Positions 1-58,683 of a DNA stretch of 58,683 nucleotides are shown here, piece after piece. The position numbers were made by a program, and so were the translations under genes. The notes under the pieces were generated by a model that worked only from the letters and a program-made list of their open reading frames with translations, was not told the origin of the DNA and did no database searches. The stretch spans positions 1 through 58,683 of IMG/VR virus record IMGVR_UViG_3300027754_002641; one strand, 5' to 3'. Positions within the stretch are counted from its first letter, which is position 1, and the number at the start of each line of letters is the position of its first letter. The DNA comes from a virus.

Positions 1-46
1 TGTGTTCGCGCACCTGGGTGATTCGGTGGAGCATGAGAGTGCTCAT
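1..46 (-). CDS. Partial small phage protein, N-terminal end (cut by window edge)
   Basis: The minus strand starts with ATG at 46-44, overlapping the TGA stop of the next upstream gene (ATGA), with a GGGAG ribosome binding site about 7 bases before it. It reads MSTLMLHRITQVREH and then runs off the left edge. From memory, an N-terminus of this kind (an ..VREH.. segment) occurs in phage proteins that end in Ala/Asp/Tyr-rich repeats. Such a C-terminus lies at the right edge of this window (58537-58683, same strand), so both pieces may be one gene. Joining the edges directly is out of frame, so some bases would be missing. Confidence 0.5.
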   Translation of the reverse strand, partial: MSTLMLHRITQVREH

Positions 47-387
47 AAGGTTACTCCCGTGATGGTGGCGGTGAGGCGGGCCGTTGTCTGGGCGCGTAGG
101 TCGGGGGTCGGGCGGTAGCGGTCAAATGATCGGACCAGGCTGTCCGCGTTGGGTCGCGCGTGCTCGTCTGTGAGGTCGTCGGGCGAGACGGGATACCCGG
201 CGGCGTCTCGGGCGCTGATCCACAGCCCGGCGTCACAGTCCTCCTCCAGGTAAACCCAGCCGCCGTTCTGATAGCTGTACTTGCTGACTTGGTAAGCGAT
301 CCCCAGCGCGGTGATTTCGTCGCGGGGGACTTCTATCCAGCCGTGTCCAGGGTCTTGCAGGTAACGGTATCGGGCGAGCGGTTTCAT
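43..387 (-). CDS. Conserved small phage protein of unknown function
   Basis: A 114-residue protein with an N-terminal half of a type common in phages and plasmids: DPGHGWIEVPRDE, then YSYQNGGWVYLEEDCDAG, an aromatic and acidic-rich core. The C-terminal third (SFDRYRP onward) is charged and lacks a recognisable domain. I see no catalytic motif, signal peptide or membrane segment. It is the last complete gene of the minus-strand block that wraps around the window edge, and its stop is coupled to the next gene through an ATGA overlap. The start at 387 has only a weak GGAG about 9 bases upstream. Confidence 0.7.
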   Translation of the reverse strand: MKPLARYRYLQDPGHGWIEVPRDEITALGIAYQVSKYSYQNGGWVYLEEDCDAGLWISARDAAGYPVSPDDLTDEHARPNADSLVRSFDRYRPTPDLRAQTTARLTATITGVTL

Positions 388-515
388 GGGGGCGGCTCCG
401 ATTCGGTTGCGGTTAACCGGACAAAATGTCCGGGGGTGTCCCGTAGCACGGTGGGGCGAGCCGGGGCAATAGGGTGGAACGGGTGATTTATAGCTAATAA
501 GAAATGAGGGGGGTC

Positions 516-530
516 AGACCTGAAAGGTCT
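516..530. repeat. Short inverted repeat AGACCT-gaa-AGGTCT
   Basis: A perfect 6-bp inverted repeat with a 3-base spacer upstream of the AT-rich tract. It could be a small operator between the divergent genes. No T-run follows it on either strand, so it is not a terminator. Confidence 0.5.
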
Positions 531-566
531 AGTCTTATCAGTATGTTAGTAATTAATATAATTAAT

Positions 567-601
567 AAATATATATATATACTCTCTCTCTCTCTCTCTC
601 C
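567..601. repeat. AT then CT dinucleotide tract
   Basis: A run of alternating AT (about 567-580) passes directly into about ten CT units (about 582-601), followed by CCTAGGG. This purine/pyrimidine-asymmetric simple repeat is unique in the window and lies inside the AT-rich non-coding region. Confidence 0.85.
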
Positions 602-801
602 CTAGGGTTGTACGTGTATGTAGTACACTATTACAGGTTGTAAGGGGGTCTTAAGGGGGTACATCTATTTACAGGGTTAAAGGTCCGTACCCGCCCGCCC
701 CGAAATCTATAATTAAAATCTGTTATTAATTAACCTACTGAAAACAAACGATAAAAGTGCCATATTAGGGCGTATTGTCCGCAATTCTTAGCGGTGAATA
801 A

Positions 802-830
802 TTCGGCGGGAGGCGGTTTACGGCTATACT
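802..830 (+). promoter_or_regulatory. Possible sigma70-type promoter for the DUF932 gene
   Basis: TATACT at 825-830 is a good -10 element, with TTCGGC at 802-807 as a weak -35 spaced by 17 bases. It lies about 75 bases upstream of the start codon at 908. The match rests mainly on the -10 box. Confidence 0.35.
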
Positions 831-907
831 AGGGCGATCTGTCCGTGTTACGGGGTCGGTGCTCCCTGGCATTGTGCCGGGGGGCCTAACATTGATGGAG
901 CTACCCA

Positions 908-1966
908 ATGAAGTACGGAAAAAGCCTCTCCGCCCTGGCGGCGGAGATTGATCGCCAGTCCAACGCAAAGAGGGATTTCGTCGCGGCTACTCGGTCGCTG
1001 TCGATGGTGGTCGATAACGGCGCGGCCAAGCTGGAGGTGCCCGGCGTCGGCCCGTTCGCAATCAACGGGCACGCGGCGGGCCAGGTCGCGGCGCATCTGG
1101 ACATCCCGAAACGGTACTTTGACCGGATGGCACAAAGCCGCCCGGCGCTGTTGGCTGAGAATGTGAACACCTGGTTGCAGGCCGAGGACAGCAAAACGCG
1201 GCGCATGGTCCGCACGTTGGATGGGGGCGCGCGGGCGTTCCTGTCTGATCGCTTCCAGCCGTTTGACAATGATCTGATCGCCAGCGCGGCGCTGGAGACG
1301 TTGCAGGAAGTGGCGCCCGGCATGGTGATCCGGTCGGCTGACCTGACGCCTACCAAGCTTTACATCAAGGCGTCGTTCCCCACGGTCCAGCGTGAGGTGA
1401 AAAAGGGGGATGTGGTCGAATCGGGCGTTTTGATTTCAAACAGTGAGGTTGGAGCGGGTGCGGTCGATGTGGCTCCGTTCAGCACTCGGCTCGTTTGTCT
1501 TAACGGGATGAAACACACTGCGTTCGGCGCTCGCCGGAACCATGTGGGCCGCGTCGTGGGTGGTCAGGATGGGGCTGAGATATTCCAGAGCGATACCCTG
1601 CGGGCTGACGTTCGGGCGTTCCTGTTGCGGCTGCGGGACGTTATCAAAGCGACGGTTGACCCGGTTCAGTTCGCGGCCATTGTCGAACAGATGGCGGAGT
1701 CCGCTGGCCAGCGTATCGAGGGGGACGTGGTCAAGGTGGTCGACGTTACCGCTAAGCGGCTCGCGTTGTCCGATGGTGAGAAGTCCGGCGTCCTGCGCCA
1801 TTTGATCGAAGGCGGTGATCTGTCTCGCTGGGGCCTCGCCAACGCCATCACCCGCGCGGCTGCTGACTGCGAGGACTATGATCGGGCGTCTGACCTTGAA
1901 GCGTTCGGGGGCCGGGTGGTTGAGATGCCGCAAGCGTCATGGCGGGAGATCGCCGTCGCGGCGTAG
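908..1966 (+). CDS. DUF932 (phage/plasmid-like) protein
   Basis: A 352-residue protein with DUF932 hallmarks: RAFLSDRFQPFDND in the middle (about residues 111-124), then GVLISNSEVGAGAVDVAPF and RLVCLNGM. The C-terminal third is charged and probably helical. The family is widespread on phages and plasmids and its biochemical role is not established. The start at 908 is set by GGAG at 897-900. The gene stands alone: it has its own upstream region and a strong terminator 27 bases after its stop, so it is probably a single transcription unit. Confidence 0.85.
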   Translation: MKYGKSLSALAAEIDRQSNAKRDFVAATRSLSMVVDNGAAKLEVPGVGPFAINGHAAGQVAAHLDIPKRYFDRMAQSRPALLAENVNTWLQAEDSKTRRMVRTLDGGARAFLSDRFQPFDNDLIASAALETLQEVAPGMVIRSADLTPTKLYIKASFPTVQREVKKGDVVESGVLISNSEVGAGAVDVAPFSTRLVCLNGMKHTAFGARRNHVGRVVGGQDGAEIFQSDTLRADVRAFLLRLRDVIKATVDPVQFAAIVEQMAESAGQRIEGDVVKVVDVTAKRLALSDGEKSGVLRHLIEGGDLSRWGLANAITRAAADCEDYDRASDLEAFGGRVVEMPQASWREIAVAA

Positions 1967-1992
1967 CCTGTCGCTTTAGGCTTCTCCGATCT

Positions 1993-2022
1993 GGGGGCCG
2001 CTCGAAAGGGCGGTCCCCTTTT
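1993..2022 (+). terminator. Rho-independent terminator after the DUF932 gene
   Basis: A GC-rich hairpin: GGGGGCCGCTC, loop GAAA, then GGGCGGTCCCC, followed by TTTTCG. GGGG/CCCC and CCGC/GCGG pair, with a mismatch between them. It ends plus-strand transcription of the gene at 908-1966. Confidence 0.8.
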
Positions 2023-2039
2023 CGTTCCCCCAGACAGCC

Positions 2040-2068
2040 AAAAACCCCGCTGGTTTCCCGGCGGGGCT
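2040..2068 (-). terminator. Rho-independent terminator for the minus-strand gene at 2095-2277
   Basis: Read on the minus strand this is AGCCCCGCC, a loop, then GGCGGGG-type pairing followed by TTTTTGG. The CCCCGC/GCGGGG stem and the T-run are canonical. It lies 27 bases after the stop of the minus-strand gene and back-to-back with the plus-strand terminator at 1993-2022. Confidence 0.8.
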
Positions 2069-2094
2069 GGCTTGGGAAAGGGGGTGGGGGCCGG

Positions 2095-2277
2095 TTATGC
2101 GGCGATGATGGCGGCGGTCTTGAGGAACGCCTTCTTGTGGAAGGTAGATGCTTTGGCGAGGGCGGCGAGGGCGGCTTCCTGAGAGGTGAAAGTCGTGGCG
2201 CGCTCGCGGTACTCAGTCACGATGGGGGAGCGCAGGAACCAAGTCTTGCCGTTCTGAGAGAGGGTGACGACGAACAT
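2095..2277 (-). CDS. Small hypothetical protein
   Basis: A 60-residue protein beginning MFVVTLSQNGKTWFLRSP. I chose the start at 2277 rather than an upstream one because AGGAGA precedes it by 7 bases. The first half looks like a small beta sheet and the second half (about residues 31-60) is an Ala/Lys-rich helix. It has no cysteine cluster and no membrane segment. It is isolated on the minus strand with its own terminator. I do not recognise a family. Confidence 0.65.
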   Translation of the reverse strand: MFVVTLSQNGKTWFLRSPIVTEYRERATTFTSQEAALAALAKASTFHKKAFLKTAAIIAA

Positions 2278-2538
2278 TGCGGTATCTCCTGTTTCGTTTG
2301 TTTCGTTTGGGATCGCATCGGGACCGATCCCGTAACATGCGGGAACGGGTGCGGTCAATATGTCCTGGTGTCTTTTGGTCGATTTATTTTGTGGGGGTGG
2401 GAAGCGCGCCCCCCTTTCCCCTGCCGCTCCTCGGGGCGCTGGTCCGCGAGGGCTGCGGATTATAGCCCGGCGGCTACCTAGGGCCTAGCCTGCGGGCGCC
2501 TCATCAAAACGGGTATATTTTTTTAGCACATCAATCAG

Positions 2539-2571
2539 ACATGTAAAAAAAACGCTGATATTTTTACATGT
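2539..2571. repeat. Perfect 11-bp inverted repeat, possible operator
   Basis: ACATGTAAAAA (2539-2549) and TTTTTACATGT (2561-2571) are exact reverse complements separated by 11 bases. The A/T-rich symmetric arms with one-helical-turn spacing resemble a repressor operator or a protein-binding element in an origin. The T-run is inside the stem, so a terminator is less likely. Confidence 0.75.
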
Positions 2572-2650
2572 TTAGCTAACGTGCGCTGCCGCCTGCCGCC
2601 TGTCGCGCGGCATCCCCCCGCTACCCGATCGCTGCCAATCGCTGCCGATC

Positions 2651-2686
2651 CGCGTGCCTGGTCGCGTGCCTGGTCGCGTGCCTGGT
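2651..2686. repeat. Three tandem 12-bp repeats
   Basis: CGCGTGCCTGGT occurs three times without a gap (2651-2662, 2663-2674, 2675-2686). Just upstream, ATCGCTGCC occurs twice. Exact short tandem repeats in a non-coding region are typical of protein-binding arrays such as iterons. Confidence 0.85.
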
Positions 2687-2949
2687 ACGACAACCGATGG
2701 CTGTGCTGCGGTGCAGCATGGTTGTGGCCATGCGCCAATGGGCCAGCGCCAGACCGGGGCCGACCCCCACGGAGGCGGAACGGCGGGCCGGGGCCGGTGC
2801 CCAGTCCCAATCTCACCCCCTCCGCCCCGTTCCCAAATTTTTTTTACAAAACCGTTTCCAAATTTATTTACACAAATTAATTTCAAAAACCGTTTGACGG
2901 CTACACACTCAATGTGCAACGTGTGTGTATTGCAACGATGAGGTACGCC

Positions 2950-3372
2950 ATGCCCCCGACCAAGCTGAACGCGCAAATCCTAAAAGAGTTAAAGGGCCGG
3001 AGGGACATATGGCTGGATAACGTATCGGACGAGGCGGTTGAGTGCGGCTCGCCCGCGATTCGGGGTATTCAACTCCGGCGCGCTAAGGAGAGTGAGACGC
3101 GGGGTGCGGACGGGTATCACCCGTATCACTATGTTGGGTGGTTGTATTACGGCCAGGCGTTTGCGATCGAGACGGAGTTTCGCAACAGCAAGAATCCACT
3201 GACGCAGGTCCAGTTGGATTGGATGGATGATTTTTCAGCCAAGGGCGGGTTGTACATTGAGGCGCGTAATGTTGACGACGCGTTAGCGAAGGGCGCATTG
3301 GGGCGCAGCGAGCCGCAGCCGTGGAATGACTACGAGCGGCGTGTAACGGCGATTAAGATGCAGGACCGTTAA
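2950..3372 (+). CDS. VRR-NUC-like endonuclease domain protein
   Basis: A 140-residue protein. The centre reads GWLYYGQAFAIETEFRN, then LTQVQLDWMDDF and YIEARNVDDAL. This is the usual layout of small phage VRR-NUC nucleases: an acidic residue, IE.E/K.., then a Q...L.W..DF helix and a strand. The classical ExK position reads E-T-E, so catalysis is uncertain. The start at 2950 is chosen because GAGG at 2940-2943 precedes it by 6 bases. It is the first gene of the long rightward block and its stop overlaps the next reading frame by one base. Confidence 0.55.
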   Translation: MPPTKLNAQILKELKGRRDIWLDNVSDEAVECGSPAIRGIQLRRAKESETRGADGYHPYHYVGWLYYGQAFAIETEFRNSKNPLTQVQLDWMDDFSAKGGLYIEARNVDDALAKGALGRSEPQPWNDYERRVTAIKMQDR

Positions 3373-3386
3373 TGAGGGGACATTTT

Positions 3387-3719
3387 ATGAAGTCGAAGAA
3401 GACGATGGAGAACAACCCGCCAGAGAAGGCGCGGGAGAAAGCCCGGCTCGATTATCTACAGAAGGGTAAGTACGCGTTTACGATCGGCAAAGGCCCTGGC
3501 CCTAATGAGGTGGGGGGAGCTACGCCCCCCTCCGGCCCGTCCCCTGTTACCGGCATGGCGACAGGCATTGTTTTCAAGAAAGGCCGTCCACTGACACGGG
3601 CGGTTAATTTGCCGCCGATTAAAGACCGGGAGAAGAAGATTCAGGAATTTCTCAATCGCAAGAAGGCGGAGCAGGCGGAGCGGGCTGCAACAGCGGCCCG
3701 GAAGAAGGAGGGCAAATGA
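3387..3719 (+). CDS. Small basic/charged hypothetical protein
   Basis: A 110-residue protein, MKSKKTMENNPPEKAREK and so on, with a Gly/Pro-rich middle (about residues 33-58) and a strongly charged helical C-terminus (IQEFLNRKKAEQAERAATA) likely to be coiled. The start at 3387 is preferred over 3372 because GAGGGG lies about 8 bases upstream. I do not recognise a family. It overlaps the next gene by ATGA, so the two are probably translationally coupled. Confidence 0.6.
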   Translation: MKSKKTMENNPPEKAREKARLDYLQKGKYAFTIGKGPGPNEVGGATPPSGPSPVTGMATGIVFKKGRPLTRAVNLPPIKDREKKIQEFLNRKKAEQAERAATAARKKEGK

Positions 3720-3967
3720 CCACAGACACAACAAAAACCCGGCAGTCGATAAAAGGCCGCAATGATATTGAGGTGCTGGGAGAATGGGCATCCGTCGTGG
3801 AACACTTCTCCGGCTCGTTGAATACGGCGTCCATACTACTCTGCGACATCCTCGACGAACAACGGAAGTTGAATGACCACATGCGCGCGCTGGCGGACAA
3901 CATGGCGCTGTCCATGACGCCGATGATGATGGTCGACAGCGCCGGTCGCGGGCCGGGGGAGATATGA
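3716..3967 (+). CDS. Small hypothetical protein
   Basis: An 83-residue protein, mostly helical (residues about 15-70), with acidic and hydrophobic residues and a Met-rich segment (MALSMTPMMMVD). There is no signal peptide or cysteine. Its start and stop overlap its neighbours by 4 bases on both sides. Function is unknown. Confidence 0.6.
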   Translation: MTTDTTKTRQSIKGRNDIEVLGEWASVVEHFSGSLNTASILLCDILDEQRKLNDHMRALADNMALSMTPMMMVDSAGRGPGEI

Positions 3968-4041
3968 CCTACGACCACTACCTTCTCTGGGCCATTATAT
4001 GTCTCGCCGTTATTCACCTTTGGCAGGTTCACAGCAAATGA
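3964..4041 (+). CDS. 25-residue single-span membrane peptide
   Basis: A short reading frame encoding MTYDHYLLWAIICLAVIHLW plus QVHSK. Residues about 7-20 form a hydrophobic span flanked by polar ends. It starts in an ATGA overlap with the gene before and ends in an ATGA overlap with the gene after, which is the main reason to believe it is translated. Its role is unknown. Confidence 0.5.
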   Translation: MTYDHYLLWAIICLAVIHLWQVHSK

Positions 4042-4214
4042 CCCCGGTATTCTGGCTGTATATTTTTTACTCAGGCCACGCGGTTGCGATTATTCCGCAG
4101 CCATACCCGACCGAGGCTGATTGCAGGGCGGCGGTTGCTGTTGTTAAAGAACACAAAAACGGGGGTGGCTATGCCGAGTGCATCCCTGGCTTCTGGTGGA
4201 CTGGTCCTAAATAA
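4038..4214 (+). CDS. Small hypothetical protein with a hydrophobic N-terminus
   Basis: A 58-residue protein beginning MTPVFWLYIFYSGHAVAIIP, followed by PYPTEADCRAAV and a cysteine near the C-terminus (YAECIPGFWW). This is the layout of small phage proteins whose conserved core is T.A.C.....  ...C.P, possibly exported or membrane-linked. The start at 4038 overlaps the previous stop (ATGA). It ends directly before the sugar amidotransferase. Confidence 0.55.
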   Translation: MTPVFWLYIFYSGHAVAIIPQPYPTEADCRAAVAVVKEHKNGGGYAECIPGFWWTGPK

Positions 4215-5351
4215 ATGAAATCCTGCACACGTTGCCTCAACACCGAGACGGCTGACACGATCTCATTCAACAAAGATGGGGCATGTAGCGTCTGTGTTCA
4301 GGTTGACCATAAGCTGACGGCGGTTGATTGGAACGAGCGCAAGATGGATTTGCACCGGCTCATCACCACGGCCCGTGCGCGCAATGGGCAGTACGATTGC
4401 ATTGTTCCGTTTAGCGGCGGCAAGGACTCGACGTATCAGCTTTGGTATGTGGTGACGCAGTTGCGATTGAGGCCGCTGGTTGTGCGATATAACCATTGGG
4501 GCAACCGTCCGCAGTTGGAGCGGAACAATGCGCGGGTGTTCAAACAATTGGGCGTTGAGGTGTTGGACTTCAAACCGAATTGGAAAGTTGTGCAGGCAAC
4601 GATGTTGGAGGCGCTGACGCGCAAGGGGGACTCCTGCTGGCATTGTCATACTGGGGTGTATTCGTTTCCGATGCACATGGCGATCAAGTTCGATACGCCG
4701 CTTATTTTTTGGGGAGAGAGCCTTAAGGAATACCAATCGTGGCTGGACCCAACTGCGCTGGAGAATGTTGACGAGGTGCGGTTTAACCGGGCGATGAATT
4801 TGGGGATGACTGCGGACGATATGTGGGAGTTTATCAAGGACTCGAACGCCAGCCTGGAACGGCGCGATTTGCATTGGCACGCGTACCCGCCGAAGGCTGA
4901 GTTGGATAAGTTGGGTGTGCAGTCGATTTGTTTAGGAGATTACATCCGGTGGGATACGCAGGGTCAGGTAGCGATCATTAAGGAGCACCTTGGGTGGGAG
5001 GGTGATGTTGTTGAGGGCATCCCGCCGGAGTTTGATTACGAGAAGATTGAGTGCCAGTTCCAGGGCGTTCGGGATTGGCTGAAGTACATCAAGCGCGGAT
5101 TTGGGCGGACGAATCATTTAGCGAACATTGAGATACGGCATGGCCGTATGACGCGGGACGCGGGTGAGAAACTGGCGCGTGAATACGATGGTAAGGAACC
5201 GGCCAGCTTGGGGTGGTTTTTGCAGACGGTTGGGATTACGCGGAATGATTTCTATGAGATTGCGTTGAGCCATGTGGTTGACCCGTGGGTGTTTGAAGGG
5301 TCTGCGTTTGAAACAGGGCCGGAGTTGCCGGATTTCAAACAATGGGTTTGA
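4215..5351 (+). CDS. N-acetyl sugar amidotransferase (WbpG/PseA-type)
   Basis: A 378-residue PP-loop enzyme. The ATP-binding motif SGGKDS is at residues 67-72. Cysteines at C4, C7, C24 and C27 form an N-terminal zinc-type site, and CWHCH lies at about 141-145, followed by FWGES. This matches the family that turns an acetamido group into an acetamidino group on nonulosonic or related sugars (PseA, WbpG, the LegX/PtmG-like proteins), using ammonia from a HisH/HisF-type partner. The HisF-like partner is the next gene (10-base overlap), but no HisH glutaminase is present in the window. It opens the sugar operon right after a stop codon, with only a weak binding site. Confidence 0.85.
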   Translation: MKSCTRCLNTETADTISFNKDGACSVCVQVDHKLTAVDWNERKMDLHRLITTARARNGQYDCIVPFSGGKDSTYQLWYVVTQLRLRPLVVRYNHWGNRPQLERNNARVFKQLGVEVLDFKPNWKVVQATMLEALTRKGDSCWHCHTGVYSFPMHMAIKFDTPLIFWGESLKEYQSWLDPTALENVDEVRFNRAMNLGMTADDMWEFIKDSNASLERRDLHWHAYPPKAELDKLGVQSICLGDYIRWDTQGQVAIIKEHLGWEGDVVEGIPPEFDYEKIECQFQGVRDWLKYIKRGFGRTNHLANIEIRHGRMTRDAGEKLAREYDGKEPASLGWFLQTVGITRNDFYEIALSHVVDPWVFEGSAFETGPELPDFKQWV

Positions 5352-5998
5352 AACGCCGGATCATTGCGAAGTTCCTGATCGAGGACGGCAAGCTTGTTAA
5401 GTACAAGCAGTTCACTCAAGCCCGCCGCACGGCTGGTAACGCCGTGTCTACGGCGCGTACATATGAAGACCTACGTGTCGATGAGATGTACTTCTGCGAC
5501 CTTGGGGTGATTGACCCGGCCATGATACGGGCGGTGACGGCAGATGTGTTCACCCCTGTTACGGTGGCCGGGTCGATCCACTCGATGCGGCAGGTAGACG
5601 AACTGATCCAAGACAGCGGCGCGGATAAGGTGGTCATTCTGCACCGCGCTCTGGCCGAGGCGGTTGCCCAAAAATATGGGCAGCAGGCTGTGGTGTGGCC
5701 TATTGACTATCACACGAAGTGTGTAGAAGATGTTCCAGATTGCGCGGGGGAAGTTCTGCTAACGGACATTGATCGCGACGGCATGGGCAAGGGATTCGAC
5801 TTGGACGTATTGAAGAAGCGGTGGGATGTGCCGGTTATCATTGCCGGTGGCTGCGGGAAGCTGGATCACGCTTTGCAGGCATTCAACGCTGGCGCGGACG
5901 CTGTTGCCATTAGCTCCATGTTTTTTTTCACTGACAAGAGTCCGATTAAGCTCAGAAGCTGGCTTGCCAGCGAGGGCGCGAATGTGAGGAACGTGTGA
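5342..5998 (+). CDS. HisF2/AglZ-like amidination partner protein
   Basis: A 218-residue TIM barrel of the HisF family (the histidine enzyme has about 250). Recognisable segments are IEDGKLVK (13-20), AGSIHSMRQVDEL (76-88), LLTDIDRDGMGKGFDLD (139-155) and IIAGGCGKLDHALQAF (166-181). The first catalytic Asp of true HisF (in CLDV) is Leu here (residue 12, in AKFLIEDG), while the second (D122 in WPIDYH) is kept. Loss of the cyclase Asp fits a role in channelling ammonia to the neighbouring amidotransferase rather than histidine synthesis. It overlaps the amidotransferase by 10 bases and the next gene by 4. Confidence 0.85.
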   Translation: MGLKRRIIAKFLIEDGKLVKYKQFTQARRTAGNAVSTARTYEDLRVDEMYFCDLGVIDPAMIRAVTADVFTPVTVAGSIHSMRQVDELIQDSGADKVVILHRALAEAVAQKYGQQAVVWPIDYHTKCVEDVPDCAGEVLLTDIDRDGMGKGFDLDVLKKRWDVPVIIAGGCGKLDHALQAFNAGADAVAISSMFFFTDKSPIKLRSWLASEGANVRNV

Positions 5999-6279
5999 CC
6001 AACGAACCGACTGAGATGGAGTTGAGGGTGGCGCACGCGATATATGAACGAGCCACTGTAATGCCAAACGGTCAACTTCATTTGATGAAGAAGAAACCGT
6101 GGGAAAAACTTCAGAACATCAGCAGAGTAAAATATCTGAACGATGCCCGTGCCGCGATTCGGGCGATGCGGGAGCCGACAACGGAGATGAAAGATGCTGG
6201 TCATCCCGAAGATGGCCCACTTAAACCATATTTTGCGTGGACAGCTATGATCAACGCAGCCTCGCCGCAGGAGGAGTAG
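5995..6279 (+). CDS. Small phage protein of the EPTxEM/AIRAMREPT type
   Basis: A 94-residue protein with PTEMELRVAHAIYER at the start and ARAAIRAMREPTTEM in the middle, ending in a W..MI.AAS segment. The same plan occurs in the proteins at 50105-50383 and, more weakly, at 58026-58280, so it belongs to a phage-internal family of unknown role. The start is GTG at 5995, overlapping the previous stop, with AGGA at 5987-5990. A typical early-phage gene lying inside the sugar cluster is odd. Confidence 0.7.
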   Translation: MTNEPTEMELRVAHAIYERATVMPNGQLHLMKKKPWEKLQNISRVKYLNDARAAIRAMREPTTEMKDAGHPEDGPLKPYFAWTAMINAASPQEE

Positions 6280-6801
6280 GTGATAGCCTCGCTCCCCATC
6301 CACAAATACGTCTGGGTTGATAGCAGCCATATCCGCACCAATGGCGTTGGCTTTGAGCCAGCCGTGTGGTTTGGCCTAGTCAGCCAGTATGGCCGCGCTT
6401 GGGGTCTGAACGTGATGTTGGAGTGCGGCGCAATTTACCGCAGCCTTCCTCCTCACGCGGTGGCGTTCCGCAAAGACCCAGAGCCGTGGACGATTCAAGA
6501 CGCACAGCTATGGGATTGTTACGCCGACAAATTTCAACTCCACGAATATGTCTACCTACGTGAGGCCCGTGTGAAGACCGGCAAACACAATGGCGTCTAC
6601 CTGTTCACCGCAGCCTTCATTGGAGATGCATTCACCCGCACACCTGAGCAGGGCAAGGAGTTTAGCTTCATCGAGTTGGAGAATGGCCGGTTAACGATCC
6701 AGCCGACGAACCGTACTTTGTTTGAAGACAGGTCATTCACGGTGGATACGGGTGTTCCGAAAGACTTGATGACGCAGACAAGAACATGGTCATGCGAATG
6801 A
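6280..6801 (+). CDS. Hypothetical protein in the sugar cluster
   Basis: A 173-residue protein that I do not recognise. It is rich in aromatic residues (KYVWVDSSHIRTNGVGFEPA, then AVWFGLVSQYGRAWGLNV), looks mainly beta, and has no cysteine cluster, nucleotide-binding loop or membrane span. The start is GTG at 6280, directly after the previous stop, with GGAGGAG at 6270-6276. It overlaps the next small gene by 4 bases. The context suggests either a cargo gene of the phage or an accessory of the amidination step; nothing in the sequence decides. Confidence 0.6.
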   Translation: MIASLPIHKYVWVDSSHIRTNGVGFEPAVWFGLVSQYGRAWGLNVMLECGAIYRSLPPHAVAFRKDPEPWTIQDAQLWDCYADKFQLHEYVYLREARVKTGKHNGVYLFTAAFIGDAFTRTPEQGKEFSFIELENGRLTIQPTNRTLFEDRSFTVDTGVPKDLMTQTRTWSCE

Positions 6802-6938
6802 TCCCCGCCAAGTTCATCTGCCTGACAGATCACCCGCAGAACGTCCGATGGGGTGAGGGTTGCGGTAGAGAGTGGGTTGGGACTGGTGTGCGCGGTTGTC
6901 CGTTCTGCGGCGCGCTTTGGGTGAAGAGAATCAAATGA
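6798..6938 (+). CDS. 46-residue zinc-ribbon-like protein
   Basis: The frame encodes MIPAKFICLTDHPQNVRWGE and then a cysteine-containing stretch ending in CPFCGALWVKRIK. Cysteines (C8, C22 and the CPFC pair) suggest a small zinc ribbon. The start at 6798 is preferred because it makes an ATGA overlap with the stop before it; its own stop makes another ATGA overlap with the aminotransferase. In-frame ATGs at 6786 and 6792 are alternatives. Role unknown. Confidence 0.55.
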   Translation: MIPAKFICLTDHPQNVRWGEGCGREWVGTGVRGCPFCGALWVKRIK

Positions 6939-8023
6939 CTTTGTGGCCATATCATTCTGAAGACGAAATCAGCGCGGTAGCTGATGTGCTTCGTTCCGGT
7001 AAGACGAACTACTGGTCCGGCCCGAACGGGCAAGCGTTCGAGGCGGAGTTTGCTGCGTATACCGGGGCGAAGCACGGTCTTGCCGTTACCAACGGCACGA
7101 CGGCGCTGGAAGTTGCGCTTCATGGTTTGCGAATTGTGCCGGGGTCTGAGGTGATTGTTCCGTGCCGGACGTTCATGGCGACGGCGAGCGCGGTTATCAC
7201 CGAGGGCGCTCGGGTGATTCTGGCGGACATCGACCCGGCGACATTGAACGTGACGGTCGAGACGCTGGAGGAGCGGCGCACCACGAAGACGGCGGCCATC
7301 ATCGTTGTCCACTACGCCGGGCTTCCGTGTGACATGAAGGCGATTCGCGAGTGGGCGGACTTCCACAAGATCAGGATCATTGAGGACTGCGCCCACGCCC
7401 ACGGCTCGCGCATTGACGGGCAGCATGTCGGCACGTTTGGCGACATTGGGTGTTTCTCGTTCTGCGTTGGGAAGACCATGAGTACGGGCGGCGAGGGCGG
7501 CATGGTGATTACCAACAATGAGTGGGTACATCGTCGGATGGCTGCACGGCGCGATCACGGGCGGTATCAGATGGTCGGGTCCAAGGACATGACGCAATTC
7601 CAGTGGACGGTTGAGGAGTTTGGTACGAATTTGCGTATGACCGAGATGCAATCCGTCATTGGCCGGTTGCAGTTGAAGAAGCTGGACGGCTGGGTGAACC
7701 GGCGCAATCAGATCGCGACGGCGTATGACAATATTCTTGGCGGCATTCCGGTGCCGCATGGTCAGGTGCATGGCCGGTATATGTATATGTCGTTTGTGGA
7801 TGACCGCGATCGCAAGATGATTGCGTTGCAGGGCATGGGTGTGGCAGCGCGATTGGGCGGTTGCCCCAATATCGGCCATGAGGCCGTGTTCAAGAACGGT
7901 GCCGCGAAGTGCCCCCAGGCCGATGAGATTGGTTGTAGAACGTTGTCTCTGCCGGTGTACCCGACAATGACTGACCGCGATGTTGGGTTGGTCCTGAGCG
8001 CGCTGGAGAAGGTATGCGTTTAG
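6935..8023 (+). CDS. legC: DegT/DnrJ/EryC1 PLP-dependent sugar aminotransferase (LegC-like)
   Basis: A 362-residue full-length enzyme. The PLP-binding lysine is K180 in FSFCVGKTMSTGGEGG, and the cofactor-binding acidic motif IIEDCAHAHG lies at 149-157. The N-terminus NGTTALEVAL (53-62) is typical of the family. In the legionaminic pathway such an enzyme adds the C4 amino group to UDP-4-keto-6-deoxy-GlcNAc. The start at 6935 sits in an ATGA overlap with the zinc-ribbon gene and gives an N-terminus (LWPYHSEDEISAVADVL) aligned with the family; a longer frame from 6872 would merely read through that gene. It overlaps the next gene by 10 bases. Confidence 0.85.
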   Translation: MTLWPYHSEDEISAVADVLRSGKTNYWSGPNGQAFEAEFAAYTGAKHGLAVTNGTTALEVALHGLRIVPGSEVIVPCRTFMATASAVITEGARVILADIDPATLNVTVETLEERRTTKTAAIIVVHYAGLPCDMKAIREWADFHKIRIIEDCAHAHGSRIDGQHVGTFGDIGCFSFCVGKTMSTGGEGGMVITNNEWVHRRMAARRDHGRYQMVGSKDMTQFQWTVEEFGTNLRMTEMQSVIGRLQLKKLDGWVNRRNQIATAYDNILGGIPVPHGQVHGRYMYMSFVDDRDRKMIALQGMGVAARLGGCPNIGHEAVFKNGAAKCPQADEIGCRTLSLPVYPTMTDRDVGLVLSALEKVCV

Positions 8024-8487
8024 ACGATCAATGCCTTCAACTCTACCGGCTCGCCCGCGCTGCATGGGCGAGGGGCGATGTTGAAGAGGCTTGTAGACTG
8101 TATGGCAGGCTCCGTGCCGAACACGGGTGCGAGCTTTTCTATGAGGTCAGTCTTCCGCCGGTACATTTGATGTTGGTGCATCCCATTGGGACTGTGCTGG
8201 GACGCGCTACGTACCACGACTATTTGTGCGTCTACCAGAACGTCGGCGTTGGGTCTGACATCGACGGCAACCGGCCTACGATCGGTAGGGGCGTTGTGCT
8301 GTACCCCGGCGCTAAGGTGCTGGGTAATACCATCATTGGGAACAACGTATTCATCACCGCCAACACGGTGGTGCAGAATGTTGTTGTGCCGGACAACAGC
8401 GTCGTGTTCCCAGATGTTAATTCATGCAATTGGAAGCCCACCAAGCGCGATGTTATCCGCGATATTTTCAAGGTGACGAATGAGTAA
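8014..8487 (+). CDS. Hexapeptide acyltransferase, serine-acetyltransferase-like
   Basis: A 157-residue protein with a helical N-terminus (about 1-40), then LVHPIGTVLGRATYHDYL, which is the CysE-type segment with the catalytic His. A left-handed beta helix follows, with hexapeptide repeats (PTIGRGVVLYPGAKVLG, TIIGNNVFITANTVV). It is shorter than CysE. In this operon it more likely O- or N-acylates a sugar intermediate than makes O-acetylserine. It could be the 4-N-acetyltransferase of the pathway, but the protein at 11833-12387 is the better candidate. Confidence 0.7.
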   Translation: MRLDDQCLQLYRLARAAWARGDVEEACRLYGRLRAEHGCELFYEVSLPPVHLMLVHPIGTVLGRATYHDYLCVYQNVGVGSDIDGNRPTIGRGVVLYPGAKVLGNTIIGNNVFITANTVVQNVVVPDNSVVFPDVNSCNWKPTKRDVIRDIFKVTNE

Positions 8488-8641
8488 GCACTTAAAAAAG
8501 ATGCGGATCAACATTACGATCACGCCGGATTTGCTAAAGCGGATTGATAAGGCTGTGACGCCGTATGAGCGCAGCCGGTTTATCAACGCGGCCTGCCAAG
8601 AAGCTCTCGATAAGATTGAAGCGGGTAAGGGGTCAAAATGA
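8480..8641 (+). CDS. Ribbon-helix-helix DNA-binding protein
   Basis: A 53-residue frame, MSKHLKKMRINITITPDLLK and so on. It has a basic N-terminus, a short beta strand (RINITI), then two helices (PDLLKRIDKAV and RSRFINAACQEALDKI). This is the canonical RHH (CopG/Arc) layout. It overlaps its neighbours by 8 and 4 bases, so it is co-translated with the sugar enzymes. It may autoregulate the cluster; no toxin partner is next to it. Confidence 0.75.
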   Translation: MSKHLKKMRINITITPDLLKRIDKAVTPYERSRFINAACQEALDKIEAGKGSK

Positions 8642-9339
8642 GCGTTCTGTATCTCATCACAGCACGGGGCGGTTCCAAGGGCGTACCGGGGAAGAACCTG
8701 CGTAAGATCGGCGGGATGTCTCTGGTGGCGTGGAAGGCCAACGCGGCCAAGCAGGTTATCACGGGCAACGACCGGCTGGTTATCTCGACCGAGTGCCCCG
8801 AGATTCAGAAAGAGGCTCTTCGCAATAATGTTGAGGTGCCCTTCACTCGGCCAGCCGAGTTGGCGACCGACACGGCATCCAGCGCGGACGTTATCAAACA
8901 TGCGCTGCGTGCGCTGAACACTTACCACGACACTGTGGTTTTGCTGGAGCCGAGCGCGCCGTTTACGACGCCGGAACATTTTATAACGGCGCTGACGATG
9001 AAAGAGGCGAAGGACGCGCATTTGATTGTTGGGATGAAGCACACGGAGCCGCATACGACTTTTATCGGTGAGCAGCCCAATGATGATTTTGTAACGCCCA
9101 TCATTGTTAAGATGGACCGCGTTGGCCGCAATCTGCGCCGCCAGGATTTGCGTCAGGAGTGGACGATGAACGGCGCGTTGTACGTATTCGACACGGATAT
9201 GTTTATGGAAACCGGCAGCATTTACGGCGGAGCGCGCAATTACGGTTTGCTTATGGACCGCTGGAATAGTATTGAGATTGATACTCTGTACGACTTGGAA
9301 ATGGCTGAGTACGCCCACGGCAAGGGGTACGTGTTTTGA
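8638..9339 (+). CDS. legF: CMP-nonulosonate cytidylyltransferase (NeuA/LegF/PseF family)
   Basis: A 233-residue protein with the N-terminal CTP-binding signature ARGGSKGVPGKNLR at residues 9-22, followed by WKANAAKQV and a conserved LLEPSAPF strand (about 102-109). Length and order match bacterial CMP-sialic/legionaminic acid synthetases without an extra C-terminal domain. It activates the free nonulosonic acid with CTP to the CMP-sugar, the donor for transfer. Stop and start overlap the synthase gene (TTGA). Confidence 0.85.
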   Translation: MSVLYLITARGGSKGVPGKNLRKIGGMSLVAWKANAAKQVITGNDRLVISTECPEIQKEALRNNVEVPFTRPAELATDTASSADVIKHALRALNTYHDTVVLLEPSAPFTTPEHFITALTMKEAKDAHLIVGMKHTEPHTTFIGEQPNDDFVTPIIVKMDRVGRNLRRQDLRQEWTMNGALYVFDTDMFMETGSIYGGARNYGLLMDRWNSIEIDTLYDLEMAEYAHGKGYVF

Positions 9340-10028
9340 CGTTTATCATTGCGGAAGCTGGGATAAATCATTGCGGGTCTTTGGACCGCGCATTGAAGAT
9401 GGTCGAAGTCGCGGCGGACGCGGACGCTGACGCGGTTAAATTCCAGTCATTCACGGCGTCGAAGCTTGGGTATGACGCTGATGTCGTGAAGTGGCTCAGT
9501 GGCATGGAGTTGTCCAAGGACGACCACTACAAGCTTAAGGCCAAAGCAGAGCGTTGTGGGATTCAGTTTATGTCCACGCCGTTCAGCGAGGAGTGGGTGG
9601 ACTTCCTTGTTGAGATTGGCGTGAAGCGGCTGAAGATTTCATCCGGCAAGGCCAAGGAGCCAGCGTTCGTTGATTACGCCAGAAGGACCGGCCTGCCGTT
9701 AATCATCAGCACCGGCATGATTAATTACGCGCAGATGTTGGCTGTGACATGCCCAGAAGATTGGGTTCTCTATTGCGTGTCGAAATATCCGACGCCTCTC
9801 AACAAGGTTGATTTCAGGAACTTGTCCAGGCTTGAGAAGCTGTTCCCCATATGGGGGTTCTCGGATCATACGGTTGGGCACGGCGCTGCGGTTATTGCAG
9901 CCGCTTCCGGCGCGAAGGTGATCGAGAAGCACTTCACGATGGACCGGAAATTATTCGGGCCGGATCAAGTATGCAGCCTTGAGCCGGATGAACTGAAGCA
10001 GATGATTACGGAGATACGATCGGTATGA
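9336..10028 (+). CDS. legI: NeuB/LegI-type nonulosonic acid synthase, lacking the SAF domain
   Basis: A 230-residue TIM barrel. Family segments are IAEAGINHCGS (E7), AVKFQSF (K35), FMSTPFS, LKISSGK (K100), YPTPLNKVDF, GFSDHTVGH and EKHFTMDRKLFGPDQ, ending with SLEPDEL. It condenses PEP with a 6-deoxy-2,4-diacetamido hexose. Two oddities stand out: the usual C-terminal SAF (antifreeze-like) domain is absent (the family usually has about 340 residues), and the residue after SSG, Glu in well-studied NeuB, is Lys105. The start is TTG at 9336, overlapping the previous stop. Confidence 0.8.
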   Translation: MTFIIAEAGINHCGSLDRALKMVEVAADADADAVKFQSFTASKLGYDADVVKWLSGMELSKDDHYKLKAKAERCGIQFMSTPFSEEWVDFLVEIGVKRLKISSGKAKEPAFVDYARRTGLPLIISTGMINYAQMLAVTCPEDWVLYCVSKYPTPLNKVDFRNLSRLEKLFPIWGFSDHTVGHGAAVIAAASGAKVIEKHFTMDRKLFGPDQVCSLEPDELKQMITEIRSV

Positions 10029-10942
10029 TCCGCGACATTGACCTGAGAGATTTGCTGCCGCGCAGTCATGTCGTTCGCGATATGACGACGGTTGCTGAAA
10101 TGTTGAGGGGCAAGCGTGTTGTCGTGACCGGCGCGGGCGGGTCGATCGGGTCTGAGTTATCGCGACAGATCAGCCGGTTTTATCCGAAGGAATTGGTGCT
10201 GGTCGATAACTGCGAGTTCAATCTGTATTCGATCAGCGAGCAGATACCGTCCGCGACCGCGATTTATGCAGACATCAGGGATTCAAATTCCGTTTGCTTG
10301 TTCATTGGGAACAAAGCCGACCAGATTGTTTTCCATGCGGCTGCGATGAAGCATGTGCCGCTGGTAGAGGAAAACCAGGCAGAGGCCGTAAGGACTAACA
10401 TCTTAGGCACAACGAATGTTGCCGTGGCGTGTTTGAAGGTCAACACCCACCGGCTCGTTATGATTTCAACGGACAAGGCTGTTAAGCCGACTAGCTTTAT
10501 GGGCAAGACCAAGCGCGGGGCGGAGAACATTTGCCGGGAGGCTGGGTATACAGTTGTCCGGTTCGGCAATGTGCTCGGCTCTTCCGGCTCGGTTGTCCCG
10601 CTGTTTGAACGCCAGATTAAGAATGGTGGCCCGGTTACGGTGACGCATGAGGATGTTGAGCGGTACTTCATGTCGATTGATGAGGCTGTCAGTCTTGTGC
10701 TTCATGCGGCGACAGGTGAGCCGTCCACGTATGTTTTGGACATGGGCCAGCCGGTCAAGATCATGGACTTAGCGAAGGACATGATTCGCCTTGCGGGCAA
10801 GATGCCGGGGTCTGAGGTCGAGATAAAGATTGTGGGGATGCGCCCCGGTGAACGTCTTCAGGAGGAGTTGTTCTACGACTCAGAAGTTGTCGAGAAGTTC
10901 TCCGTGGACGGCATATGGAGGGTGAGAGATGACGCAGCGTAA
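10025..10942 (+). CDS. legB: UDP-GlcNAc 4,6-dehydratase (CapD/PseB/LegB-type SDR)
   Basis: A 305-residue extended SDR. The NAD(P)-binding loop TGAGGSIGS is at 35-43; HAAAMKHVPLVE at 104-115; the Ser-Met-Lys catalytic arrangement STDKAVKPTSFMGKTKR at 148-164 (Met in place of Tyr, as in PseB/LegB/FlaA1). The segment GMRPGERLQEELF near the C-terminus is typical of this subfamily. It catalyses the first committed step. No membrane domain is attached, so this is the soluble type. 5-inverting (Pse) versus retaining (Leg) chemistry cannot be told from sequence alone; the 2-epimerase downstream favours Leg. Confidence 0.85.
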   Translation: MIRDIDLRDLLPRSHVVRDMTTVAEMLRGKRVVVTGAGGSIGSELSRQISRFYPKELVLVDNCEFNLYSISEQIPSATAIYADIRDSNSVCLFIGNKADQIVFHAAAMKHVPLVEENQAEAVRTNILGTTNVAVACLKVNTHRLVMISTDKAVKPTSFMGKTKRGAENICREAGYTVVRFGNVLGSSGSVVPLFERQIKNGGPVTVTHEDVERYFMSIDEAVSLVLHAATGEPSTYVLDMGQPVKIMDLAKDMIRLAGKMPGSEVEIKIVGMRPGERLQEELFYDSEVVEKFSVDGIWRVRDDAA

Positions 10943-11546
10943 TGTGCTGATTACGGGGAGCGCCGGACACCTTGGGCGTGCGCTGCGGGCTGCGTTTGAG
11001 GCGCAGGGGGATGTTGTGACGGGTGTTGATACGCACAATGCGGAATTTTTATGTGACCTAGAAAGCATGACTCCTGTCGGAAATATTTACAAACATTTTC
11101 CAACTGACAAGTTCGACATTGTTGTTTGCAATGCCAAACTTAAAAGCTGGATTTCTCATAACCGGCTTGCGGGCTTTGCCACATCCTCCATCATCAACAT
11201 CGCCTCCATCTACGGCGCTCTCGGCCCCGATCCCATGATGTACTACGGCACGGAGATCGAGCAGACGCCCGCATGGTACGCCGCTAGTAAGGGCGCGATG
11301 ATTGCGCTGACAAAACACCAGGCCACAACGCTGGCTCCTGTGCGGAGCAATGCCATCATCCTTGGCGGCATCTTCCGCGACCACAGCGACGTTTTCCGCG
11401 AGCGGTATGAGGCTAAGGTGCCACTGTGTCGCATGGCGACTGAGCAGGACGCGGTAGACCTGTGCCTGTTCCTGGCGAGCGATAAGGCGAGCTACATCAC
11501 TGGCGCGTGTATCCCGTGCGACGGCGGACTGAGTGCAATGGCATGA
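10929..11546 (+). CDS. Compact SDR-family oxidoreductase (PtmA-like position)
   Basis: A 205-residue short-chain dehydrogenase with NAD(P) loop TGSAGHLG (9-16), catalytic Ser in INIASIYG (S93) and YAASK (117-121). Classical SDRs have about 250 residues; the stretch between CNA (67-69) and the catalytic Ser is only about 25 residues, so a helix pair seems to be missing. C-terminal ..DKASYITGACIPCDGGL matches the family. Similar SDRs (PtmA) occur in Campylobacter legionaminic clusters; the exact step is not established. It overlaps the dehydratase by 14 bases. Confidence 0.75.
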   Translation: MTQRNVLITGSAGHLGRALRAAFEAQGDVVTGVDTHNAEFLCDLESMTPVGNIYKHFPTDKFDIVVCNAKLKSWISHNRLAGFATSSIINIASIYGALGPDPMMYYGTEIEQTPAWYAASKGAMIALTKHQATTLAPVRSNAIILGGIFRDHSDVFRERYEAKVPLCRMATEQDAVDLCLFLASDKASYITGACIPCDGGLSAMA

Positions 11547-11836
11547 CGATGAACGAATCGGAAATTTTGGATAAGATTGACGACACAAAATCCAGAAAGA
11601 GAGTTGCCGAGCGCGAGCTTAGTGTTTTTGACGAATCCATTATTACCGCCAACATTTATTCTGATCGTCTGACTGTCGCGAAGTTGAGAAGCGGGTGGAA
11701 AAGAGTCAAAGCTGCAAAAAAGCTAAGAGAGCCGTTTCAAAAAAATGTTGAGCAAATCAGCGTTGATCTTTTTTGTCTAAGGGCTGAGTTGAACCGGGTC
11801 ACTAACCTGAAGAAATATTTAAGATCGCGGAAATGA
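11543..11836 (+). CDS. Small coiled-coil-like protein in the sugar cluster
   Basis: A 97-residue, highly charged, Lys/Arg-rich and almost entirely helical protein. The start at 11543 is chosen for its ATGA overlap with the SDR stop; another ATGA overlap leads to the acyltransferase. It has no cysteine pairs or membrane span. Base composition is more A-rich than in the flanking enzymes, as in the RHH gene at 13386, which hints at a separate origin. Function unknown. Confidence 0.6.
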   Translation: MTMNESEILDKIDDTKSRKRVAERELSVFDESIITANIYSDRLTVAKLRSGWKRVKAAKKLREPFQKNVEQISVDLFCLRAELNRVTNLKKYLRSRK

Positions 11837-12387
11837 CTGATATTGCCGTAGCCATCATTGGGAGCGGTAGCCATGCGAAATTATTGCAGAATTTTTTCGA
11901 TGGTAAGGCCGTTCTTTGCGCGCCGTCTGCGGTGCCGAAGGACACCTTTGTCTGTATCGGTATCGGGAATGTACCGGAAATCGGTAAAAGCGATTTGAAG
12001 ACAAGGCGTACCATTTATCAAAAGTTTGAAAACCGGATGCTTGGTGTTCAATATAAACATTCGGTAATTCTTGGGAACGTCCACGACAGTTGCCAGATCA
12101 TGCCGGGTGCGATCGTTAACCACGGTGCGAATGTGCATGAAAACGTTATTCTCAACACCGGCTCGATTGTCGAGCATGACTGCTCGATCGGCGCTCATTG
12201 CCACATCGCCCCCGGTGCGGTTGTGCTTGGCGGTGTCCGCATTGGGGAAGAGACTCATGTCGGCGCGAACAGCGTTATTTTGCCGGGGATGAGAATCGGT
12301 CGCGGGTGTGTTATCGGGGCTGGCGCGGTTGTGACTGATGATATGGATGATTACCAAACTTGGATCGGGCATAAGCTCTATGAGTGA
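11833..12387 (+). CDS. legH: NeuD/PglD-type sugar N- or O-acetyltransferase (LegH candidate)
   Basis: A 184-residue protein with an N-terminal nucleotide-sugar-binding part (AIIGSGSHAKLLQNF, 8-22) and a C-terminal left-handed beta helix. The catalytic His is H115 in SIVEHDCSIG, followed by hexapeptide repeats such as HIAPGAVVLGGVRIG and NSVILPGMRIG. PglD-family enzymes acetylate the 4-amino group of UDP-4-amino-6-deoxy-GlcNAc, exactly the reaction needed after the aminotransferase. The N-terminal half is slightly short compared with PglD. Confidence 0.75.
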   Translation: MTDIAVAIIGSGSHAKLLQNFFDGKAVLCAPSAVPKDTFVCIGIGNVPEIGKSDLKTRRTIYQKFENRMLGVQYKHSVILGNVHDSCQIMPGAIVNHGANVHENVILNTGSIVEHDCSIGAHCHIAPGAVVLGGVRIGEETHVGANSVILPGMRIGRGCVIGAGAVVTDDMDDYQTWIGHKLYE

Positions 12388-13399
12388 TTTCAGCCAAGTC
12401 GTTGTCGTATCCCCCACCCGCGCTGAAGACGGGCCGCTGAAGTCTGTGATCGCGGAGATGCCGGGATGCTCCGTGGCCCAGTTTGATTCAGAGGGTATGT
12501 CGCCCGATGTCGCTGTGGCCCGTGCTATTACGTACTTTACGGTTGTCTTCAAATCTAACAACCCGAAGCTGGTTGTTGTGCTAGGCGACCGCTATGAGAC
12601 ACATGCGGCGGCGCTCGCGGCGCACTTTTTGCGGATACCGATTGGGCATATTCATGGGGGCGAGACGACGACGGGGGCGTTTGACGATGCGTTGCGGCAT
12701 GGGATTACGCATATGGCGGGAAACGACGGGCTGCACTTTGTGGCGCACCATCCTGCGTGGCTGCGCGTCATGGACATGGTGCCGTTTGCCAAGAATGTTC
12801 ATACGTTCGGTGCCCCCGGCCTCGACACCATCGCGCAAGGGAGCGCAACGCGGGGCCAGAAGGGATGGCGAAAAATTATGGGAGTCAAGACGATTGTGGT
12901 GAGCTATTACTCCGAAACATGCTCGCCCGATTGCGGTCTGGCTAACCTTGAATCAATGCTAAAGGCATTGGTTAAATATACAGGCGATCACGCGATCTTC
13001 TTTAGCCGGGTGAATAACGACCCCGGCTCGGATGCTATTGAGGACGGCATCAATGCTTTTATCAAAACGTATCCAACGTCCGCTTCTTGGATTTCTCCCA
13101 ACACCCGCGAGCAGTACCTGCATCTGCTGGAGCACGCCGTTTTTGCAATTGGCAACTCTAGCTCGCTGGTGATCGAGTGCCCGTGGATTGGGGTGCCGAG
13201 TGTGTTGGTGGGGCTACGCCAGGACGGTAGGCCGATGGCGAACTCTGTGTTTCAATCAAACTATGGCAGCGTCACTGAAACCGAAGCCGCAATTAACAGT
13301 GCGATGGTATTCACCAAGGCGTTTGGCCCCATCTACAAAGGCGGCTCTGCCCACAAGATCGCCGGAGTCATCAGGGGGTGGCTAGATGAGAAAGCCTGA
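12380..13399 (+). CDS. legG: Hydrolysing UDP-sugar 2-epimerase (NeuC/LegG family)
   Basis: A 339-residue protein. The N-terminus VVVVSPTRAEDGPLKSVI, GDRYE (69-73), IPIGHIHGGETTTGAFDDA (86-104), RHGITHMA, and C-terminal IGNSSSLVIECP with GLRQDGR are the NeuC/LegG signatures. It inverts C2 and releases UDP to give free 2,4-diacetamido-2,4,6-trideoxymannose, the substrate of the NeuB-type synthase. A NeuC-type rather than PseG-type enzyme is the strongest pointer to a legionaminic rather than pseudaminic product. The start at 12380 overlaps the previous stop; the stop lies inside the next small gene. Confidence 0.85.
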   Translation: MSDFSQVVVVSPTRAEDGPLKSVIAEMPGCSVAQFDSEGMSPDVAVARAITYFTVVFKSNNPKLVVVLGDRYETHAAALAAHFLRIPIGHIHGGETTTGAFDDALRHGITHMAGNDGLHFVAHHPAWLRVMDMVPFAKNVHTFGAPGLDTIAQGSATRGQKGWRKIMGVKTIVVSYYSETCSPDCGLANLESMLKALVKYTGDHAIFFSRVNNDPGSDAIEDGINAFIKTYPTSASWISPNTREQYLHLLEHAVFAIGNSSSLVIECPWIGVPSVLVGLRQDGRPMANSVFQSNYGSVTETEAAINSAMVFTKAFGPIYKGGSAHKIAGVIRGWLDEKA

Positions 13400-13553
13400 C
13401 GGGCTAACTCAATTAAACACTAGAGTTGCTATCGGCTTAATTGACGAATTGGATAAATTTTGCGATGATAACTTGCTGTACAAAAAGAACGTAATCGAAT
13501 TAGCGATACGAAGATTTCTAGCTGCTGAGAAGAGCAAGGTTGGGAAATCTTAA
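13386..13553 (+). CDS. Second ribbon-helix-helix-like protein
   Basis: A 55-residue frame: MRKPDGLTQLNTRVAIGLID and so on. A beta strand (QLNTRVAI) is followed by LIDELDKFC and KKNVIELAIRRFLAAEK, the RHH layout. It overlaps the epimerase stop by 14 bases in another frame and is the last gene before the stem-loop element. It is unrelated in detail to the RHH protein at 8480-8641. It may regulate the cluster or the late genes. Confidence 0.65.
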   Translation: MRKPDGLTQLNTRVAIGLIDELDKFCDDNLLYKKNVIELAIRRFLAAEKSKVGKS

Positions 13554-13554
13554 A

Positions 13555-13577
13555 CCCAGCGATAGCACCCCGCTGGG
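13555..13577. other. Stem-loop CCCAGCG/CGCTGGG
   Basis: A 7-bp perfect stem (13555-13561 with 13571-13577) with a 9-base loop, directly after the last sugar-cluster stop codon. No T-run follows. It abuts the larger stem-loop at 13578-13623. Confidence 0.7.
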
Positions 13578-13623
13578 GCGACCGAGAGAACGGTGCCCCC
13601 CACCGTCCCGCCCTCTTGGTCGC
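13578..13623. other. Long bipartite stem-loop between sugar cluster and terminase genes
   Basis: The outer stem GCGACCGAGAG (13578-13588) pairs with CTCTTGGTCGC (13613-13623) with one G-U wobble. The inner stem ACGGTG (13590-13595) pairs with CACCGT (13601-13606) around a C5 loop. It is too ordered to be chance and has no T-run, so it is not a standard terminator. It lies about 20 bases upstream of the small terminase gene. Possible roles are an RNA processing or attenuation site, a translational control element, or a packaging site. Confidence 0.7.
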
Positions 13624-13642
13624 ACACTTTTAGGAAAGCAAC

Positions 13643-14131
13643 ATGCTGTCGATCCCGGTTGATTTAGAAAAAGACGCTCTGTTTGTAAAAATCTTTTTGC
13701 AAACTGGCGATGCCTTGGATGCGTGTAAGCGCGCTGGATTTATTGTGCATGGGTACAACGATCGCATCGTTGCTGAATACCTACTCGACCGGCCCGACAT
13801 CCAAGTTGCGCTGCGGGCGGCTAAAGAATCAGAAACCCGCAAGACGGCTCCGGTAGACATAACTCGCGAAAGCATCATTTCTGATTTGGACGTTATCCAT
13901 CAGTCCGCGATGATCGAGAAAGACTATACGCCAGCGATCGCCGCTAAGAAATTGCAGGCAACTTTGATGGGGATGGTTCAGGAGAACATACAGATTACGC
14001 ATAATCTGGATGTGACCCGTATGACTGACGCGCAATTGGTACAGATGATTGCTGCCAAATCGCGGCAGGAAGACCTGAAAATGATTGATGTGACCCCGGT
14101 TGGTCTGGGGCAGATTAGTGTCTCAAAGTGA
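13643..14131 (+). CDS. terS: Terminase small subunit (probable)
   Basis: A 162-residue helical protein placed directly before the terminase large subunit, overlapping it by 14 bases. N-terminal residues about 13-60 (FVKIFLQTGDALDACKRAGF, then a second helix) look like the DNA-binding region of small terminases (TG.A..A...AG). The middle contains AAKKLQATLMGMVQENI, a likely oligomerisation helix. The start at 13643 has GGAAAG about 5 bases upstream. The assignment rests mainly on position and size. Confidence 0.7.
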   Translation: MLSIPVDLEKDALFVKIFLQTGDALDACKRAGFIVHGYNDRIVAEYLLDRPDIQVALRAAKESETRKTAPVDITRESIISDLDVIHQSAMIEKDYTPAIAAKKLQATLMGMVQENIQITHNLDVTRMTDAQLVQMIAAKSRQEDLKMIDVTPVGLGQISVSK

Positions 14132-15662
14132 GCTAACTTTAGACCAACTGGCCGCAGAGCTTTTGCGGCGGCGTCATGCGCGAGAGAACTTCTCTGATTT
14201 CATGGCGTACATGCACGGCATAGCTCCGCCGCGTCATATGAAGTTCCTGTGCGATAAGCTGCAAGAGAAGATGGAGCGCAAGGGCGACCGTATGTTGGTC
14301 TGCTTCCCGCCGGGGCATGGAAAATCTACGGTTTCGTCGCTTTATTATCCGGCGTTCTATTTGTCCAAGAACCCGACGCACAACATCATTGTCGTCAGCC
14401 ATACGGAATCGTTCGCTGAACAGTGGGGCCGTAAGGTCCGCAATCTGATGATGTCGGACGAGTACAAGCTTTTGTTCCCAGAGATTGAGGTGTCGGACGA
14501 CAGCCGCTCCGCTGGCCGGTGGGACCTGAAGCAAGGCGGCTCGTACTACGCGACGGGCGTGGGCGGCACGGTGACTGGGCGAAGGGCAGACTGCGTAATC
14601 TGCGACGATTTGCTCAAAGGTATTGACGACGCAGAATCAAAAACTGTCCGCGATAATATGTGGGACTGGTGGGGCTCGGACTTATCAACCCGCCTGAAAC
14701 CTAGCGGCATCATGGTTGTGATTGGGACGCGGTGGCATCTTGATGACATCATTGGCCGGATCATGGCTGCTGAAAAGCAGAAGGGCGGCGACAAGTGGGA
14801 GAAGGTTGTTCTGCCCGCTTTGGCGAAAGAGAAAGACCCGTTAGGCCGCAAGCCCGGTGAGGCCCTTTGGCCGGAGTGGGAGAACGAGAAGGCCCTAGCC
14901 CGTAGACGGGCACAGCCGTCCATGACGGCCCGCCAGTGGGAAAGCCTGTACCAGCAAAGCCCGGTGCTTGAGTCCGGTAACGTCATCAAGCGCGAGTGGA
15001 TCAAGATTTGGAATCAGAAAGACCCGCCGAAGTGCAGCTTCATTGTCCAGAGTTGGGACACGGCGATCACGGCGAAGAACAAAAGCGCGTTTTCGGTCTG
15101 CCTGACCTTCGGTGTGTTTAAGGAAGACAAGACCGATTTGCCGTCCGTGATCCTGTTGTCCCGTTGGCGGGGGCGTGTGGATTACCCAGAACTGCGTAAG
15201 ATGGCCCAACGGCTCGCGATTAACTATCTGGACGACAACATGGAAGTTCCCATGTCTGGGAACCGTAAAAAGCCGCCGGATATGATCCTGATTGAAGCTA
15301 AGGCTACGGGCGAGCCGTTGATTGCTGACCTTAACCGGGCGGGGATTTCTGCAACCCGGTTTAATCCGAATAAGCACGGGGATAAGAACGCCCGCTTGAT
15401 GCTGGTTACGGACATATTTGAGAACGGTCGGTTTTATGCCCCCGGCCTGCCGCCGATGTACACGCTTCCAAGGCGGTGGGCGGAGGAATATATTAATTCC
15501 CTGCTTGCCTTCCCAGCGTCCGACTCAAGGGACGATGCCGACGCGACCAGCCAGGCTATTATTCGGATGAAGACCAGTGGCTGGATTAAAAACAGTTTAG
15601 ATGTTATTGATGAAGCACCATTTCGCTACACTGAGCGCGCATCTGGGGCACTTTACGGGTAA
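14118..15662 (+). CDS. terL: Terminase large subunit
   Basis: A 514-residue DNA packaging motor. The Walker A motif CFPPGHGKST is at about 62-71; a Walker B acidic strand ADCVICDDLL lies near residue 160; the motor is followed by a C-terminal nuclease with the first acidic residue in QSWDTAI and a late DDADATSQAI motif. It cuts and translocates DNA at the portal. I chose GTG at 14118, with GGGG about 8 bases upstream, over TTG at 14100. Confidence 0.92.
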   Translation: MSQSELTLDQLAAELLRRRHARENFSDFMAYMHGIAPPRHMKFLCDKLQEKMERKGDRMLVCFPPGHGKSTVSSLYYPAFYLSKNPTHNIIVVSHTESFAEQWGRKVRNLMMSDEYKLLFPEIEVSDDSRSAGRWDLKQGGSYYATGVGGTVTGRRADCVICDDLLKGIDDAESKTVRDNMWDWWGSDLSTRLKPSGIMVVIGTRWHLDDIIGRIMAAEKQKGGDKWEKVVLPALAKEKDPLGRKPGEALWPEWENEKALARRRAQPSMTARQWESLYQQSPVLESGNVIKREWIKIWNQKDPPKCSFIVQSWDTAITAKNKSAFSVCLTFGVFKEDKTDLPSVILLSRWRGRVDYPELRKMAQRLAINYLDDNMEVPMSGNRKKPPDMILIEAKATGEPLIADLNRAGISATRFNPNKHGDKNARLMLVTDIFENGRFYAPGLPPMYTLPRRWAEEYINSLLAFPASDSRDDADATSQAIIRMKTSGWIKNSLDVIDEAPFRYTERASGALYG

Positions 15663-15678
15663 CTTAGCCCGTCTTTTT
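15655..15678 (+). terminator. Weak rho-independent terminator after terL
   Basis: ACGGG-T, loop AACTTA, G-CCCGT, then CTTTTT. The 5-bp stem is short and overlaps the terL stop codon. It probably only attenuates transcription into the portal gene. Confidence 0.45.
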
Positions 15679-15697
15679 GTATTTTAGGCAAGTCTGT

Positions 15698-18112
15698 ATG
15701 GCGTTAGACCGCGCAACGACTTCTGGCTTAGGACTTAACGACATTACCGGCGAGAACGCTGGCGGCGAGGACGTTAATGTCCCGCAAGACGACCTGAAGT
15801 TTGCCGAAGGCGCGTCTTTTACACCGGAAGAGGACGGCGGCGAAACGATCGATTTCGCACCGGAAGAAGAAAGCACTGAGCCGGTGGCTCACGACGATAA
15901 TTTGGCTGAACATATGGAGGATTCCGACCTCCAGGCGATCGCCAACGACATTATCGACTACGTTAAGGAAGATCGGGACACTCGTTCCGACTGGGAAAGC
16001 ATGTTGTCCCAGGGCCTGACGTATCTTGGCCTGAAGATTGAAGATCGATCGATCCCGTTTAAGGGTTCTGCGGGCGTTTTTGACCCGATTTTGCTTGAAG
16101 CGGTTATCCGCTGGCACGCCACCGCCAGCGCGGAGTTGATGCCAGCCAGCGGGCCGGTGAAAACGCAGATTATCGGCCAGCCCAGCAGGGAAATGGAAGA
16201 GAAGGCGTCTCGCGTTAAAGAATTTATGAACTACTACCTGATGGAAGGTGCGCCGGAGTGGGTTGAGCAGAACGACCAGATGCTGTTCTGGCTCCCCCTT
16301 GTTGGCTGTACGTTCAAAAAGACCTACCAAGACCCAATCCTTAACCGGGTTGTCAGCCCATTTATCCTTCCACAGGATTTTGTTGTCTCGTTTAGCACTA
16401 CCGATTTAGATACCTGCCCGCGAGCGACACATATCATCTCGATGTCCCCAAAGGACATGAAGATGCGCCAACTCAGCGGTTTTTACCGCGATGTGGAGCT
16501 AAAAGACCCCACTTATGAAGCCGAAGACCCTTCATCTTTGGATGAAAAGTCTACCCAAACGCAGGGTTTGACCAAGCCAACCGAGTCGGACGAAGCCCCG
16601 TTTGAGGTGTATGAGTGCCACTTAGACCTTGATTTGAAGGGTTTTGAGCATAAGGACGACAACGGCGAAGAAGGCGAAGGGGAGCCTACGGAAACGGGCC
16701 TTCCGCTGCCTTACATCGTTACGATCGAAACCGGCTCGAAACAGGTTCTCTCCATCCGGCGTAACTGGAAGGAAGAAGACCAGACCTACGCCAAAATTCA
16801 GTATTTCACTCACTTCAAGTTTGTCCCCGGTCTGGGGTTCTATGGCATTGGCTACGCCCATATCCTTGGTAATACGGCCAAGGGGGCAACGTCCCTTCAG
16901 CGTCAGATGATAGACGCTGCTACGCTCGAAATGTTCCCCGGCGGACTCAAAGTTAAAGGCATGAGGGGGGACGACAACAACGTGATGATCGGTCCCTGCG
17001 AGTTCAGGGAGCTTGATACCGGCGGGATGCCAATCCAGCAGGCCATTATGACGATGCCCTATAAGGGTCCGTCGCCTGTGTCTATGGAGCTATGGCGGGC
17101 CACCCGTGAGAACGGCGAGCGGCTTGGCGGCATGACTGAGGTGGCTGTCGGAGAAGGCCGTCAGGACGCCCCTGTGGGCACCACAGTGGCCCTTCTTGAG
17201 GCGGCTAACCGAGCACAGTCCGCTACGCTGAAAGCGGCCCACCGGGCTTACAGGCGCGAATTTAAGCTGATCGCTGCCCTGTTCGGGCAGTTCCTGCCGG
17301 ATACGCCTTATCCGTGGCCGGTTGCCGGTGGTCCTAATTCGATCATGCGGACGGACTTTTCTGACCATATCAACGTCATTCCGGTCAGCGATCCCAATAT
17401 CACATCGTCTGCCCAGCGCATGATGCGGGCGGAAGCCCTGCTCAGGTTCGCGACCCAAGCGCCCGATTTGCATGACCAGTACCAGGCATTCCGGCAGATG
17501 TACGAAGAGATGGGTGTGGACACGAAGCGGATTGATGCGCTTCTACCGCCCAAGGCCGACGCGCAGCCGCTGGACCCGCTGACAGAAAACCAGAACCTGC
17601 TCAACGGCAAGCCTGTCAAAGTCGGCCCGTATCAGGACCATGACGCTCACATCTCTGCTCATACGTCGCTGATGAACCAGAAGCCGGACCTTGTAACGGT
17701 CCCGGCGCATATTGCTGAACACGAAGCCGCCAAGATGCGGGTTCAGGTTGAACAGATTCTGGGTCAATCGCTGCCCCCGGCTGGTCAACAGTTGCCGCCG
17801 GAAGTGGAAAACCAGATCGCTGTCTTGGTCGCCAAGGCGATGCAGCAGATTGCTCAGTCTCAAGGTGGCGAAGACCCCACCCCAGGCCAGATTGCTATGG
17901 AGCAAATCAAGGTCGAGGCCGCGAAGGTCCAGGCCAAGCTGCAAGAAATCCAAGCCAACACAAGCAGCAAGGCGTTTACGGAAACGCTTAAACTAAAATC
18001 TAGCCGCGAGGATCGCCTGAGCCGCGAGCGGATTGCTATGCTGAATTATCACAAGGACAGGCAGAAGCAATCGGACAAACCCAAGACATTCGGTACAAGG
18101 AGCACGTTCTAA
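15698..18112 (+). CDS. Portal protein
   Basis: An 804-residue protein immediately after terL. It has an acidic N-terminus (about 1-75), then YVKEDRDTRSDWESML and FKGSAGVFDPILLEAVIRWH, typical of large podovirus portals. The C-terminal 150 residues are Gln-rich and helical, like a portal barrel or crown. It forms the ring through which DNA enters and leaves the capsid. The start ATG at 15698 is preferred over TTG at 15677, which would add VLY..-type residues with no binding site. Its size is at the upper end for portals. Confidence 0.85.
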   Translation: MALDRATTSGLGLNDITGENAGGEDVNVPQDDLKFAEGASFTPEEDGGETIDFAPEEESTEPVAHDDNLAEHMEDSDLQAIANDIIDYVKEDRDTRSDWESMLSQGLTYLGLKIEDRSIPFKGSAGVFDPILLEAVIRWHATASAELMPASGPVKTQIIGQPSREMEEKASRVKEFMNYYLMEGAPEWVEQNDQMLFWLPLVGCTFKKTYQDPILNRVVSPFILPQDFVVSFSTTDLDTCPRATHIISMSPKDMKMRQLSGFYRDVELKDPTYEAEDPSSLDEKSTQTQGLTKPTESDEAPFEVYECHLDLDLKGFEHKDDNGEEGEGEPTETGLPLPYIVTIETGSKQVLSIRRNWKEEDQTYAKIQYFTHFKFVPGLGFYGIGYAHILGNTAKGATSLQRQMIDAATLEMFPGGLKVKGMRGDDNNVMIGPCEFRELDTGGMPIQQAIMTMPYKGPSPVSMELWRATRENGERLGGMTEVAVGEGRQDAPVGTTVALLEAANRAQSATLKAAHRAYRREFKLIAALFGQFLPDTPYPWPVAGGPNSIMRTDFSDHINVIPVSDPNITSSAQRMMRAEALLRFATQAPDLHDQYQAFRQMYEEMGVDTKRIDALLPPKADAQPLDPLTENQNLLNGKPVKVGPYQDHDAHISAHTSLMNQKPDLVTVPAHIAEHEAAKMRVQVEQILGQSLPPAGQQLPPEVENQIAVLVAKAMQQIAQSQGGEDPTPGQIAMEQIKVEAAKVQAKLQEIQANTSSKAFTETLKLKSSREDRLSRERIAMLNYHKDRQKQSDKPKTFGTRSTF

Positions 18113-19098
18113 TGGACTCTATGCGGCGCAATGCCCAGAAAATGATGCCCCACGTTATGGCTTTGAATAAGAAGCCGGACACGGGGTTGAAGAACAACAA
18201 CCAACCGGCACGCGGCATGAGCAATGTCACGGCGTTTGCGAAGGGTGGGAAGGTTTCCATGAAGAAGTGGGAAAACTCCGCCACGGACAAGGCGCAGGAC
18301 AAGAAGCTAGCTGCGAAGCACGGCATGACGTTTAAGAAATGGGAAAAGTCCATTTTGGACGTTCAGCACGACAAGCAGCAGTCCCCCAAGGGCCTGAAGA
18401 GCGGTGGTAAGCCGAAGAAGTATGCGAACGGCGAGGGCGTTTATACCCCCGGCAAGTTTTATACCCCCGGCAAGTTCAGCGAGAGCGCGTCTAACTCCCT
18501 TGTCGGTAGGGACACGACCCAAAAGAACCGTCTGGCCGATCCTAGAGCTATTAGAGTTACCGCCAAGAAAATGGACAATCTTGATGAGGGCCTGAGTTCA
18601 GCGCCAGCAAGCGAACCCACGGAAGACGAAGATTCGATCAAGGTAACTGCCCGACAGGAAATCCCGGTCGTTGCGAAGAAATCTACCGCGAAGATTCGCA
18701 AGAAGGTCGATTACGACAAGATGAGTTCCGACGATGCGGTCGCCAGGTGGAACAAGAAGCATAACAAAGATTATGTTGGAGACAGTTATACGCCTAGCGG
18801 TTTTGCCAAAGGTGGTAAGACAAAGAAGGCCGGAAGCAAGAAGGTGATGGGCACGGTAGACGAGGCAAAGAACCTCGTAGCCGCTCTCGGCAATGCGCGG
18901 AGCCAGATGGCTGCGCCCGCCGGTATGGGTATGCCGCCGCGTATGGCACCGCGTATGGCCCCTGGTATGGGCATGTCGCCCCCGATGAAGAAGGGCGGCA
19001 AGGTCATGAAGAAGGCCGCTGGCGGCGCTGCTAAGATGCGCCGGTCGTCCCCGACGCCGGATAAGATTAAGAAAGTCCCATACGTGAATGGAGGTTGA
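18112..19098 (+). CDS. Basic low-complexity structural or head-associated protein
   Basis: A 328-residue, Lys-rich protein with recurring short motifs: FAKGGKVSMKKW, KYANGEG, FAKGGKTKK, MKKGGKVMKK, plus a YTPGKF direct duplication (about residues 110-122) and a Met/Pro-rich stretch near 280-300. Proteins with such FAKGG/KKGGKV motifs are common next to portal genes in podoviruses; their role is unclear (possibly packaged or scaffolding-linked). Its ATG overlaps the portal stop by one base. Confidence 0.65.
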   Translation: MDSMRRNAQKMMPHVMALNKKPDTGLKNNNQPARGMSNVTAFAKGGKVSMKKWENSATDKAQDKKLAAKHGMTFKKWEKSILDVQHDKQQSPKGLKSGGKPKKYANGEGVYTPGKFYTPGKFSESASNSLVGRDTTQKNRLADPRAIRVTAKKMDNLDEGLSSAPASEPTEDEDSIKVTARQEIPVVAKKSTAKIRKKVDYDKMSSDDAVARWNKKHNKDYVGDSYTPSGFAKGGKTKKAGSKKVMGTVDEAKNLVAALGNARSQMAAPAGMGMPPRMAPRMAPGMGMSPPMKKGGKVMKKAAGGAAKMRRSSPTPDKIKKVPYVNGG

Positions 19099-19099
19099 T

Positions 19100-19165
19100 A
19101 TGTCGCGACCTGTAAAAGATATCCGTCTGAAGCCGAAAGGCACTAAGAAGGGCAAGGGAAAATAG
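19100..19165 (+). CDS. 21-residue basic peptide
   Basis: The frame MSRPVKDIRLKPKGTKKGKG plus K has a strong GGAGG site at 19090-19094, 5 bases before the ATG. Nine of 21 residues are Lys or Arg. The strong ribosome binding site and its fit between two genes support translation. Function unknown. Confidence 0.45.
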   Translation: MSRPVKDIRLKPKGTKKGKGK

Positions 19166-19167
19166 CA

Positions 19168-19461
19168 ATGAGTGCTGACCTGCTGGCAAGGAAGGTCACG
19201 GCAAGGTTGCGAGAGGCGAGAGAGGAAAAGATCAACTCTCTCAGGCGATGCAAACCCCGCGCCCCAATGATTGTTGAGGGCGCGGCGATCGCCGCAGCTA
19301 CGGCTGAAGAAATAGCGTTCTTCGCAATCGACACCAACGCGACGATAGATGCGTTCAATATCGCTATGTCGATCATTGAGGAAGAGTACAAAAAAATCAC
19401 CAGTCCAGAACAACCGGACGATGATAAACCCCCACAGGCAAGGACAGTTAACTATGGCTAG
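19168..19461 (+). CDS. Small helical hypothetical protein
   Basis: A 97-residue protein: a basic N-terminal helix (RKVTARLREAREEKINSLRR), then an Ala/Ile-rich amphipathic region (about 36-75) and an acidic Pro-rich tail. It is preceded by AAGGGAA and overlaps the next gene by 8 bases. The family is not recognised; position suggests a head-module accessory. Confidence 0.55.
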   Translation: MSADLLARKVTARLREAREEKINSLRRCKPRAPMIVEGAAIAAATAEEIAFFAIDTNATIDAFNIAMSIIEEEYKKITSPEQPDDDKPPQARTVNYG

Positions 19462-19942
19462 TCTCAAAACCTTACCATTCGTGCAAGAAAGCGAAGTCTC
19501 CGAAGCGGAGACTTTGATTAACAAGATGTTTCTGGACATGCCCGGCGGCAAGCCGTTTGAACTCCGCCCGGCTGGCTACATGATCGCGACGAAGATTTAC
19601 GTTCGTCCCGATGAGTTAATGGTTATTGATATGCCGGACGGGTCGAAGAAAACACTTTGGACGCCGGAAGTAAGCAAGACGCACGACAAGTTTGATTCTG
19701 TTTCTGCGTTGGTTTGTGCGGTCGGCCCGCAGGCTTACAAGGGGTTTAACCAAGATGGCACCAGCCGGTATCCCGAGGGGCCTTGGTGCCGTGTCGGGGA
19801 CTGGATTGTGATCCCGCGCCAATCTGCGTTTGTCTGCCACTATCATGGAGTGGCGATGGCGATTCTGCCGGACGATAAGGTTATCGCGGTTATCCAAGAC
19901 CCAACAGATGTTTCGACTGTCTACATGGCACCGAAAGTTTGA
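19454..19942 (+). CDS. GroES-like co-chaperonin-fold protein (probable)
   Basis: A 162-residue beta-rich protein. GYMIATKIYVRPDE (about 37-50), then WCRVGDWIVIPRQSAF and ILPDDKVIAVIQDP follow the order of Cpn10 strands (V.VGD.V.....). Phage GroES-like proteins help the host GroEL fold the major capsid protein, which would fit its place before the scaffold and capsid genes. The classical mobile loop is not obvious. The start at 19454 overlaps the gene before. Confidence 0.5.
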   Translation: MASLKTLPFVQESEVSEAETLINKMFLDMPGGKPFELRPAGYMIATKIYVRPDELMVIDMPDGSKKTLWTPEVSKTHDKFDSVSALVCAVGPQAYKGFNQDGTSRYPEGPWCRVGDWIVIPRQSAFVCHYHGVAMAILPDDKVIAVIQDPTDVSTVYMAPKV

Positions 19943-19954
19943 TAGGCAAGAATC

Positions 19955-21073
19955 ATGTATAAACTTCCAACACCCACATACGCGCAAGAAGGTACAGGTG
20001 CTGCTGCGCCTGAACCGGCACAGGTTCCGAAAAATCTAACGGGGCAAGAGGAGTTTCCTGAAGAGGAAATTGATCTGCCTAATGAAGACGGCTCAGAGCC
20101 GGAGGCACAAGAGACACCGGCAGAGCCGGACCCCGCTAAAACGTTTAAGCGTAGAGGGCCGAAGCGTTATGCGACTTTGACCCATGAGCGTGATGAGGCG
20201 CGTGGGTACGCCGCACAACTCCAGGCCGAATTGGAAATTGAGCGTAGCCGCGCGGCTGAGTTGGAGGCCAAGGCTAACGAGGCGTCCAGCATTGCGATGC
20301 AAAGTTACGCGGCCAAGTCAGAGTCCGATCTGCGCGAGGCCCGCGCCGCGCTTTCTGCGGCCATTGAAAGCGGTGATCCAGGCAAGATCACCGAAGCCTC
20401 CGAACAGTTGTCGTCAGCCAAGGCTACGATGGATGACGTTGAGGTTTGGAAGAAGTCAGAGCAAGCCAAGCAAAACGCACACGCACCCCCACGGCAGGCC
20501 GCGCCACAGCCCCAGGCGGCGCAAATCCCAGAACTTCCAGATGAAGTTAAGGGCTGGGTTATGGAGAATCGCTACTTCGATTTTGTCCAGCGAGACAGCG
20601 GCGGGAATGTCGTTTTCGACCGTAGCGGCAAGCCGATGCGTAATCCAGATTACGACGACACTATGCACACCGAGGCAACGCTATTCGCTACAAACCTTGA
20701 GCGAAAGATTTCTGATGGTCGCCTTAATTATAAGGTTTCTTCACCGGAGTATTTTAAGGCCGTTGAAGAGCATATGCGTGACCAGTTTCCTGACTACTTT
20801 GACGAAGAAGAACAAGAGCAACCCGCAGCCCCTGTCCGCAGGGGGTCACCAGTTGCTGCTCCGACTCGATCAATGTCTTCGGGTGGTCAGGCGGTACAGA
20901 ACCCATCCAAGTTCAAGCTAACCAGCGATCAGCTACGGTTTGTTAAACGAATGGTCGATAACGGCGGTGGACCGAAGTATCCGCAGGGTCATGCTCGGCA
21001 ATTCCAGCCGATGAGCTACGATGACGCTAAGGTCAGTTACGCTCGCCGTATTATGAAAACAAACAACCAGTAG
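19955..21073 (+). CDS. Capsid scaffolding protein (probable)
   Basis: A 372-residue, acidic, low-complexity and coiled-coil-rich protein: Pro/Glu-rich N-terminus (about 1-65), a long helix with HERDEARGYAAQLQAELEIE, a Gln/Pro linker, and a short C-terminal basic helix (KLTSDQLRFVKRMVDNGG). This composition and the position upstream of the major capsid gene are typical of scaffolding proteins. There is no protease motif. Confidence 0.75.
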   Translation: MYKLPTPTYAQEGTGAAAPEPAQVPKNLTGQEEFPEEEIDLPNEDGSEPEAQETPAEPDPAKTFKRRGPKRYATLTHERDEARGYAAQLQAELEIERSRAAELEAKANEASSIAMQSYAAKSESDLREARAALSAAIESGDPGKITEASEQLSSAKATMDDVEVWKKSEQAKQNAHAPPRQAAPQPQAAQIPELPDEVKGWVMENRYFDFVQRDSGGNVVFDRSGKPMRNPDYDDTMHTEATLFATNLERKISDGRLNYKVSSPEYFKAVEEHMRDQFPDYFDEEEQEQPAAPVRRGSPVAAPTRSMSSGGQAVQNPSKFKLTSDQLRFVKRMVDNGGGPKYPQGHARQFQPMSYDDAKVSYARRIMKTNNQ

Positions 21074-21084
21074 GATGATTCATC

Positions 21085-21582
21085 ATGGGTCGTAAACCTC
21101 GTAGTTCTGAAGCCCGCGACAGCAACACGCGCGCTGCGGAGTCTCGTCAAGAAGCCAAGACAACTCACCAATCTCGCTTTTACATTCCGCCGAATGTTAT
21201 TCCGCGTGGCGTGACTTATGCGTGGGTCGCCGTGGCATTTGATAACGCCGGTACGTTTAATAAGGATAATTGGAACAATAAGTTCCGCGCTGGCTGGCGT
21301 CCGGTGCCGCGCGATCGCCATCCTGAATTGTTTCCGCCTGTGCCGAATATCGGTTTCGGTTCTGACGACGACCGTTATATTAATGAGGGCGGACTTATTC
21401 TTTGTGAAAAGCCAACGGTAGATGTCCGGCGCGATCGCGATGCGCTGGAACGTCTGGCACGGCAACAGATGGAAGGGCAGAAATGGACGCAGGCACAGGG
21501 GGCCAATCCGTTTGCACAGACCATGCCGCGCTTTGATGAGTCTAAGACTGAGTTTGGGCACTCTGCCCAGTTTAAGGAATAA
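21085..21582 (+). CDS. Hypothetical head-module protein
   Basis: A 165-residue protein with a basic N-terminus (MGRKPRSSEARDSNTRAAES), a core with RGVTYAWVAVAFDNAGTFNK and WRPVPRDRHPELFP, and a charged C-terminal helix. It recurs in this position in podoviral head modules as far as I can recall, but has no known function. It is followed by a 288-base leader region before the next gene. Confidence 0.6.
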   Translation: MGRKPRSSEARDSNTRAAESRQEAKTTHQSRFYIPPNVIPRGVTYAWVAVAFDNAGTFNKDNWNNKFRAGWRPVPRDRHPELFPPVPNIGFGSDDDRYINEGGLILCEKPTVDVRRDRDALERLARQQMEGQKWTQAQGANPFAQTMPRFDESKTEFGHSAQFKE

Positions 21583-21870
21583 ATACGGGGTGGCTGGGGT
21601 TAAGGAACCCTGGCCCACCTTTCCCTTGCCGGAGGAGTGACGGGGCCAATCCTGGCCACCCCACCATGATAAGGGGGCTTACAACGCCTCTGAATTGTGG
21701 TAATTTAAGTATTAATTGCGATCCTGCAACGCAGGTTATCGACGCCAATCACGTATTTGGCCGGGTTATTAGACCCGTTATCGAAGTGCAGTCACGTATC
21801 TGCTCCGTGCCGTCGCAACGGCAATCAGTGATTTTCGCACCGTTTAGGGTGCATCTGACAGGAGCAAAAC
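21583..21870 (+). promoter_or_regulatory. Structured leader upstream of the decoration and capsid genes
   Basis: A 288-base stretch without a credible gene, unusual in a block where genes otherwise overlap. It contains three further hairpins: CGGGT/ACCCG (21763-21778), GCCGT/ACGGC with a CGCA loop (21809-21822) and GCACC/GGTGC (21837-21852). The gene at 21871 follows the AGGAG at 21859-21863. A structured 5' leader of this kind could stabilise the mRNA of the most abundant structural genes. Confidence 0.45.
21588..21621 (+). terminator. Imperfect hairpin after the head-module gene
   Basis: TGG.CTGGGGTT, loop AAGG, AACCCTGG.CCCA with mismatches, then CCTTTCCC. It is pyrimidine-rich but has no clean T-run. 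It may be a weak terminator or processing site. Confidence 0.35.
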
Positions 21871-22467
21871 ATGGCTTACGGCGCGAGCGGAGGCTTTGGC
21901 CTTCAACCGCTTAATAGCGGTAACGGTGTTACCTTCAATGGCATCACCAATCAATACAATCTTCCGGCGACGGGTGGACAGAGCATTTTCCAGGGCGACC
22001 CTGTGGCTCTTTCGACCGTTGGCGTGATCGTCCGAGGCACCGCGTCCATTCCGGCGCTTGGTGTCTTCCAGGGCTGCAAGTTTCAGGACACCGCCGGTGT
22101 CTGGCAGTTCACCAACTACTTCGCTGGCGCGACGGCTTTCCTTGCTGGCAACACGCCGGTCGCACTCGTCATCGACGATCCGATGGCCCAGTACACCATC
22201 ACAGAGGGTGATGCGACTGGCGCTTCCGGTACTCCGCTTACGTCTGCCGCCCCCGGCCTGAACGCCAACTTCGTTTACACGGCGGGCAGCACGCGTACCG
22301 GCCTTTCTGCCGTCACGCTGAACAACGCTACGGCGAGCACGGCTTCCAGCCAGAATCTGCGAATTACTGCTCTTGATCCCCGTGTCGGAAATGCGGTTGG
22401 CGCGTTCGCCAACTGGGTTGTCCAAATCAACAACGGCCAGCGTTCCGCTGGCACGCCGCGTCCTTAG
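21871..22467 (+). CDS. Probable head decoration/structural protein
   Basis: A 198-residue Gly/Ala/Thr-rich, beta-rich protein (MAYGASGGFGLQPLNSG..., FQGDPVALSTVGVIV) with no cysteine motif apart from a single Cys. Its position directly upstream of the major capsid gene and its own strong ribosome binding site fit a decoration or capsid-stabilising protein. It starts at the ATG 7 bases after GGAG. Confidence 0.6.
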   Translation: MAYGASGGFGLQPLNSGNGVTFNGITNQYNLPATGGQSIFQGDPVALSTVGVIVRGTASIPALGVFQGCKFQDTAGVWQFTNYFAGATAFLAGNTPVALVIDDPMAQYTITEGDATGASGTPLTSAAPGLNANFVYTAGSTRTGLSAVTLNNATASTASSQNLRITALDPRVGNAVGAFANWVVQINNGQRSAGTPRP

Positions 22468-22491
22468 TAGCATAGGACCAGGAGCAGAAAC

Positions 22492-23397
22492 ATGACCATT
22501 AATACCAGTCAAATCCAGCAGCTTCTCCGCCCCGGCTTGGCAGAAGTGTTCGGTGATTATCCGATGTACCCGGCTGAATATACCGAAATCTTCAGCACCC
22601 ATACTTCGGACAAAGCAGTCGAAATCGAAGTCGAAATGAAGCTGCTCGGGCTTGCGGCCACTAAGGCCGAAGGCGCTCCGACGCAGTTCCAAGACATGGG
22701 ACAGCGCGTAATCAGCACCTACTACCATCGCTACACCAGCGTTGGCTTTATGATTACTCGCCAGGCGATGAAGGATAACCTTTACGAGTCGCAGTTCCCG
22801 CAGCAGGCGCAGTCTCTCCGTAACTCGATGCTGCAAAGCAAAGAAGTTAACGGCGCGTCTGTTATCAACAACGGCTACTCGGCATCGTTCCCCGGCGGCG
22901 ATGGTGTGGCGCTCTTCTCGACCGCTCACCCGATCGACACCGGCACGTTCGCGAATACGCCGTCCGTTCAGGTGGACCTGAATGAATCGTCTCTGCAAGA
23001 TGCGATCGTAACCATCTCGCAGTTCCGCGATCAGGCTGGCCTCATCACGATGACCAAGCCGACCAAGTTGATCGTTCCGCCGCAGCTTCAGTTCACGGCG
23101 GATCGTATCCTGCACTCGCAGTTCCGCACTGGTACTGCGAACAACGACATTAACGCCGTGTACAATATCGGCGCTGTGCCGCAGGGCTATCGGGTCAATC
23201 ACTTCCTGACCGATACCAACGCCTGGACCTTGATGACCGACGCCCCGAATGGTCTGAAGCACTATGTCCGTGAAGCTCTCGAAACGGATGTTTTCACTGA
23301 CTTCACCAGCGATAACCTGCTCGCGAAGGCCATCGAACGGTACTCGTTCGGCTGGTCTAACTCGCGTGGCGCTTATGGTAGCTCTGGCGCTACCTAA
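22492..23397 (+). CDS. Major capsid protein
   Basis: A 301-residue protein with features of Mu gpT/HK97-type capsid proteins: an N-terminal MTINTSQIQQLLRPGLAEVF helix, then YPMYPAEYTEIF, a GALLFSTAHP-like segment (GVALFSTAHPIDTGTFAN) typical of the family, and a C-terminal ..AIERYSFGWSN strand. AGGAG precedes the ATG. A strong terminator follows only about 30 bases after the stop, as expected for the most highly expressed gene. Confidence 0.85.
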   Translation: MTINTSQIQQLLRPGLAEVFGDYPMYPAEYTEIFSTHTSDKAVEIEVEMKLLGLAATKAEGAPTQFQDMGQRVISTYYHRYTSVGFMITRQAMKDNLYESQFPQQAQSLRNSMLQSKEVNGASVINNGYSASFPGGDGVALFSTAHPIDTGTFANTPSVQVDLNESSLQDAIVTISQFRDQAGLITMTKPTKLIVPPQLQFTADRILHSQFRTGTANNDINAVYNIGAVPQGYRVNHFLTDTNAWTLMTDAPNGLKHYVREALETDVFTDFTSDNLLAKAIERYSFGWSNSRGAYGSSGAT

Positions 23398-23425
23398 TAA
23401 GGTGCTAGAGGGCTGAATAGAAAAT

Positions 23426-23461
23426 TGGCCATCGTGCCGCAAAGGGTGCGGTGGCCTTTTT
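23426..23461 (+). terminator. Strong rho-independent terminator after the major capsid gene
   Basis: GGCCA ... CCGCA, loop, TGCGG ... TGGCC followed by TTTTT. Two stacked stems make a long hairpin. As no clear promoter follows, read-through probably supplies downstream genes at a lower level. Confidence 0.85.
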
Positions 23462-23484
23462 CACAACGAAAGTGAGGCATCCTC

Positions 23485-24240
23485 ATGACTTCTTTTTTCG
23501 ATAACGTTAAGATTGGTCGGGCGGCTTATAACCGCAATCTTACGCCTCCGACAGGCTATGCCGAGGACGAGATTTACGGCATCCCGCTGACGCAGACTTA
23601 CGTTTACCAAGCTGGCACGGCATCCACCTCCCTGGCGAGCGGCGTGTTTTATGCGTCTTCCGCTGTGGCGGGAACGCTGACCGGCACGGGCGTGTTGGTA
23701 AGTGGTGGCGTTGCCACCTTTGACGTTCCCCGTAGCGTGCAGATCACGGCTTCCAGCAACATGGCAACGGTCACGTTTACCATCCGTGGTACGGATGCGT
23801 ATGGTGCGCCGCTTACGTGGGCTGGTGTCGGCCCGACCGGCAATACCCTTGGCGCTGCCGGTTCTTATGTCGTCAGCCTCTCCGCGTTCAAAACCATGAC
23901 TACGGCGTCATGCGATGGCGCGGCGACCGGGGCGCTGACCATTGGTACTTCGGATACTTTCGGAATGCCGTTCCGTATTCCCAATGTCGGTTATGGCATG
24001 GGGGTTCACATCAACGGCGAGAGTGCTACCGTCCCGGCTACGTGGACGGCTGGCTTGGCTGCCACGGGCGTTGCGACGGCCACCACAGCCGATGTCAGGG
24101 GCACTGTGGCCCTGGCTACAACTGTTCTAAGCAACGGCTCTCGTTATTTTAGCTTTGAGTTCATTACTCCAAATACCGGCATTGCGGCTGGCGCTGATAC
24201 GAAGGAAAATAGCTACGGCGTTACGCCGTTTACGTCGTAA
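23485..24240 (+). CDS. Structural protein, beta-rich
   Basis: A 251-residue protein, Thr/Ala/Gly-rich after an N-terminal MTSFFDNVKIGRAAYNRNL segment. Its composition resembles capsid spike or minor structural proteins. It lies between two terminators, so it is probably expressed as its own step. I do not recognise a family. Confidence 0.6.
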   Translation: MTSFFDNVKIGRAAYNRNLTPPTGYAEDEIYGIPLTQTYVYQAGTASTSLASGVFYASSAVAGTLTGTGVLVSGGVATFDVPRSVQITASSNMATVTFTIRGTDAYGAPLTWAGVGPTGNTLGAAGSYVVSLSAFKTMTTASCDGAATGALTIGTSDTFGMPFRIPNVGYGMGVHINGESATVPATWTAGLAATGVATATTADVRGTVALATTVLSNGSRYFSFEFITPNTGIAAGADTKENSYGVTPFTS

Positions 24241-24246
24241 TATAAA

Positions 24247-24283
24247 GCCAGGGCACACACCGCCGTGCCCTGGCCTTTCCTTT
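24247..24283 (+). terminator. Strong hairpin terminator
   Basis: A perfect 10-bp stem, GCCAGGGCAC (24247-24256) with GTGCCCTGGC (24265-24274), followed by CTTTCCTTT. It separates the capsid-proximal genes from the Maf-like gene. Confidence 0.8.
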
Positions 24284-24311
24284 CTGGCGGCTACTAGGCA
24301 AGGATATAATT

Positions 24312-25202
24312 ATGGAACAATCCGCTCAGTCGATGCCCACGCCTATTTCGCTCATGCCTAATCGTAAGGCCGTGAACATTATCGCTATGGGTTCGAGCCG
24401 AAATGACTTCTTCCAGGCGCAGCTTATGGAAAGCCGCCCCGATATTCTTCAGAACGCCGAGATTTGGTGCATCAACTACATGGGCGGGCAGATTCGCTGC
24501 GACCGCATTATTCACGTTGATCCCGTCCACGCGTTTCTTGGGCACCCGATTGTGCGCGATATGTGTGAATACGCGTTGAAGGACAACATCCCGTTCTACA
24601 CCTCGCACCCGCACCCGAAGTACAATAACCATGTGGTGTATCCGTTCGCCCGTGTTTCGGCTGCTTTCGGCGGCATCACATATTTCAACACCAGTGTGTC
24701 GTATGCGATCGCGCTGGCGCTGGCTGACGGTTTCACAGAAATCGGCCTGTTTGGCTGCGACTTCTCGTACCCAGATGTCCATATGGCTGAATCTGGCCGC
24801 GCTTGTTGCGAGTTTTATATCGGCATCGGCACTCAGCGCGGCGTTCGGTTTGCCGTCGCTCAAGGCTCGACGCTGATGGATATGTACAACGGCCAACAGC
24901 CCTACGGCTGGTTCTCCAACCCGAATCTGCCGCCCGCCAATGGCGGTAAGCTGATGAACGCCCGTGAAATCTTGGCGCATGAAGAACGTGTGAAAAATCC
25001 GCCGAAGTTTTCTGACCTCATCCAAACCGTTAAAATGTCCACGCCTATTCAGCAGGTCAGTCCGATTGCGGTCGGCTCTGGCGGCGAAAACGCTATTTAC
25101 ACGAATTTGCTGGGCGGGCCGCTCCCACTGAAAAATGGCCAAGACTCTTTAGGAGTACAATATGCGCCCCACGGTAATCTCGTTCCCGGCCCCATCAGTT
25201 AA
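24312..25202 (+). CDS. Maf/DUF115-like Rossmann-fold protein (possible nonulosonate transferase)
   Basis: A 296-residue protein. A nucleotide-binding-like N-terminus VNIIAMGSSRNDFF (21-34), then EIWCINYMG and IIHVDPVHAF (67-75). A second block, YFNTSVSYAIALALADGFTE followed by IGLFGCDFSY (124-153), resembles the MptE/DUF115 (MAF) domain, where a Gly-rich helix precedes G.D..Y. Maf proteins transfer legionaminic or pseudaminic acid to flagellin. Homologues in other phages are annotated only as morphogenetic. Its place among structural genes, in a genome with a CMP-nonulosonate pathway, makes a sugar transferase role attractive but unproven. It overlaps the next gene by 41 bases. Confidence 0.5.
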   Translation: MEQSAQSMPTPISLMPNRKAVNIIAMGSSRNDFFQAQLMESRPDILQNAEIWCINYMGGQIRCDRIIHVDPVHAFLGHPIVRDMCEYALKDNIPFYTSHPHPKYNNHVVYPFARVSAAFGGITYFNTSVSYAIALALADGFTEIGLFGCDFSYPDVHMAESGRACCEFYIGIGTQRGVRFAVAQGSTLMDMYNGQQPYGWFSNPNLPPANGGKLMNAREILAHEERVKNPPKFSDLIQTVKMSTPIQQVSPIAVGSGGENAIYTNLLGGPLPLKNGQDSLGVQYAPHGNLVPGPIS

Positions 25203-25818
25203 CGCGGTCTGCGCGACACAGACCACGACTGCTGCGAACCAGGCGCTTACGCTCAACGGGAGCCTGTCTAATATTGCACTGAGTAACGGCCAGGGGTATT
25301 CGCCCCTGGTTGTTTTCCCAGGCATCCAACGTGCGATCAGTGTAACGAGCACTGGCAATATCAGTACGTCTACTATTTCGATTACTGGGTATGACACCAG
25401 AAGCGTGCTCTTCACGACCACGCTTACTGGTCCCAACAACACGACCGTCAACACCACGACAGAGTTTAACAAGATCACAGCGGTCAGCGTTGGCACGCTT
25501 GCCAGCAGCACGTTTACTGTTGGTACGAGCGCCACCGGGTCTAGCACATGGGTTCAGGGTGATTCGTTTATCAGCCCGTTTGCTGTGACTGTTACGGTAG
25601 AAACCGTGACTTCTGCCCCGATCACAATTCAAGATACGCCGAATGATGTTCAGGCTGCTGCTCCGTCGATTATCTTTAATCACTCGACCTTGGCAACGGT
25701 GACTGTTTCGGCTGAGTCCAACTACGCCTTCCCGGCGCGTTTCATGCGGTTTATCTGCACCGCTAGTGCGACTGCTACGGGGAACTCGCAAGTGACCTTT
25801 ATCCAGGCTGGGTGGTAG
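25162..25818 (+). CDS. Beta-rich structural protein
   Basis: A 218-residue, Thr/Ser/Val-rich protein (MRPTVISFPAPSVNAVCATQ...) with many short beta repeats and no catalytic motif. The start at 25162 has AGGAG 6 bases upstream and lies inside the end of the previous gene in another frame. Probably a minor capsid or appendage component. Confidence 0.6.
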   Translation: MRPTVISFPAPSVNAVCATQTTTAANQALTLNGSLSNIALSNGQGYSPLVVFPGIQRAISVTSTGNISTSTISITGYDTRSVLFTTTLTGPNNTTVNTTTEFNKITAVSVGTLASSTFTVGTSATGSSTWVQGDSFISPFAVTVTVETVTSAPITIQDTPNDVQAAAPSIIFNHSTLATVTVSAESNYAFPARFMRFICTASATATGNSQVTFIQAGW

Positions 25819-25820
25819 TC

Positions 25821-25982
25821 ATGGGCATTAGCGGCCTTTCAATGACGGGTACGTCCTCGATCGACGCAGAGGCCGTTCTTAAACTTCTTTCTAATCCAGA
25901 ATCTTTGAAGGCCAATATCGAAGCGTACAACGTCGCTAAGAAGGCGGCTGAAGACGCTGTGGCCGTGGCAGGCAATCTTTGA
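25821..25982 (+). CDS. 53-residue helical protein
   Basis: The frame MGISGLSMTGTSSIDAEAVL leads into a predicted helical C-terminus (SLKANIEAYNVAKKAAEDAVA). It sits between two structural genes with 2 bases to the preceding stop. Unknown function. Confidence 0.5.
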   Translation: MGISGLSMTGTSSIDAEAVLKLLSNPESLKANIEAYNVAKKAAEDAVAVAGNL

Positions 25983-26003
25983 AGGCATGGGACGAATCAC
26001 GTA

Positions 26004-26258
26004 ATGGCGCGCGCCAAAACTGACCAGATGCGCGGAATGACGGTCTCAGGCGGCTACAAGCTGCCTGCGTCGAAGGGCGCTGGCCTGACGGCAAAGGGCC
26101 GCGCGTCCATCAATCGGCGCACCGGCAGCAATCTTAAGCCGCCTGCGCCGCACCCCAAGACTGAGGCGGACGCTGGCCGCAAGAAAAGCTTCTGCGCTAG
26201 GTCGCAGGGGTGGACTGGTGAGCGCGGCAAGGCTGCTCGCAAGCGGTGGGAATGTTAA
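26004..26258 (+). CDS. DUF6321-like basic protein
   Basis: An 84-residue basic protein ending in GRKKSFCARSQGWTGERGKA, then ARKRWEC, matching the conserved core of a small phage family (DUF6321 as I recall). It is Arg/Lys-rich, so nucleic acid binding is possible. The start at 26004 follows a short gap. It is adjacent to the head-tail adaptor gene. Confidence 0.6.
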   Translation: MARAKTDQMRGMTVSGGYKLPASKGAGLTAKGRASINRRTGSNLKPPAPHPKTEADAGRKKSFCARSQGWTGERGKAARKRWEC

Positions 26259-26942
26259 ATGACCCTCACCGGAACGTATGATTTCGGCGTTAATACCGAA
26301 CTCGACAGCGTAATTGTCGAGGCATACGAGCGTTTGGGCCGTGAGGCTTCTGAACTGTCGGCCAATGACGTTCAGAGCGCCATCCGTAGCCTTAACTACG
26401 TCTTCGCGGACTGGGCCAACAGGGGCATTAACCTTTGGGAAGTGACTCTCAATAACACCGCCCTAACTCAGGGCCAGCAGAGTTTTGTGCTAAACTCTAA
26501 GAACGTCGATGTATTTCAGGTTTACCGGCGTACCACTAGCGGCGGTATTAATACGGATGTCGTTCTGTCCTCGATTAGCCGCGCAGATTATTCGTCCATC
26601 CCGAATAAGCAGCAGCAGGCTCCGCCGACCCAGTATTACTTTGAGCGCACAATTACCCCGACTTTGTACCTTTGGCCAACGCCTGACAGCGCGGCATATA
26701 CGCTGTACTATTACAGCATGAACTTCACTCAAGACCCTGGAAATCCTACCAATACGCTGGATGTACCGCAGCGTTGGTTTGATGCAATGGCTTCTGCAAT
26801 GGCGGTCAGACTGGCCGTGAAGTGGGCACCTGATAGGGTGCAGATGTTGCAGCCGCTGGCTGATATTGCGTATCAGGTAGCCTCGGCGGAAGACACTGAG
26901 AATGTCGTTACCGTTATCAAACCCAACCTGTTTTTTGGCTAA
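26259..26942 (+). CDS. Head-tail adaptor (tail tubular A / gp4-like)
   Basis: A 227-residue protein with an N-terminal helical bundle (LDSVIVEAYERLGREASELS, then AIRSLNYVFADWANRGINLW) and a beta-rich centre (TPTLYLWPTPDSAAYTLYYY), followed by a helical C-terminus (ASAMAVRLAVKWAPDRV). This pattern matches podovirus head-to-tail adaptor proteins that bind under the portal. Confidence 0.75.
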   Translation: MTLTGTYDFGVNTELDSVIVEAYERLGREASELSANDVQSAIRSLNYVFADWANRGINLWEVTLNNTALTQGQQSFVLNSKNVDVFQVYRRTTSGGINTDVVLSSISRADYSSIPNKQQQAPPTQYYFERTITPTLYLWPTPDSAAYTLYYYSMNFTQDPGNPTNTLDVPQRWFDAMASAMAVRLAVKWAPDRVQMLQPLADIAYQVASAEDTENVVTVIKPNLFFG

Positions 26943-26948
26943 ATAGAA

Positions 26949-27362
26949 ATGAGCCGTCTAAGCCCACTTCGCCTTAAATCCCGAGCGCCGATTACGATCG
27001 ACGTGAAGAATCCACGCTCGGTCGGCGTTTGCGATGGCTGTGGATTTTGGACGATGCACCCCAGCTTGGTGGAAAAGAAGGAGTTCCGTGGTGGCGCGGC
27101 TCCCGTTGGTACGGGTTTTTACGTATGTGGGGTTTGCGACGATGTTCCCAATCCGTACTACTCCAAAATGGTTCTCCCGCCGGACCCGGTGCCGATCAAG
27201 AACGCGCGTCCTGAGAACTACTCCCTTGATCCAGAGCCTATGCTTTTTATTATTGCAGACTACAATATCCCTATCATAACTGGCGTTAACCCGCAGGATG
27301 CGACCAATGGTGGCTTTAACTTTCTAAGCGCCAATAACCCGTCCCTGATCCCGGTGCCCTGA
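26949..27362 (+). CDS. Small structural protein with a Cys4 zinc site
   Basis: A 137-residue protein. CDGCGFW (C28, C31) and YVCGVCDD (about C60, C63) form two CxxC knuckles, then NPYYSKMVLPPDPVPIKNAR, a strongly conserved-looking tail of a phage family known next to the adaptor gene. Probably a head-tail joining or cementing component. The ATG overlaps the next gene only at the stop. Confidence 0.6.
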   Translation: MSRLSPLRLKSRAPITIDVKNPRSVGVCDGCGFWTMHPSLVEKKEFRGGAAPVGTGFYVCGVCDDVPNPYYSKMVLPPDPVPIKNARPENYSLDPEPMLFIIADYNIPIITGVNPQDATNGGFNFLSANNPSLIPVP

Positions 27363-27943
27363 TGCCTAGCGTCCTTATCAGCGAACTAGACACATCTCCG
27401 GCGCTTGTCGGCACTGACATGCTGATGGTGCAGCATTCGGCTGGGCCTCCGGCTGAAGTCTGCACGGTGTCCCAAGTGGCGACTTATATGACGTTGGCTC
27501 ATGTTTTCGCTTATATTTCTGCCCCGGCTGCGACCACGGTTACAAGTCAAAATACCTTTTATAAGGTGGCCGGGACGACGACGCTCGGCAACGCCACACT
27601 GTTTACGATGCCAGCCAACAACCGCGTCCTTTATTCGGGAACGGCGGCGCGGGATGTGTTCCTTAACTGCTCGATCACTTTTAATTGTAGCGCAAATGCT
27701 CAAACTATTGGTTTTCAGGTCTGGAAGTTTACAGCCGCTACCAATAGCGGCGCGTACTTGACCAGCAGTTTTATGGCCAGAACGATCACGGTCGGGGCAA
27801 ATTCCGTATTCATTAGCTTGTGCGTTTCTGACACCGCGAGCACTGGCGATTATTTTGAAATCCACACCAACAACGCGACATCTGGCGGGGCTACGGTAAC
27901 TGCTCAGTATATGTCTCTAATGGTACAGGCAACATTGCAATGA
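27362..27943 (+). CDS. Tail-appendage-like protein
   Basis: A 193-residue protein. The first 40 residues (VLISELDTSPALVGTDMLMV) resemble the N-terminal motif found in phage fibre-type proteins (I..L...  .L.GTD.L...). The rest is Thr/Ala/Asn-rich and beta-rich with alternating small residues. Probably a fibre or appendage subunit; it overlaps the gene before by one base and the one after by 4. Confidence 0.55.
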   Translation: MPSVLISELDTSPALVGTDMLMVQHSAGPPAEVCTVSQVATYMTLAHVFAYISAPAATTVTSQNTFYKVAGTTTLGNATLFTMPANNRVLYSGTAARDVFLNCSITFNCSANAQTIGFQVWKFTAATNSGAYLTSSFMARTITVGANSVFISLCVSDTASTGDYFEIHTNNATSGGATVTAQYMSLMVQATLQ

Positions 27944-28284
27944 GTTTCACAGCAACACAGTACCTATTTAAGGCGCAATCCCTGACGGCCACGACCACGG
28001 CCACTGTCGGCGGATATACGGTTCCTGCCGCAACGCGGTTCTCCATCGTCGCGATGACTGTGGCGAATAGCTCGACCACGAACATCACCAATTACGTTGA
28101 TGTCTCGGCCTATGACGGCTCGGTGGCGTATCCGATCGTTGTGAAGATGCCGGTGTATCCAGGCGGCGCTGAAATCATCGAGGGTATTCAGAAGCACATT
28201 CTCCCGACCGGCGGCGGGATGTACGTTACGGCGTATGCCACGGCTGGCGTTTCAGTCGTGATGAGCGGAATAGAGGTGACATAA
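27940..28284 (+). CDS. Small beta-rich structural protein
   Basis: A 114-residue, Thr/Val-rich protein (FKAQSLTATTTATVGGYTVP...) without cysteine or membrane span. Its start overlaps the preceding gene (ATGA) and its stop (TAATG) touches the next. Likely part of the same appendage. Confidence 0.55.
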   Translation: MSFTATQYLFKAQSLTATTTATVGGYTVPAATRFSIVAMTVANSSTTNITNYVDVSAYDGSVAYPIVVKMPVYPGGAEIIEGIQKHILPTGGGMYVTAYATAGVSVVMSGIEVT

Positions 28285-28673
28285 TGGCAATCGGTAGAGG
28301 TAATAACGCGGGACCGGCGTCTGACCTGTTCCCGTTGTCTGGAGCCACAGCCTCCTCGCCAGGAATCTTGATTACGGCTACCACGGCGACTGGTGGTGGC
28401 ACTGTCGCGCACACGGCGGACGCCAACGCAACTGATGTGCCGTATATGATTATTAGCAATGTCAGCGCGGCGTCAGTGACGGTCTACGGCAACCTCGGTT
28501 CTCTCGCGACGACCGGGCAGCGATCTTGGTCTATCGCAGCCGGAGCGTTTACACCGGCCTACAGCTACGACGTTGGCATGTCTAAAAGCGGAACGTTCAG
28601 CTTTTGGTCATCGGCCACGGCTGGGGTTTACGTCACGGGTATTACCTCCCGAATTTACACGGCGACATCATAA
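28284..28673 (+). CDS. Small beta-rich structural protein
   Basis: A 129-residue protein with Gly/Ala/Thr-rich beta structure (ATASSPGILITATTATGGGT..., VTVYGNLGSLATTGQRSW). It starts at the TAATG overlap of the previous stop and ends in the same way before the glycine-rich protein. Role inferred from location only. Confidence 0.55.
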   Translation: MAIGRGNNAGPASDLFPLSGATASSPGILITATTATGGGTVAHTADANATDVPYMIISNVSAASVTVYGNLGSLATTGQRSWSIAAGAFTPAYSYDVGMSKSGTFSFWSSATAGVYVTGITSRIYTATS

Positions 28674-29875
28674 TGACCTTCCCTCCGCAGCCAAACTTCC
28701 CGACCCCAGCGGGCCAGCCGAATGGCCCATTGTGTTTAGTTCAGTGGTACGGAACCGGCTGTCCGCCATCGACCTTGACGGTCCCGCTGTGGGCTACCCG
28801 TGCATGGATAGGTGTGATGAGCGCCGGTGGCGGCGGCGGTGGGTCCAATACTGCAACTGACAGATGCTCCGGCGGCGGCGGCGGCGCATACGCGGAGGCT
28901 GTAAAAACAGTTTCGCCCGGCGGCACGTTGACCATCACCGTTGGCGCGGGCGGAGCGGGTGGCGCTAACGCCGCTGGGTCACAGGGCGGGACAAGCTCTG
29001 TGGCAAGCTCGTCTTTTACTACCATTAGCTGCACTGGCGGCGGTGGCGGCAATAAATCGGCTGGCACAGCCGCAGCAGCGGCGGGTGGCGCTGCGACGGG
29101 TGGCGACCTTAACTCTACCGGCGGCGCGTCTGGCGCTGTTTCCGCCAATAGTGGTGCTTCCGGCGGCGGTGCGCCCGGCCATCCAAAGGGGACCGGGGGC
29201 GCGTCTGGATTAATCAGCGCGGCTGGCCCCGCCGCCACTGGTGGTGCCGGATTGCAAGGCACATCTGGCGCTATTACGGCGGTGACAACCGCTGCTGCGA
29301 CAGGTGGCGGCGGCGTTAATTTTGGTTCCGGCTTGGTTTCTAGCGGTGCAAACACGAAGACTGCCGGTGGTGGCGCGTTCGGCGCGAGCGCGGCCAACAG
29401 TACATCCGGTGGGCTTGGATCAGTTTTAGGTGGCGCGTCTGCAAGTGGTGACAACAACACTGGCTCGGCCAACGTATCACCCACCAACAGCAACAGCGGC
29501 AGCGTCCCGCTGATCTATTTTGCGCTGACGCAGACTGGTTTTGGCAGCAATACCAACACCGTCATCACTTACGCACCGGGCGGTGGTGGTGGTAACGGGC
29601 AGACCAATTCAGCGCAAATAAGCGGGACAAACGGTATCGGCGGAGGCGGCGGCGGATCAGCCAGCAGCACAACAAATGCCAACGCGCAGACGAACACAAA
29701 TGCCACTGTGGGGCCATCGCCATTCGGCGGAGGCGGCGGTGCGTGTTCAACTTCTGGCGGCAATGGTGTCGGCGGATTTGGTGGCCTTGGCGGCGGCGGC
29801 GGCGCAGGTGTTGGGGCCGTGGGCACTGGCGGCACTGGCGGCGATGGTTACATTTTTATTCTGTTCATGGTGTAA
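28673..29875 (+). CDS. Glycine-rich appendage protein (candidate receptor-binding protein)
   Basis: A 400-residue protein with an N-terminal domain of about 60 residues (MTFPPQPNFPTPAGQPNGPL ...) and a long Gly/Ala/Ser-rich region. Clusters of 4-6 glycines recur (SAGGGGGGSN, SGGGGGAY, CTGGGGGN, GPSPFGGGGGAC), spaced by 15-60 residues. Such glycine motifs build polyglycine-II sandwiches in tail-tip adhesins, a known solution for host recognition (T-even gp38 type). Its place between fibre-like genes supports this. The start at 28673 overlaps the previous stop (TAATG). Confidence 0.6.
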   Translation: MTFPPQPNFPTPAGQPNGPLCLVQWYGTGCPPSTLTVPLWATRAWIGVMSAGGGGGGSNTATDRCSGGGGGAYAEAVKTVSPGGTLTITVGAGGAGGANAAGSQGGTSSVASSSFTTISCTGGGGGNKSAGTAAAAAGGAATGGDLNSTGGASGAVSANSGASGGGAPGHPKGTGGASGLISAAGPAATGGAGLQGTSGAITAVTTAAATGGGGVNFGSGLVSSGANTKTAGGGAFGASAANSTSGGLGSVLGGASASGDNNTGSANVSPTNSNSGSVPLIYFALTQTGFGSNTNTVITYAPGGGGGNGQTNSAQISGTNGIGGGGGGSASSTTNANAQTNTNATVGPSPFGGGGGACSTSGGNGVGGFGGLGGGGGAGVGAVGTGGTGGDGYIFILFMV

Positions 29876-29876
29876 C

Positions 29877-30323
29877 ATGCCGAGATACGCACACATTGAA
29901 AACAAATACGTCATTGATCCATATGACGCGCCGACTATCGAAGATTACAAATACCGCTTCGGAGATTTGGCTAATAGCTGGAACATCATTATTGTCCCAG
30001 AAGGGACAGAGCCGTCTGCTATTGATAACGGCGACGGTACATACACCAACCCGCCGTCTCCTCAAGCTCATGACCCTGTATACAAGGCCACCACTGAAAT
30101 CGAGTTTATCATTCTGTGCCAAGACGCTGGCGGGATGACAGACAATATGCTGGTCGCCTGCCAGGATGATCCGCGATGCAAAGCGATGTGGATTAAATTT
30201 AAGGCGTCAACGACGTTGAGCAAAGACAACGCGCTTGTTCAGTCTGGCCTGACTTCAATCGCGCAATACGGCTATCTCCCTAATGGTGTCGCGGCGGTTA
30301 ATGCTGCGTGGCCGGTGGTATAA
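29877..30323 (+). CDS. Structural protein of unknown role
   Basis: A 148-residue protein: MPRYAHIENKYVIDPYDAPT, a beta-rich middle with NGDGTYTNPPSPQAHDP, and a helical C-terminus including ILCQDAGGMTDNM and ACQDDPRCKAMW. It lies one base after the previous stop and directly before the adaptor gene at 30324. Probably a tail chaperone or assembly component of the glycine-rich protein. Confidence 0.5.
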   Translation: MPRYAHIENKYVIDPYDAPTIEDYKYRFGDLANSWNIIIVPEGTEPSAIDNGDGTYTNPPSPQAHDPVYKATTEIEFIILCQDAGGMTDNMLVACQDDPRCKAMWIKFKASTTLSKDNALVQSGLTSIAQYGYLPNGVAAVNAAWPVV

Positions 30324-30986
30324 ATGCCTACTGCGATGACCTTTGCCAGTTTGCAAGACGACGTTCGCTCTTATTGTGAACGCGGCGGGTCATCTGTAGA
30401 CGCGCAGTTTAACGTCCAGCTTCCTGGATTTATCAATCTCAGGGAGCGCCAGATTGCTCGCGAGCTAAAAATCCAGGGGTTCATTAATAACGCAAACTCG
30501 GCGTTCACGACATCGCTGGGCGTTTACCCCAAGCCGACCGGATGGCGCGAGACAATCAGTATCAACGTCGGGACAAATATCGGCACGGCGACGACGTTTA
30601 ATACCCGCGTTTCTGTTTTGCCGCGTTCGTATGAATACGCCCGCACGTACTGGCCGGATGACGCCCAGACGGGAACGCCGAAATACTACGCGGACTATGA
30701 TTACGACCATCTTATTTTTGTGCCGACTCCATCGACCACGTTTCCGTATGAAATCAATTACTGGCAACTCCCGCCGTTGCTCGATGATACAACGCAGACG
30801 AATTGGCTGACCGAGTACGCACCCAACGCCCTACTCCACGGCACGTTGGTTGAGGCGTTCACATACCTAAAGAATCCAGAACAAGCCGCCGCTTGGTCAC
30901 AGGCTTACGACCGCGATTTGTCTGGATTGAATAACGAAGATTTGCAGAAAATTCTCGACCGTGCTCAGAAAAGGAATACGGCGTGA
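30324..30986 (+). CDS. Second head-tail adaptor (SU10-adaptor-like)
   Basis: A 220-residue protein: FASLQDDVRSYCERGGS (about 7-23), then PGFINLRERQIARELKIQG, a beta-rich middle, and DYDHLIFVPTPSTTFPYEIN and YAPNALLHGTLVEAFTYLKN. This order is that of the SU10-type phage adaptor family (a second ring below the portal adaptor). Together with the protein at 26259 it supports a short-tailed particle. It overlaps the next gene by 4 bases. Confidence 0.7.
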   Translation: MPTAMTFASLQDDVRSYCERGGSSVDAQFNVQLPGFINLRERQIARELKIQGFINNANSAFTTSLGVYPKPTGWRETISINVGTNIGTATTFNTRVSVLPRSYEYARTYWPDDAQTGTPKYYADYDYDHLIFVPTPSTTFPYEINYWQLPPLLDDTTQTNWLTEYAPNALLHGTLVEAFTYLKNPEQAAAWSQAYDRDLSGLNNEDLQKILDRAQKRNTA

Positions 30987-32140
30987 CAAGTTTTACAAAC
31001 GTATTTGGCGGCGGAACGCTCGACCCGGCGCAGCCTAGCTATAAGGCTTACACGGCGTCTACCAGCATTACGTCTGTGTGGCCGATTGAAGCCGCTTCCA
31101 GCCAGAATGTTGTCGCCGCGATCAACGACATCAGTTTCACCGCTGGCTCTCTGACGTTTACACTTCCTCCGGCCAATCAGGTTTCGGTTGGCTACAATGC
31201 GCTGTTCAACAACGTCGGGTCCAACCAATTCACGGTGCTGGATAACGCCGGTAACGTCGTCGTTACGGCGACCTCCGGCGCGGCTTGGTCGGCGTATGTC
31301 ACTGACAACACCACGGCGTCAGGCGCGTACAGAACGTATCAGATGGGCGCTGGCACCTCGTCCGCCTCACCCGCTGCATTGGCTGGCCTTGGCATTAAGG
31401 CCATCACCACCACGTTGAACCAAGAGTACCCGTGCGGGTTCTCTTACAGTTCTACGCCGCAGACCATGACTACGGCCCAGCGGGCCGCGTTGGTGATCTG
31501 GACCGGCGGCGCTGGCATCTTTAACTTTAGCGCGCTGGCTACGCTTACAAGCGGCTGGTTCACAAATATCACCAACCAGGGCACTGGGGCGCTTGTACTA
31601 ACGCCGCCGAGTGGCTTGATTGACGGCGGCGCGACGAAGACGTTGAACCCCGGCGATACGGTTATCATCATTACTGATGGTAGCAATATGTATACCGTTG
31701 GTTTTGGCCAGAGCCCGGTGTTTGCGTTTAGCTACTTGACCGTCAGCCTTGCTGGGTTGAGCGGGACTTATACGTTGAGCGGCCTTGAGCTTAACAAGAC
31801 GGCGATTAAGTTTACCGGCGCTTTGGCTGGCAACATTGACGTTATCGTCCCGTCCACCGTGCAGCAGTATTGGGTTGATAACTCAACAACCGGCGCATTT
31901 ATCTTTGGCGTCAGGACGATAACCCAGGCGAGCCCTGGCGTTTCTATTACAAACTCATCGACAAGATCAATTCTTTACTCCAACGGAACGGATGTAATCC
32001 TCGCTGAGACTCTGGGACTTGGCACACCAATCCCGATTACTCAGGGCGGCACAGGCGCGACCACGGCGACCGGCGCGCAGGCAAACCTCAATGTGCCTAG
32101 CACGATTGACGCCTTTAGTTATGTGAGAATGTTCAGCTAA
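30983..32140 (+). CDS. Tail-fibre-like protein
   Basis: A 385-residue protein, beta-rich and Thr/Gly/Ser-rich. The C-terminal region carries the hallmark fibre-type motif PITQGGTGATTATGAQ followed by a short helical end, typical of phage tail-fibre connector regions that link to a chaperone-assembled tip. The start at 30983 overlaps the adaptor stop. Confidence 0.6.
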   Translation: MTSFTNVFGGGTLDPAQPSYKAYTASTSITSVWPIEAASSQNVVAAINDISFTAGSLTFTLPPANQVSVGYNALFNNVGSNQFTVLDNAGNVVVTATSGAAWSAYVTDNTTASGAYRTYQMGAGTSSASPAALAGLGIKAITTTLNQEYPCGFSYSSTPQTMTTAQRAALVIWTGGAGIFNFSALATLTSGWFTNITNQGTGALVLTPPSGLIDGGATKTLNPGDTVIIITDGSNMYTVGFGQSPVFAFSYLTVSLAGLSGTYTLSGLELNKTAIKFTGALAGNIDVIVPSTVQQYWVDNSTTGAFIFGVRTITQASPGVSITNSSTRSILYSNGTDVILAETLGLGTPIPITQGGTGATTATGAQANLNVPSTIDAFSYVRMFS

Positions 32141-33981
32141 TGGCTGACCTGACGCCTCTCAAGGTAGCCTCTCAGCCTGGGTGTAAACGCGACGGTACAC
32201 TTCTGGAGGGGGAGAACTATGTCGATACGCAATGGTGCCGCTTCCAGTTACGTAAGGGCCTGCCGCGCAAGATGGGCGGCTATCGCCGTCTAACGGATGA
32301 ACTGTCTGGGATTTCCAGAGGGCTCAACGTCTTTAACAGCGACACAAATACTTACACCCACACCGGCTGGTCCGGCGGGGTGCAACGGTTTTTGATAAAC
32401 CAAACCGGCGGCGTATCTGCCATCGCGGATAGAACGCCAGTCGGGTTCGCGGTTAGCGATAACAATGTTTGGCAGTTCGACACGCTATATGACGGGGCAG
32501 CTACAAGCTCTGTTCTGCTTGCTCACGCTGGGCCGAACCTGGCTGACATAACATCCTCCACTGATACCCCCGTTTATTACGGCGACGTTCTTACTTCCAC
32601 AGCCTTAGTGGCTACTGGGTCGCCCTCGGTGGCTGGCGGCGTATTTGCGCTCAATCCGTTTGCCGTCAGCTATGGACATGATGGCGTTGTGAACGTAAGC
32701 CTCGAAAATGATGTGGTGACACCATGGCCCAACTCGTACCGGCCAACGGCGTCTAAGCTGGTGTACGGATTGCCTGTGCGGGCCGGTGCGGGCAACGGCC
32801 CTTCCGGCTTGATCTGGGGCGTCGAATCCCTTGTCCGCATGACGTATGTGGGCGGCACTACGTTGTTCAACTTCGACAACATCACCTCCGCCTATAGCTT
32901 GCTATCCTCACAGTCCGTCATTGAGTACGACGGCATTTATTACTGGGCTGGCATAGATCACTTTTTGAGTTTTAACGGCGTTATTCAAGAACTTGAAAAC
33001 GGCATGAACCTTAATTGGTTCTACGACAACCTGAATTACAACCAGTCCCAGAAGGTGTTTGCCTTCAAGATTCCGCGTTGGGGTGAAATCTGGTGGTGCT
33101 ATCCGCGTGGTGATGCTACGGAATGTACCCATGCCGTAATTTACAACGTGCGGCTTTCGCGCATTTTGGGGTATGCGGTTTGGTACGACACCGAACTCCC
33201 GAACGCGGGCCGCTCCACCGGCCAGTTCGCGCGGGTGTTCCGTTCGCCGTTGATGACCGGTGTTGATCCGGTCCCCAACAAGGCTGTCGTGTCCTTGGCG
33301 GTTACGACTGCCAGCACGTCCGCTGCCAGTTACAATATCGTCCTTAACGGCGCAACAGCCGTTAATGTTACGGCGACCAACAACGGCTCGCTGACGACTA
33401 CGGCGCAGCAAATTGCGGCGGGCACCTACTCCGGCTGGACGGCTGTGCAAAATGCCACATCCGTTATCTTTACCTCCACAACCGCTGGGTCAAAGACCGG
33501 CTCTTACAGCCTTGCCCAATCCGGCGCTGGCGTACCAGCCGTGGGGACATTTACAACCATTAATTCCGGCGCTTCACGGTACAAGCTTTGGCAGCAGGAA
33601 TTTGGCACCGACGAAGTGGACGGCATTCAAACCCTGGCCGTGCAGTCGTACTTTGAAACCAACGCTATCTGGCCAGCCGAGATGCAGGGCAGTAGCAATA
33701 AGGGCTTGTACGTTGATTACTTTGAGCCGGATTTTGTGCAATCGGGGGATATGACCGTCCAAGTTACCGGCTCGTATTCCAATGCCCGCGCTCCACAGGC
33801 CAGTAGCGACCCCATAACGTTCCCCGCGACGGCGACCTCGGCTGATGAACAGGTTGTTTACATCCGTGAGCAACGCCGCCAGATGCGGTTTAGATTTGAA
33901 AGCAACGTCGTGGGCGGCAACTACGAGATGGGAGATACGGTGGCCCAAGTCCGCCCGGCGGACGGCAGGATCACCTCCTAA
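32140..33981 (+). CDS. Tail nozzle / packaged-DNA stabilisation protein
   Basis: A 613-residue protein with N-terminal QPGCKRDGTLLEGENYVDTQ, then WCRF and RKMGGYRRL, typical of P22 gp10-type stabilisation proteins and other nozzle-type proteins. Beta-propeller-like repeats continue through the middle (about 60-400). A Thr/Ala-rich insertion lies at about 395-460. It closes the short tail. It overlaps the next gene by one base. Confidence 0.75.
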   Translation: MADLTPLKVASQPGCKRDGTLLEGENYVDTQWCRFQLRKGLPRKMGGYRRLTDELSGISRGLNVFNSDTNTYTHTGWSGGVQRFLINQTGGVSAIADRTPVGFAVSDNNVWQFDTLYDGAATSSVLLAHAGPNLADITSSTDTPVYYGDVLTSTALVATGSPSVAGGVFALNPFAVSYGHDGVVNVSLENDVVTPWPNSYRPTASKLVYGLPVRAGAGNGPSGLIWGVESLVRMTYVGGTTLFNFDNITSAYSLLSSQSVIEYDGIYYWAGIDHFLSFNGVIQELENGMNLNWFYDNLNYNQSQKVFAFKIPRWGEIWWCYPRGDATECTHAVIYNVRLSRILGYAVWYDTELPNAGRSTGQFARVFRSPLMTGVDPVPNKAVVSLAVTTASTSAASYNIVLNGATAVNVTATNNGSLTTTAQQIAAGTYSGWTAVQNATSVIFTSTTAGSKTGSYSLAQSGAGVPAVGTFTTINSGASRYKLWQQEFGTDEVDGIQTLAVQSYFETNAIWPAEMQGSSNKGLYVDYFEPDFVQSGDMTVQVTGSYSNARAPQASSDPITFPATATSADEQVVYIREQRRQMRFRFESNVVGGNYEMGDTVAQVRPADGRITS

Positions 33982-34226
33982 TGGGCGTCAACGTCATATC
34001 CCCACAGGGGCTTAATGCCGTGGAATGGACCGGGGCTATGGCCATGTATATGGACGAGTTTGGTGTTTTGCCGTCCATCCAGAGGCCGGAGGACTGGCGA
34101 ATCTGGGGGTCTGCGGCGTTACTTTTATCTTCTTTGAATGGTATAGTTCTGCCCAATCCATACGACTTTTCGGACTTTGATACCTGGGCGCAACGATTTA
34201 TCCAAATCTTAGCGAGTAAGCCATGA
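33981..34226 (+). CDS. Small structural or assembly protein
   Basis: An 81-residue, Trp-rich protein (GLNAVEWTGAMAMYMDEFGV, RIWGSAALLLS). It overlaps both neighbours (one and 4 bases). Similar short proteins accompany nozzle genes in other phages as I recall, with no known role. Confidence 0.55.
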   Translation: MGVNVISPQGLNAVEWTGAMAMYMDEFGVLPSIQRPEDWRIWGSAALLLSSLNGIVLPNPYDFSDFDTWAQRFIQILASKP

Positions 34227-35557
34227 CTATGGGATTGGTAGACGCCGCGCAGCAGATCGAGCAGCAGGGGCGCGGACCCGACACAAGCCTCGCGCACATC
34301 TCGCCTGACGAGTCCGCGATGCTGGATTACATGCAGGGCGGTCGCCGGACCAACCCCGTGACCGGGCTGGCCGAATACAGCCTGTTCGGGAAGATTCTAA
34401 AGGCCGTAGCCAAGATCGGCGCGTCAGCGGTCGGCTTTATGTACGGTGGTCCCTTGGGTGCTGCCGCTGCCAGTGCGGCGGTTTCCAAGCTCACTGGCGA
34501 CTCTTGGAAGGGCGCTCTTACCACAGGTGCCATCTCGGGCCTAACGGCTGGGCTGGGCAGCTACGCGGCGGGGACGAAATTTGCCGATCTGGCGACGACT
34601 ACTGGCAACAACATTGTTTCCAATGCGGCTAGTTCCGGCGCACTAGCTGCCTCGCAGGGCGCGGCGAGTGGCACGGCTGGAGCAGCCGCAGCCGCGCCGG
34701 GGTCATCTTTGTCGAGTGGGCTGACTGATTGGGGGACGTTAGCCGCCCCTGCCTCCTCCCCAGGGGCATTTGCAGCCGGAGCCGCTCCGTACACTGTCCC
34801 CGCTTCGCTCAGCGCAGCCGCGCCTAGCGCATCGTCTAGTATTTTAACAGCCGGTGCTCCCACACTTACCGCCCCTGGAGCCACTGCCGGAGCAGCCGCG
34901 TCCGCCGCCAAGGAAGCGCCGCTGGCGGTATCTCAATCTGCTATGAATGCTGCCGGAGCGGCTTCCCCCTCATTTGGCCAGACGCTTACCAACACCGGCA
35001 CGTTTGCCCGGCTTAACCCGCTTACGTCATTGAGCATGGCTGCGCCCCCGGTTATGGAGGCGTTCCAGAACAACGGTAACGGTCCACCGCCGTCTGGCCT
35101 GCTTGCGGCGCTGCCATATGATCCTAGTGCGGTTGCGCCTTGGCAACGCGGCGGCGACACTGAATTGCGTAGATACCTCTCGCAGCAGCCCCAGCAGCCA
35201 TCTCCAATGGATACTTTCCAGAGCTTGGGTGGTGGGTACGCCGATGGCGGCGATGTTGGTCTGGGTATGCCGCCGTCTGCCGCAATCCCGCAATCAGTTC
35301 GCTTTAACACCCGCCACGGCGGAACCGTTAAGGGCGCTGGCGACGGCAAGAGCGACGACATTCCGGCGATGCTGTCGAACGGCGAGCATGTTTTCGACGC
35401 GGCTACGGTTTCCGATTTGGGTAACGGCGACAACGATACGGGCCAGAAGCGGCTTGAGGAAATCAAACAAAAGATTCGCAGCAATGCTGGTCGCAAGAAT
35501 CCCAAAACTGCATCGCCTAAGCAAAAGGGACTTGGTTCCCTTTTGAGAACTGGTTGA
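34223..35557 (+). CDS. Ala/Gly-rich ejection-type virion protein
   Basis: A 444-residue protein with a hydrophobic Gly/Ala-rich stretch (KIGASAVGFMYGGPLGAAAA, about 65-85) that could insert in membranes, a long low-complexity Ala/Ser/Pro region, and a C-terminal motif GDGKSDDIPAMLSNGEHVF followed by DAATV..LG. That GxGDGxSDxIPA.LS.GE motif is frequent in phage virion proteins. It is grouped with two similar proteins before the giant one, as in ejection operons. Confidence 0.6.
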   Translation: MTMGLVDAAQQIEQQGRGPDTSLAHISPDESAMLDYMQGGRRTNPVTGLAEYSLFGKILKAVAKIGASAVGFMYGGPLGAAAASAAVSKLTGDSWKGALTTGAISGLTAGLGSYAAGTKFADLATTTGNNIVSNAASSGALAASQGAASGTAGAAAAAPGSSLSSGLTDWGTLAAPASSPGAFAAGAAPYTVPASLSAAAPSASSSILTAGAPTLTAPGATAGAAASAAKEAPLAVSQSAMNAAGAASPSFGQTLTNTGTFARLNPLTSLSMAAPPVMEAFQNNGNGPPPSGLLAALPYDPSAVAPWQRGGDTELRRYLSQQPQQPSPMDTFQSLGGGYADGGDVGLGMPPSAAIPQSVRFNTRHGGTVKGAGDGKSDDIPAMLSNGEHVFDAATVSDLGNGDNDTGQKRLEEIKQKIRSNAGRKNPKTASPKQKGLGSLLRTG

Positions 35558-35572
35558 GCGTAGGAGTCGATA

Positions 35573-37360
35573 ATGGGTACTAATACTAATTACGACGTTC
35601 AAACGCAAACCACGACGGCGTTGCCCGATCCGGCAACGCAAGCGTTTCGCAATTCTATTTTCCCAACGATTACGTCGCTGGCTCAGGCTACTCCCACGGT
35701 TTACGGCGCTACTTGGGGCGAGAATAAGCCGAAGATGGGTGCAGACGGCAACCAAGTTTTAGATCAAAAAGGGCGTCCCGTTTTTGTAGACGCGCAGGGT
35801 AATGATACTACCGTAACGGGAAATTGGGCGCAAAATGCAAACCAGCACCTTACGGCTGAGACCAACGACGCTACATTGGCTGGTCAGCAGGCCCTTCGTG
35901 GTCTGTCTGGTGGCAACGCCGCGCCTTATGGTGCGGCTGCGAGTGCCTATCAGAACGCTGGGAATACGGACATCTACGGCGCTGGCGCTCCGTCCTATGG
36001 GCAGGCGTCTGACTATTATAAACAGGCAGCAGCCGGACAGTCAGGACTAGCGGGACAGGGCCAGTTCGATCAAGCGACCGGCCTATATAACCAGGCGGCA
36101 GGCACTAATACGGCCAACGTGTTTAGCCCTTACGCAGCCCAAGCGCAGGGCTTATACGGGCAGGCTGTTGGACAGTATGGTCAGGCTGTTGGACAGTATG
36201 GTCAGGCTGCTGGACAGTATGGTCAGGCTGCTAATATGTATGGCCAGTCAACAAACGCTCTAGGGCTGTCCTCGGCGTCCCCGTACCTGCAAGCTGCGGG
36301 ACAGACATCCGCTCAACAGGTTGGCCAGTACATGAATCCGTACAACCAAGCCGTTACGGATCAGATCGCCAAGCTTGGCGCTCGCAATTTGTCTGAGAAT
36401 ATCCTGCCTCAGATTAGCAGCGACTTTATCAAGGCTGGCGGCTACGGCTCGACCCGTCAACGCGATCTGGTCGGGCGCGCTGCGCGTGACACGCAGGAGA
36501 GCATCCTTAACCAGCAGGCCCAAGCCTTGCAGTCTGGATACGGACAGGCCCTCGGTGCGTCTTCGGCCGACCTGGCGCGTCAGGCGCAGCTTGCCGGTAC
36601 GGCGGGCGGTTTGGGTACGCAGCAGCAGCAGATTCTACAGGGTGCCGCTGGTGGCTACGGCAACGTAGCGTCCGGCTACGGCAACGTAGCGTCCGGCCTT
36701 GGCAACGTAGCGTCCGGCCTTGGCAACCTTGGCAGCGCCAATGCCGCGCTTGGCTCTACCGCAGCCGGGCTTGTCGGGTCAGACGCCAACCGTCAGTTAC
36801 AGGCCGGGCAGGGCATCCAGAGCATTGGTCAGGCTAACATCCAGGCTAGCCAAAACGACTTGGCCCGCGCCCTTGCGGCTGGTCAGGGGATGGCCGGTGT
36901 CGGTGCAGGGTTGGGTAATCTGGCACAGGCTAACCAATCCGGTCAGTTGGCTGTGGGCGCTGGCCAAGTTGGCCTTGCTGAATCTCAAGGCGCTGCGGAC
37001 CTGCGCCGAGCGGGTGGCCTGACGGCGGCTGGAGAGAGCATCCAGGGGCAAGCCCAGCGTGTGATCGACGCTGACCGGGGATTGGTCTCGGCAGAGCAGC
37101 AAGCTCCGTTTTATAACGTTGGGCAGGCTACTTCTATTGCTGGCGGAGCACCTGCTTCTGGGACGAATACAACTCAAACCACATCAACGCCGTCCGCCAG
37201 TTTGTCCAGCACCCTGTTAGGTGCGGGCGCTACGATCGCGGGCGGTGTGTTGGCCGCTAGAAAGGCCAAGGGTGGGGCGATCAAGAAAGGCTCGTTAAAA
37301 AAGGCCAGCTACGGCAATCTCCCTAGCCGTGGTCTTGGCATGTTTGCGAGGGCTTCATAA
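35573..37360 (+). CDS. Repeat-rich ejection-type virion protein
   Basis: A 595-residue, Gly/Gln/Ala-rich protein. It contains GQYGQAV(A)-type repeats near residues 197-220 and GYGNVAS/GLGNVAS repeats near 361-385, both caused by exact 21-bp tandem repeats in the DNA. Long Gln-rich helices (for example LSENILPQISSDFIKAGG) suggest a packaged helical protein. The C-terminus is basic with a Gly/Ala-rich span. AGGAG precedes the start. Confidence 0.6.
   Translation: MGTNTNYDVQTQTTTALPDPATQAFRNSIFPTITSLAQATPTVYGATWGENKPKMGADGNQVLDQKGRPVFVDAQGNDTTVTGNWAQNANQHLTAETNDATLAGQQALRGLSGGNAAPYGAAASAYQNAGNTDIYGAGAPSYGQASDYYKQAAAGQSGLAGQGQFDQATGLYNQAAGTNTANVFSPYAAQAQGLYGQAVGQYGQAVGQYGQAAGQYGQAANMYGQSTNALGLSSASPYLQAAGQTSAQQVGQYMNPYNQAVTDQIAKLGARNLSENILPQISSDFIKAGGYGSTRQRDLVGRAARDTQESILNQQAQALQSGYGQALGASSADLARQAQLAGTAGGLGTQQQQILQGAAGGYGNVASGYGNVASGLGNVASGLGNLGSANAALGSTAAGLVGSDANRQLQAGQGIQSIGQANIQASQNDLARALAAGQGMAGVGAGLGNLAQANQSGQLAVGAGQVGLAESQGAADLRRAGGLTAAGESIQGQAQRVIDADRGLVSAEQQAPFYNVGQATSIAGGAPASGTNTTQTTSTPSASLSSTLLGAGATIAGGVLAARKAKGGAIKKGSLKKASYGNLPSRGLGMFARAS
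36161..36223 (+). repeat. Three tandem 21-bp repeats inside a virion gene
   Basis: CAGGCTGTTGGACAGTATGG plus T occurs at 36161-36181 and 36182-36202, and again with one change (GCTGCT) at 36203-36223. Each unit encodes seven residues (QAVGQYG). Perfect copies point to recent duplication. Confidence 0.9.
36653..36715 (+). repeat. Second set of three tandem 21-bp repeats in the same gene
   Basis: GGCTACGGCAACGTAGCGTC plus C occurs at 36653-36673 and 36674-36694; a third copy with CTACG replaced by CCTTG is at 36695-36715. Each unit encodes GYGNVAS or GLGNVAS. Confidence 0.9.
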
Positions 37361-38919
37361 TGCCGGTTAATCAGATGCAGCCGCAGATGTCGCCAGACAT
37401 GCTGATGGCAATGATGACTGATCCAAGAGGCACCCCGCAACAGCGTATGGCAGCGATGAACGCGCTGAACGCAATGCGTGGTGGGGCTAACGCGCCCGTA
37501 CCGCCGCAGATGGAAGGCGGCGCGGCACCACCGCAGATGACCGGAGACAGCACTGGTGTAAGCCAGATGAGTCCTGCATTCATGGCCGCTGTGCGGCAGG
37601 AAATGATGGGGCAAGGGCCGGAAGAGAAGCCTGAGATTAAACAGCGTAAGGCACCGCCGGAAGCGGAGCAGAACCCGACAACCGCAGCCCTGATGTCAGG
37701 TGCCGCCGATGCCGGTAAGGTCGCCGCCATGGCCCGTGGTGGGGCGGTGAGGGGGTATAACGAAGGCGGTCCTCCCGCGAGCGTGTCGGCTTACCTAAAA
37801 CAATTGGTACAACCCCAAAGCGACGACCCCCTTGCGTTTATCAAAATGCAGCTTGGAGAGGGGAATTTTGAAGTCGGTACCGATGGGCGGCTGAGACTGC
37901 CGCCTCAAACGCAGTCGTATCCCAAGCCGGATGTTCCACAGCAATCTTTGATGGCTGGGCCGGACGAGGCACTTGGTAACTCATCCTCCGCACCCATTCC
38001 TCCGCCTTCTGCACCGATTGCTGCGCCCGTTAAGGTGCGCGCTGCTCCGCCAACCGACATCGTACCTCCGCCGCCGCCCAAGCCGGAAGTGCCCGCAGAA
38101 CCGGGGGAAGACAAGGCGGCTCTAAAGGCTCGGATGCAGGCTGAGTCGGACGACTATAAAGAGCGTATTAATAAGTTGATGAGCGACGACCAACCGTTGT
38201 CCAACAGGGACAATGGCATGGCGTTGATGCGGGCTGGCGCTGCCATTATGGCGGGGAAGTCACCGAACGCGATGATGAACATTGGCGAGGGCGTTAAGGC
38301 GGGCGTCGAGGGCTTGAATGAAATGCGCGAGAAGCGCGCCATACATAACATGAAGCAAGCCACATTTATGCAGGCACAGCGCAATGAGCAGCTAACTCAA
38401 GAGGCGCGTAATCGTCAGTTGGATATTTCTGAGGGCGCTTTAGGTGTTGAGAAAAGAGGCATTGCTCTTAAAGAGCAAGAGAATGACCCGACCTCTCCAA
38501 TGGGCAAAGCTAAGTTAGACAATGCAATAGCAATGACTGATTATTACAAAGCCGTAGCCATTAAGTCTGCGCGTCCAGAAAAAGCGTCTGAAGCTGTAGA
38601 TAAATTTAAATTGCTTACGGGACCAGGCGGCATGAAGCCTGAAGACGCCGCTCTTGTGATAGCCGGTCAGACTCCAAAAGGCATGAGTGAAGATCAAAAG
38701 AAATCCATTGCTTTGAAGCAAGCTATGGACGCACACAAAGAGTTTTTGGCCAGCCCAATGGCCGCTACTCTAAAAGCAAAAGACGTAACCGAAAGAGCAG
38801 AGAAAATCTATAGAGACAGCTATTTAAGGGCGTTAAATCTTCTCAACGAAGATGTTACGGATGGAAAGGCCGGAGGCACACTGCCGCCGCCCAAGTCGTT
38901 GTCTGAGTTTGGTAAATAG
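37360..38919 (+). CDS. Ejection-type virion protein
   Basis: A 519-residue protein: Met/Gln/Pro-rich N-terminus (MPVNQMQPQMSPDMLMAMMT), a disordered Pro-rich middle (about 205-245: APIPPPSAPIAAPVK), then a long charged helix from about 250 to 400 (ALKARMQAESDDYKERINKL...). It overlaps the previous stop by one base (TAATG). Its composition, lack of cysteine and position before the 2271-residue protein suggest an internal virion protein; catalytic function is not seen. Confidence 0.6.
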   Translation: MPVNQMQPQMSPDMLMAMMTDPRGTPQQRMAAMNALNAMRGGANAPVPPQMEGGAAPPQMTGDSTGVSQMSPAFMAAVRQEMMGQGPEEKPEIKQRKAPPEAEQNPTTAALMSGAADAGKVAAMARGGAVRGYNEGGPPASVSAYLKQLVQPQSDDPLAFIKMQLGEGNFEVGTDGRLRLPPQTQSYPKPDVPQQSLMAGPDEALGNSSSAPIPPPSAPIAAPVKVRAAPPTDIVPPPPPKPEVPAEPGEDKAALKARMQAESDDYKERINKLMSDDQPLSNRDNGMALMRAGAAIMAGKSPNAMMNIGEGVKAGVEGLNEMREKRAIHNMKQATFMQAQRNEQLTQEARNRQLDISEGALGVEKRGIALKEQENDPTSPMGKAKLDNAIAMTDYYKAVAIKSARPEKASEAVDKFKLLTGPGGMKPEDAALVIAGQTPKGMSEDQKKSIALKQAMDAHKEFLASPMAATLKAKDVTERAEKIYRDSYLRALNLLNEDVTDGKAGGTLPPPKSLSEFGK

Positions 38920-38921
38920 AA

Positions 38922-41900
38922 ATGCCGCCGTTTGATGTATCTGGTGCAAAAGCCGCTGGGTATAGCGATGATGAAATCATCGGCCACCTTGTCAAGACTC
39001 GCAAATTTGATGCCGAGGGCGCAAAGAAAGCTGGATATTCCAGCCAAGAAATACTCAATCATTTACTAACCATACCAACTGAGCCTGAAATTGGCACCGG
39101 ACAAGGGCGCGTCAGTAAATCACTAGAGCGCGGGTATGAGGGCTTAAAGTCTACAGGCTATGGCCTTGCTGCGTTGGGGGCCGATGTCGTTGGTGCCGAA
39201 GATTTCGGCACATCAATGATTGAGAAGTACAAACAAACAGAAGCCAACGCCCAGGCACTGGCCTCTGATGTCCCGACATACAAAGACATCCACAGTTTTG
39301 GTGACGCCGGTAAATACGCAGTCGATAATCTATTTGAAAACCTGCCAATGCTTATACCGTCACTTGTCAGCGGCGGCGTCGGCGCTGCCGTGGCGCGTAA
39401 GGGCGCTGAAAAATTAGTAGCCGGTATGGTTGCTAAGAAAATGGGTGAGGGATTAAGCAAAGAGGCCGCAGAAAAAGCGGCTGCGTCTATGGTTGCGAAG
39501 CGCGTAGCTGTTGGCTCTGCCGCTGGCGCATATGTTCCGTCAGCCGGTATGGAAATCGGTTCTATCTATAATGACATCGTAGACGAAACTGGGGAGCGCG
39601 GCGGCAAGGGTGTGGCTGCTGCGGTAGCTGGTGGGTTGGTTGCCGGTGCCCTTGATGTTGTTGCTGAAGTGCCAATCTTGGGGAAGATGTTTGGCGAAAG
39701 CTCCAAGATCATTGCCGGTGGCCTTATCAAAAGGCTCGGTGTAACAGGCGCTAAACAGTTCCTGCTTGAGGGCGGCACTGAAGGTCTTCAAACAGTTGTC
39801 GAGCAATTGTCTGCCCAAGCTGGCGGATCAAACAAGGCGCTCGACTGGGATGAAGTTATAGACGCTACCTTAAAGGGCGGGATATTTGGCGTTGGAATTG
39901 GTTCCGGCACCGAGTTGCTGTTTGGTCATGGCGCAAAGCAGACCACAGATAATAACCCCCCCGGCCCGCTCGGTTCTAACATTGGCGAAGACATTGCAGA
40001 CCCGACAAAGATCGGCTTCAAGCCTGTTGGCACTACGATCGGGATTAAGGACGACCAGGGTAGTGTAAGGGTCGCCACCATCGACAGCGTTAAGGACGTT
40101 GGCGGTGTGCCCTTTGCTCAATTCACTTACCATGATGATACAAACCCCGCGCTTCCCGCTGAGAGCGGCAACGCCAGGGTCGAAGACCTTCTGCCTAGCA
40201 TGGTCGATACGAATATCGCCCCGCTGAAGCCGCAGACTGACGTGAATGCGGAAGCACCGCCGGTTGACCTTGAGCAGATGGACGTTGAGCGTACCTCAGA
40301 GAGACAGGTAGAACGCCAGAAGCCCAAGCCCGTAGACACGGCGACGACTCTGCCTATTACGGGGCTGGATAACGTAGCTCCGTTGAGGGAAAACGCTGAC
40401 AAAAACGAGATGGACGCTCTGAGAATTATAGGGCGCTCCGGCAAAGACATAACGCCGCAAAATCAAAAGCTGGTCGATAACCTCAAAGCCCTGGCTGCTC
40501 AACAGCGCGAGCAAGCGCGGCTGCTTGAGGAGAAGTACGGACACCAGCCGGTAGATACCACGGGTGTGCCCGCCGCCGTGCGGCCCGTAGCGCCGGTTAC
40601 AGCGCCAACCGATTTGCTGCAAACGGAAGCGAACAAAGGCCAGGGCGCTCCTGACGTTACGGTCCCTGGCAGAACGTATGAAAAGCACGGGAAGCTGCCC
40701 CCCCTTGGCCCGATCCCGTTATCTACCTCGCCAATCACGCTGCATAAATACATACGTGAGCAAGGCGGCATCAGCCCCGACAGCCCGAACATCGATGACA
40801 TTGGCGGCGCGGCGCTACTTAAAAGGCTCGGGCTTCTTGCGCCAAAGGGAAGCGGCATAACGGTTTACGAAGCCACCAGCCGGGCGGAGCAAGAAGGCTA
40901 CCTCGGTCCAGTAAAAGAGATCGGCGAGAATGAAGCCTACACTAAGCAAGATATAAACGCGCTTGCTGCTGTTTTGCCTAATGCAAGGCAAACAATCAGC
41001 AATATGTACTCGCAAGAAGGCGCTATTAATGCAAGAGCGGCGGAGATGGACCGTCGCAAAACCATGAAAGACATTTTTGGGGTCGAAGGTTCTAAAAACC
41101 GCGCAGATACCATTCAGTACCGTGAGGCCCTGCATACGGACTTTGGTATTCCTATTACTGAAACCAAAAAACTAAACGACTCTCAAGTTAAAGAGAGACA
41201 TGAGCAGCTATGGCGTGAGAGGGAAGTAGCTAGGCAGCTAGATGAATCTCAGCGCGCTAGAAAGTTGGAAGAAGAGCGCCGTGCTGCTGAGAACGCACGT
41301 TCCGAAAAGCCGAATACGGAAACCGACGATACGCTCACTGATGAGCAGATCGCAGCCAGCCCTAATGGGACTGATGTGCTGGATATTGGGTCGGGAGCGG
41401 CTAAAGAATCTGCGACAAGAATTGGTAAAGTTGAGGATGTAAATCCTAATGATTTGGTTTTTTTAGAAAACGAACAAAATAATACAGAAGATATTAAAAA
41501 AATGTTCCCAAAGGGGGAGGGTTATTATCCGATTGTCTTAAAGGAAGATGAAGACGGGAGCCTTTCAATTTTAGACGGCCATAACCGCGCAGCGGTAGCG
41601 ATTGAACGTGGAGACAATATACCATCTGTCAGGATCACACAGAAAGAGTACGACTTTCTTAAATCAAAAGGATTTGACGACCAGGAGATTAGCTACGCTG
41701 CGCTGACCGACGCTAGACAAGACGACGCCGCCAGTGGCATCGCACAAAAGTTTCGGGGTGCTGATGTCCACGGGCCGGGGGGGGAAGCTGCTAATTTGTT
41801 AGACGACCTAAGATTGATGGAGAAGCTGCCCAAGCAGAAGCGTTTTGCAGAGCCTATAAGGGCTCCAGAAGAGCCTGGGCAAATGACCCTTGAAGAGCAA

Positions 41901-44900
41901 CATGCTGAAGCCAACAGGCTGTTCAACGATCTGCAATCCCAAATCCCGCAGGACAGGTCTGCGGCTCGCCGTGACGGTGGTGAAGATGCCGCTCATCAGT
42001 ACAGCACACCAGCGAATAACGATCGCAAGCGTGTAGGTAACGTCCGTGAGCTTATTGCAAAACGAGTGCTTCCCTATGTCGGGACGACGTTCGATCGCGC
42101 GCAGCGCGCTGTGCTAAATAAGATTGACGCCTGGGTGTCGCGCGTTGTGCCGGATGTGCCCGTGTATGTCGTGTCGAAGGCTATCGCCAAGCAGCATCTG
42201 GGGAACGTCGGAGGCGGTTGGTATGATCCAGTAGAACACGCGATATATTTGGTTCGCGGAAATTACGATTCCAAGACGCTGTTGCATGAAGCCGTTCATG
42301 CCGCGCTGGTGCGCGAGCTACATAATAATCCTGCGCTCTTCAATTACACCGAACGTCTGCGCCAGTTTGTAGAGTCGAGCGACACGAACAAAGATTTCTA
42401 TGGGCTAAAGGATGTCCATGAATTTCTGGCAGAAGCAATGTCTAACCGGAAATTTCAGAAATACTTGGCAGAAATGCCTGCGCCGAAATGGGCTATCACA
42501 AATTTGATGACGCCAGGCGTAAGCGGCGAGCACCGCTCTATGTGGGATGCGCTGGTCGGTGCTGTCGCGAAGTTCGTGCGAAACCTGCAATCTGGCGGCG
42601 GTGACATCCACAGTGTCCTAGATGCGGTCATGCGTGTTCCTGAAGCCATCGACGCCATTGTTGAAGGCAGAAACGAATACGGCGAGATGATTGATGGTCG
42701 GCAGATATTGGCAGAGCGACCGTCAGGAGTTGAAGACCCGTTCCGTGATCTTGGTGCAGGAGAATACGAACGTGCCGTTGCGAGCGGCGCTCTGGCTGAC
42801 GCGAAGGCACCCCTTGCCGATCGTCGCACAGGAACGCTCCGCAACAAAGACGGCTCAGAAAAAACGACAGCACAGGTCAGCAACACGGTTAACCGGGTCA
42901 ACCGGATAACGGGTGGGAAGCCGAAGTTGGCGTCTGAGACAATCTCCCGGCCCGCACTGTGGTTCGCCATGATGCAGGGAGTGGGTCGCAAGTTCCCGGT
43001 GATTGCTGAGTTTCAGCACTGGCTACAGTCTGAAGCGGAGAGAGAAACGGTTCTCGTTAAGGAAGGCGAGAAGACGATCGAGCGTATGACTCAGCTAGAT
43101 TACAAGCCTCGCAAGATGATCGAGGCTGTGATGGAGTTTGCGCGTCTTACCAACACCAACGTTGTCCCCAGAAATGGGCGCATTACCGTTGTTATGCCGG
43201 AGAACTATCAAGGTTCGCTCGGTCGCCCCGGCGAAGTCTTCATGCTTGATAAGAACCAATCTGAAATCTTCATGGGGATGAAGGACTACTTCAAAAAACG
43301 TTGGGAGGATCACGGCAAAGCCATCGCTAAAAATCTGGAGTACGAGGGCGCGTGGAACGCTGGCGCGATCCAATCCGCGCTGTCAGAAGCTCAAGCGCAG
43401 GGCAACAACCAGCGCGCTAAAAAACTAGAGTTCGTTAACGCCATCTTTGAAGACGCCAAAAGGCGCGAGAACTACGTGCCGTTTAGCCGGTCGGGTGACG
43501 AGGGCTTTAAGGTTAAAGACACGACAACCGGCAAAGTTGAATACTTTGAAATGGTTAACACAAAGAATGTGTGGGGTGGACTCACAGGTTCTAACGTTAA
43601 GAAGAACGAAGTCATCACGAATAAGTTCAAGGAACTCAGAAAAAAGTTTCCTGACGACAAACGCTACGATATTACAAACGATCCAATCGTATCAAAAGAC
43701 ATTGAGGAGCTTGACGTTTCTCTCATCGAGAAGCTGTTAGCGGCTACGAATATTGCGGACAAGAAAGACCGCAATAGCGCGATGAACAATATTCTGAACG
43801 CGCTCAAGGGCGTTGGATTGGGGGCGAAAGACGTTAAGAACGCTATGCGAGAAACCTTCATTGACCAAGTTAATAAGGCGCAGCGCGCCGGGTTCACTAA
43901 GGAATCTCACAACACTCCTGGGTATTCGACAGACTTCCTGCAATCAATCATTGATTACAACCGCGCATCTGCAAGCGTTGTGTCAGGCGTTGAACATTCC
44001 AGAGTAAAGAAAGATGCCTACAATCGCACACAGGATGCTCTCAATGTTCCTGAAAACATCAGGAACTATGCAAATCGCATCAACAATTATCTCGACAGCG
44101 ACGAGAAGTTGATCGGGCAACTAAAGCAATACGGATTCTGGTCTAGCCTGTGGGGGTCCGCGTCTTCGGCGCTTGTGAACCTTACGCAAACACCGACCGT
44201 CACAGCGGCGCAGATCGCTGGCTGGGCTGGGGTGCCCGCCGCTGGACGAGTGATGAGGCTTTCGTTGGGTGTGGCGCGGGCTTTGTCGTTTGATAAACGC
44301 AAAGGCATTTACCTCAACCCGAATAAAATTAAGTTCAACAGCCCGCAAGAGCGGGTCGCGTTTATGGACGCGCATAACAGAGGGCGCATCAACCCCACTG
44401 TTACACAAGACCTACACGGCTCGTCACCTGATAACTGGCAGGAGGTGACTAAGAAGATCGGCAACGACGCATCTTCCAAAATACAAAAAGTTCTTTGGAA
44501 TATATTCGACGTTGGAACGTCGGCGTTTAACGGCGCTGAACAGGTAAACCGTGCGACCGCATGGCTGGCTGCGTATAGAGAAGCGCAAGCGCCGGGTGCA
44601 ATAGCTAAGTTTAAGAAGATGTACGCCAATGATGCGCGGGTTGCTCTTATAGAAAAGCAATCCGGCTTAACGCCCGCCGCTATTGCTGACTTCTTTGTGA
44701 ACGAAACCCAGTTCATTGGCGGCAAGATCGACCGGCCAGAAGTCCTGCGCGGTGTCGGCGGTATTGCGTTCCAGTTCAAGCAATACCCGATGAACTATCT
44801 GCGTATTCTCAAAAGCAACATGACCAGCGCGGGACCGGAAGGCAAGGTTGCTGGGACTATGATGCTGATGGCGCTTGTCGCATTTGGTGGCGCATTTGGC

Positions 44901-45737
44901 CTGCCGTTTGCCGACGATCTTGTTGATGCTTACGAATTTGCAATGAAGCATTTGACCGGCATCGACCCGATGATCGAGTACGAAATCCGCCATACGCTTG
45001 AAGGAATCGGCATGAGTCCGGCATGGGCTGAAGCCATGACGCGCGGGCCTGCTAGGTTCATGGGCATTGATGTGTCGAAGCGTATCGGGCAGGGGCAGAT
45101 ACTGCCTGATGCAAACCCGATTATGAACATACCTATTCTGTCTGCGACAGTCGGAAAGGCTATGGCGGCTTACAAAAGATTTGATTCAGGTCAGCCGATG
45201 GGCGGAGCGATCGACTTGGCTTCAATCGTCATTCCAAAAGGACCGTCTGATATGTTGCGCGGTCTATTTCAATTGCCTTCGGAAGGATACCGCACCCAAG
45301 GCGGTGACATGAAAGTCGCAGAGCCTAACATTGGGCAGCGTGTCGCCAAGACTGCTGGGTTCCAGCCGACTAAATTCGCGTCTGAACAAGAGCGCGACTA
45401 TTTTGCACGGCGCTTGAAGTACAGGACGAAAGAGGCGGAGGACAATTTAAGCACAGAGCTATCCTCTAACCTTATGAACATCATGCTCGCCAGAGAAAAG
45501 GGTGATGAACAGAAGGCTGAAAAGCTGACAAAGAATTTTGCGGACAGATACCAGAGGGCGGCTGCTAACTTCGCTAACCCGAGTGTCCCGCTGGATGAAA
45601 AGGTTCAGCTACCGTCAGCCACTTCTATAAAGAACCGCGCCGTGTTGATGATGCACCCAGAACTTATCGTTAAGAACGCCAGGAAACTAAAGCGGCCAGC
45701 TTTGTACGATTTGTACAACCCTAAAGAAGAGGATTAA
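38922..45737 (+). CDS. Giant ejection protein with ParB-like and metallopeptidase-like domains (PLxRFG-type)
   Basis: A 2271-residue protein. Parts in order: two N-terminal AGYSDDEIIGHL-type repeats (1-50), a hydrophobic Gly/Ala-rich region (about 140-290), disordered linkers, a ParB-like segment with SILDGHNRAAVAIERG (about 883-898), a zinc-metallopeptidase-like HEAVH at 1122-1126 with a downstream HEFLAEAM that may supply a ligand, then a long helical C-terminal half with YVPFSRSG (a degenerate PLxRFG motif) and a hydrophobic TMMLMALVAFGGAFGLPFAD segment near 1985. Such proteins are packaged and injected. I found no RNA polymerase motifs. Catalytic activity of the peptidase part is uncertain. 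Confidence 0.7.
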   Translation: MPPFDVSGAKAAGYSDDEIIGHLVKTRKFDAEGAKKAGYSSQEILNHLLTIPTEPEIGTGQGRVSKSLERGYEGLKSTGYGLAALGADVVGAEDFGTSMIEKYKQTEANAQALASDVPTYKDIHSFGDAGKYAVDNLFENLPMLIPSLVSGGVGAAVARKGAEKLVAGMVAKKMGEGLSKEAAEKAAASMVAKRVAVGSAAGAYVPSAGMEIGSIYNDIVDETGERGGKGVAAAVAGGLVAGALDVVAEVPILGKMFGESSKIIAGGLIKRLGVTGAKQFLLEGGTEGLQTVVEQLSAQAGGSNKALDWDEVIDATLKGGIFGVGIGSGTELLFGHGAKQTTDNNPPGPLGSNIGEDIADPTKIGFKPVGTTIGIKDDQGSVRVATIDSVKDVGGVPFAQFTYHDDTNPALPAESGNARVEDLLPSMVDTNIAPLKPQTDVNAEAPPVDLEQMDVERTSERQVERQKPKPVDTATTLPITGLDNVAPLRENADKNEMDALRIIGRSGKDITPQNQKLVDNLKALAAQQREQARLLEEKYGHQPVDTTGVPAAVRPVAPVTAPTDLLQTEANKGQGAPDVTVPGRTYEKHGKLPPLGPIPLSTSPITLHKYIREQGGISPDSPNIDDIGGAALLKRLGLLAPKGSGITVYEATSRAEQEGYLGPVKEIGENEAYTKQDINALAAVLPNARQTISNMYSQEGAINARAAEMDRRKTMKDIFGVEGSKNRADTIQYREALHTDFGIPITETKKLNDSQVKERHEQLWREREVARQLDESQRARKLEEERRAAENARSEKPNTETDDTLTDEQIAASPNGTDVLDIGSGAAKESATRIGKVEDVNPNDLVFLENEQNNTEDIKKMFPKGEGYYPIVLKEDEDGSLSILDGHNRAAVAIERGDNIPSVRITQKEYDFLKSKGFDDQEISYAALTDARQDDAASGIAQKFRGADVHGPGGEAANLLDDLRLMEKLPKQKRFAEPIRAPEEPGQMTLEEQHAEANRLFNDLQSQIPQDRSAARRDGGEDAAHQYSTPANNDRKRVGNVRELIAKRVLPYVGTTFDRAQRAVLNKIDAWVSRVVPDVPVYVVSKAIAKQHLGNVGGGWYDPVEHAIYLVRGNYDSKTLLHEAVHAALVRELHNNPALFNYTERLRQFVESSDTNKDFYGLKDVHEFLAEAMSNRKFQKYLAEMPAPKWAITNLMTPGVSGEHRSMWDALVGAVAKFVRNLQSGGGDIHSVLDAVMRVPEAIDAIVEGRNEYGEMIDGRQILAERPSGVEDPFRDLGAGEYERAVASGALADAKAPLADRRTGTLRNKDGSEKTTAQVSNTVNRVNRITGGKPKLASETISRPALWFAMMQGVGRKFPVIAEFQHWLQSEAERETVLVKEGEKTIERMTQLDYKPRKMIEAVMEFARLTNTNVVPRNGRITVVMPENYQGSLGRPGEVFMLDKNQSEIFMGMKDYFKKRWEDHGKAIAKNLEYEGAWNAGAIQSALSEAQAQGNNQRAKKLEFVNAIFEDAKRRENYVPFSRSGDEGFKVKDTTTGKVEYFEMVNTKNVWGGLTGSNVKKNEVITNKFKELRKKFPDDKRYDITNDPIVSKDIEELDVSLIEKLLAATNIADKKDRNSAMNNILNALKGVGLGAKDVKNAMRETFIDQVNKAQRAGFTKESHNTPGYSTDFLQSIIDYNRASASVVSGVEHSRVKKDAYNRTQDALNVPENIRNYANRINNYLDSDEKLIGQLKQYGFWSSLWGSASSALVNLTQTPTVTAAQIAGWAGVPAAGRVMRLSLGVARALSFDKRKGIYLNPNKIKFNSPQERVAFMDAHNRGRINPTVTQDLHGSSPDNWQEVTKKIGNDASSKIQKVLWNIFDVGTSAFNGAEQVNRATAWLAAYREAQAPGAIAKFKKMYANDARVALIEKQSGLTPAAIADFFVNETQFIGGKIDRPEVLRGVGGIAFQFKQYPMNYLRILKSNMTSAGPEGKVAGTMMLMALVAFGGAFGLPFADDLVDAYEFAMKHLTGIDPMIEYEIRHTLEGIGMSPAWAEAMTRGPARFMGIDVSKRIGQGQILPDANPIMNIPILSATVGKAMAAYKRFDSGQPMGGAIDLASIVIPKGPSDMLRGLFQLPSEGYRTQGGDMKVAEPNIGQRVAKTAGFQPTKFASEQERDYFARRLKYRTKEAEDNLSTELSSNLMNIMLAREKGDEQKAEKLTKNFADRYQRAAANFANPSVPLDEKVQLPSATSIKNRAVLMMHPELIVKNARKLKRPALYDLYNPKEED

Positions 45738-45740
45738 GTT

Positions 45741-46001
45741 GTGATGACCGAGAAGCGCCCCTTCAAGGAAGCCTTAATGAACGGGCCGGGTACGGTCATT
45801 TCCCGGCTTTTCGTCATTATCGGCATCCCGGCTTGTATCGGGATGGGGGCGTGGATCGGCAACCGGCTCGTCGGGCAACTCGACCATATGGCTACTCTGA
45901 TGGCTACCCAGCATGAAGATACCGTGAAGTCCATCAACGTGCTGGATATCCGCCTTTCCGTGACTGAACGCGACATTAAGTACCTTGGCGAGCGGCGATG
46001 A
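45741..46001 (+). CDS. Single-span membrane protein in the lysis module
   Basis: An 86-residue protein. One hydrophobic segment (VISRLFVIIGIPACIGMGAW, about 19-38) is followed by a charged helix with a likely coiled coil (HEDTVKSINVLDIRLSVTER). The start is GTG at 45741, with AGAGGA 7 bases upstream; ATG at 45744 is an alternative. Just before the endolysin, it could be a holin, an antiholin or a virion-associated membrane protein. It overlaps the endolysin by 4 bases. Confidence 0.55.
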   Translation: MMTEKRPFKEALMNGPGTVISRLFVIIGIPACIGMGAWIGNRLVGQLDHMATLMATQHEDTVKSINVLDIRLSVTERDIKYLGERR

Positions 46002-46399
46002 GCCTGCGCGACGATCTGATTGCCGAAGAGGGCATACGGCTCAAGCCGTACCTGTGCCCCGCCGGGAAGACTACAATCGGTGTTGGTCGCAATCTCGATG
46101 ACGTTGGCATTACTGAATCTGAAGCTATGGCTATGCTGGATAACGACATCAGCCGGGTTAACGCCCAACTTGCCAAGGCGCTCCCCTGGCTGGGTAGCGC
46201 CCCTCCTGGCGTCCAGCGGGCCGTGGGTAACATGACCTTCCAGATGGGCCTGGGGGCGCTCCTGAAGTTCCAGAAGATGCTGGCTGCATTGCAGGGGCGG
46301 AATTACAATACGGCACGTAGAGAGGCCCTGGACAGCGCCTGGGCCAAGCAGACTCCGCAGCGGGCGAACCGCGTCGTTTTACTCTTTACAGAACAATAG
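45998..46399 (+). CDS. Endolysin, GH24 lysozyme (T4-lysozyme-like)
   Basis: A 133-residue protein of the T4-lysozyme family. The catalytic residues align at the T4 positions: E11 in AEEGIRLKPY, C20 in YLCPAG (T4 has Asp20), T26 in KTTIGVGRN. The E-8-D/C-5-T arrangement with Cys is a known active variant. No signal peptide or SAR segment is visible, so export should depend on a holin. It cleaves the peptidoglycan glycan chain. It overlaps the gene before by 4 bases. Confidence 0.88.
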   Translation: MSLRDDLIAEEGIRLKPYLCPAGKTTIGVGRNLDDVGITESEAMAMLDNDISRVNAQLAKALPWLGSAPPGVQRAVGNMTFQMGLGALLKFQKMLAALQGRNYNTARREALDSAWAKQTPQRANRVVLLFTEQ

Positions 46400-46408
46400 G
46401 AGCTAACC

Positions 46409-46588
46409 ATGGATACCAAGTCGATTCTCTTTTCCAAGACGATCTGGACAAATATCGTCGCAGTCGGCGCATCCTTCGCGGCCAGCAAACTGGGCGTTGA
46501 GATTGACGCTGGAACGCAGATCGCCATCCTTGGCGTTCTCAATCTCATCCTCCGTGTTGTGACCAAGCAGCCGGTTGCCTTTTCGTGA
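46409..46588 (+). CDS. Holin-like small membrane protein
   Basis: A 59-residue frame: MDTKSILFSKTIWTNIVAVG, then a Gly/Ala segment and a second hydrophobic stretch (IAILGVLNLILRVV) before TKQPVAF. Short N-terminus, hydrophobic pair and the NLILR.VTKQP end are typical of small phage proteins next to endolysins. AGGAG precedes it. It overlaps the spanin-like gene by 4 bases. Confidence 0.6.
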   Translation: MDTKSILFSKTIWTNIVAVGASFAASKLGVEIDAGTQIAILGVLNLILRVVTKQPVAFS

Positions 46589-46794
46589 TCTGGGCAATAC
46601 TTGCCTTCGCCGCGATCGGCTTTATCACTTGGGTTTTGATCCAGTGGAAAGCCGGTGCGGTTGCGGGCGAGCAGGTGAAGAAGGCGACCCAAGATGTTGA
46701 AGCCGCAGCGCGCATCGGTCAAATCCTCGTTGATAGCCCTCACGATAAGCGTTCTGTTGTTGAGCGGCTGTCAGACCCGAAGCGGCAACTGTGA
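46585..46794 (+). CDS. Inner-membrane spanin-like protein (Rz-like)
   Basis: A 69-residue protein: one N-terminal membrane span (MIWAILAFAAIGFITWVLI) followed by a charged helix (GEQVKKATQDVEAAARIGQ). This is the i-spanin plan but shorter than Rz (about 150 residues). The GTG start overlaps the previous stop. Its second half overlaps the next gene in another frame, as in classical Rz/Rz1 pairs. Confidence 0.55.
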   Translation: MIWAILAFAAIGFITWVLIQWKAGAVAGEQVKKATQDVEAAARIGQILVDSPHDKRSVVERLSDPKRQL

Positions 46795-46972
46795 CCTGAT
46801 TCCGATCGCGTCATACGACCAAGCGTTTAAGGAGAAACTAAATGGCGAAGTTTCAATCATGGCTGACGACAGCGCGAGCGTCCGGTTTATTGGTGACAGT
46901 ATTGGCTTACGCGATGCTGTGCGGGCCTGCCAGGGCAACGCCCCCGGCGCAGGCTCTGTTCGGCACAATTAA
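46694..46972 (+). CDS. Outer-membrane spanin-like lipoprotein (Rz1-like)
   Basis: A 92-residue protein beginning inside the preceding gene in another frame. A basic N-terminus (MLKPQRASVKSS), a hydrophobic core and the lipobox LLLSGC (Cys at residue 26) form a lipoprotein signal. The mature part is about 67 residues. Nested position after the i-spanin-like gene supports an o-spanin; the mature part is not very proline-rich, so another lipoprotein role is possible. It is the last gene of the rightward block, facing the minus-strand block. Confidence 0.6.
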   Translation: MLKPQRASVKSSLIALTISVLLLSGCQTRSGNCDLIPIASYDQAFKEKLNGEVSIMADDSASVRFIGDSIGLRDAVRACQGNAPGAGSVRHN

Positions 46973-46984
46973 CGGCCAGGTACG

Positions 46985-47329
46985 TTAGTACGGTATTTCC
47001 TCCAGCCTCATAGCCTTAGTGGCTAGGTTATCCATGCCTTCGACGTAGCCTGTCACGATCACTTCAATAAGATCGGACCACTCTTGCTTATTGAACTCGG
47101 CCATGTCGGTCTTCTTCAACCATTCCAGATACTCGCCAGCTTTTTGGCTGGCGATTTCCATAGCCTTCTTCTCATTCTTGGTCGGGTCAATCATCCGGCT
47201 CTCCATACATTTCATTGAGCAAAAGTGCAGCACCGGGCCGGGGAGATTGATGGCCTTCGGGTTAAACCGAAAGCCGCGTCTCTCCCTCCGGCATACGTAG
47301 CACATCAAATTCAAAACTGGTAATTTCAT
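46985..47329 (-). CDS. DUF6511-like zinc-finger protein
   Basis: A 114-residue protein. CYVC (about C10, C13) and HFCSMKC (about C37, C41) form a Cys4-type zinc site, followed by a helical C-terminal half (KKAMEIASQKAGEYLEWLKK). The plan fits DUF6511, a small family near phage helicase genes. Start at 47329 overlaps the helicase C-terminus by 68 bases; a start at the second Met (47305) is possible but neither has a clear binding site. Confidence 0.6.
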   Translation of the reverse strand: MKLPVLNLMCYVCRRERRGFRFNPKAINLPGPVLHFCSMKCMESRMIDPTKNEKKAMEIASQKAGEYLEWLKKTDMAEFNKQEWSDLIEVIVTGYVEGMDNLATKAMRLEEIPY

Positions 47330-48890
47330 CGTACTTGCCGTTCTTCTTAATCTGTATAGACACCGGCACCTTTAGCTCTCCGCGCCGCTCAAGGGCTTCA
47401 GCAACATTCTCCGGCGGCAGGTTGGATGTGCGCTTGCGCCACCAGATGTTTGCCTTCTGCTTTGCATAACCTTCATGGTTAAAGCAGACCCACTCGCTAT
47501 ATTTAAGAAAGCCGCAGAAGTAAGTCACCCTCATGCTAGCTGGCTTCCCGGCCTTGTTATGCAGGGAATACGTAACATCATCGACATTCACCCAGACCTT
47601 GGGTATCGCGGTCGATAGGACAGGCAGAACGCTGGCCGTAGAAACAATCTTAATCTCCTGCGGGAACTCATACCCACAGTCCAGACATTGCCGCGCCGAA
47701 AGGTGAACAACGCTTTTGCATTCAGGGCATGTCTTAACAAGCGCACCTTCGCCTTCTCCTGTGCGATTCACATGAGGGCCGCGTTGGGTTTGCGCCGCAT
47801 CTACCGGCCCGTGCCGTTGGATATTCCTGGCAAAGTCTAGGATCAGGCAATCCTTTTTGCCGTCAGCCATTCTCATGCCGCGCCCAACGATCTGGACGTA
47901 CAGGCCGGGGGATTGGGTGGGTCGCAGCATGGCTATTAGGTCTACGTTCGGCGCGTTGAACCCTGTGGTCAGCACACCCATCGAGCATAGGGCTTGGACT
48001 TCTCCGCGTTTGAACTCGTCAATGATCTGGGCGCGATCTTCTTTGGGTGTGTCGCCAAAGATTGTTTCGCAGACAATGTTCCTGCGTAAGAAGTGGTCCT
48101 GCAAATGGCGGCAATGTTCTACGCCCGAGCCGAAGACCAACCACGATCGGCGGTCTTTGCCCCATTCGATAATCTCATCGACTGCCAGCCGGTTAGTTTC
48201 ATCCACATCCACGGCGTTCTGAAGTTCGGACTGTATAAACTCGCCGCCTCTGGTGTGAACCCCGGCTGTGTTGAGGCCGACACGGGTGTTCTTGGTCACA
48301 AGGTTGGACAGGTAGCCCTGTTGAATTGCGTCAAGGACGCTGTATTCGTAACAGATGCCGTCAAACAAAGCGCCGTCGCCGGTATGTAGCATACCGCTAT
48401 CCATTCGGTATGGGGTAGCTGTCAGACCAATGATCTTTATATGCGGGTTGGCTACACGAAGGCTGCTGAGAAACCTCTGGTACATCGTGCTTGTGTTACG
48501 AGGTATTAAATGGCACTCATCAACGATTACGAAATCCACCTTCTGGAACAGGTGGGCCTTTGAGTGAACGGATTGAATGCCACAGAACACCACGGCTGGT
48601 GTGTGCTGGCGTTTACCAATGCCAGCCGAGTAGATGCCGGTGTCAGCTTCGGGCCACTGGCGCACCATCTCCGCATGGTTCTGGGCTATAAGCTCCATGA
48701 CATGCGTGACGACCACGATCTTCATCTCGCCGTATTCAGCGATAGATCGACGGCATATCTCGGACAGTACGAGGCTCTTGCCGGTTCCGGTGGGGAGAAC
48801 GATCAGCGGGTTGGAGTCGTGCCCGCCATCCTCAAACCACTCGAATACCGAATCAACCGCCTGCTGTTGGTAGGGACGTAACTGTAGCAT
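47262..48890 (-). CDS. DEAD/DEAH superfamily 2 helicase
   Basis: A 542-residue SSL2/UvrB-like helicase: PTGTGKS at 33-39, DECH at 124-127, LTATPYR (motif III), then a C-terminal helicase domain ending in QIVGRGMR (motif VI), and a late zinc ribbon (CPECKS...CLDCGYEF, about 390-415). Such enzymes unwind DNA in phage replication or recombination. AGGA precedes the start at 48890. It follows the Cas4-like nuclease gene with a 38-base overlap. Confidence 0.88.
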   Translation of the reverse strand: MLQLRPYQQQAVDSVFEWFEDGGHDSNPLIVLPTGTGKSLVLSEICRRSIAEYGEMKIVVVTHVMELIAQNHAEMVRQWPEADTGIYSAGIGKRQHTPAVVFCGIQSVHSKAHLFQKVDFVIVDECHLIPRNTSTMYQRFLSSLRVANPHIKIIGLTATPYRMDSGMLHTGDGALFDGICYEYSVLDAIQQGYLSNLVTKNTRVGLNTAGVHTRGGEFIQSELQNAVDVDETNRLAVDEIIEWGKDRRSWLVFGSGVEHCRHLQDHFLRRNIVCETIFGDTPKEDRAQIIDEFKRGEVQALCSMGVLTTGFNAPNVDLIAMLRPTQSPGLYVQIVGRGMRMADGKKDCLILDFARNIQRHGPVDAAQTQRGPHVNRTGEGEGALVKTCPECKSVVHLSARQCLDCGYEFPQEIKIVSTASVLPVLSTAIPKVWVNVDDVTYSLHNKAGKPASMRVTYFCGFLKYSEWVCFNHEGYAKQKANIWWRKRTSNLPPENVAEALERRGELKVPVSIQIKKNGKYDEITSFEFDVLRMPEGETRLSV

Positions 48891-49818
48891 TTTGATTCCT
48901 AATTATGTTTCCGTTGTTGAGTTTGTATTCAATCCAGCCGTCGCCTGCATCAGTCTGCGTTCCTGGCATTAAGCCTGGGTTGAATAGATGATCCTTACAG
49001 CCGGTCTTTTGCGCTTCGTAACTGAGTTCCTGGGTGTGCAGTTCACACACCCATTTGCTATTTTCAATAGCCGTCGAATGAACGCATGTGCGGCAATTCA
49101 GTTCTGCCACTTTACCGCCGTGACAGTTATCTGGGAACGGGCACATCTTGCACTGGAACCATGCCGCGTTTTCTGAGATACGCGGCGGTGGCTTGTCGGC
49201 ACTGGCGATCTTCTTGGCTTTGTCGATGTAATGGTTTGCCGCTTCAGCGTTGTATGCCGTAATGCACGATGTCTCATCCCGGCTACCGGGAGTGCAGACC
49301 GTCAGGTAATGCCACATGATGTTGAAATAGTGCATATATAGCTGGGCTTGCGCGTAGTAAATCTCGTCCCATTCCAGCAAAGCATTTGGCTCGTCGTGGA
49401 CCTTTAGCTTCAAAAGCTTGCCAAACTTCTCGACGTTTACGCACTTGTGTTCCCAGACATGCTTTTCTGGATTGTATTCCAGCCCTTGCATGATGCCGTC
49501 CAGATGTCCGCGAATGTGGCCGTCTTCAAACCCAAACTGTTTGCCGTTCTCCTGGTGAGTGTGAAGCGAGATGCCGTCAACCAACCGCAACCGGCCCGCC
49601 ATAATCTCTTCGCTGTAGTGACCGTCCGCGATCGCCTTGAGGGACTTGGCAGTCATCTTCTCCGCGTTGACCCAGTGGAATTGATTCCATATGCGCCGCT
49701 CGCACGCCGCACCAATCGAGGACGCGCCAATGTATCCACGCTGCTCCGAGACATGCTGCGCCTCAAGGGCTTCGTTCATACGCGTGAGCGTGTTGTCTGG
49801 CAGGTTTATGGGGACCAT
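48853..49818 (-). CDS. Cas4/RecB-like PD-(D/E)XK exonuclease
   Basis: A 321-residue protein. Active-site residues: D107 in GHLDGIM, E123-H124-K125 in VWEHKCV. One N-terminal cysteine (C39, ACERRIW) and three C-terminal ones (C223, C226, C232 in CKMCPFPDNC) match the iron-sulphur arrangement of Cas4/AddB-like nucleases. Role: end resection for recombination, with Sak4 and the DUF669 protein. The start at 49818 (TAATG with the upstream gene) has AAGGAAG before it; a longer form from 49863 would only add residues from that gene. Confidence 0.8.
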   Translation of the reverse strand: MVPINLPDNTLTRMNEALEAQHVSEQRGYIGASSIGAACERRIWNQFHWVNAEKMTAKSLKAIADGHYSEEIMAGRLRLVDGISLHTHQENGKQFGFEDGHIRGHLDGIMQGLEYNPEKHVWEHKCVNVEKFGKLLKLKVHDEPNALLEWDEIYYAQAQLYMHYFNIMWHYLTVCTPGSRDETSCITAYNAEAANHYIDKAKKIASADKPPPRISENAAWFQCKMCPFPDNCHGGKVAELNCRTCVHSTAIENSKWVCELHTQELSYEAQKTGCKDHLFNPGLMPGTQTDAGDGWIEYKLNNGNIIRNQNATVTSLPTAGG

Positions 49819-50108
49819 TACTTCTTCCTTAATATCAGTTCCAGCCGCGCCATTGCGTTCCATGCGGCGTGGGTAGCGTGGAGCATGGCGCTCTCGGGGT
49901 CTGTGCCGTCCTTCATTAGATGCCGCGCCAGGGCCTCGCTGTACCTTTCCAGTGCGTCAGGCACAGTCTCCCAGCCGCGCCATGTGTACTTGGCCGCGCC
50001 AAACTCCGACGCCCGCGCCACCTCCTCAACGGCTCGCGGGAATTGTTTCAGAAACCCGCGCAACACCAGAGGCTTGCCAGCGTCGTGTTTAATGCCGAAG
50101 TCGGTCAT
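49818..50108 (-). CDS. DUF5664-type dATP/dGTP diphosphohydrolase-like protein
   Basis: A 96-residue protein with GIKHDAGKPL (4-13), FGAAKYTWRGW, and ARHLMKDGTDPESAMLHATHAAW, the conserved core of DUF5664 (charged His/Asp/Glu residues of a MazG-like fold). Such proteins act on purine deoxynucleotides in phages with unusual bases or altered pools. It is coupled to both neighbours by short overlaps. Confidence 0.75.
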   Translation of the reverse strand: MTDFGIKHDAGKPLVLRGFLKQFPRAVEEVARASEFGAAKYTWRGWETVPDALERYSEALARHLMKDGTDPESAMLHATHAAWNAMARLELILRKK

Positions 50109-50383
50109 TTACTCACCTCGCTGGATGGGCTGGCTTCGTCGATCATAACTCGCCAGATATTCGCGGGCACGACGGAATGGTCATCTCCAGCGTTGTTCAT
50201 GTCCGCTGTAGGCTCACGCATTGCGCGGATTGCGGTGCGGGCTAGGTCTACCGTGTCGAACTTTGCTTCGGTGTGTTCGCGGAACCAGACCTCAATGCGC
50301 TCATCTAGTGCGGCAGAGACACGCAACTCCATCTCCGTAGGCTCCCGCGCAGCGGCGCTTACATCCTTATCTGTGGTGGTCAT
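50105..50383 (-). CDS. Small phage protein, paralogue of 5995-6279
   Basis: A 92-residue protein: EPTEMELRVSAALDERIEVW, then DLARTAIRAMREPTADMNNA and WRVMIDEAS. The same order as in the protein at 5995-6279, so the two share ancestry. Function unknown; probably an early protein. Confidence 0.75.
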   Translation of the reverse strand: MTTTDKDVSAAAREPTEMELRVSAALDERIEVWFREHTEAKFDTVDLARTAIRAMREPTADMNNAGDDHSVVPANIWRVMIDEASPSSEVSK

Positions 50384-50386
50384 GTC

Positions 50387-50854
50387 CTATTCTCCGGTAG
50401 GAGGGATGAGGGGGTTTGCCGCTGCGCGGGGCTGGCCGGTGGCCTTGGCGAGAGCGGCGCGTGCCTTCAACACGGGCTCAATATCGCGTTCATACCGGCG
50501 GCGTTCGCTCGGATACTCCTTGGTCTTTTCGTAGTAGGCTTCGACGTATTCAGCCAATCCGTCAGCGCACTCTTTCAGCGCCTCGTATATCTCAGGAGCG
50601 GCGGCGATTAGGCGGGCGTTGGCCTCAAGCTCAGGGCCACTCCGCCAGAGAGCAAAGTTGGCGTCAGTCACTCCACCAGCGTCCGCGTCACCGATTCCAA
50701 TCATGACGCGCGTACCAGGAGGCAACCCGGTTTCTGGCGGATAAGTGACCGAGGCGCGGTAAACTGCCCACGGCCCCGGAGTGAACGCAGGCGCTTCATC
50801 TTGCACCGCCAGACCCCGCGTAGCGGCCTTCCCCATATCCATTTCCTCTACCAT
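50387..50854 (-). CDS. Conserved small phage protein
   Basis: A 155-residue protein with FTPGPWAVYRASV (about 24-36) and ANARLIAAAPEIYEALKECA (about 78-97), the hallmark of a widespread phage protein of unknown role. The start at 50854 has GGGGG about 8 bases upstream; two further in-frame ATGs follow within 20 bases, the third with AGAGGAA at good spacing. Confidence 0.75.
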   Translation of the reverse strand: MVEEMDMGKAATRGLAVQDEAPAFTPGPWAVYRASVTYPPETGLPPGTRVMIGIGDADAGGVTDANFALWRSGPELEANARLIAAAPEIYEALKECADGLAEYVEAYYEKTKEYPSERRRYERDIEPVLKARAALAKATGQPRAAANPLIPPTGE

Positions 50855-50899
50855 CTACACATCCCCCTTTATGTTGATCAGCGCGGCGAGGGAGGTCAT
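50855..50899 (-). CDS. Possible 14-residue coupled micro-ORF
   Basis: MTSLAALINIKGDV starts in an ATGA overlap with the stop of the gene at 50896 and ends one base before the ATG at 50854. Its main support is this exact fit between two genes; its small size makes it uncertain. Confidence 0.3.
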   Translation of the reverse strand: MTSLAALINIKGDV

Positions 50900-51111
50900 C
50901 GCAGCACCGCCCGCACTGAATTGCAGATCAGCGCCAATCCGATTTTGAACGCCACGCCCGGTGGTAATGATACCCACTTGCCAGGATTGGCCGTCTCATC
51001 AATGGGCGTAATCGACAAAGTGACATTGCCGTCCTCGGGGCCAGTTCGCACGACAAGCGTTTGCCCGTCGTTATACTTTTTCAGGCCGGGGAGCGTGTTG
51101 CACCAACTCAT
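50896..51111 (-). CDS. Small hypothetical protein
   Basis: A 71-residue beta-rich protein (MSWCNTLPGLKKYNDGQTLV..., WVSLPPGVAFKIGLALICNS). It follows directly on the stop of the gene upstream. Unknown family; possibly an SH3-like small barrel. Confidence 0.55.
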   Translation of the reverse strand: MSWCNTLPGLKKYNDGQTLVVRTGPEDGNVTLSITPIDETANPGKWVSLPPGVAFKIGLALICNSVRAVLR

Positions 51112-51309
51112 CTACTTAACTCCTTGAACAAGAACTTTACGGACGCTTGCTCGGTCCTGGATTACACAGACTTCCCAAACATATTTGCGCGGCTCCACGT
51201 AAGCTCGGATTGCAAGCCATCGTGTGCGACGGATTGATTCTAGGTACGGACGGCCAATTGAGTCATGAACCGCCCATGCCTTTACCGGCTTTTTCTTCGT
51301 GCCCATCAC
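51112..51309 (-). CDS. Small basic hypothetical protein
   Basis: A 65-residue, Arg/Lys-rich protein (AWAVHDSIGRPYLESIRRTR, then YVWEVCVIQDRAS). It overlaps the preceding gene by 4 bases. The W.V.D..G......I..T and later V.I layout is common to small phage proteins of unknown role. Confidence 0.55.
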   Translation of the reverse strand: MMGTKKKPVKAWAVHDSIGRPYLESIRRTRWLAIRAYVEPRKYVWEVCVIQDRASVRKVLVQGVK

Positions 51310-51602
51310 TTAATCTCCCGCCGTATGGCCTGGGCTATGTCTTTGGCTGACTGCGCTCGCGCATTCCAGCGTAACCACTCTTCTCCGCGCTCAATCGTGC
51401 GGTCGAGGACATCAGCAAAATGCTTTTGTCGTTCCTCCGCAATCTCCGCCGCTCTCTCCAGCCCTGCGTTGCGGGCGGTGGTGAGGACAATGGCGATATA
51501 GACGCGGGCGCGGTCGTATTCCAACGCGTCCAGCGTGCCGTCATTTTCAATGCGTTCAATCACACGCTCAACAATGTCACGAGCCAGCTTCTCAGCGTCC
51601 AT
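51306..51602 (-). CDS. Small helical phage protein
   Basis: A 98-residue, strongly charged helical protein (IVERVIERIENDGTLDALEY..., GLERAAEIAEERQKHFADVL). The A..R..GLE.AAEIAE segment is widespread among Ea22-like phage proteins. It overlaps the upstream gene by 11 bases. Confidence 0.65.
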   Translation of the reverse strand: MDAEKLARDIVERVIERIENDGTLDALEYDRARVYIAIVLTTARNAGLERAAEIAEERQKHFADVLDRTIERGEEWLRWNARAQSAKDIAQAIRREIK

Positions 51603-52131
51603 CGGTGCTCTCCTGCTCTGTGGTCTCCAGCCCTGCGTCCCAAAGCCTCTCCCACACCTCTTGTGGGCCGATTACTCCGCCCTCCCTCTCCCTCGCCAGC
51701 TTGTGGAGGAGGGATTGAACGGCCTGAGCCAAGACATACTCATTAGAAAATGAGCGTGCGTATTGCTTGTTCGCGTACTTCTCCCAAGCATTGTCTGAAC
51801 TTTGAACAGTCTTCGCCGCCAACTCCGCCCAACTTTGCTCATCGGCGGGAGGGGTGGTGGGAACGGGGTCCATCTTGGCGCACGCGCTTTTGCATTCCGG
51901 GCAGTGCTGTTTCACGGGGAAGCCTTGCCACACCTCCAACTGCGTCTCTTGCCACTCTCGTTTGCAGTTCACGCAGCGATGCGTCGGGGTGGTAGGAACG
52001 GGGAGCCGGAAACCGGCGGAGAGGATGGCGGCGACTTGCTCCGACGCGTAAATATCGAACGGTGACGCAGACCAAGCCGCGTCAATGATCCGCGCTAACC
52101 GCTCACGCTCGTCTGTGGATGGGGTGGTCAT
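51592..52131 (-). CDS. Hypothetical protein with a zinc ribbon
   Basis: A 179-residue protein. The N-terminus (DERERLARIIDAAWSASPFD) is a phage-typical helix; CVNCKREW (about C53, C56) and HCPECKSAC (about C76, C79) form a zinc ribbon; the C-terminus is helical (YVLAQAVQSLLHKLARERE). Function unknown. Confidence 0.6.
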   Translation of the reverse strand: MTTPSTDERERLARIIDAAWSASPFDIYASEQVAAILSAGFRLPVPTTPTHRCVNCKREWQETQLEVWQGFPVKQHCPECKSACAKMDPVPTTPPADEQSWAELAAKTVQSSDNAWEKYANKQYARSFSNEYVLAQAVQSLLHKLAREREGGVIGPQEVWERLWDAGLETTEQESTDGR

Positions 52132-52135
52132 TCTC

Positions 52136-52342
52136 TCACTCCATGTCCTTAGTCTCGTTCAAAGACCGCGCCAACGCCTTTTCGAAGGCCGCGCGCTGCT
52201 CATCTGTCAGTGGCGTGCGGTTGCCTCTGGGATCCTCGTTGTAGCCCTCGCCGATGCTCGTGGTGAAGGTTCCGCCAATGCCGCGCGACATCGATCCTGA
52301 AAGCATGGTCCGGCGCACGCCCTTCGTTGATGGGGTGGTCAT
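52136..52342 (-). CDS. Small hypothetical protein
   Basis: A 68-residue protein: MTTPSTKGVRRTMLSGSMSR and so on, ending in TDEQRAAFEKALARSLNETK. The start at 52342 is set by GGAG 8 bases upstream and overlaps the stop of the small membrane-protein gene. Its first residues (MTTPST) repeat those of the gene at 51592-52131, perhaps a local duplication of a start region. Confidence 0.55.
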   Translation of the reverse strand: MTTPSTKGVRRTMLSGSMSRGIGGTFTTSIGEGYNEDPRGNRTPLTDEQRAAFEKALARSLNETKDME

Positions 52343-52449
52343 GTGCGTTTCTCCAATGCGATGGCAATACGCCAAAGCACAATAAAGATCGAAAACAGTA
52401 TCAGGGTTATGGCGAATAGACTGAGGCAGACTGGGGTAAGGTCCATCAT
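52339..52449 (-). CDS. 36-residue single-span membrane protein
   Basis: MMDLTPVCLSLFAITLILFS followed by IFIVLWRIAIALEKRT: one strong membrane span with a basic C-terminus. It has one of the best ribosome binding sites in the window (AAGGAGG, 5 bases before ATG) and overlaps the next gene by 4 bases, so it is very probably translated. Role unknown. Confidence 0.65.
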   Translation of the reverse strand: MMDLTPVCLSLFAITLILFSIFIVLWRIAIALEKRT

Positions 52450-52472
52450 TTTTCCTCCTTAACTTCTGGCGT

Positions 52473-52500
52473 GAAAAGCCGGGGGCGTTACACCCCCGGC
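52473..52500 (-). terminator. Rho-independent terminator after the DUF669 gene
   Basis: On the minus strand: GCCGGGGG, loop TGTAACG, CCCCCGGC, then TTTTCAC. The 8-bp stem is perfect. It separates the recombination genes (52509-54166) from the small genes downstream. Confidence 0.85.
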
Positions 52501-52508
52501 CTCGCTTG

Positions 52509-52985
52509 CTACTTTTCCCAAGGCTTCTTCTTGGGACCGCCAGAGTTGCTCGCCGCTGGTTTGGTGGACGCAGCCGGAGCATCGCTGATGGGCTTGTAGC
52601 GCACCGTATTCTGATCCTCGCCGGTATCCTTGCGCTTGGACATGCCGATCTTCAACTTCACCGGAATGCCGTGAAGCATATTGGTGTTGTTGCAGGATTC
52701 GTTGGGCTTGCCGATCGCCCGCATCAAATCCTTCATAGAAGCATTGGCGATGTCCATTGCCATCTGGTTCTCATGCCGGACATTGAGACGGTCCCAATAC
52801 TTACGGCCAGCGTAATCGCCGTCGAGAATGGTAAATTCAAGCTCGATGAACTTTCCGTTGCCGGATTTGGTCGTCTTGTAATCGCTGCCGGTAACTTCTG
52901 CGATGTATTCGCCAACCGGAAACGGCGTGTAATCAACACGATCCGCAACAACGTTCGGATCGAATACGAAATCAAGTTCAGCCAT
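52509..52985 (-). CDS. DUF669 protein (ssDNA-binding-like)
   Basis: A 158-residue protein with DUF669 features: N-terminal LDFVFDPNVVADRVDYTPFP, PVGEYIAEVTGSDYKTTKSG, ELEFTILDGDYAGRKYWDRL, and a Pro/Lys-rich disordered tail. DUF669 proteins accompany Sak4-type recombinases and are thought to act as single-strand binding proteins. It lies 4 bases after the ATPase gene. Confidence 0.85.
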   Translation of the reverse strand: MAELDFVFDPNVVADRVDYTPFPVGEYIAEVTGSDYKTTKSGNGKFIELEFTILDGDYAGRKYWDRLNVRHENQMAMDIANASMKDLMRAIGKPNESCNNTNMLHGIPVKLKIGMSKRKDTGEDQNTVRYKPISDAPAASTKPAASNSGGPKKKPWEK

Positions 52986-52989
52986 TTGC

Positions 52990-53760
52990 TTATTCCTTTG
53001 TGTCGAGTTGTGGTTGCATTGCGGTTACGAGTGCTTCGGTGAAGGCTGCGTAATCCAGCGGCATGGTATCTGGCAGCGCCCACCGTGATTTAGCAACCCA
53101 GCCGGGGCGCTCTTGGGTATGGAGTACGCGAGAGCCTGACCCGATTGCCCTGGTTTTCTTTTGGCTGAAGCCGATATCGTTCTTCACGGTCGTCACTGTG
53201 TAGTTTGCGAAAACGAGACAGTCACACCATTCAGAAATGATAGCGGCAGCACCCTTATGCAAGTCGAGCATATAGCGATCGTAGCTGTCGTTCAGCGGAT
53301 CGTCATAACGCTTGATTTGCGTATGAGCCAGAAGAATGACCTGCATGTTTTTCTCGTTACGCAGCAGGTCAAAACCTTCCAACACATTTCTCCATAGCTC
53401 CACGGCGAAGGCATAGCCCTTGCCGAAGCCGATGTCATCGATGCTGCTGACCTTATTGTTCTTGGCAACTTGCTTGTGGATAAGCTGCTCCAGCCAGTCG
53501 GCGCTATCGAGCACCACAGTGCCAAAGTTGTGGTCTTCATTGAAGAGGGACTGGATTGCCTCCATGACTTCTTCATAGGACTGAGACTTCGGGAAAGCGG
53601 TGACTGAGAGTGCATCCAAACCTTCTTCTGTCTGGATGAACACAGGCCGATCGGCCTGTGATGCGAACGAGCTTTTGCCGACGCCGTGCGTACCGTACAA
53701 CACGATACGCGGCGGGTGGGTGACGCTCGTTTTGCGTAGTGATTTTAGATTAATTGCCAT
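52990..53760 (-). CDS. Sak4-type RecA-like ATPase
   Basis: A 256-residue protein: Walker A GTHGVGKS at 23-30; Walker B VVLDSAD at 82-88; a QVILLAHTQIKRYDDP segment (about 143-158) typical of phage AAA_24/Sak4 annealing ATPases. No L2-type extension of true RecA is seen. With the DUF669 protein and the Cas4-like nuclease it makes a phage recombination module. Confidence 0.85.
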   Translation of the reverse strand: MAINLKSLRKTSVTHPPRIVLYGTHGVGKSSFASQADRPVFIQTEEGLDALSVTAFPKSQSYEEVMEAIQSLFNEDHNFGTVVLDSADWLEQLIHKQVAKNNKVSSIDDIGFGKGYAFAVELWRNVLEGFDLLRNEKNMQVILLAHTQIKRYDDPLNDSYDRYMLDLHKGAAAIISEWCDCLVFANYTVTTVKNDIGFSQKKTRAIGSGSRVLHTQERPGWVAKSRWALPDTMPLDYAAFTEALVTAMQPQLDTKE

Positions 53761-53761
53761 C

Positions 53762-54166
53762 TTACTTTTCCGTTCTGATTACAGTTACCGATGTCTTGGC
53801 GGGTTCGATGGTCATCGCTTTGCAGAAGGTGTTGTAGAACCTCGGCTCGTTGTTCTCCAGATAGCGCAATCCTTTCATGTCGAGTTCAGGCTTTTGTTTC
53901 ACGGGCAGCATGGCTTCGGGAATGTTGAGTTTCGGCACCGCATCCCAATCGATCTTGCGATTGAGTTTGCCGGTCAGCGTGACTTTGTAGGGTCCGACTT
54001 GATGGGACTCGCTGCCCTCAGTCTTTGCTGGTAGGAAACCGAGAAGCTCTTCCTCGATTTCAATGCGGCGCTTGTTTGCCGCGCTTTCTTCGTTCTTGGC
54101 ATCCATCCAATCGGCTGCGGCGTCTTCGACAGTACGGTTGGAAAACATCTTCGGTTTGAAGTTCAT
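53762..54166 (-). CDS. Small phage protein of the recombination module
   Basis: A 134-residue protein: a helical N-terminus (DAAADWMDAKNEESAANKRR, then EIEEELLGFL) and a beta-rich centre (YKVTLTGKLNRKIDWDAV), followed by LRYLENNEPRFYNTFCKAMT. This pattern recurs beside Sak4 and exonuclease genes in phages; the function is unknown. GAGGAA precedes the start at 54166. It is the first gene of the minus block. Confidence 0.7.
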   Translation of the reverse strand: MNFKPKMFSNRTVEDAAADWMDAKNEESAANKRRIEIEEELLGFLPAKTEGSESHQVGPYKVTLTGKLNRKIDWDAVPKLNIPEAMLPVKQKPELDMKGLRYLENNEPRFYNTFCKAMTIEPAKTSVTVIRTEK

Positions 54167-54208
54167 GGGTTCCTCTGTTTTGCTGCGGTTTATGTTTTGA
54201 GCATTTGG

Positions 54209-54237
54209 ACATTGCGATGCGCCGCACGTTATGTCAA
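54209..54237 (-). promoter_or_regulatory. Possible promoter for the minus-strand recombination block
   Basis: On the minus strand TTGACA (54237-54232) is a perfect -35 element; 17 bases on, CAATGT (54214-54209) is a poor -10. It lies in the 99-base divergent gap between the recombination genes and the Cro-like gene, the natural place for a control region. Confidence 0.35.
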
Positions 54238-54265
54238 ACGTATTTTCCCGATAAAGGAGATTTTT

Positions 54266-54460
54266 ATGAAACTACGAAAGTGGCTGAACCAGCAGAAGCT
54301 CACAAACCGCGCTTTTGCAGAGATGATTCAGGCGTCTGAGTCGGCTGTGCATATGTGGACACGGGTGGATCGCCTGGGAAGAATGCCGCGTCCGCACCAT
54401 ATGATGGCAATACAAAAAGCCACCAACGGCAAAGTTCGCCCGCAGGATTTCTATTCGTGA
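54266..54460 (+). CDS. Cro/YdaS-like helix-turn-helix regulator
   Basis: A 64-residue protein: MKLRKWLNQQKLTNRAFAEM, IQASESAVHMWTRVDRLGRM (the helix-turn-helix), then a short C-terminal tail ending RPQDFYS. It is a single-domain Cro-type protein. AAGGAG 6 bases upstream sets the start at 54266. It is divergent from the recombination block and may regulate both directions. Confidence 0.8.
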   Translation: MKLRKWLNQQKLTNRAFAEMIQASESAVHMWTRVDRLGRMPRPHHMMAIQKATNGKVRPQDFYS

Positions 54461-54876
54461 GAACCGTATCGTTCACCGTACCGGGACAACCTGTAGCGAA
54501 GGGACGCGCCAGGGTGTCTACATATGGTGGTCATGTACGTTCTTACACACCGGAGAAAACACGCCGGTATGAGAATCAGGTGGCGGCATACGCTGCCGAA
54601 TCCATGAACGGCGCGCTGCCGATCGGCGGGCCGGTTGAAGTTGTGGTGCAGGCGTTTATGCTGGTGCCCGCCTCATGGTCGTTGAAGAAAAGACTTTCGG
54701 CCATAGCGGGTCAAATCAAACCGACAACCAAGCCGGACTTAGACAACATTGTTAAGGCGCTTGATGGCATCAACGGCATTGTCGTTGTTGACGACTCGCA
54801 GATCGTTAAGCTGACTGCAACCAAGCAGTATTCCGAGCTACCGCAACTGATCGTAACGGTTATAGGGCAAGAATGA
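54457..54876 (+). CDS. rusA: RusA-type Holliday junction resolvase
   Basis: A 139-residue protein with the RusA signature KPDLDNIVKALDGINGIVVV, then DDSQIVKL and TKQY (about 85-120). The first Asp cluster is catalytic in the family. It resolves four-way junctions before packaging. The start GTG at 54457 overlaps the previous stop. Confidence 0.9.
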   Translation: MRTVSFTVPGQPVAKGRARVSTYGGHVRSYTPEKTRRYENQVAAYAAESMNGALPIGGPVEVVVQAFMLVPASWSLKKRLSAIAGQIKPTTKPDLDNIVKALDGINGIVVVDDSQIVKLTATKQYSELPQLIVTVIGQE

Positions 54877-57143
54877 CCGATTTCATCACGACCGCTACCC
54901 GGCTCGTTGAGCGGGGGTACAGCGTCATCCCCATTATCCCCGGTGAAAAGCGCCCCGGCGAGCATAAGGGCGACCAGTGGGTCGGGATGGCTAAATGGCA
55001 GCGGTACTGCGATCGCTCGCCTACGAGGTTTGAATTGGACCTGTGGGCCAAATGGCCTGGGAAATCCATCTGCCTGGCGCTGGGGCGGGCCAGTAACGTC
55101 ACCGCCATAGACTTCGACTACGGCTCGCCGGAAGTGCGGACGGCTCTGGAAGCCTGCCTGCCGCCGTCGCCGGTCAAGAAGATGGGGGCTAAGGGGTACA
55201 CGGCGTTCTACCGTGGCTTTTCTGTCGCATCTAAAAAATATTTGCTGGACGGCGTTAGCGTTGTTGAGGTGCTGGCCCACGGTAAGCAAACCGTGTTGCC
55301 GCCAAGCGTTCATCCTGATGGCATGAATTACCAATGGACAACGCCCGACACGCTGGAGGATTTGACCGCCTCCGAACTGCCGGAACTGCCGCACGACATA
55401 CACGATAGGATTGCAAAGGCCCTAGAGCCTTTTCTACCAAAGGTGGAGGCAGCGGCGGTCAATGGGACTGCCGTTCACGGGCTTGTCGTGGGCGGTGGGA
55501 GTGCTGGCGTCCTTAGCGACAATGATAGCTATTGGCGTGATATCAATGATAAGGCATTGTTAAACCTTGATGTTTGGGTTCCAAGGCTTTTCCCAAACGC
55601 TGGGCGTGGGTCTGACGGTGGCTACAGGGTAGACCCCATCTGGCGGGGTGTGACGAAGATGACCAAGAAGGTGGGCATCCACCCGAGCGGCATCCGTGAC
55701 TTCGGCACGGACCAAAGCATGACCCCCATAGACTTGGTTATGGCGGCTACAGGCGCTGATCTTGAAGCGGCCAGCACATATCTGCGGGATGCGCTAGGGA
55801 TCGCCCATGAGGCTGTATTCCGGCCTGGTGAGGGGTGCGTTGAGATAAACCCTGTTTGGGAACACGCCGCCCCCGCCCAAGCGAAAAAGGCTGCTCCAAA
55901 GCGGGTGGCTTTTCCAACCGGCCAGGGGTGTGTGGGGCTGCTCGCGCAGTACATCAATGAAACCGCCATCCGGCCCCAGCCGGTGCTGGCTGTGGCGGCG
56001 GCGTTGTGCGCCATAGGCACTCTGGCGGGCCGCAAATATCGCTCGCCTACAAACCTGCGGACCAATCTGTACGTGGTCAGCTTGGCGGATTCGGGGGCTG
56101 GTAAAAACCACAGCCGTCAGGTTATCAGCCGCATCTTCAGCGATCTGATCGGCTGCGACGATCGTCTGGGCGGCGGGAAGATTGCCTCCGGCACGGGCTT
56201 GCTGACGGCGCTGTTGCGTAGCCCCAGCATCTTGTTCCAGTTGGATGAGTTCGGGATGTTCTTGACGGCGGTGGCGGACAAGAAGCGCAGCCCGCGCCAT
56301 CTGACCGAGATTATCGAGCACATGACCGAATTGTTCACCAGCAGCAACGATGTGTACCGGGGCATCGAGTACGCCGACCAACGCGACAGGCCGCGCAAGT
56401 CCATCATCCAGCCGTGTTTAAGCATCCACGGCACGACCGTGCCGGGGCACTTCTGGAAGGCGCTTGAATCCAGTAGCGCGGTGGACGGCTCGCTTGCTCG
56501 CTTCATCATTTGCGAGAGTGAGAACCATTACCCTGACAGCCAGCATCCTCCCGAGCGGCAACCGCCGGAACAGTTGTTGGATTTGATGCGGCGTATCGCT
56601 ACGCCGATTGGCGGCGCTTCGGCTATTCAATTGAACGGCGAACATCCGCCGGGAGAGATTATGACCGTGCCATACAGTGAAGCGGCGACGGCCTTTATCA
56701 AGAGCTTGGAAAAGAAGACGACCGAGAAGCTGAACGCCGTGAAGGGTACGCCTTACACGGCGCTGTGGGCACGGCGCGACGAACTTAGTATCAAGGTTGC
56801 GCTTGTCCACGCCATAGGGCGCAATCCTGAAGAGCCAGTGATCGACATGGTGGATTTCGATTTCGCTTTGAAGATTGTTGAAAATTCTATTCATCTGATG
56901 GTTGAAGGTATTGAGCGGTTTGTTTCCGATAACGTCGCGGAGTCTTATACCAAGCGCGTTCTTGAGGTGATCCGTAAGGCTGGCGGCGTTATGGACAAGT
57001 CGGCTTTGTATAAACAGACGCTGTTCTTGGGTCGTGACAGAGACACAACGATCAAAGCGTTGATAGGTTCCGAGGATTTGATTGAAGAGATTGTCCCGCC
57101 CCAAGGGCCGGGCCGACCGAAGACAATTTACCGGGCGGTTTAG
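54873..57143 (+). CDS. Primase-polymerase / DUF3987 helicase
   Basis: A 756-residue protein. The N-terminal Prim-Pol domain (about 1-170) has the catalytic pair D80, D82 in AIDFDYG; a middle region (about 210-320) has no known motif; the C-terminal DUF3987 region has ADSGAGKNHSR (about 405-415) as a variant P-loop and a long helical end. It probably primes and unwinds DNA. It overlaps the RusA gene by 4 bases; its stop overlaps that of the minus-strand gene facing it. Confidence 0.85.
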   Translation: MTDFITTATRLVERGYSVIPIIPGEKRPGEHKGDQWVGMAKWQRYCDRSPTRFELDLWAKWPGKSICLALGRASNVTAIDFDYGSPEVRTALEACLPPSPVKKMGAKGYTAFYRGFSVASKKYLLDGVSVVEVLAHGKQTVLPPSVHPDGMNYQWTTPDTLEDLTASELPELPHDIHDRIAKALEPFLPKVEAAAVNGTAVHGLVVGGGSAGVLSDNDSYWRDINDKALLNLDVWVPRLFPNAGRGSDGGYRVDPIWRGVTKMTKKVGIHPSGIRDFGTDQSMTPIDLVMAATGADLEAASTYLRDALGIAHEAVFRPGEGCVEINPVWEHAAPAQAKKAAPKRVAFPTGQGCVGLLAQYINETAIRPQPVLAVAAALCAIGTLAGRKYRSPTNLRTNLYVVSLADSGAGKNHSRQVISRIFSDLIGCDDRLGGGKIASGTGLLTALLRSPSILFQLDEFGMFLTAVADKKRSPRHLTEIIEHMTELFTSSNDVYRGIEYADQRDRPRKSIIQPCLSIHGTTVPGHFWKALESSSAVDGSLARFIICESENHYPDSQHPPERQPPEQLLDLMRRIATPIGGASAIQLNGEHPPGEIMTVPYSEAATAFIKSLEKKTTEKLNAVKGTPYTALWARRDELSIKVALVHAIGRNPEEPVIDMVDFDFALKIVENSIHLMVEGIERFVSDNVAESYTKRVLEVIRKAGGVMDKSALYKQTLFLGRDRDTTIKALIGSEDLIEEIVPPQGPGRPKTIYRAV

Positions 57144-57466
57144 GTTTCGGGCTTATACAGCCCGACTCGGTGGCATTCACGGATGATCCAAGTCATAACG
57201 TCTTGGTTATCCACTCCGGTGCGGCACCGCTTAGGGTGGCGTGATCGCCAATAGCTCATGTCTGGGTACAGGCTGGTCATAAATGCCAGCCCGTGCATTT
57301 GTATGGGGCGCAGTATCATTATGCTGCCGTCTTCTCTGCGGACGACATAGCGACGTTCCCCGGCTTTCGTGGTTGCTTCCACGAAGCCGAGGCATTCAAA
57401 CGCTGGCGCGTAGCGTTTGACGATCGTCACGTTATTGGCAGAACCGGCTGAGATATTCTTTCTCAA
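57140..57466 (-). CDS. Small hypothetical protein, start uncertain
   Basis: A 108-residue protein with a basic, possibly DNA-binding body (FVEATTKAGERRYVVRREDG, YWRSRHPKRC). The start codon is TTG at 57466; GTG at 57430 is an alternative directly after the stop of the upstream gene. Neither has a clear binding site. A CGGGC/GCCCG hairpin lies within its 3' end at 57147-57165. Function unknown. Confidence 0.5.
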   Translation of the reverse strand: MRKNISAGSANNVTIVKRYAPAFECLGFVEATTKAGERRYVVRREDGSIMILRPIQMHGLAFMTSLYPDMSYWRSRHPKRCRTGVDNQDVMTWIIRECHRVGLYKPET

Positions 57467-57644
57467 CGTTTGGGTGGCGTGTGAAGATTTCCATCATACG
57501 CAGGATCGCGATCGGAATGGACGTTTCACCATGCGCATAGCGGCGCATGGTTCTGACGTTCACGCCGAATAGAACGCATAGAATGTGGCGCTTGAGAGCC
57601 GGGTGTTTCTCGCACCATTTGTTGAATTGATCTCTGTCGCTCAT
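57432..57644 (-). CDS. Helix-turn-helix-like small protein
   Basis: A 70-residue protein: FNKWCEKHPALKRHILCVLF, GVNVRTMRRYAHGETSIPIA and a helical C-terminus. The middle part (G.N.RT.RRYA.GE..IP) is typical of Cro/CI-type HTH domains in phages. It overlaps its neighbour upstream by 4 bases. Confidence 0.65.
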   Translation of the reverse strand: MSDRDQFNKWCEKHPALKRHILCVLFGVNVRTMRRYAHGETSIPIAILRMMEIFTRHPNVEKEYLSRFCQ

Positions 57645-57799
57645 CGTCCGGTCACATCAGTTGTTTTGTGCATGTGTTGCATGATAAGGCGCGGGCACAG
57701 TACGAGGTTGGCAACGTGCGGCGGCAGAGGCTTGGCGTTCGGGTACTCGGGCCGTAGCCACAGCTTGAAGCGGTCGAGCAGGGTCATGGTGCTTATCAT
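57641..57799 (-). CDS. 52-residue hypothetical protein
   Basis: MISTMTLLDRFKLWLRPEYP and so on, with an amphipathic N-terminal helix and a Pro-rich middle (NAKPLPPHVANLVLCPRLIM). ATGA overlaps on both sides link it to its neighbours, which supports translation. Unknown function. Confidence 0.55.
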   Translation of the reverse strand: MISTMTLLDRFKLWLRPEYPNAKPLPPHVANLVLCPRLIMQHMHKTTDVTGR

Positions 57800-58029
57800 T
57801 TTGGTTCTAATGCGCGCATTGCGCGGTATATGTCAGGGAGAAAGTAAAGCGTGTTCCAACCTAGGGAGAGTTTGTACACTTTTGCACCAGCATCAACCAT
57901 TGCGTCCGTTACGGTATATTGTGGAGGTGACGCGTAGGCGTAACTCCATGCGTCGTCATAACTTACCCCTTCATGGTGTCTGAGGTATTCCAAAAAACGT
58001 GCGGTAACTTGATTGTTGGGCATGTTCAT
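57796..58029 (-). CDS. Small hypothetical protein
   Basis: A 77-residue protein: VTARFLEYLRHHEGVSYDDA, then PPQYTVTDAMVDAGAKVYKL and a short C-terminus. The V.DAMVDAG..VY segment is common in small phage proteins, and loosely resembles the EPTxEM family. It overlaps the next gene by 4 bases. Confidence 0.6.
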   Translation of the reverse strand: MNMPNNQVTARFLEYLRHHEGVSYDDAWSYAYASPPQYTVTDAMVDAGAKVYKLSLGWNTLYFLPDIYRAMRALEPK

Positions 58030-58280
58030 TTTCCATCCTTCGCGGCGCGAATTAATTCCATGTATCCGTCCAAACCTTCAACATCCCAATGAGGTTCGGC
58101 TAGCATCCCTTCTGTTGGGGTTTCCAATGCGTCGAGGGCGGCCTCTGCCATTGTTTTGTATTGCTCCCAACGCGGGCCGCTTAACGCGTTCCCGCTGAAC
58201 GGCGCGTCTGGATTGCTGTAGCCGTCGGCCACGCACATCGCCCGCGCTATCTTTTCAATCATGTTCATTTCCACCACCAT
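58026..58280 (-). CDS. Small phage protein, distant paralogue of 5995 and 50105
   Basis: An 84-residue protein: IEKIARAMCVADGYSNPDAP, YKTMAEAALDALETPTEGML and YMELIRAAKDGK. The A..AL.A...PT..M...  ..W(Y)..LI.AA plan is that of the proteins at 5995-6279 and 50105-50383. It starts at 58280 or at an internal ATG within the first 7 codons. Confidence 0.6.
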   Translation of the reverse strand: MVVEMNMIEKIARAMCVADGYSNPDAPFSGNALSGPRWEQYKTMAEAALDALETPTEGMLAEPHWDVEGLDGYMELIRAAKDGK

Positions 58281-58540
58281 TTTTTATCGATGCACCGGCC
58301 AATGATTGAAAACGTGACGGCGCAGCAAACGAAAAACATGGCTGCGGTCAGGGTCCATTGGCTGAACGAGTTGTGCATCAGGCCAAGCCGGACAAGATGG
58401 CGCGTCAGCATATCGGACAGGGTGGAGAAGAACACGACAGACGATATGAGAACGCAACACAGTCCGCCCATTGTGGCGACGGCTTGCAGGTCGTCGCGGA
58501 ATATCTCCCATCGTGTTGGGACGTTGGGGTAGTCGATCAT
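58265..58540 (-). CDS. Two-span membrane protein
   Basis: A 91-residue protein with two hydrophobic segments: VATMGGLCCVLISSVVFFST (about 22-41) and LTAAMFFVCCAVTFSIIGRC (about 63-82), and a positive C-terminus (KKWWWK). A membrane role is likely, perhaps in superinfection or early takeover; no family recognised. Its ATG overlaps the stop of the repeat-rich gene. Confidence 0.6.
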   Translation of the reverse strand: MIDYPNVPTRWEIFRDDLQAVATMGGLCCVLISSVVFFSTLSDMLTRHLVRLGLMHNSFSQWTLTAAMFFVCCAVTFSIIGRCIDKKWWWK

Positions 58541-58683
58541 GTCGCAGCCTCCAAAAGTTCAATGAGCTTTTCGGCCATGCGAGAATAAGCCGCCGCATAA
58601 GCCGCCGCATCAGCCGCATCAGCCGCCGCATCAGCCGCCGCATCAGCCGCATCAGCCGCCGCATCAGCCGCATAAGCCGCCGC
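58537..58683 (-). CDS. Partial Ala/Asp-repeat protein, C-terminal end (cut by window edge)
   Basis: Reading from the right edge on the minus strand: AAAYAADAAADAADAAADAA and so on, then AAYSRMAEKLIELLEAAT and stop. The repeat region is built of 12- and 18-base units. It has no start in the window. The partial gene at 1-46 may be its N-terminus. Confidence 0.7.
   Translation of the reverse strand, partial: AAAYAADAAADAADAAADAAADAADAAAYAAAYSRMAEKLIELLEAAT
58588..58683. repeat. GCCGCC/GCATCA-type repeat tract at the window edge
   Basis: Units of GCCGCATCA and GCCGCCGCATCA (with some ATAA in place of ATCA) repeat without interruption up to the last base. The sequence ends inside the repeat. Confidence 0.9.

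Follow-up and report, generated by a model that had tools for sequence, protein, structure and literature searches.

The window studied here comprises the 58,683 bases of one IMG/VR virus record. At positions 24312-25202 of its + strand it carries an open reading frame (ORF) with an ATG start and 296 codons for amino acids, exactly where an earlier note on this DNA had placed it. The protein includes the features described in that note: a GSS loop (residues 27-29), a HVDP strand (68-71) and the segment AIALALADGFTEIGLFGCDF (132-151). The features of the window which bear on its function are:

4215-5351, + strand: WbuX-type N-acetyl sugar amidotransferase (TIGR03573 E=2.5e-97, over cut-off)
5342-5998, + strand: HisF/WbuZ-like partner of the amidotransferase (PF00977 E=6e-27; TIGR03572 E=3e-42)
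6872-8023, + strand: sugar aminotransferase, PseC/LegC type (PF01041 E=1e-94; TIGR03588 E=7e-71)
8638-9339, + strand: CMP-nonulosonate synthetase, PseF-like (PF02348 E=1.2e-13; TIGR03584 E=1.1e-30)
9336-10028, + strand: NeuB-type nonulosonate synthase (PF03102 E=9.6e-59; TIGR03569 E=2e-69)
10025-10942, + strand: UDP-sugar 4,6-dehydratase, PseB/FnlA-like (PF02719 E=9e-97; TIGR03589 E=4e-46)
11833-12387, + strand: NeuD-type sugar acetyltransferase (TIGR03570 E=1.1e-37)
12338-13399, + strand: NeuC-type UDP-GlcNAc 2-epimerase (PF02350 E=4e-42; TIGR03568 E=4e-61)
14100-15662, + strand: terminase large subunit (PF03237 E=2e-14; PF17289)
22492-23397, + strand: major head protein (match to the PHROG of that name, 371, with E=6e-13)
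23485-24240, + strand: Ser/Thr-rich protein of 251 aa directly upstream, presumed virion protein and candidate acceptor (position after the head gene, Ser/Thr content)
24312-25202, + strand: protein with Maf/GT42 fold, proposed CMP-nonulosonate transferase (ORF, conservation, model and fold matches, GT42 profile matches)
25162-25818, + strand: Ser/Thr-rich protein of 218 aa directly downstream, candidate acceptor (position, Ser/Thr content)

Relatives of the 24312-25202 protein were found at 25 viral loci in one viral scan, with identities of 69-100%. In a comparison with five of them, the third codon position takes most substitutions in this frame; against locus L003 there are 52, 39 and 129 changes at codon positions 1, 2 and 3. 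The gene is considered to be coding because substitutions concentrate in the third position and because its place is kept: related contigs spanning all three genes retain the order of the 23485-24240 homologue, the proposed transferase and the 25162-25818 homologue. An antisense ORF (24294-25142) was ruled out as a gene since the changes sit in the third position of the + frame.

The predicted genes between 4.2 and 13.4 kb make up a nearly complete CMP-nonulosonate pathway upstream of 24312-25202. Their NCBIfam matches, except that of WbuX, lie below the cut-offs and the names given denote types, not exact enzymes. Judged by what is established for these gene families, the set would make a legionaminic-type sugar that may bear an acetamidino group. 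The NeuB gene is short (230 aa): its match to TIGR03569 extends only to position 254 of 329 and the product apparently lacks the C-terminal SAF domain. In most clade relatives the NeuB match likewise stops at a TGA. No other glycosyltransferase was found among the approximately 20 ORFs of the window scanned with Pfam, in agreement with the earlier note.

The same note had placed the gene among structural genes, and it does lie in the head module, beside two Ser/Thr-rich proteins. Ser and Thr together account for 24.7% of the residues of the 23485-24240 protein and 31.2% of those of the 25162-25818 protein. The two are related (hhalign 95%, E=2e-8), and by profile comparison they are paralogues; neither matches a Pfam or PHROG family. 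The start of 25162-25818 overlaps the end of the proposed transferase gene by 41 nt and its ATG is preceded by an AGGAG motif. Coordinates give an identical 41-nt overlap in L003, L010 and L011. In one subclade (L018, L020-L023), the proposed transferase is shortened to 255 aa and is devoid of the variable C-terminal tail, and its gene does not overlap the downstream gene. Late in the structural block of the window, a single ORF of 2271 aa (38922-45737) possibly encodes a very large virion protein.

Searched as a single sequence, the 24312-25202 protein has no match in the PDB, PHROGs or NCBIfam. Its sole Pfam trace is PF01973 (MptE-like), with 15 bits and E=0.022, which misses the curated cut-off of 34.6 bits. 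This family is weakly matched by 10 of 62 family members (best E=0.0039). The GT42 model PF06002 has no match in the window's protein and is matched by two of the 62 (best E=0.0034). With a profile of all 62 members searched against the PDB, the eight best matches are all GT42 (E 0.009-0.07) and are followed by noise; with a smaller profile, 9 of 9 matches are GT42. The best are CstI/CstII-type enzymes, weak matches with E 0.009 at best. Influenza haemagglutinin entries were dismissed as noise, their match being confined to the helical C-terminal part of the 62-member profile. Aligned directly with hhalign, the family profile scores 78-81% (E ~1e-5) with CstII (a sequence identical to PDB chain 1ro7_A), 17% with Maf-type proteins taken from the genomes of bacteria in a single phylum, and 0.2% with a NeuB control. 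By profile, therefore, the family is nearer the GT42 sialyltransferases than Maf (78% vs 17%). The likeness to GT42 does not extend beyond a single motif some 40 residues long, in which T127-S128 is in register with T131-S132 of CstII, and G148-C-D150-F151 with G152-I-D-F. We take CstII 131-132 (T-S) and 152-155 (G-x-D-F) to be the conserved donor-site motif of GT42. Overall, the profiles weakly favour transferases over pyrophosphokinases.

An AlphaFold model built from an alignment of 12 close relatives, which held too little diversity, reached a pLDDT of 43. A second model, based on the 62-member alignment including distant relatives, has a mean pLDDT of 70.9 with core blocks mostly at 85-97, and predicts one folded domain (core approximately residues 18-192) with a low-confidence tail from about residue 240. 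In structure comparison with VIA-align, its top match is an archaeal 6-hydroxymethylpterin diphosphokinase (HPPK, 8sd5; Z 12.7). This is followed by CstI (Z 11.7/11.5), Maf (5mu5; Z 11.6, rmsd 3.3 over 164 residues, model residues 5-189), SteA (Z 10.9), CstII (Z 10.1-10.7), the Pasteurella sialyltransferase 9c08 (Z 10.2), thiamine pyrophosphokinases (Z 8-10.3) and mammalian GT29 sialyltransferases (Z ~8). Foldseek places HPPK together with CstI/CstII in its top ranks (E 0.002-0.01). The resemblance to the Maf/DUF115 (MptE-like) domain claimed in the earlier note thus leaves only a trace (PF01973) with single sequences but is clear with the model from the diverse alignment, and the comparison with Maf reveals the Maf catalytic fold. 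Maf proteins are composed of an N-terminal Rossmann-like, a central and a C-terminal helical domain, and the likeness of their catalytic domain to Cst-II has already been published (PMC11339370). The modelled protein lacks this three-domain architecture, and the proposal that it is a Maf does not stand, given also the missed PF01973 cut-off and the nearer GT42 profile. The predicted fold alone covers two chemistries, those of pyrophosphokinases and of CMP-sugar transferases. It gives no verdict between them because a pterin pyrophosphokinase heads the structural matches and thiamine pyrophosphokinases also score as high as Z 10.

The putative active site differs within the family. Outside the window's clade, H at column 70 and E156 never vary and Y157 and Q160 hardly do; at columns 70, 156, 157 and 160 the clade has D, V, H and E. 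With four family-conserved residues replaced, the putative active site of the clade is a modified one. The clade (69-76% identity) strictly conserves a set of its own: D70-P71, T127-S128, D150, H157, E160 and R163. The DP after a beta strand (D70-P71) resembles the 'IDPH' of Maf sequences. In GT42, His188 is catalytic (PMC4202792). H157, invariant in the clade and mostly Tyr in the rest of the family, is aligned by the profile with CstII Y162; it would fall on CstII H188 if the alignment were anchored on the following helix.

A wider search led to a large phage family of 186 loci (one scan), which neither Pfam nor PHROGs recognises. A viral scan with the Microcystis phage relative as sole query gave no match. 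In our genome collection, bacterial assemblies provide only three family matches. One of these is a likely prophage in an Aurantimonas assembly; this genome has a single NeuB, which shares a contig with the family gene and is located about 4 kb upstream of it. A search of 299 genomes for cellular GT42 proteins gave two weak places, the better of which was judged spurious on reading. A Microcystis phage homologue (L027 4650-5453, PP496355.1) is annotated 'type 11 methyltransferase', a name that is probably wrong as its sequence places it in this transferase-like family. Two family copies can occur on one phage contig (the contigs of L069 and L288), and in L059 a second copy is found directly downstream of the first.

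The family is linked to nonulosonate synthesis, as the earlier note had supposed for the window. Within the window's clade, NeuB is present in 6/6 contigs reaching the region, and homologues of NeuC, NeuD and SDR are present in two more contigs, which end within the cluster. Outside the clade we compared 26 family-bearing contigs (20-94 kb) with 37 random viral contigs (20-92 kb) drawn by a 14-mer pattern. NeuB is found in 13/26 of the former and 0/37 of the latter (Fisher p=1e-6), or 10/19 vs 0/37 after clustering at 70% identity (Fisher p=2.6e-6), and the 37 random contigs are equally devoid of the transferase-like family. A CMP-sugar synthetase occurs in 15/26 family-bearing contigs, and a gene for a different sugar, dTDP-sugar isomerase, in 0/26. 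In 13/13 cases NeuB precedes the family gene by 3.5-26 kb and is encoded by the same strand, the arrangement also found in the window. Reciprocally, the family is present in 11/48 NeuB-selected contigs vs 0/37 random ones (p=0.002); these 48 are a biased sample, having been ranked by their likeness to a single NeuB, and do not include two positive controls. The family gene of L083 overlaps a CMP-sugar synthetase gene, and NeuB is paired with WbuX and HisF homologues, as in the window, in L102, L110 and L143. In these three, the WbuX-like amidotransferase, the HisF-like gene and an ORF which we read from its sequence as methyltransferase-like sit between NeuB and the family gene; the gene set suggests a shared amidinated sugar module.

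This linkage is incomplete. About half of the sampled relatives outside the clade lack NeuB, and neither NeuB nor CMP-sugar synthetase was found in a complete circular 41-kb Microcystis phage that includes a family member. Of the refuting conditions named in the earlier note, those examined mostly turned out in its favour: the Maf fold is there in the model, and the association with NeuB stands for about half of these relatives. Some homologues do occur in phages without the sugar genes. Such members may use a host CMP-sugar or another donor, or may contradict the transferase idea. Among phage isolates, NeuB was detectable with the window's protein in 3 of 50,697 records.

Placement in the head module is also found in unrelated phages, where we named the neighbours by reading their sequences. 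In L083 the family gene comes after a set that we take, by size and order, for portal, protease and head protein; in L088 and L124 it lies between head protein and connectors, and in L102 and L110 it precedes a terminase-like gene. Across phages its upstream neighbour is small (median 194 aa), with a Ser+Thr content of 21.7% vs 11.6-17.6% at other positions. It often ends in Ser/Thr runs, such as LSTSTSTSTST in L071 and FTTSTST in L110 (Ser/Thr in the last ten residues, upstream vs other neighbours: MWU p=5e-11, a value inflated by shared ancestry). To judge from their sequences, these tails look like O-glycosylation acceptors. Three upstream neighbours match PHROG 5707, of unknown function. 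The two flanking proteins of the window are Ser/Thr-rich throughout and have no terminal Ser/Thr runs; a common origin with the Ser/Thr-tailed neighbours was tested and not seen.

Our preferred reading, to which we give a probability of about 0.6, is that the 24312-25202 product is a CMP-nonulosonate transferase which O-glycosylates a virion protein of a freshwater phage. The cluster at 4.2-13.4 kb would supply a CMP-activated nonulosonic acid, probably of an amidinated legionaminic type. The enzyme, a nonulosonate transferase consisting of one domain with the fold common to Maf and the GT42 sialyltransferases, would be made late, as its position among head genes makes probable, and would move the sugar by inverting transfer as in GT42. 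Ser/Thr residues of a virion protein would be the acceptor, most likely in either or both of the Ser/Thr-rich products of the flanking genes, and the phage particle would end up coated with a charged sugar. A broader proposal, which we hold tentatively and at somewhat less than even odds, is that this large phage-specific family forms the centre of a widespread system for O-glycosylating virions, in which self-made CMP-nonulosonic acid is transferred to a small, Ser/Thr-rich head protein encoded by the adjacent gene and often tailed by STSTST, and the virus particles come to bear sialic-acid-like sugars.

The sugar could instead be added during infection to LPS or some other glycan of the host cell surface, where it might, for instance, prevent superinfection or mask receptors. 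GT42 enzymes do use lipooligosaccharide as acceptor (PMC4202792), and phage-encoded enzymes altering host nonulosonate-containing glycans are known (PMC6586298). We nevertheless judge this destination unlikely, given that unrelated phages have the family gene within their head module, near head, connector or terminase genes and a Ser/Thr-rich protein, that it overlaps the downstream gene by 41 nt in the window, and that no gene for membrane-linked glycan assembly was seen among the ORFs scanned.

Nor need the protein act on sugars at all. Its highest structural score, the Z values of thiamine pyrophosphokinases and its MptE-like Pfam trace would all suit a small-molecule pyrophosphokinase, similar to MptE/HPPK or thiamine pyrophosphokinase, or another nucleotide-dependent enzyme of this fold. 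The strong and specific linkage to NeuB and CMP-sugar synthetase in unrelated phages, together with sequence profiles in which only GT42 rises above noise among solved structures, makes this rather improbable. The replaced residues of the window's clade and the location of its gene among structural genes might also indicate a catalytically dead derivative, now serving as a virion or assembly protein. This is the least probable of the alternatives: the clade has its own strictly conserved set, including a D70-P71 reminiscent of Maf, and the sugar genes are kept in every clade contig that reaches them.

If the protein is indeed a transferase, it would be neither a bona fide Maf nor a GT42 member, though it would work like both; it is not filed under either because the PF01973 and PF06002 cut-offs are missed and the Maf architecture is absent. 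With GT42 (CstI and CstII of Campylobacter jejuni, 9c08 of Pasteurella multocida) it shares the predicted fold (Z 10-11.7), the T-S and G-x-D-F motif in register, the best PDB profile matches and an expected CMP-nonulosonate donor. It differs in its identity of 14-18%, below recognition by PF06002, in having no clear counterpart of His188, and in its proposed acceptor, a virion protein rather than lipooligosaccharide. With Maf it shares the central catalytic fold and the DP after a beta strand, as well as the expected donor, a putative Ser/Thr acceptor and linkage with nonulosonate genes. In contrast to the three-domain Maf, it has a single domain and is encoded in a phage head module, with no flagellin. 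Archaeal MptE/HPPK has the same fold, but the phage protein keeps company with genes for nonulosonate, not pterin, synthesis (no pterin gene was seen among the annotated ORFs of the window), and its profile match to this group is not above noise. The mycobacteriophages Che8 and Rita provide a precedent for phage-encoded glycosyltransferases and glycans on capsid proteins (cited in PMC11256854), and the related Maravista has putative glycosyltransferases near the 3' end of its genome; self-made nonulosonic acid with a GT42/Maf-like enzyme in the head module is not described there. Our search of the open literature brought up no account of a phage whose nonulosonate synthesis is coupled to its virion.

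Glycosylation of phage particles has been recorded in few systems. The finding that relatives of this protein travel with sugar genes in many uncultured phages suggests that virions coated with a sialic-acid-like sugar are overlooked. If the proposal is correct, many uncultured phages would carry a negatively charged, sialic-acid-like coat, with possible effects on how they adsorb, diffuse and are recognised by immune systems, and on their stability. It would also provide a function for a family whose members at present go under the labels hypothetical, 'methyltransferase' or 'MptE-like', and a testable triple of genes: a NeuB cluster, a transferase and a Ser/Thr-rich acceptor.
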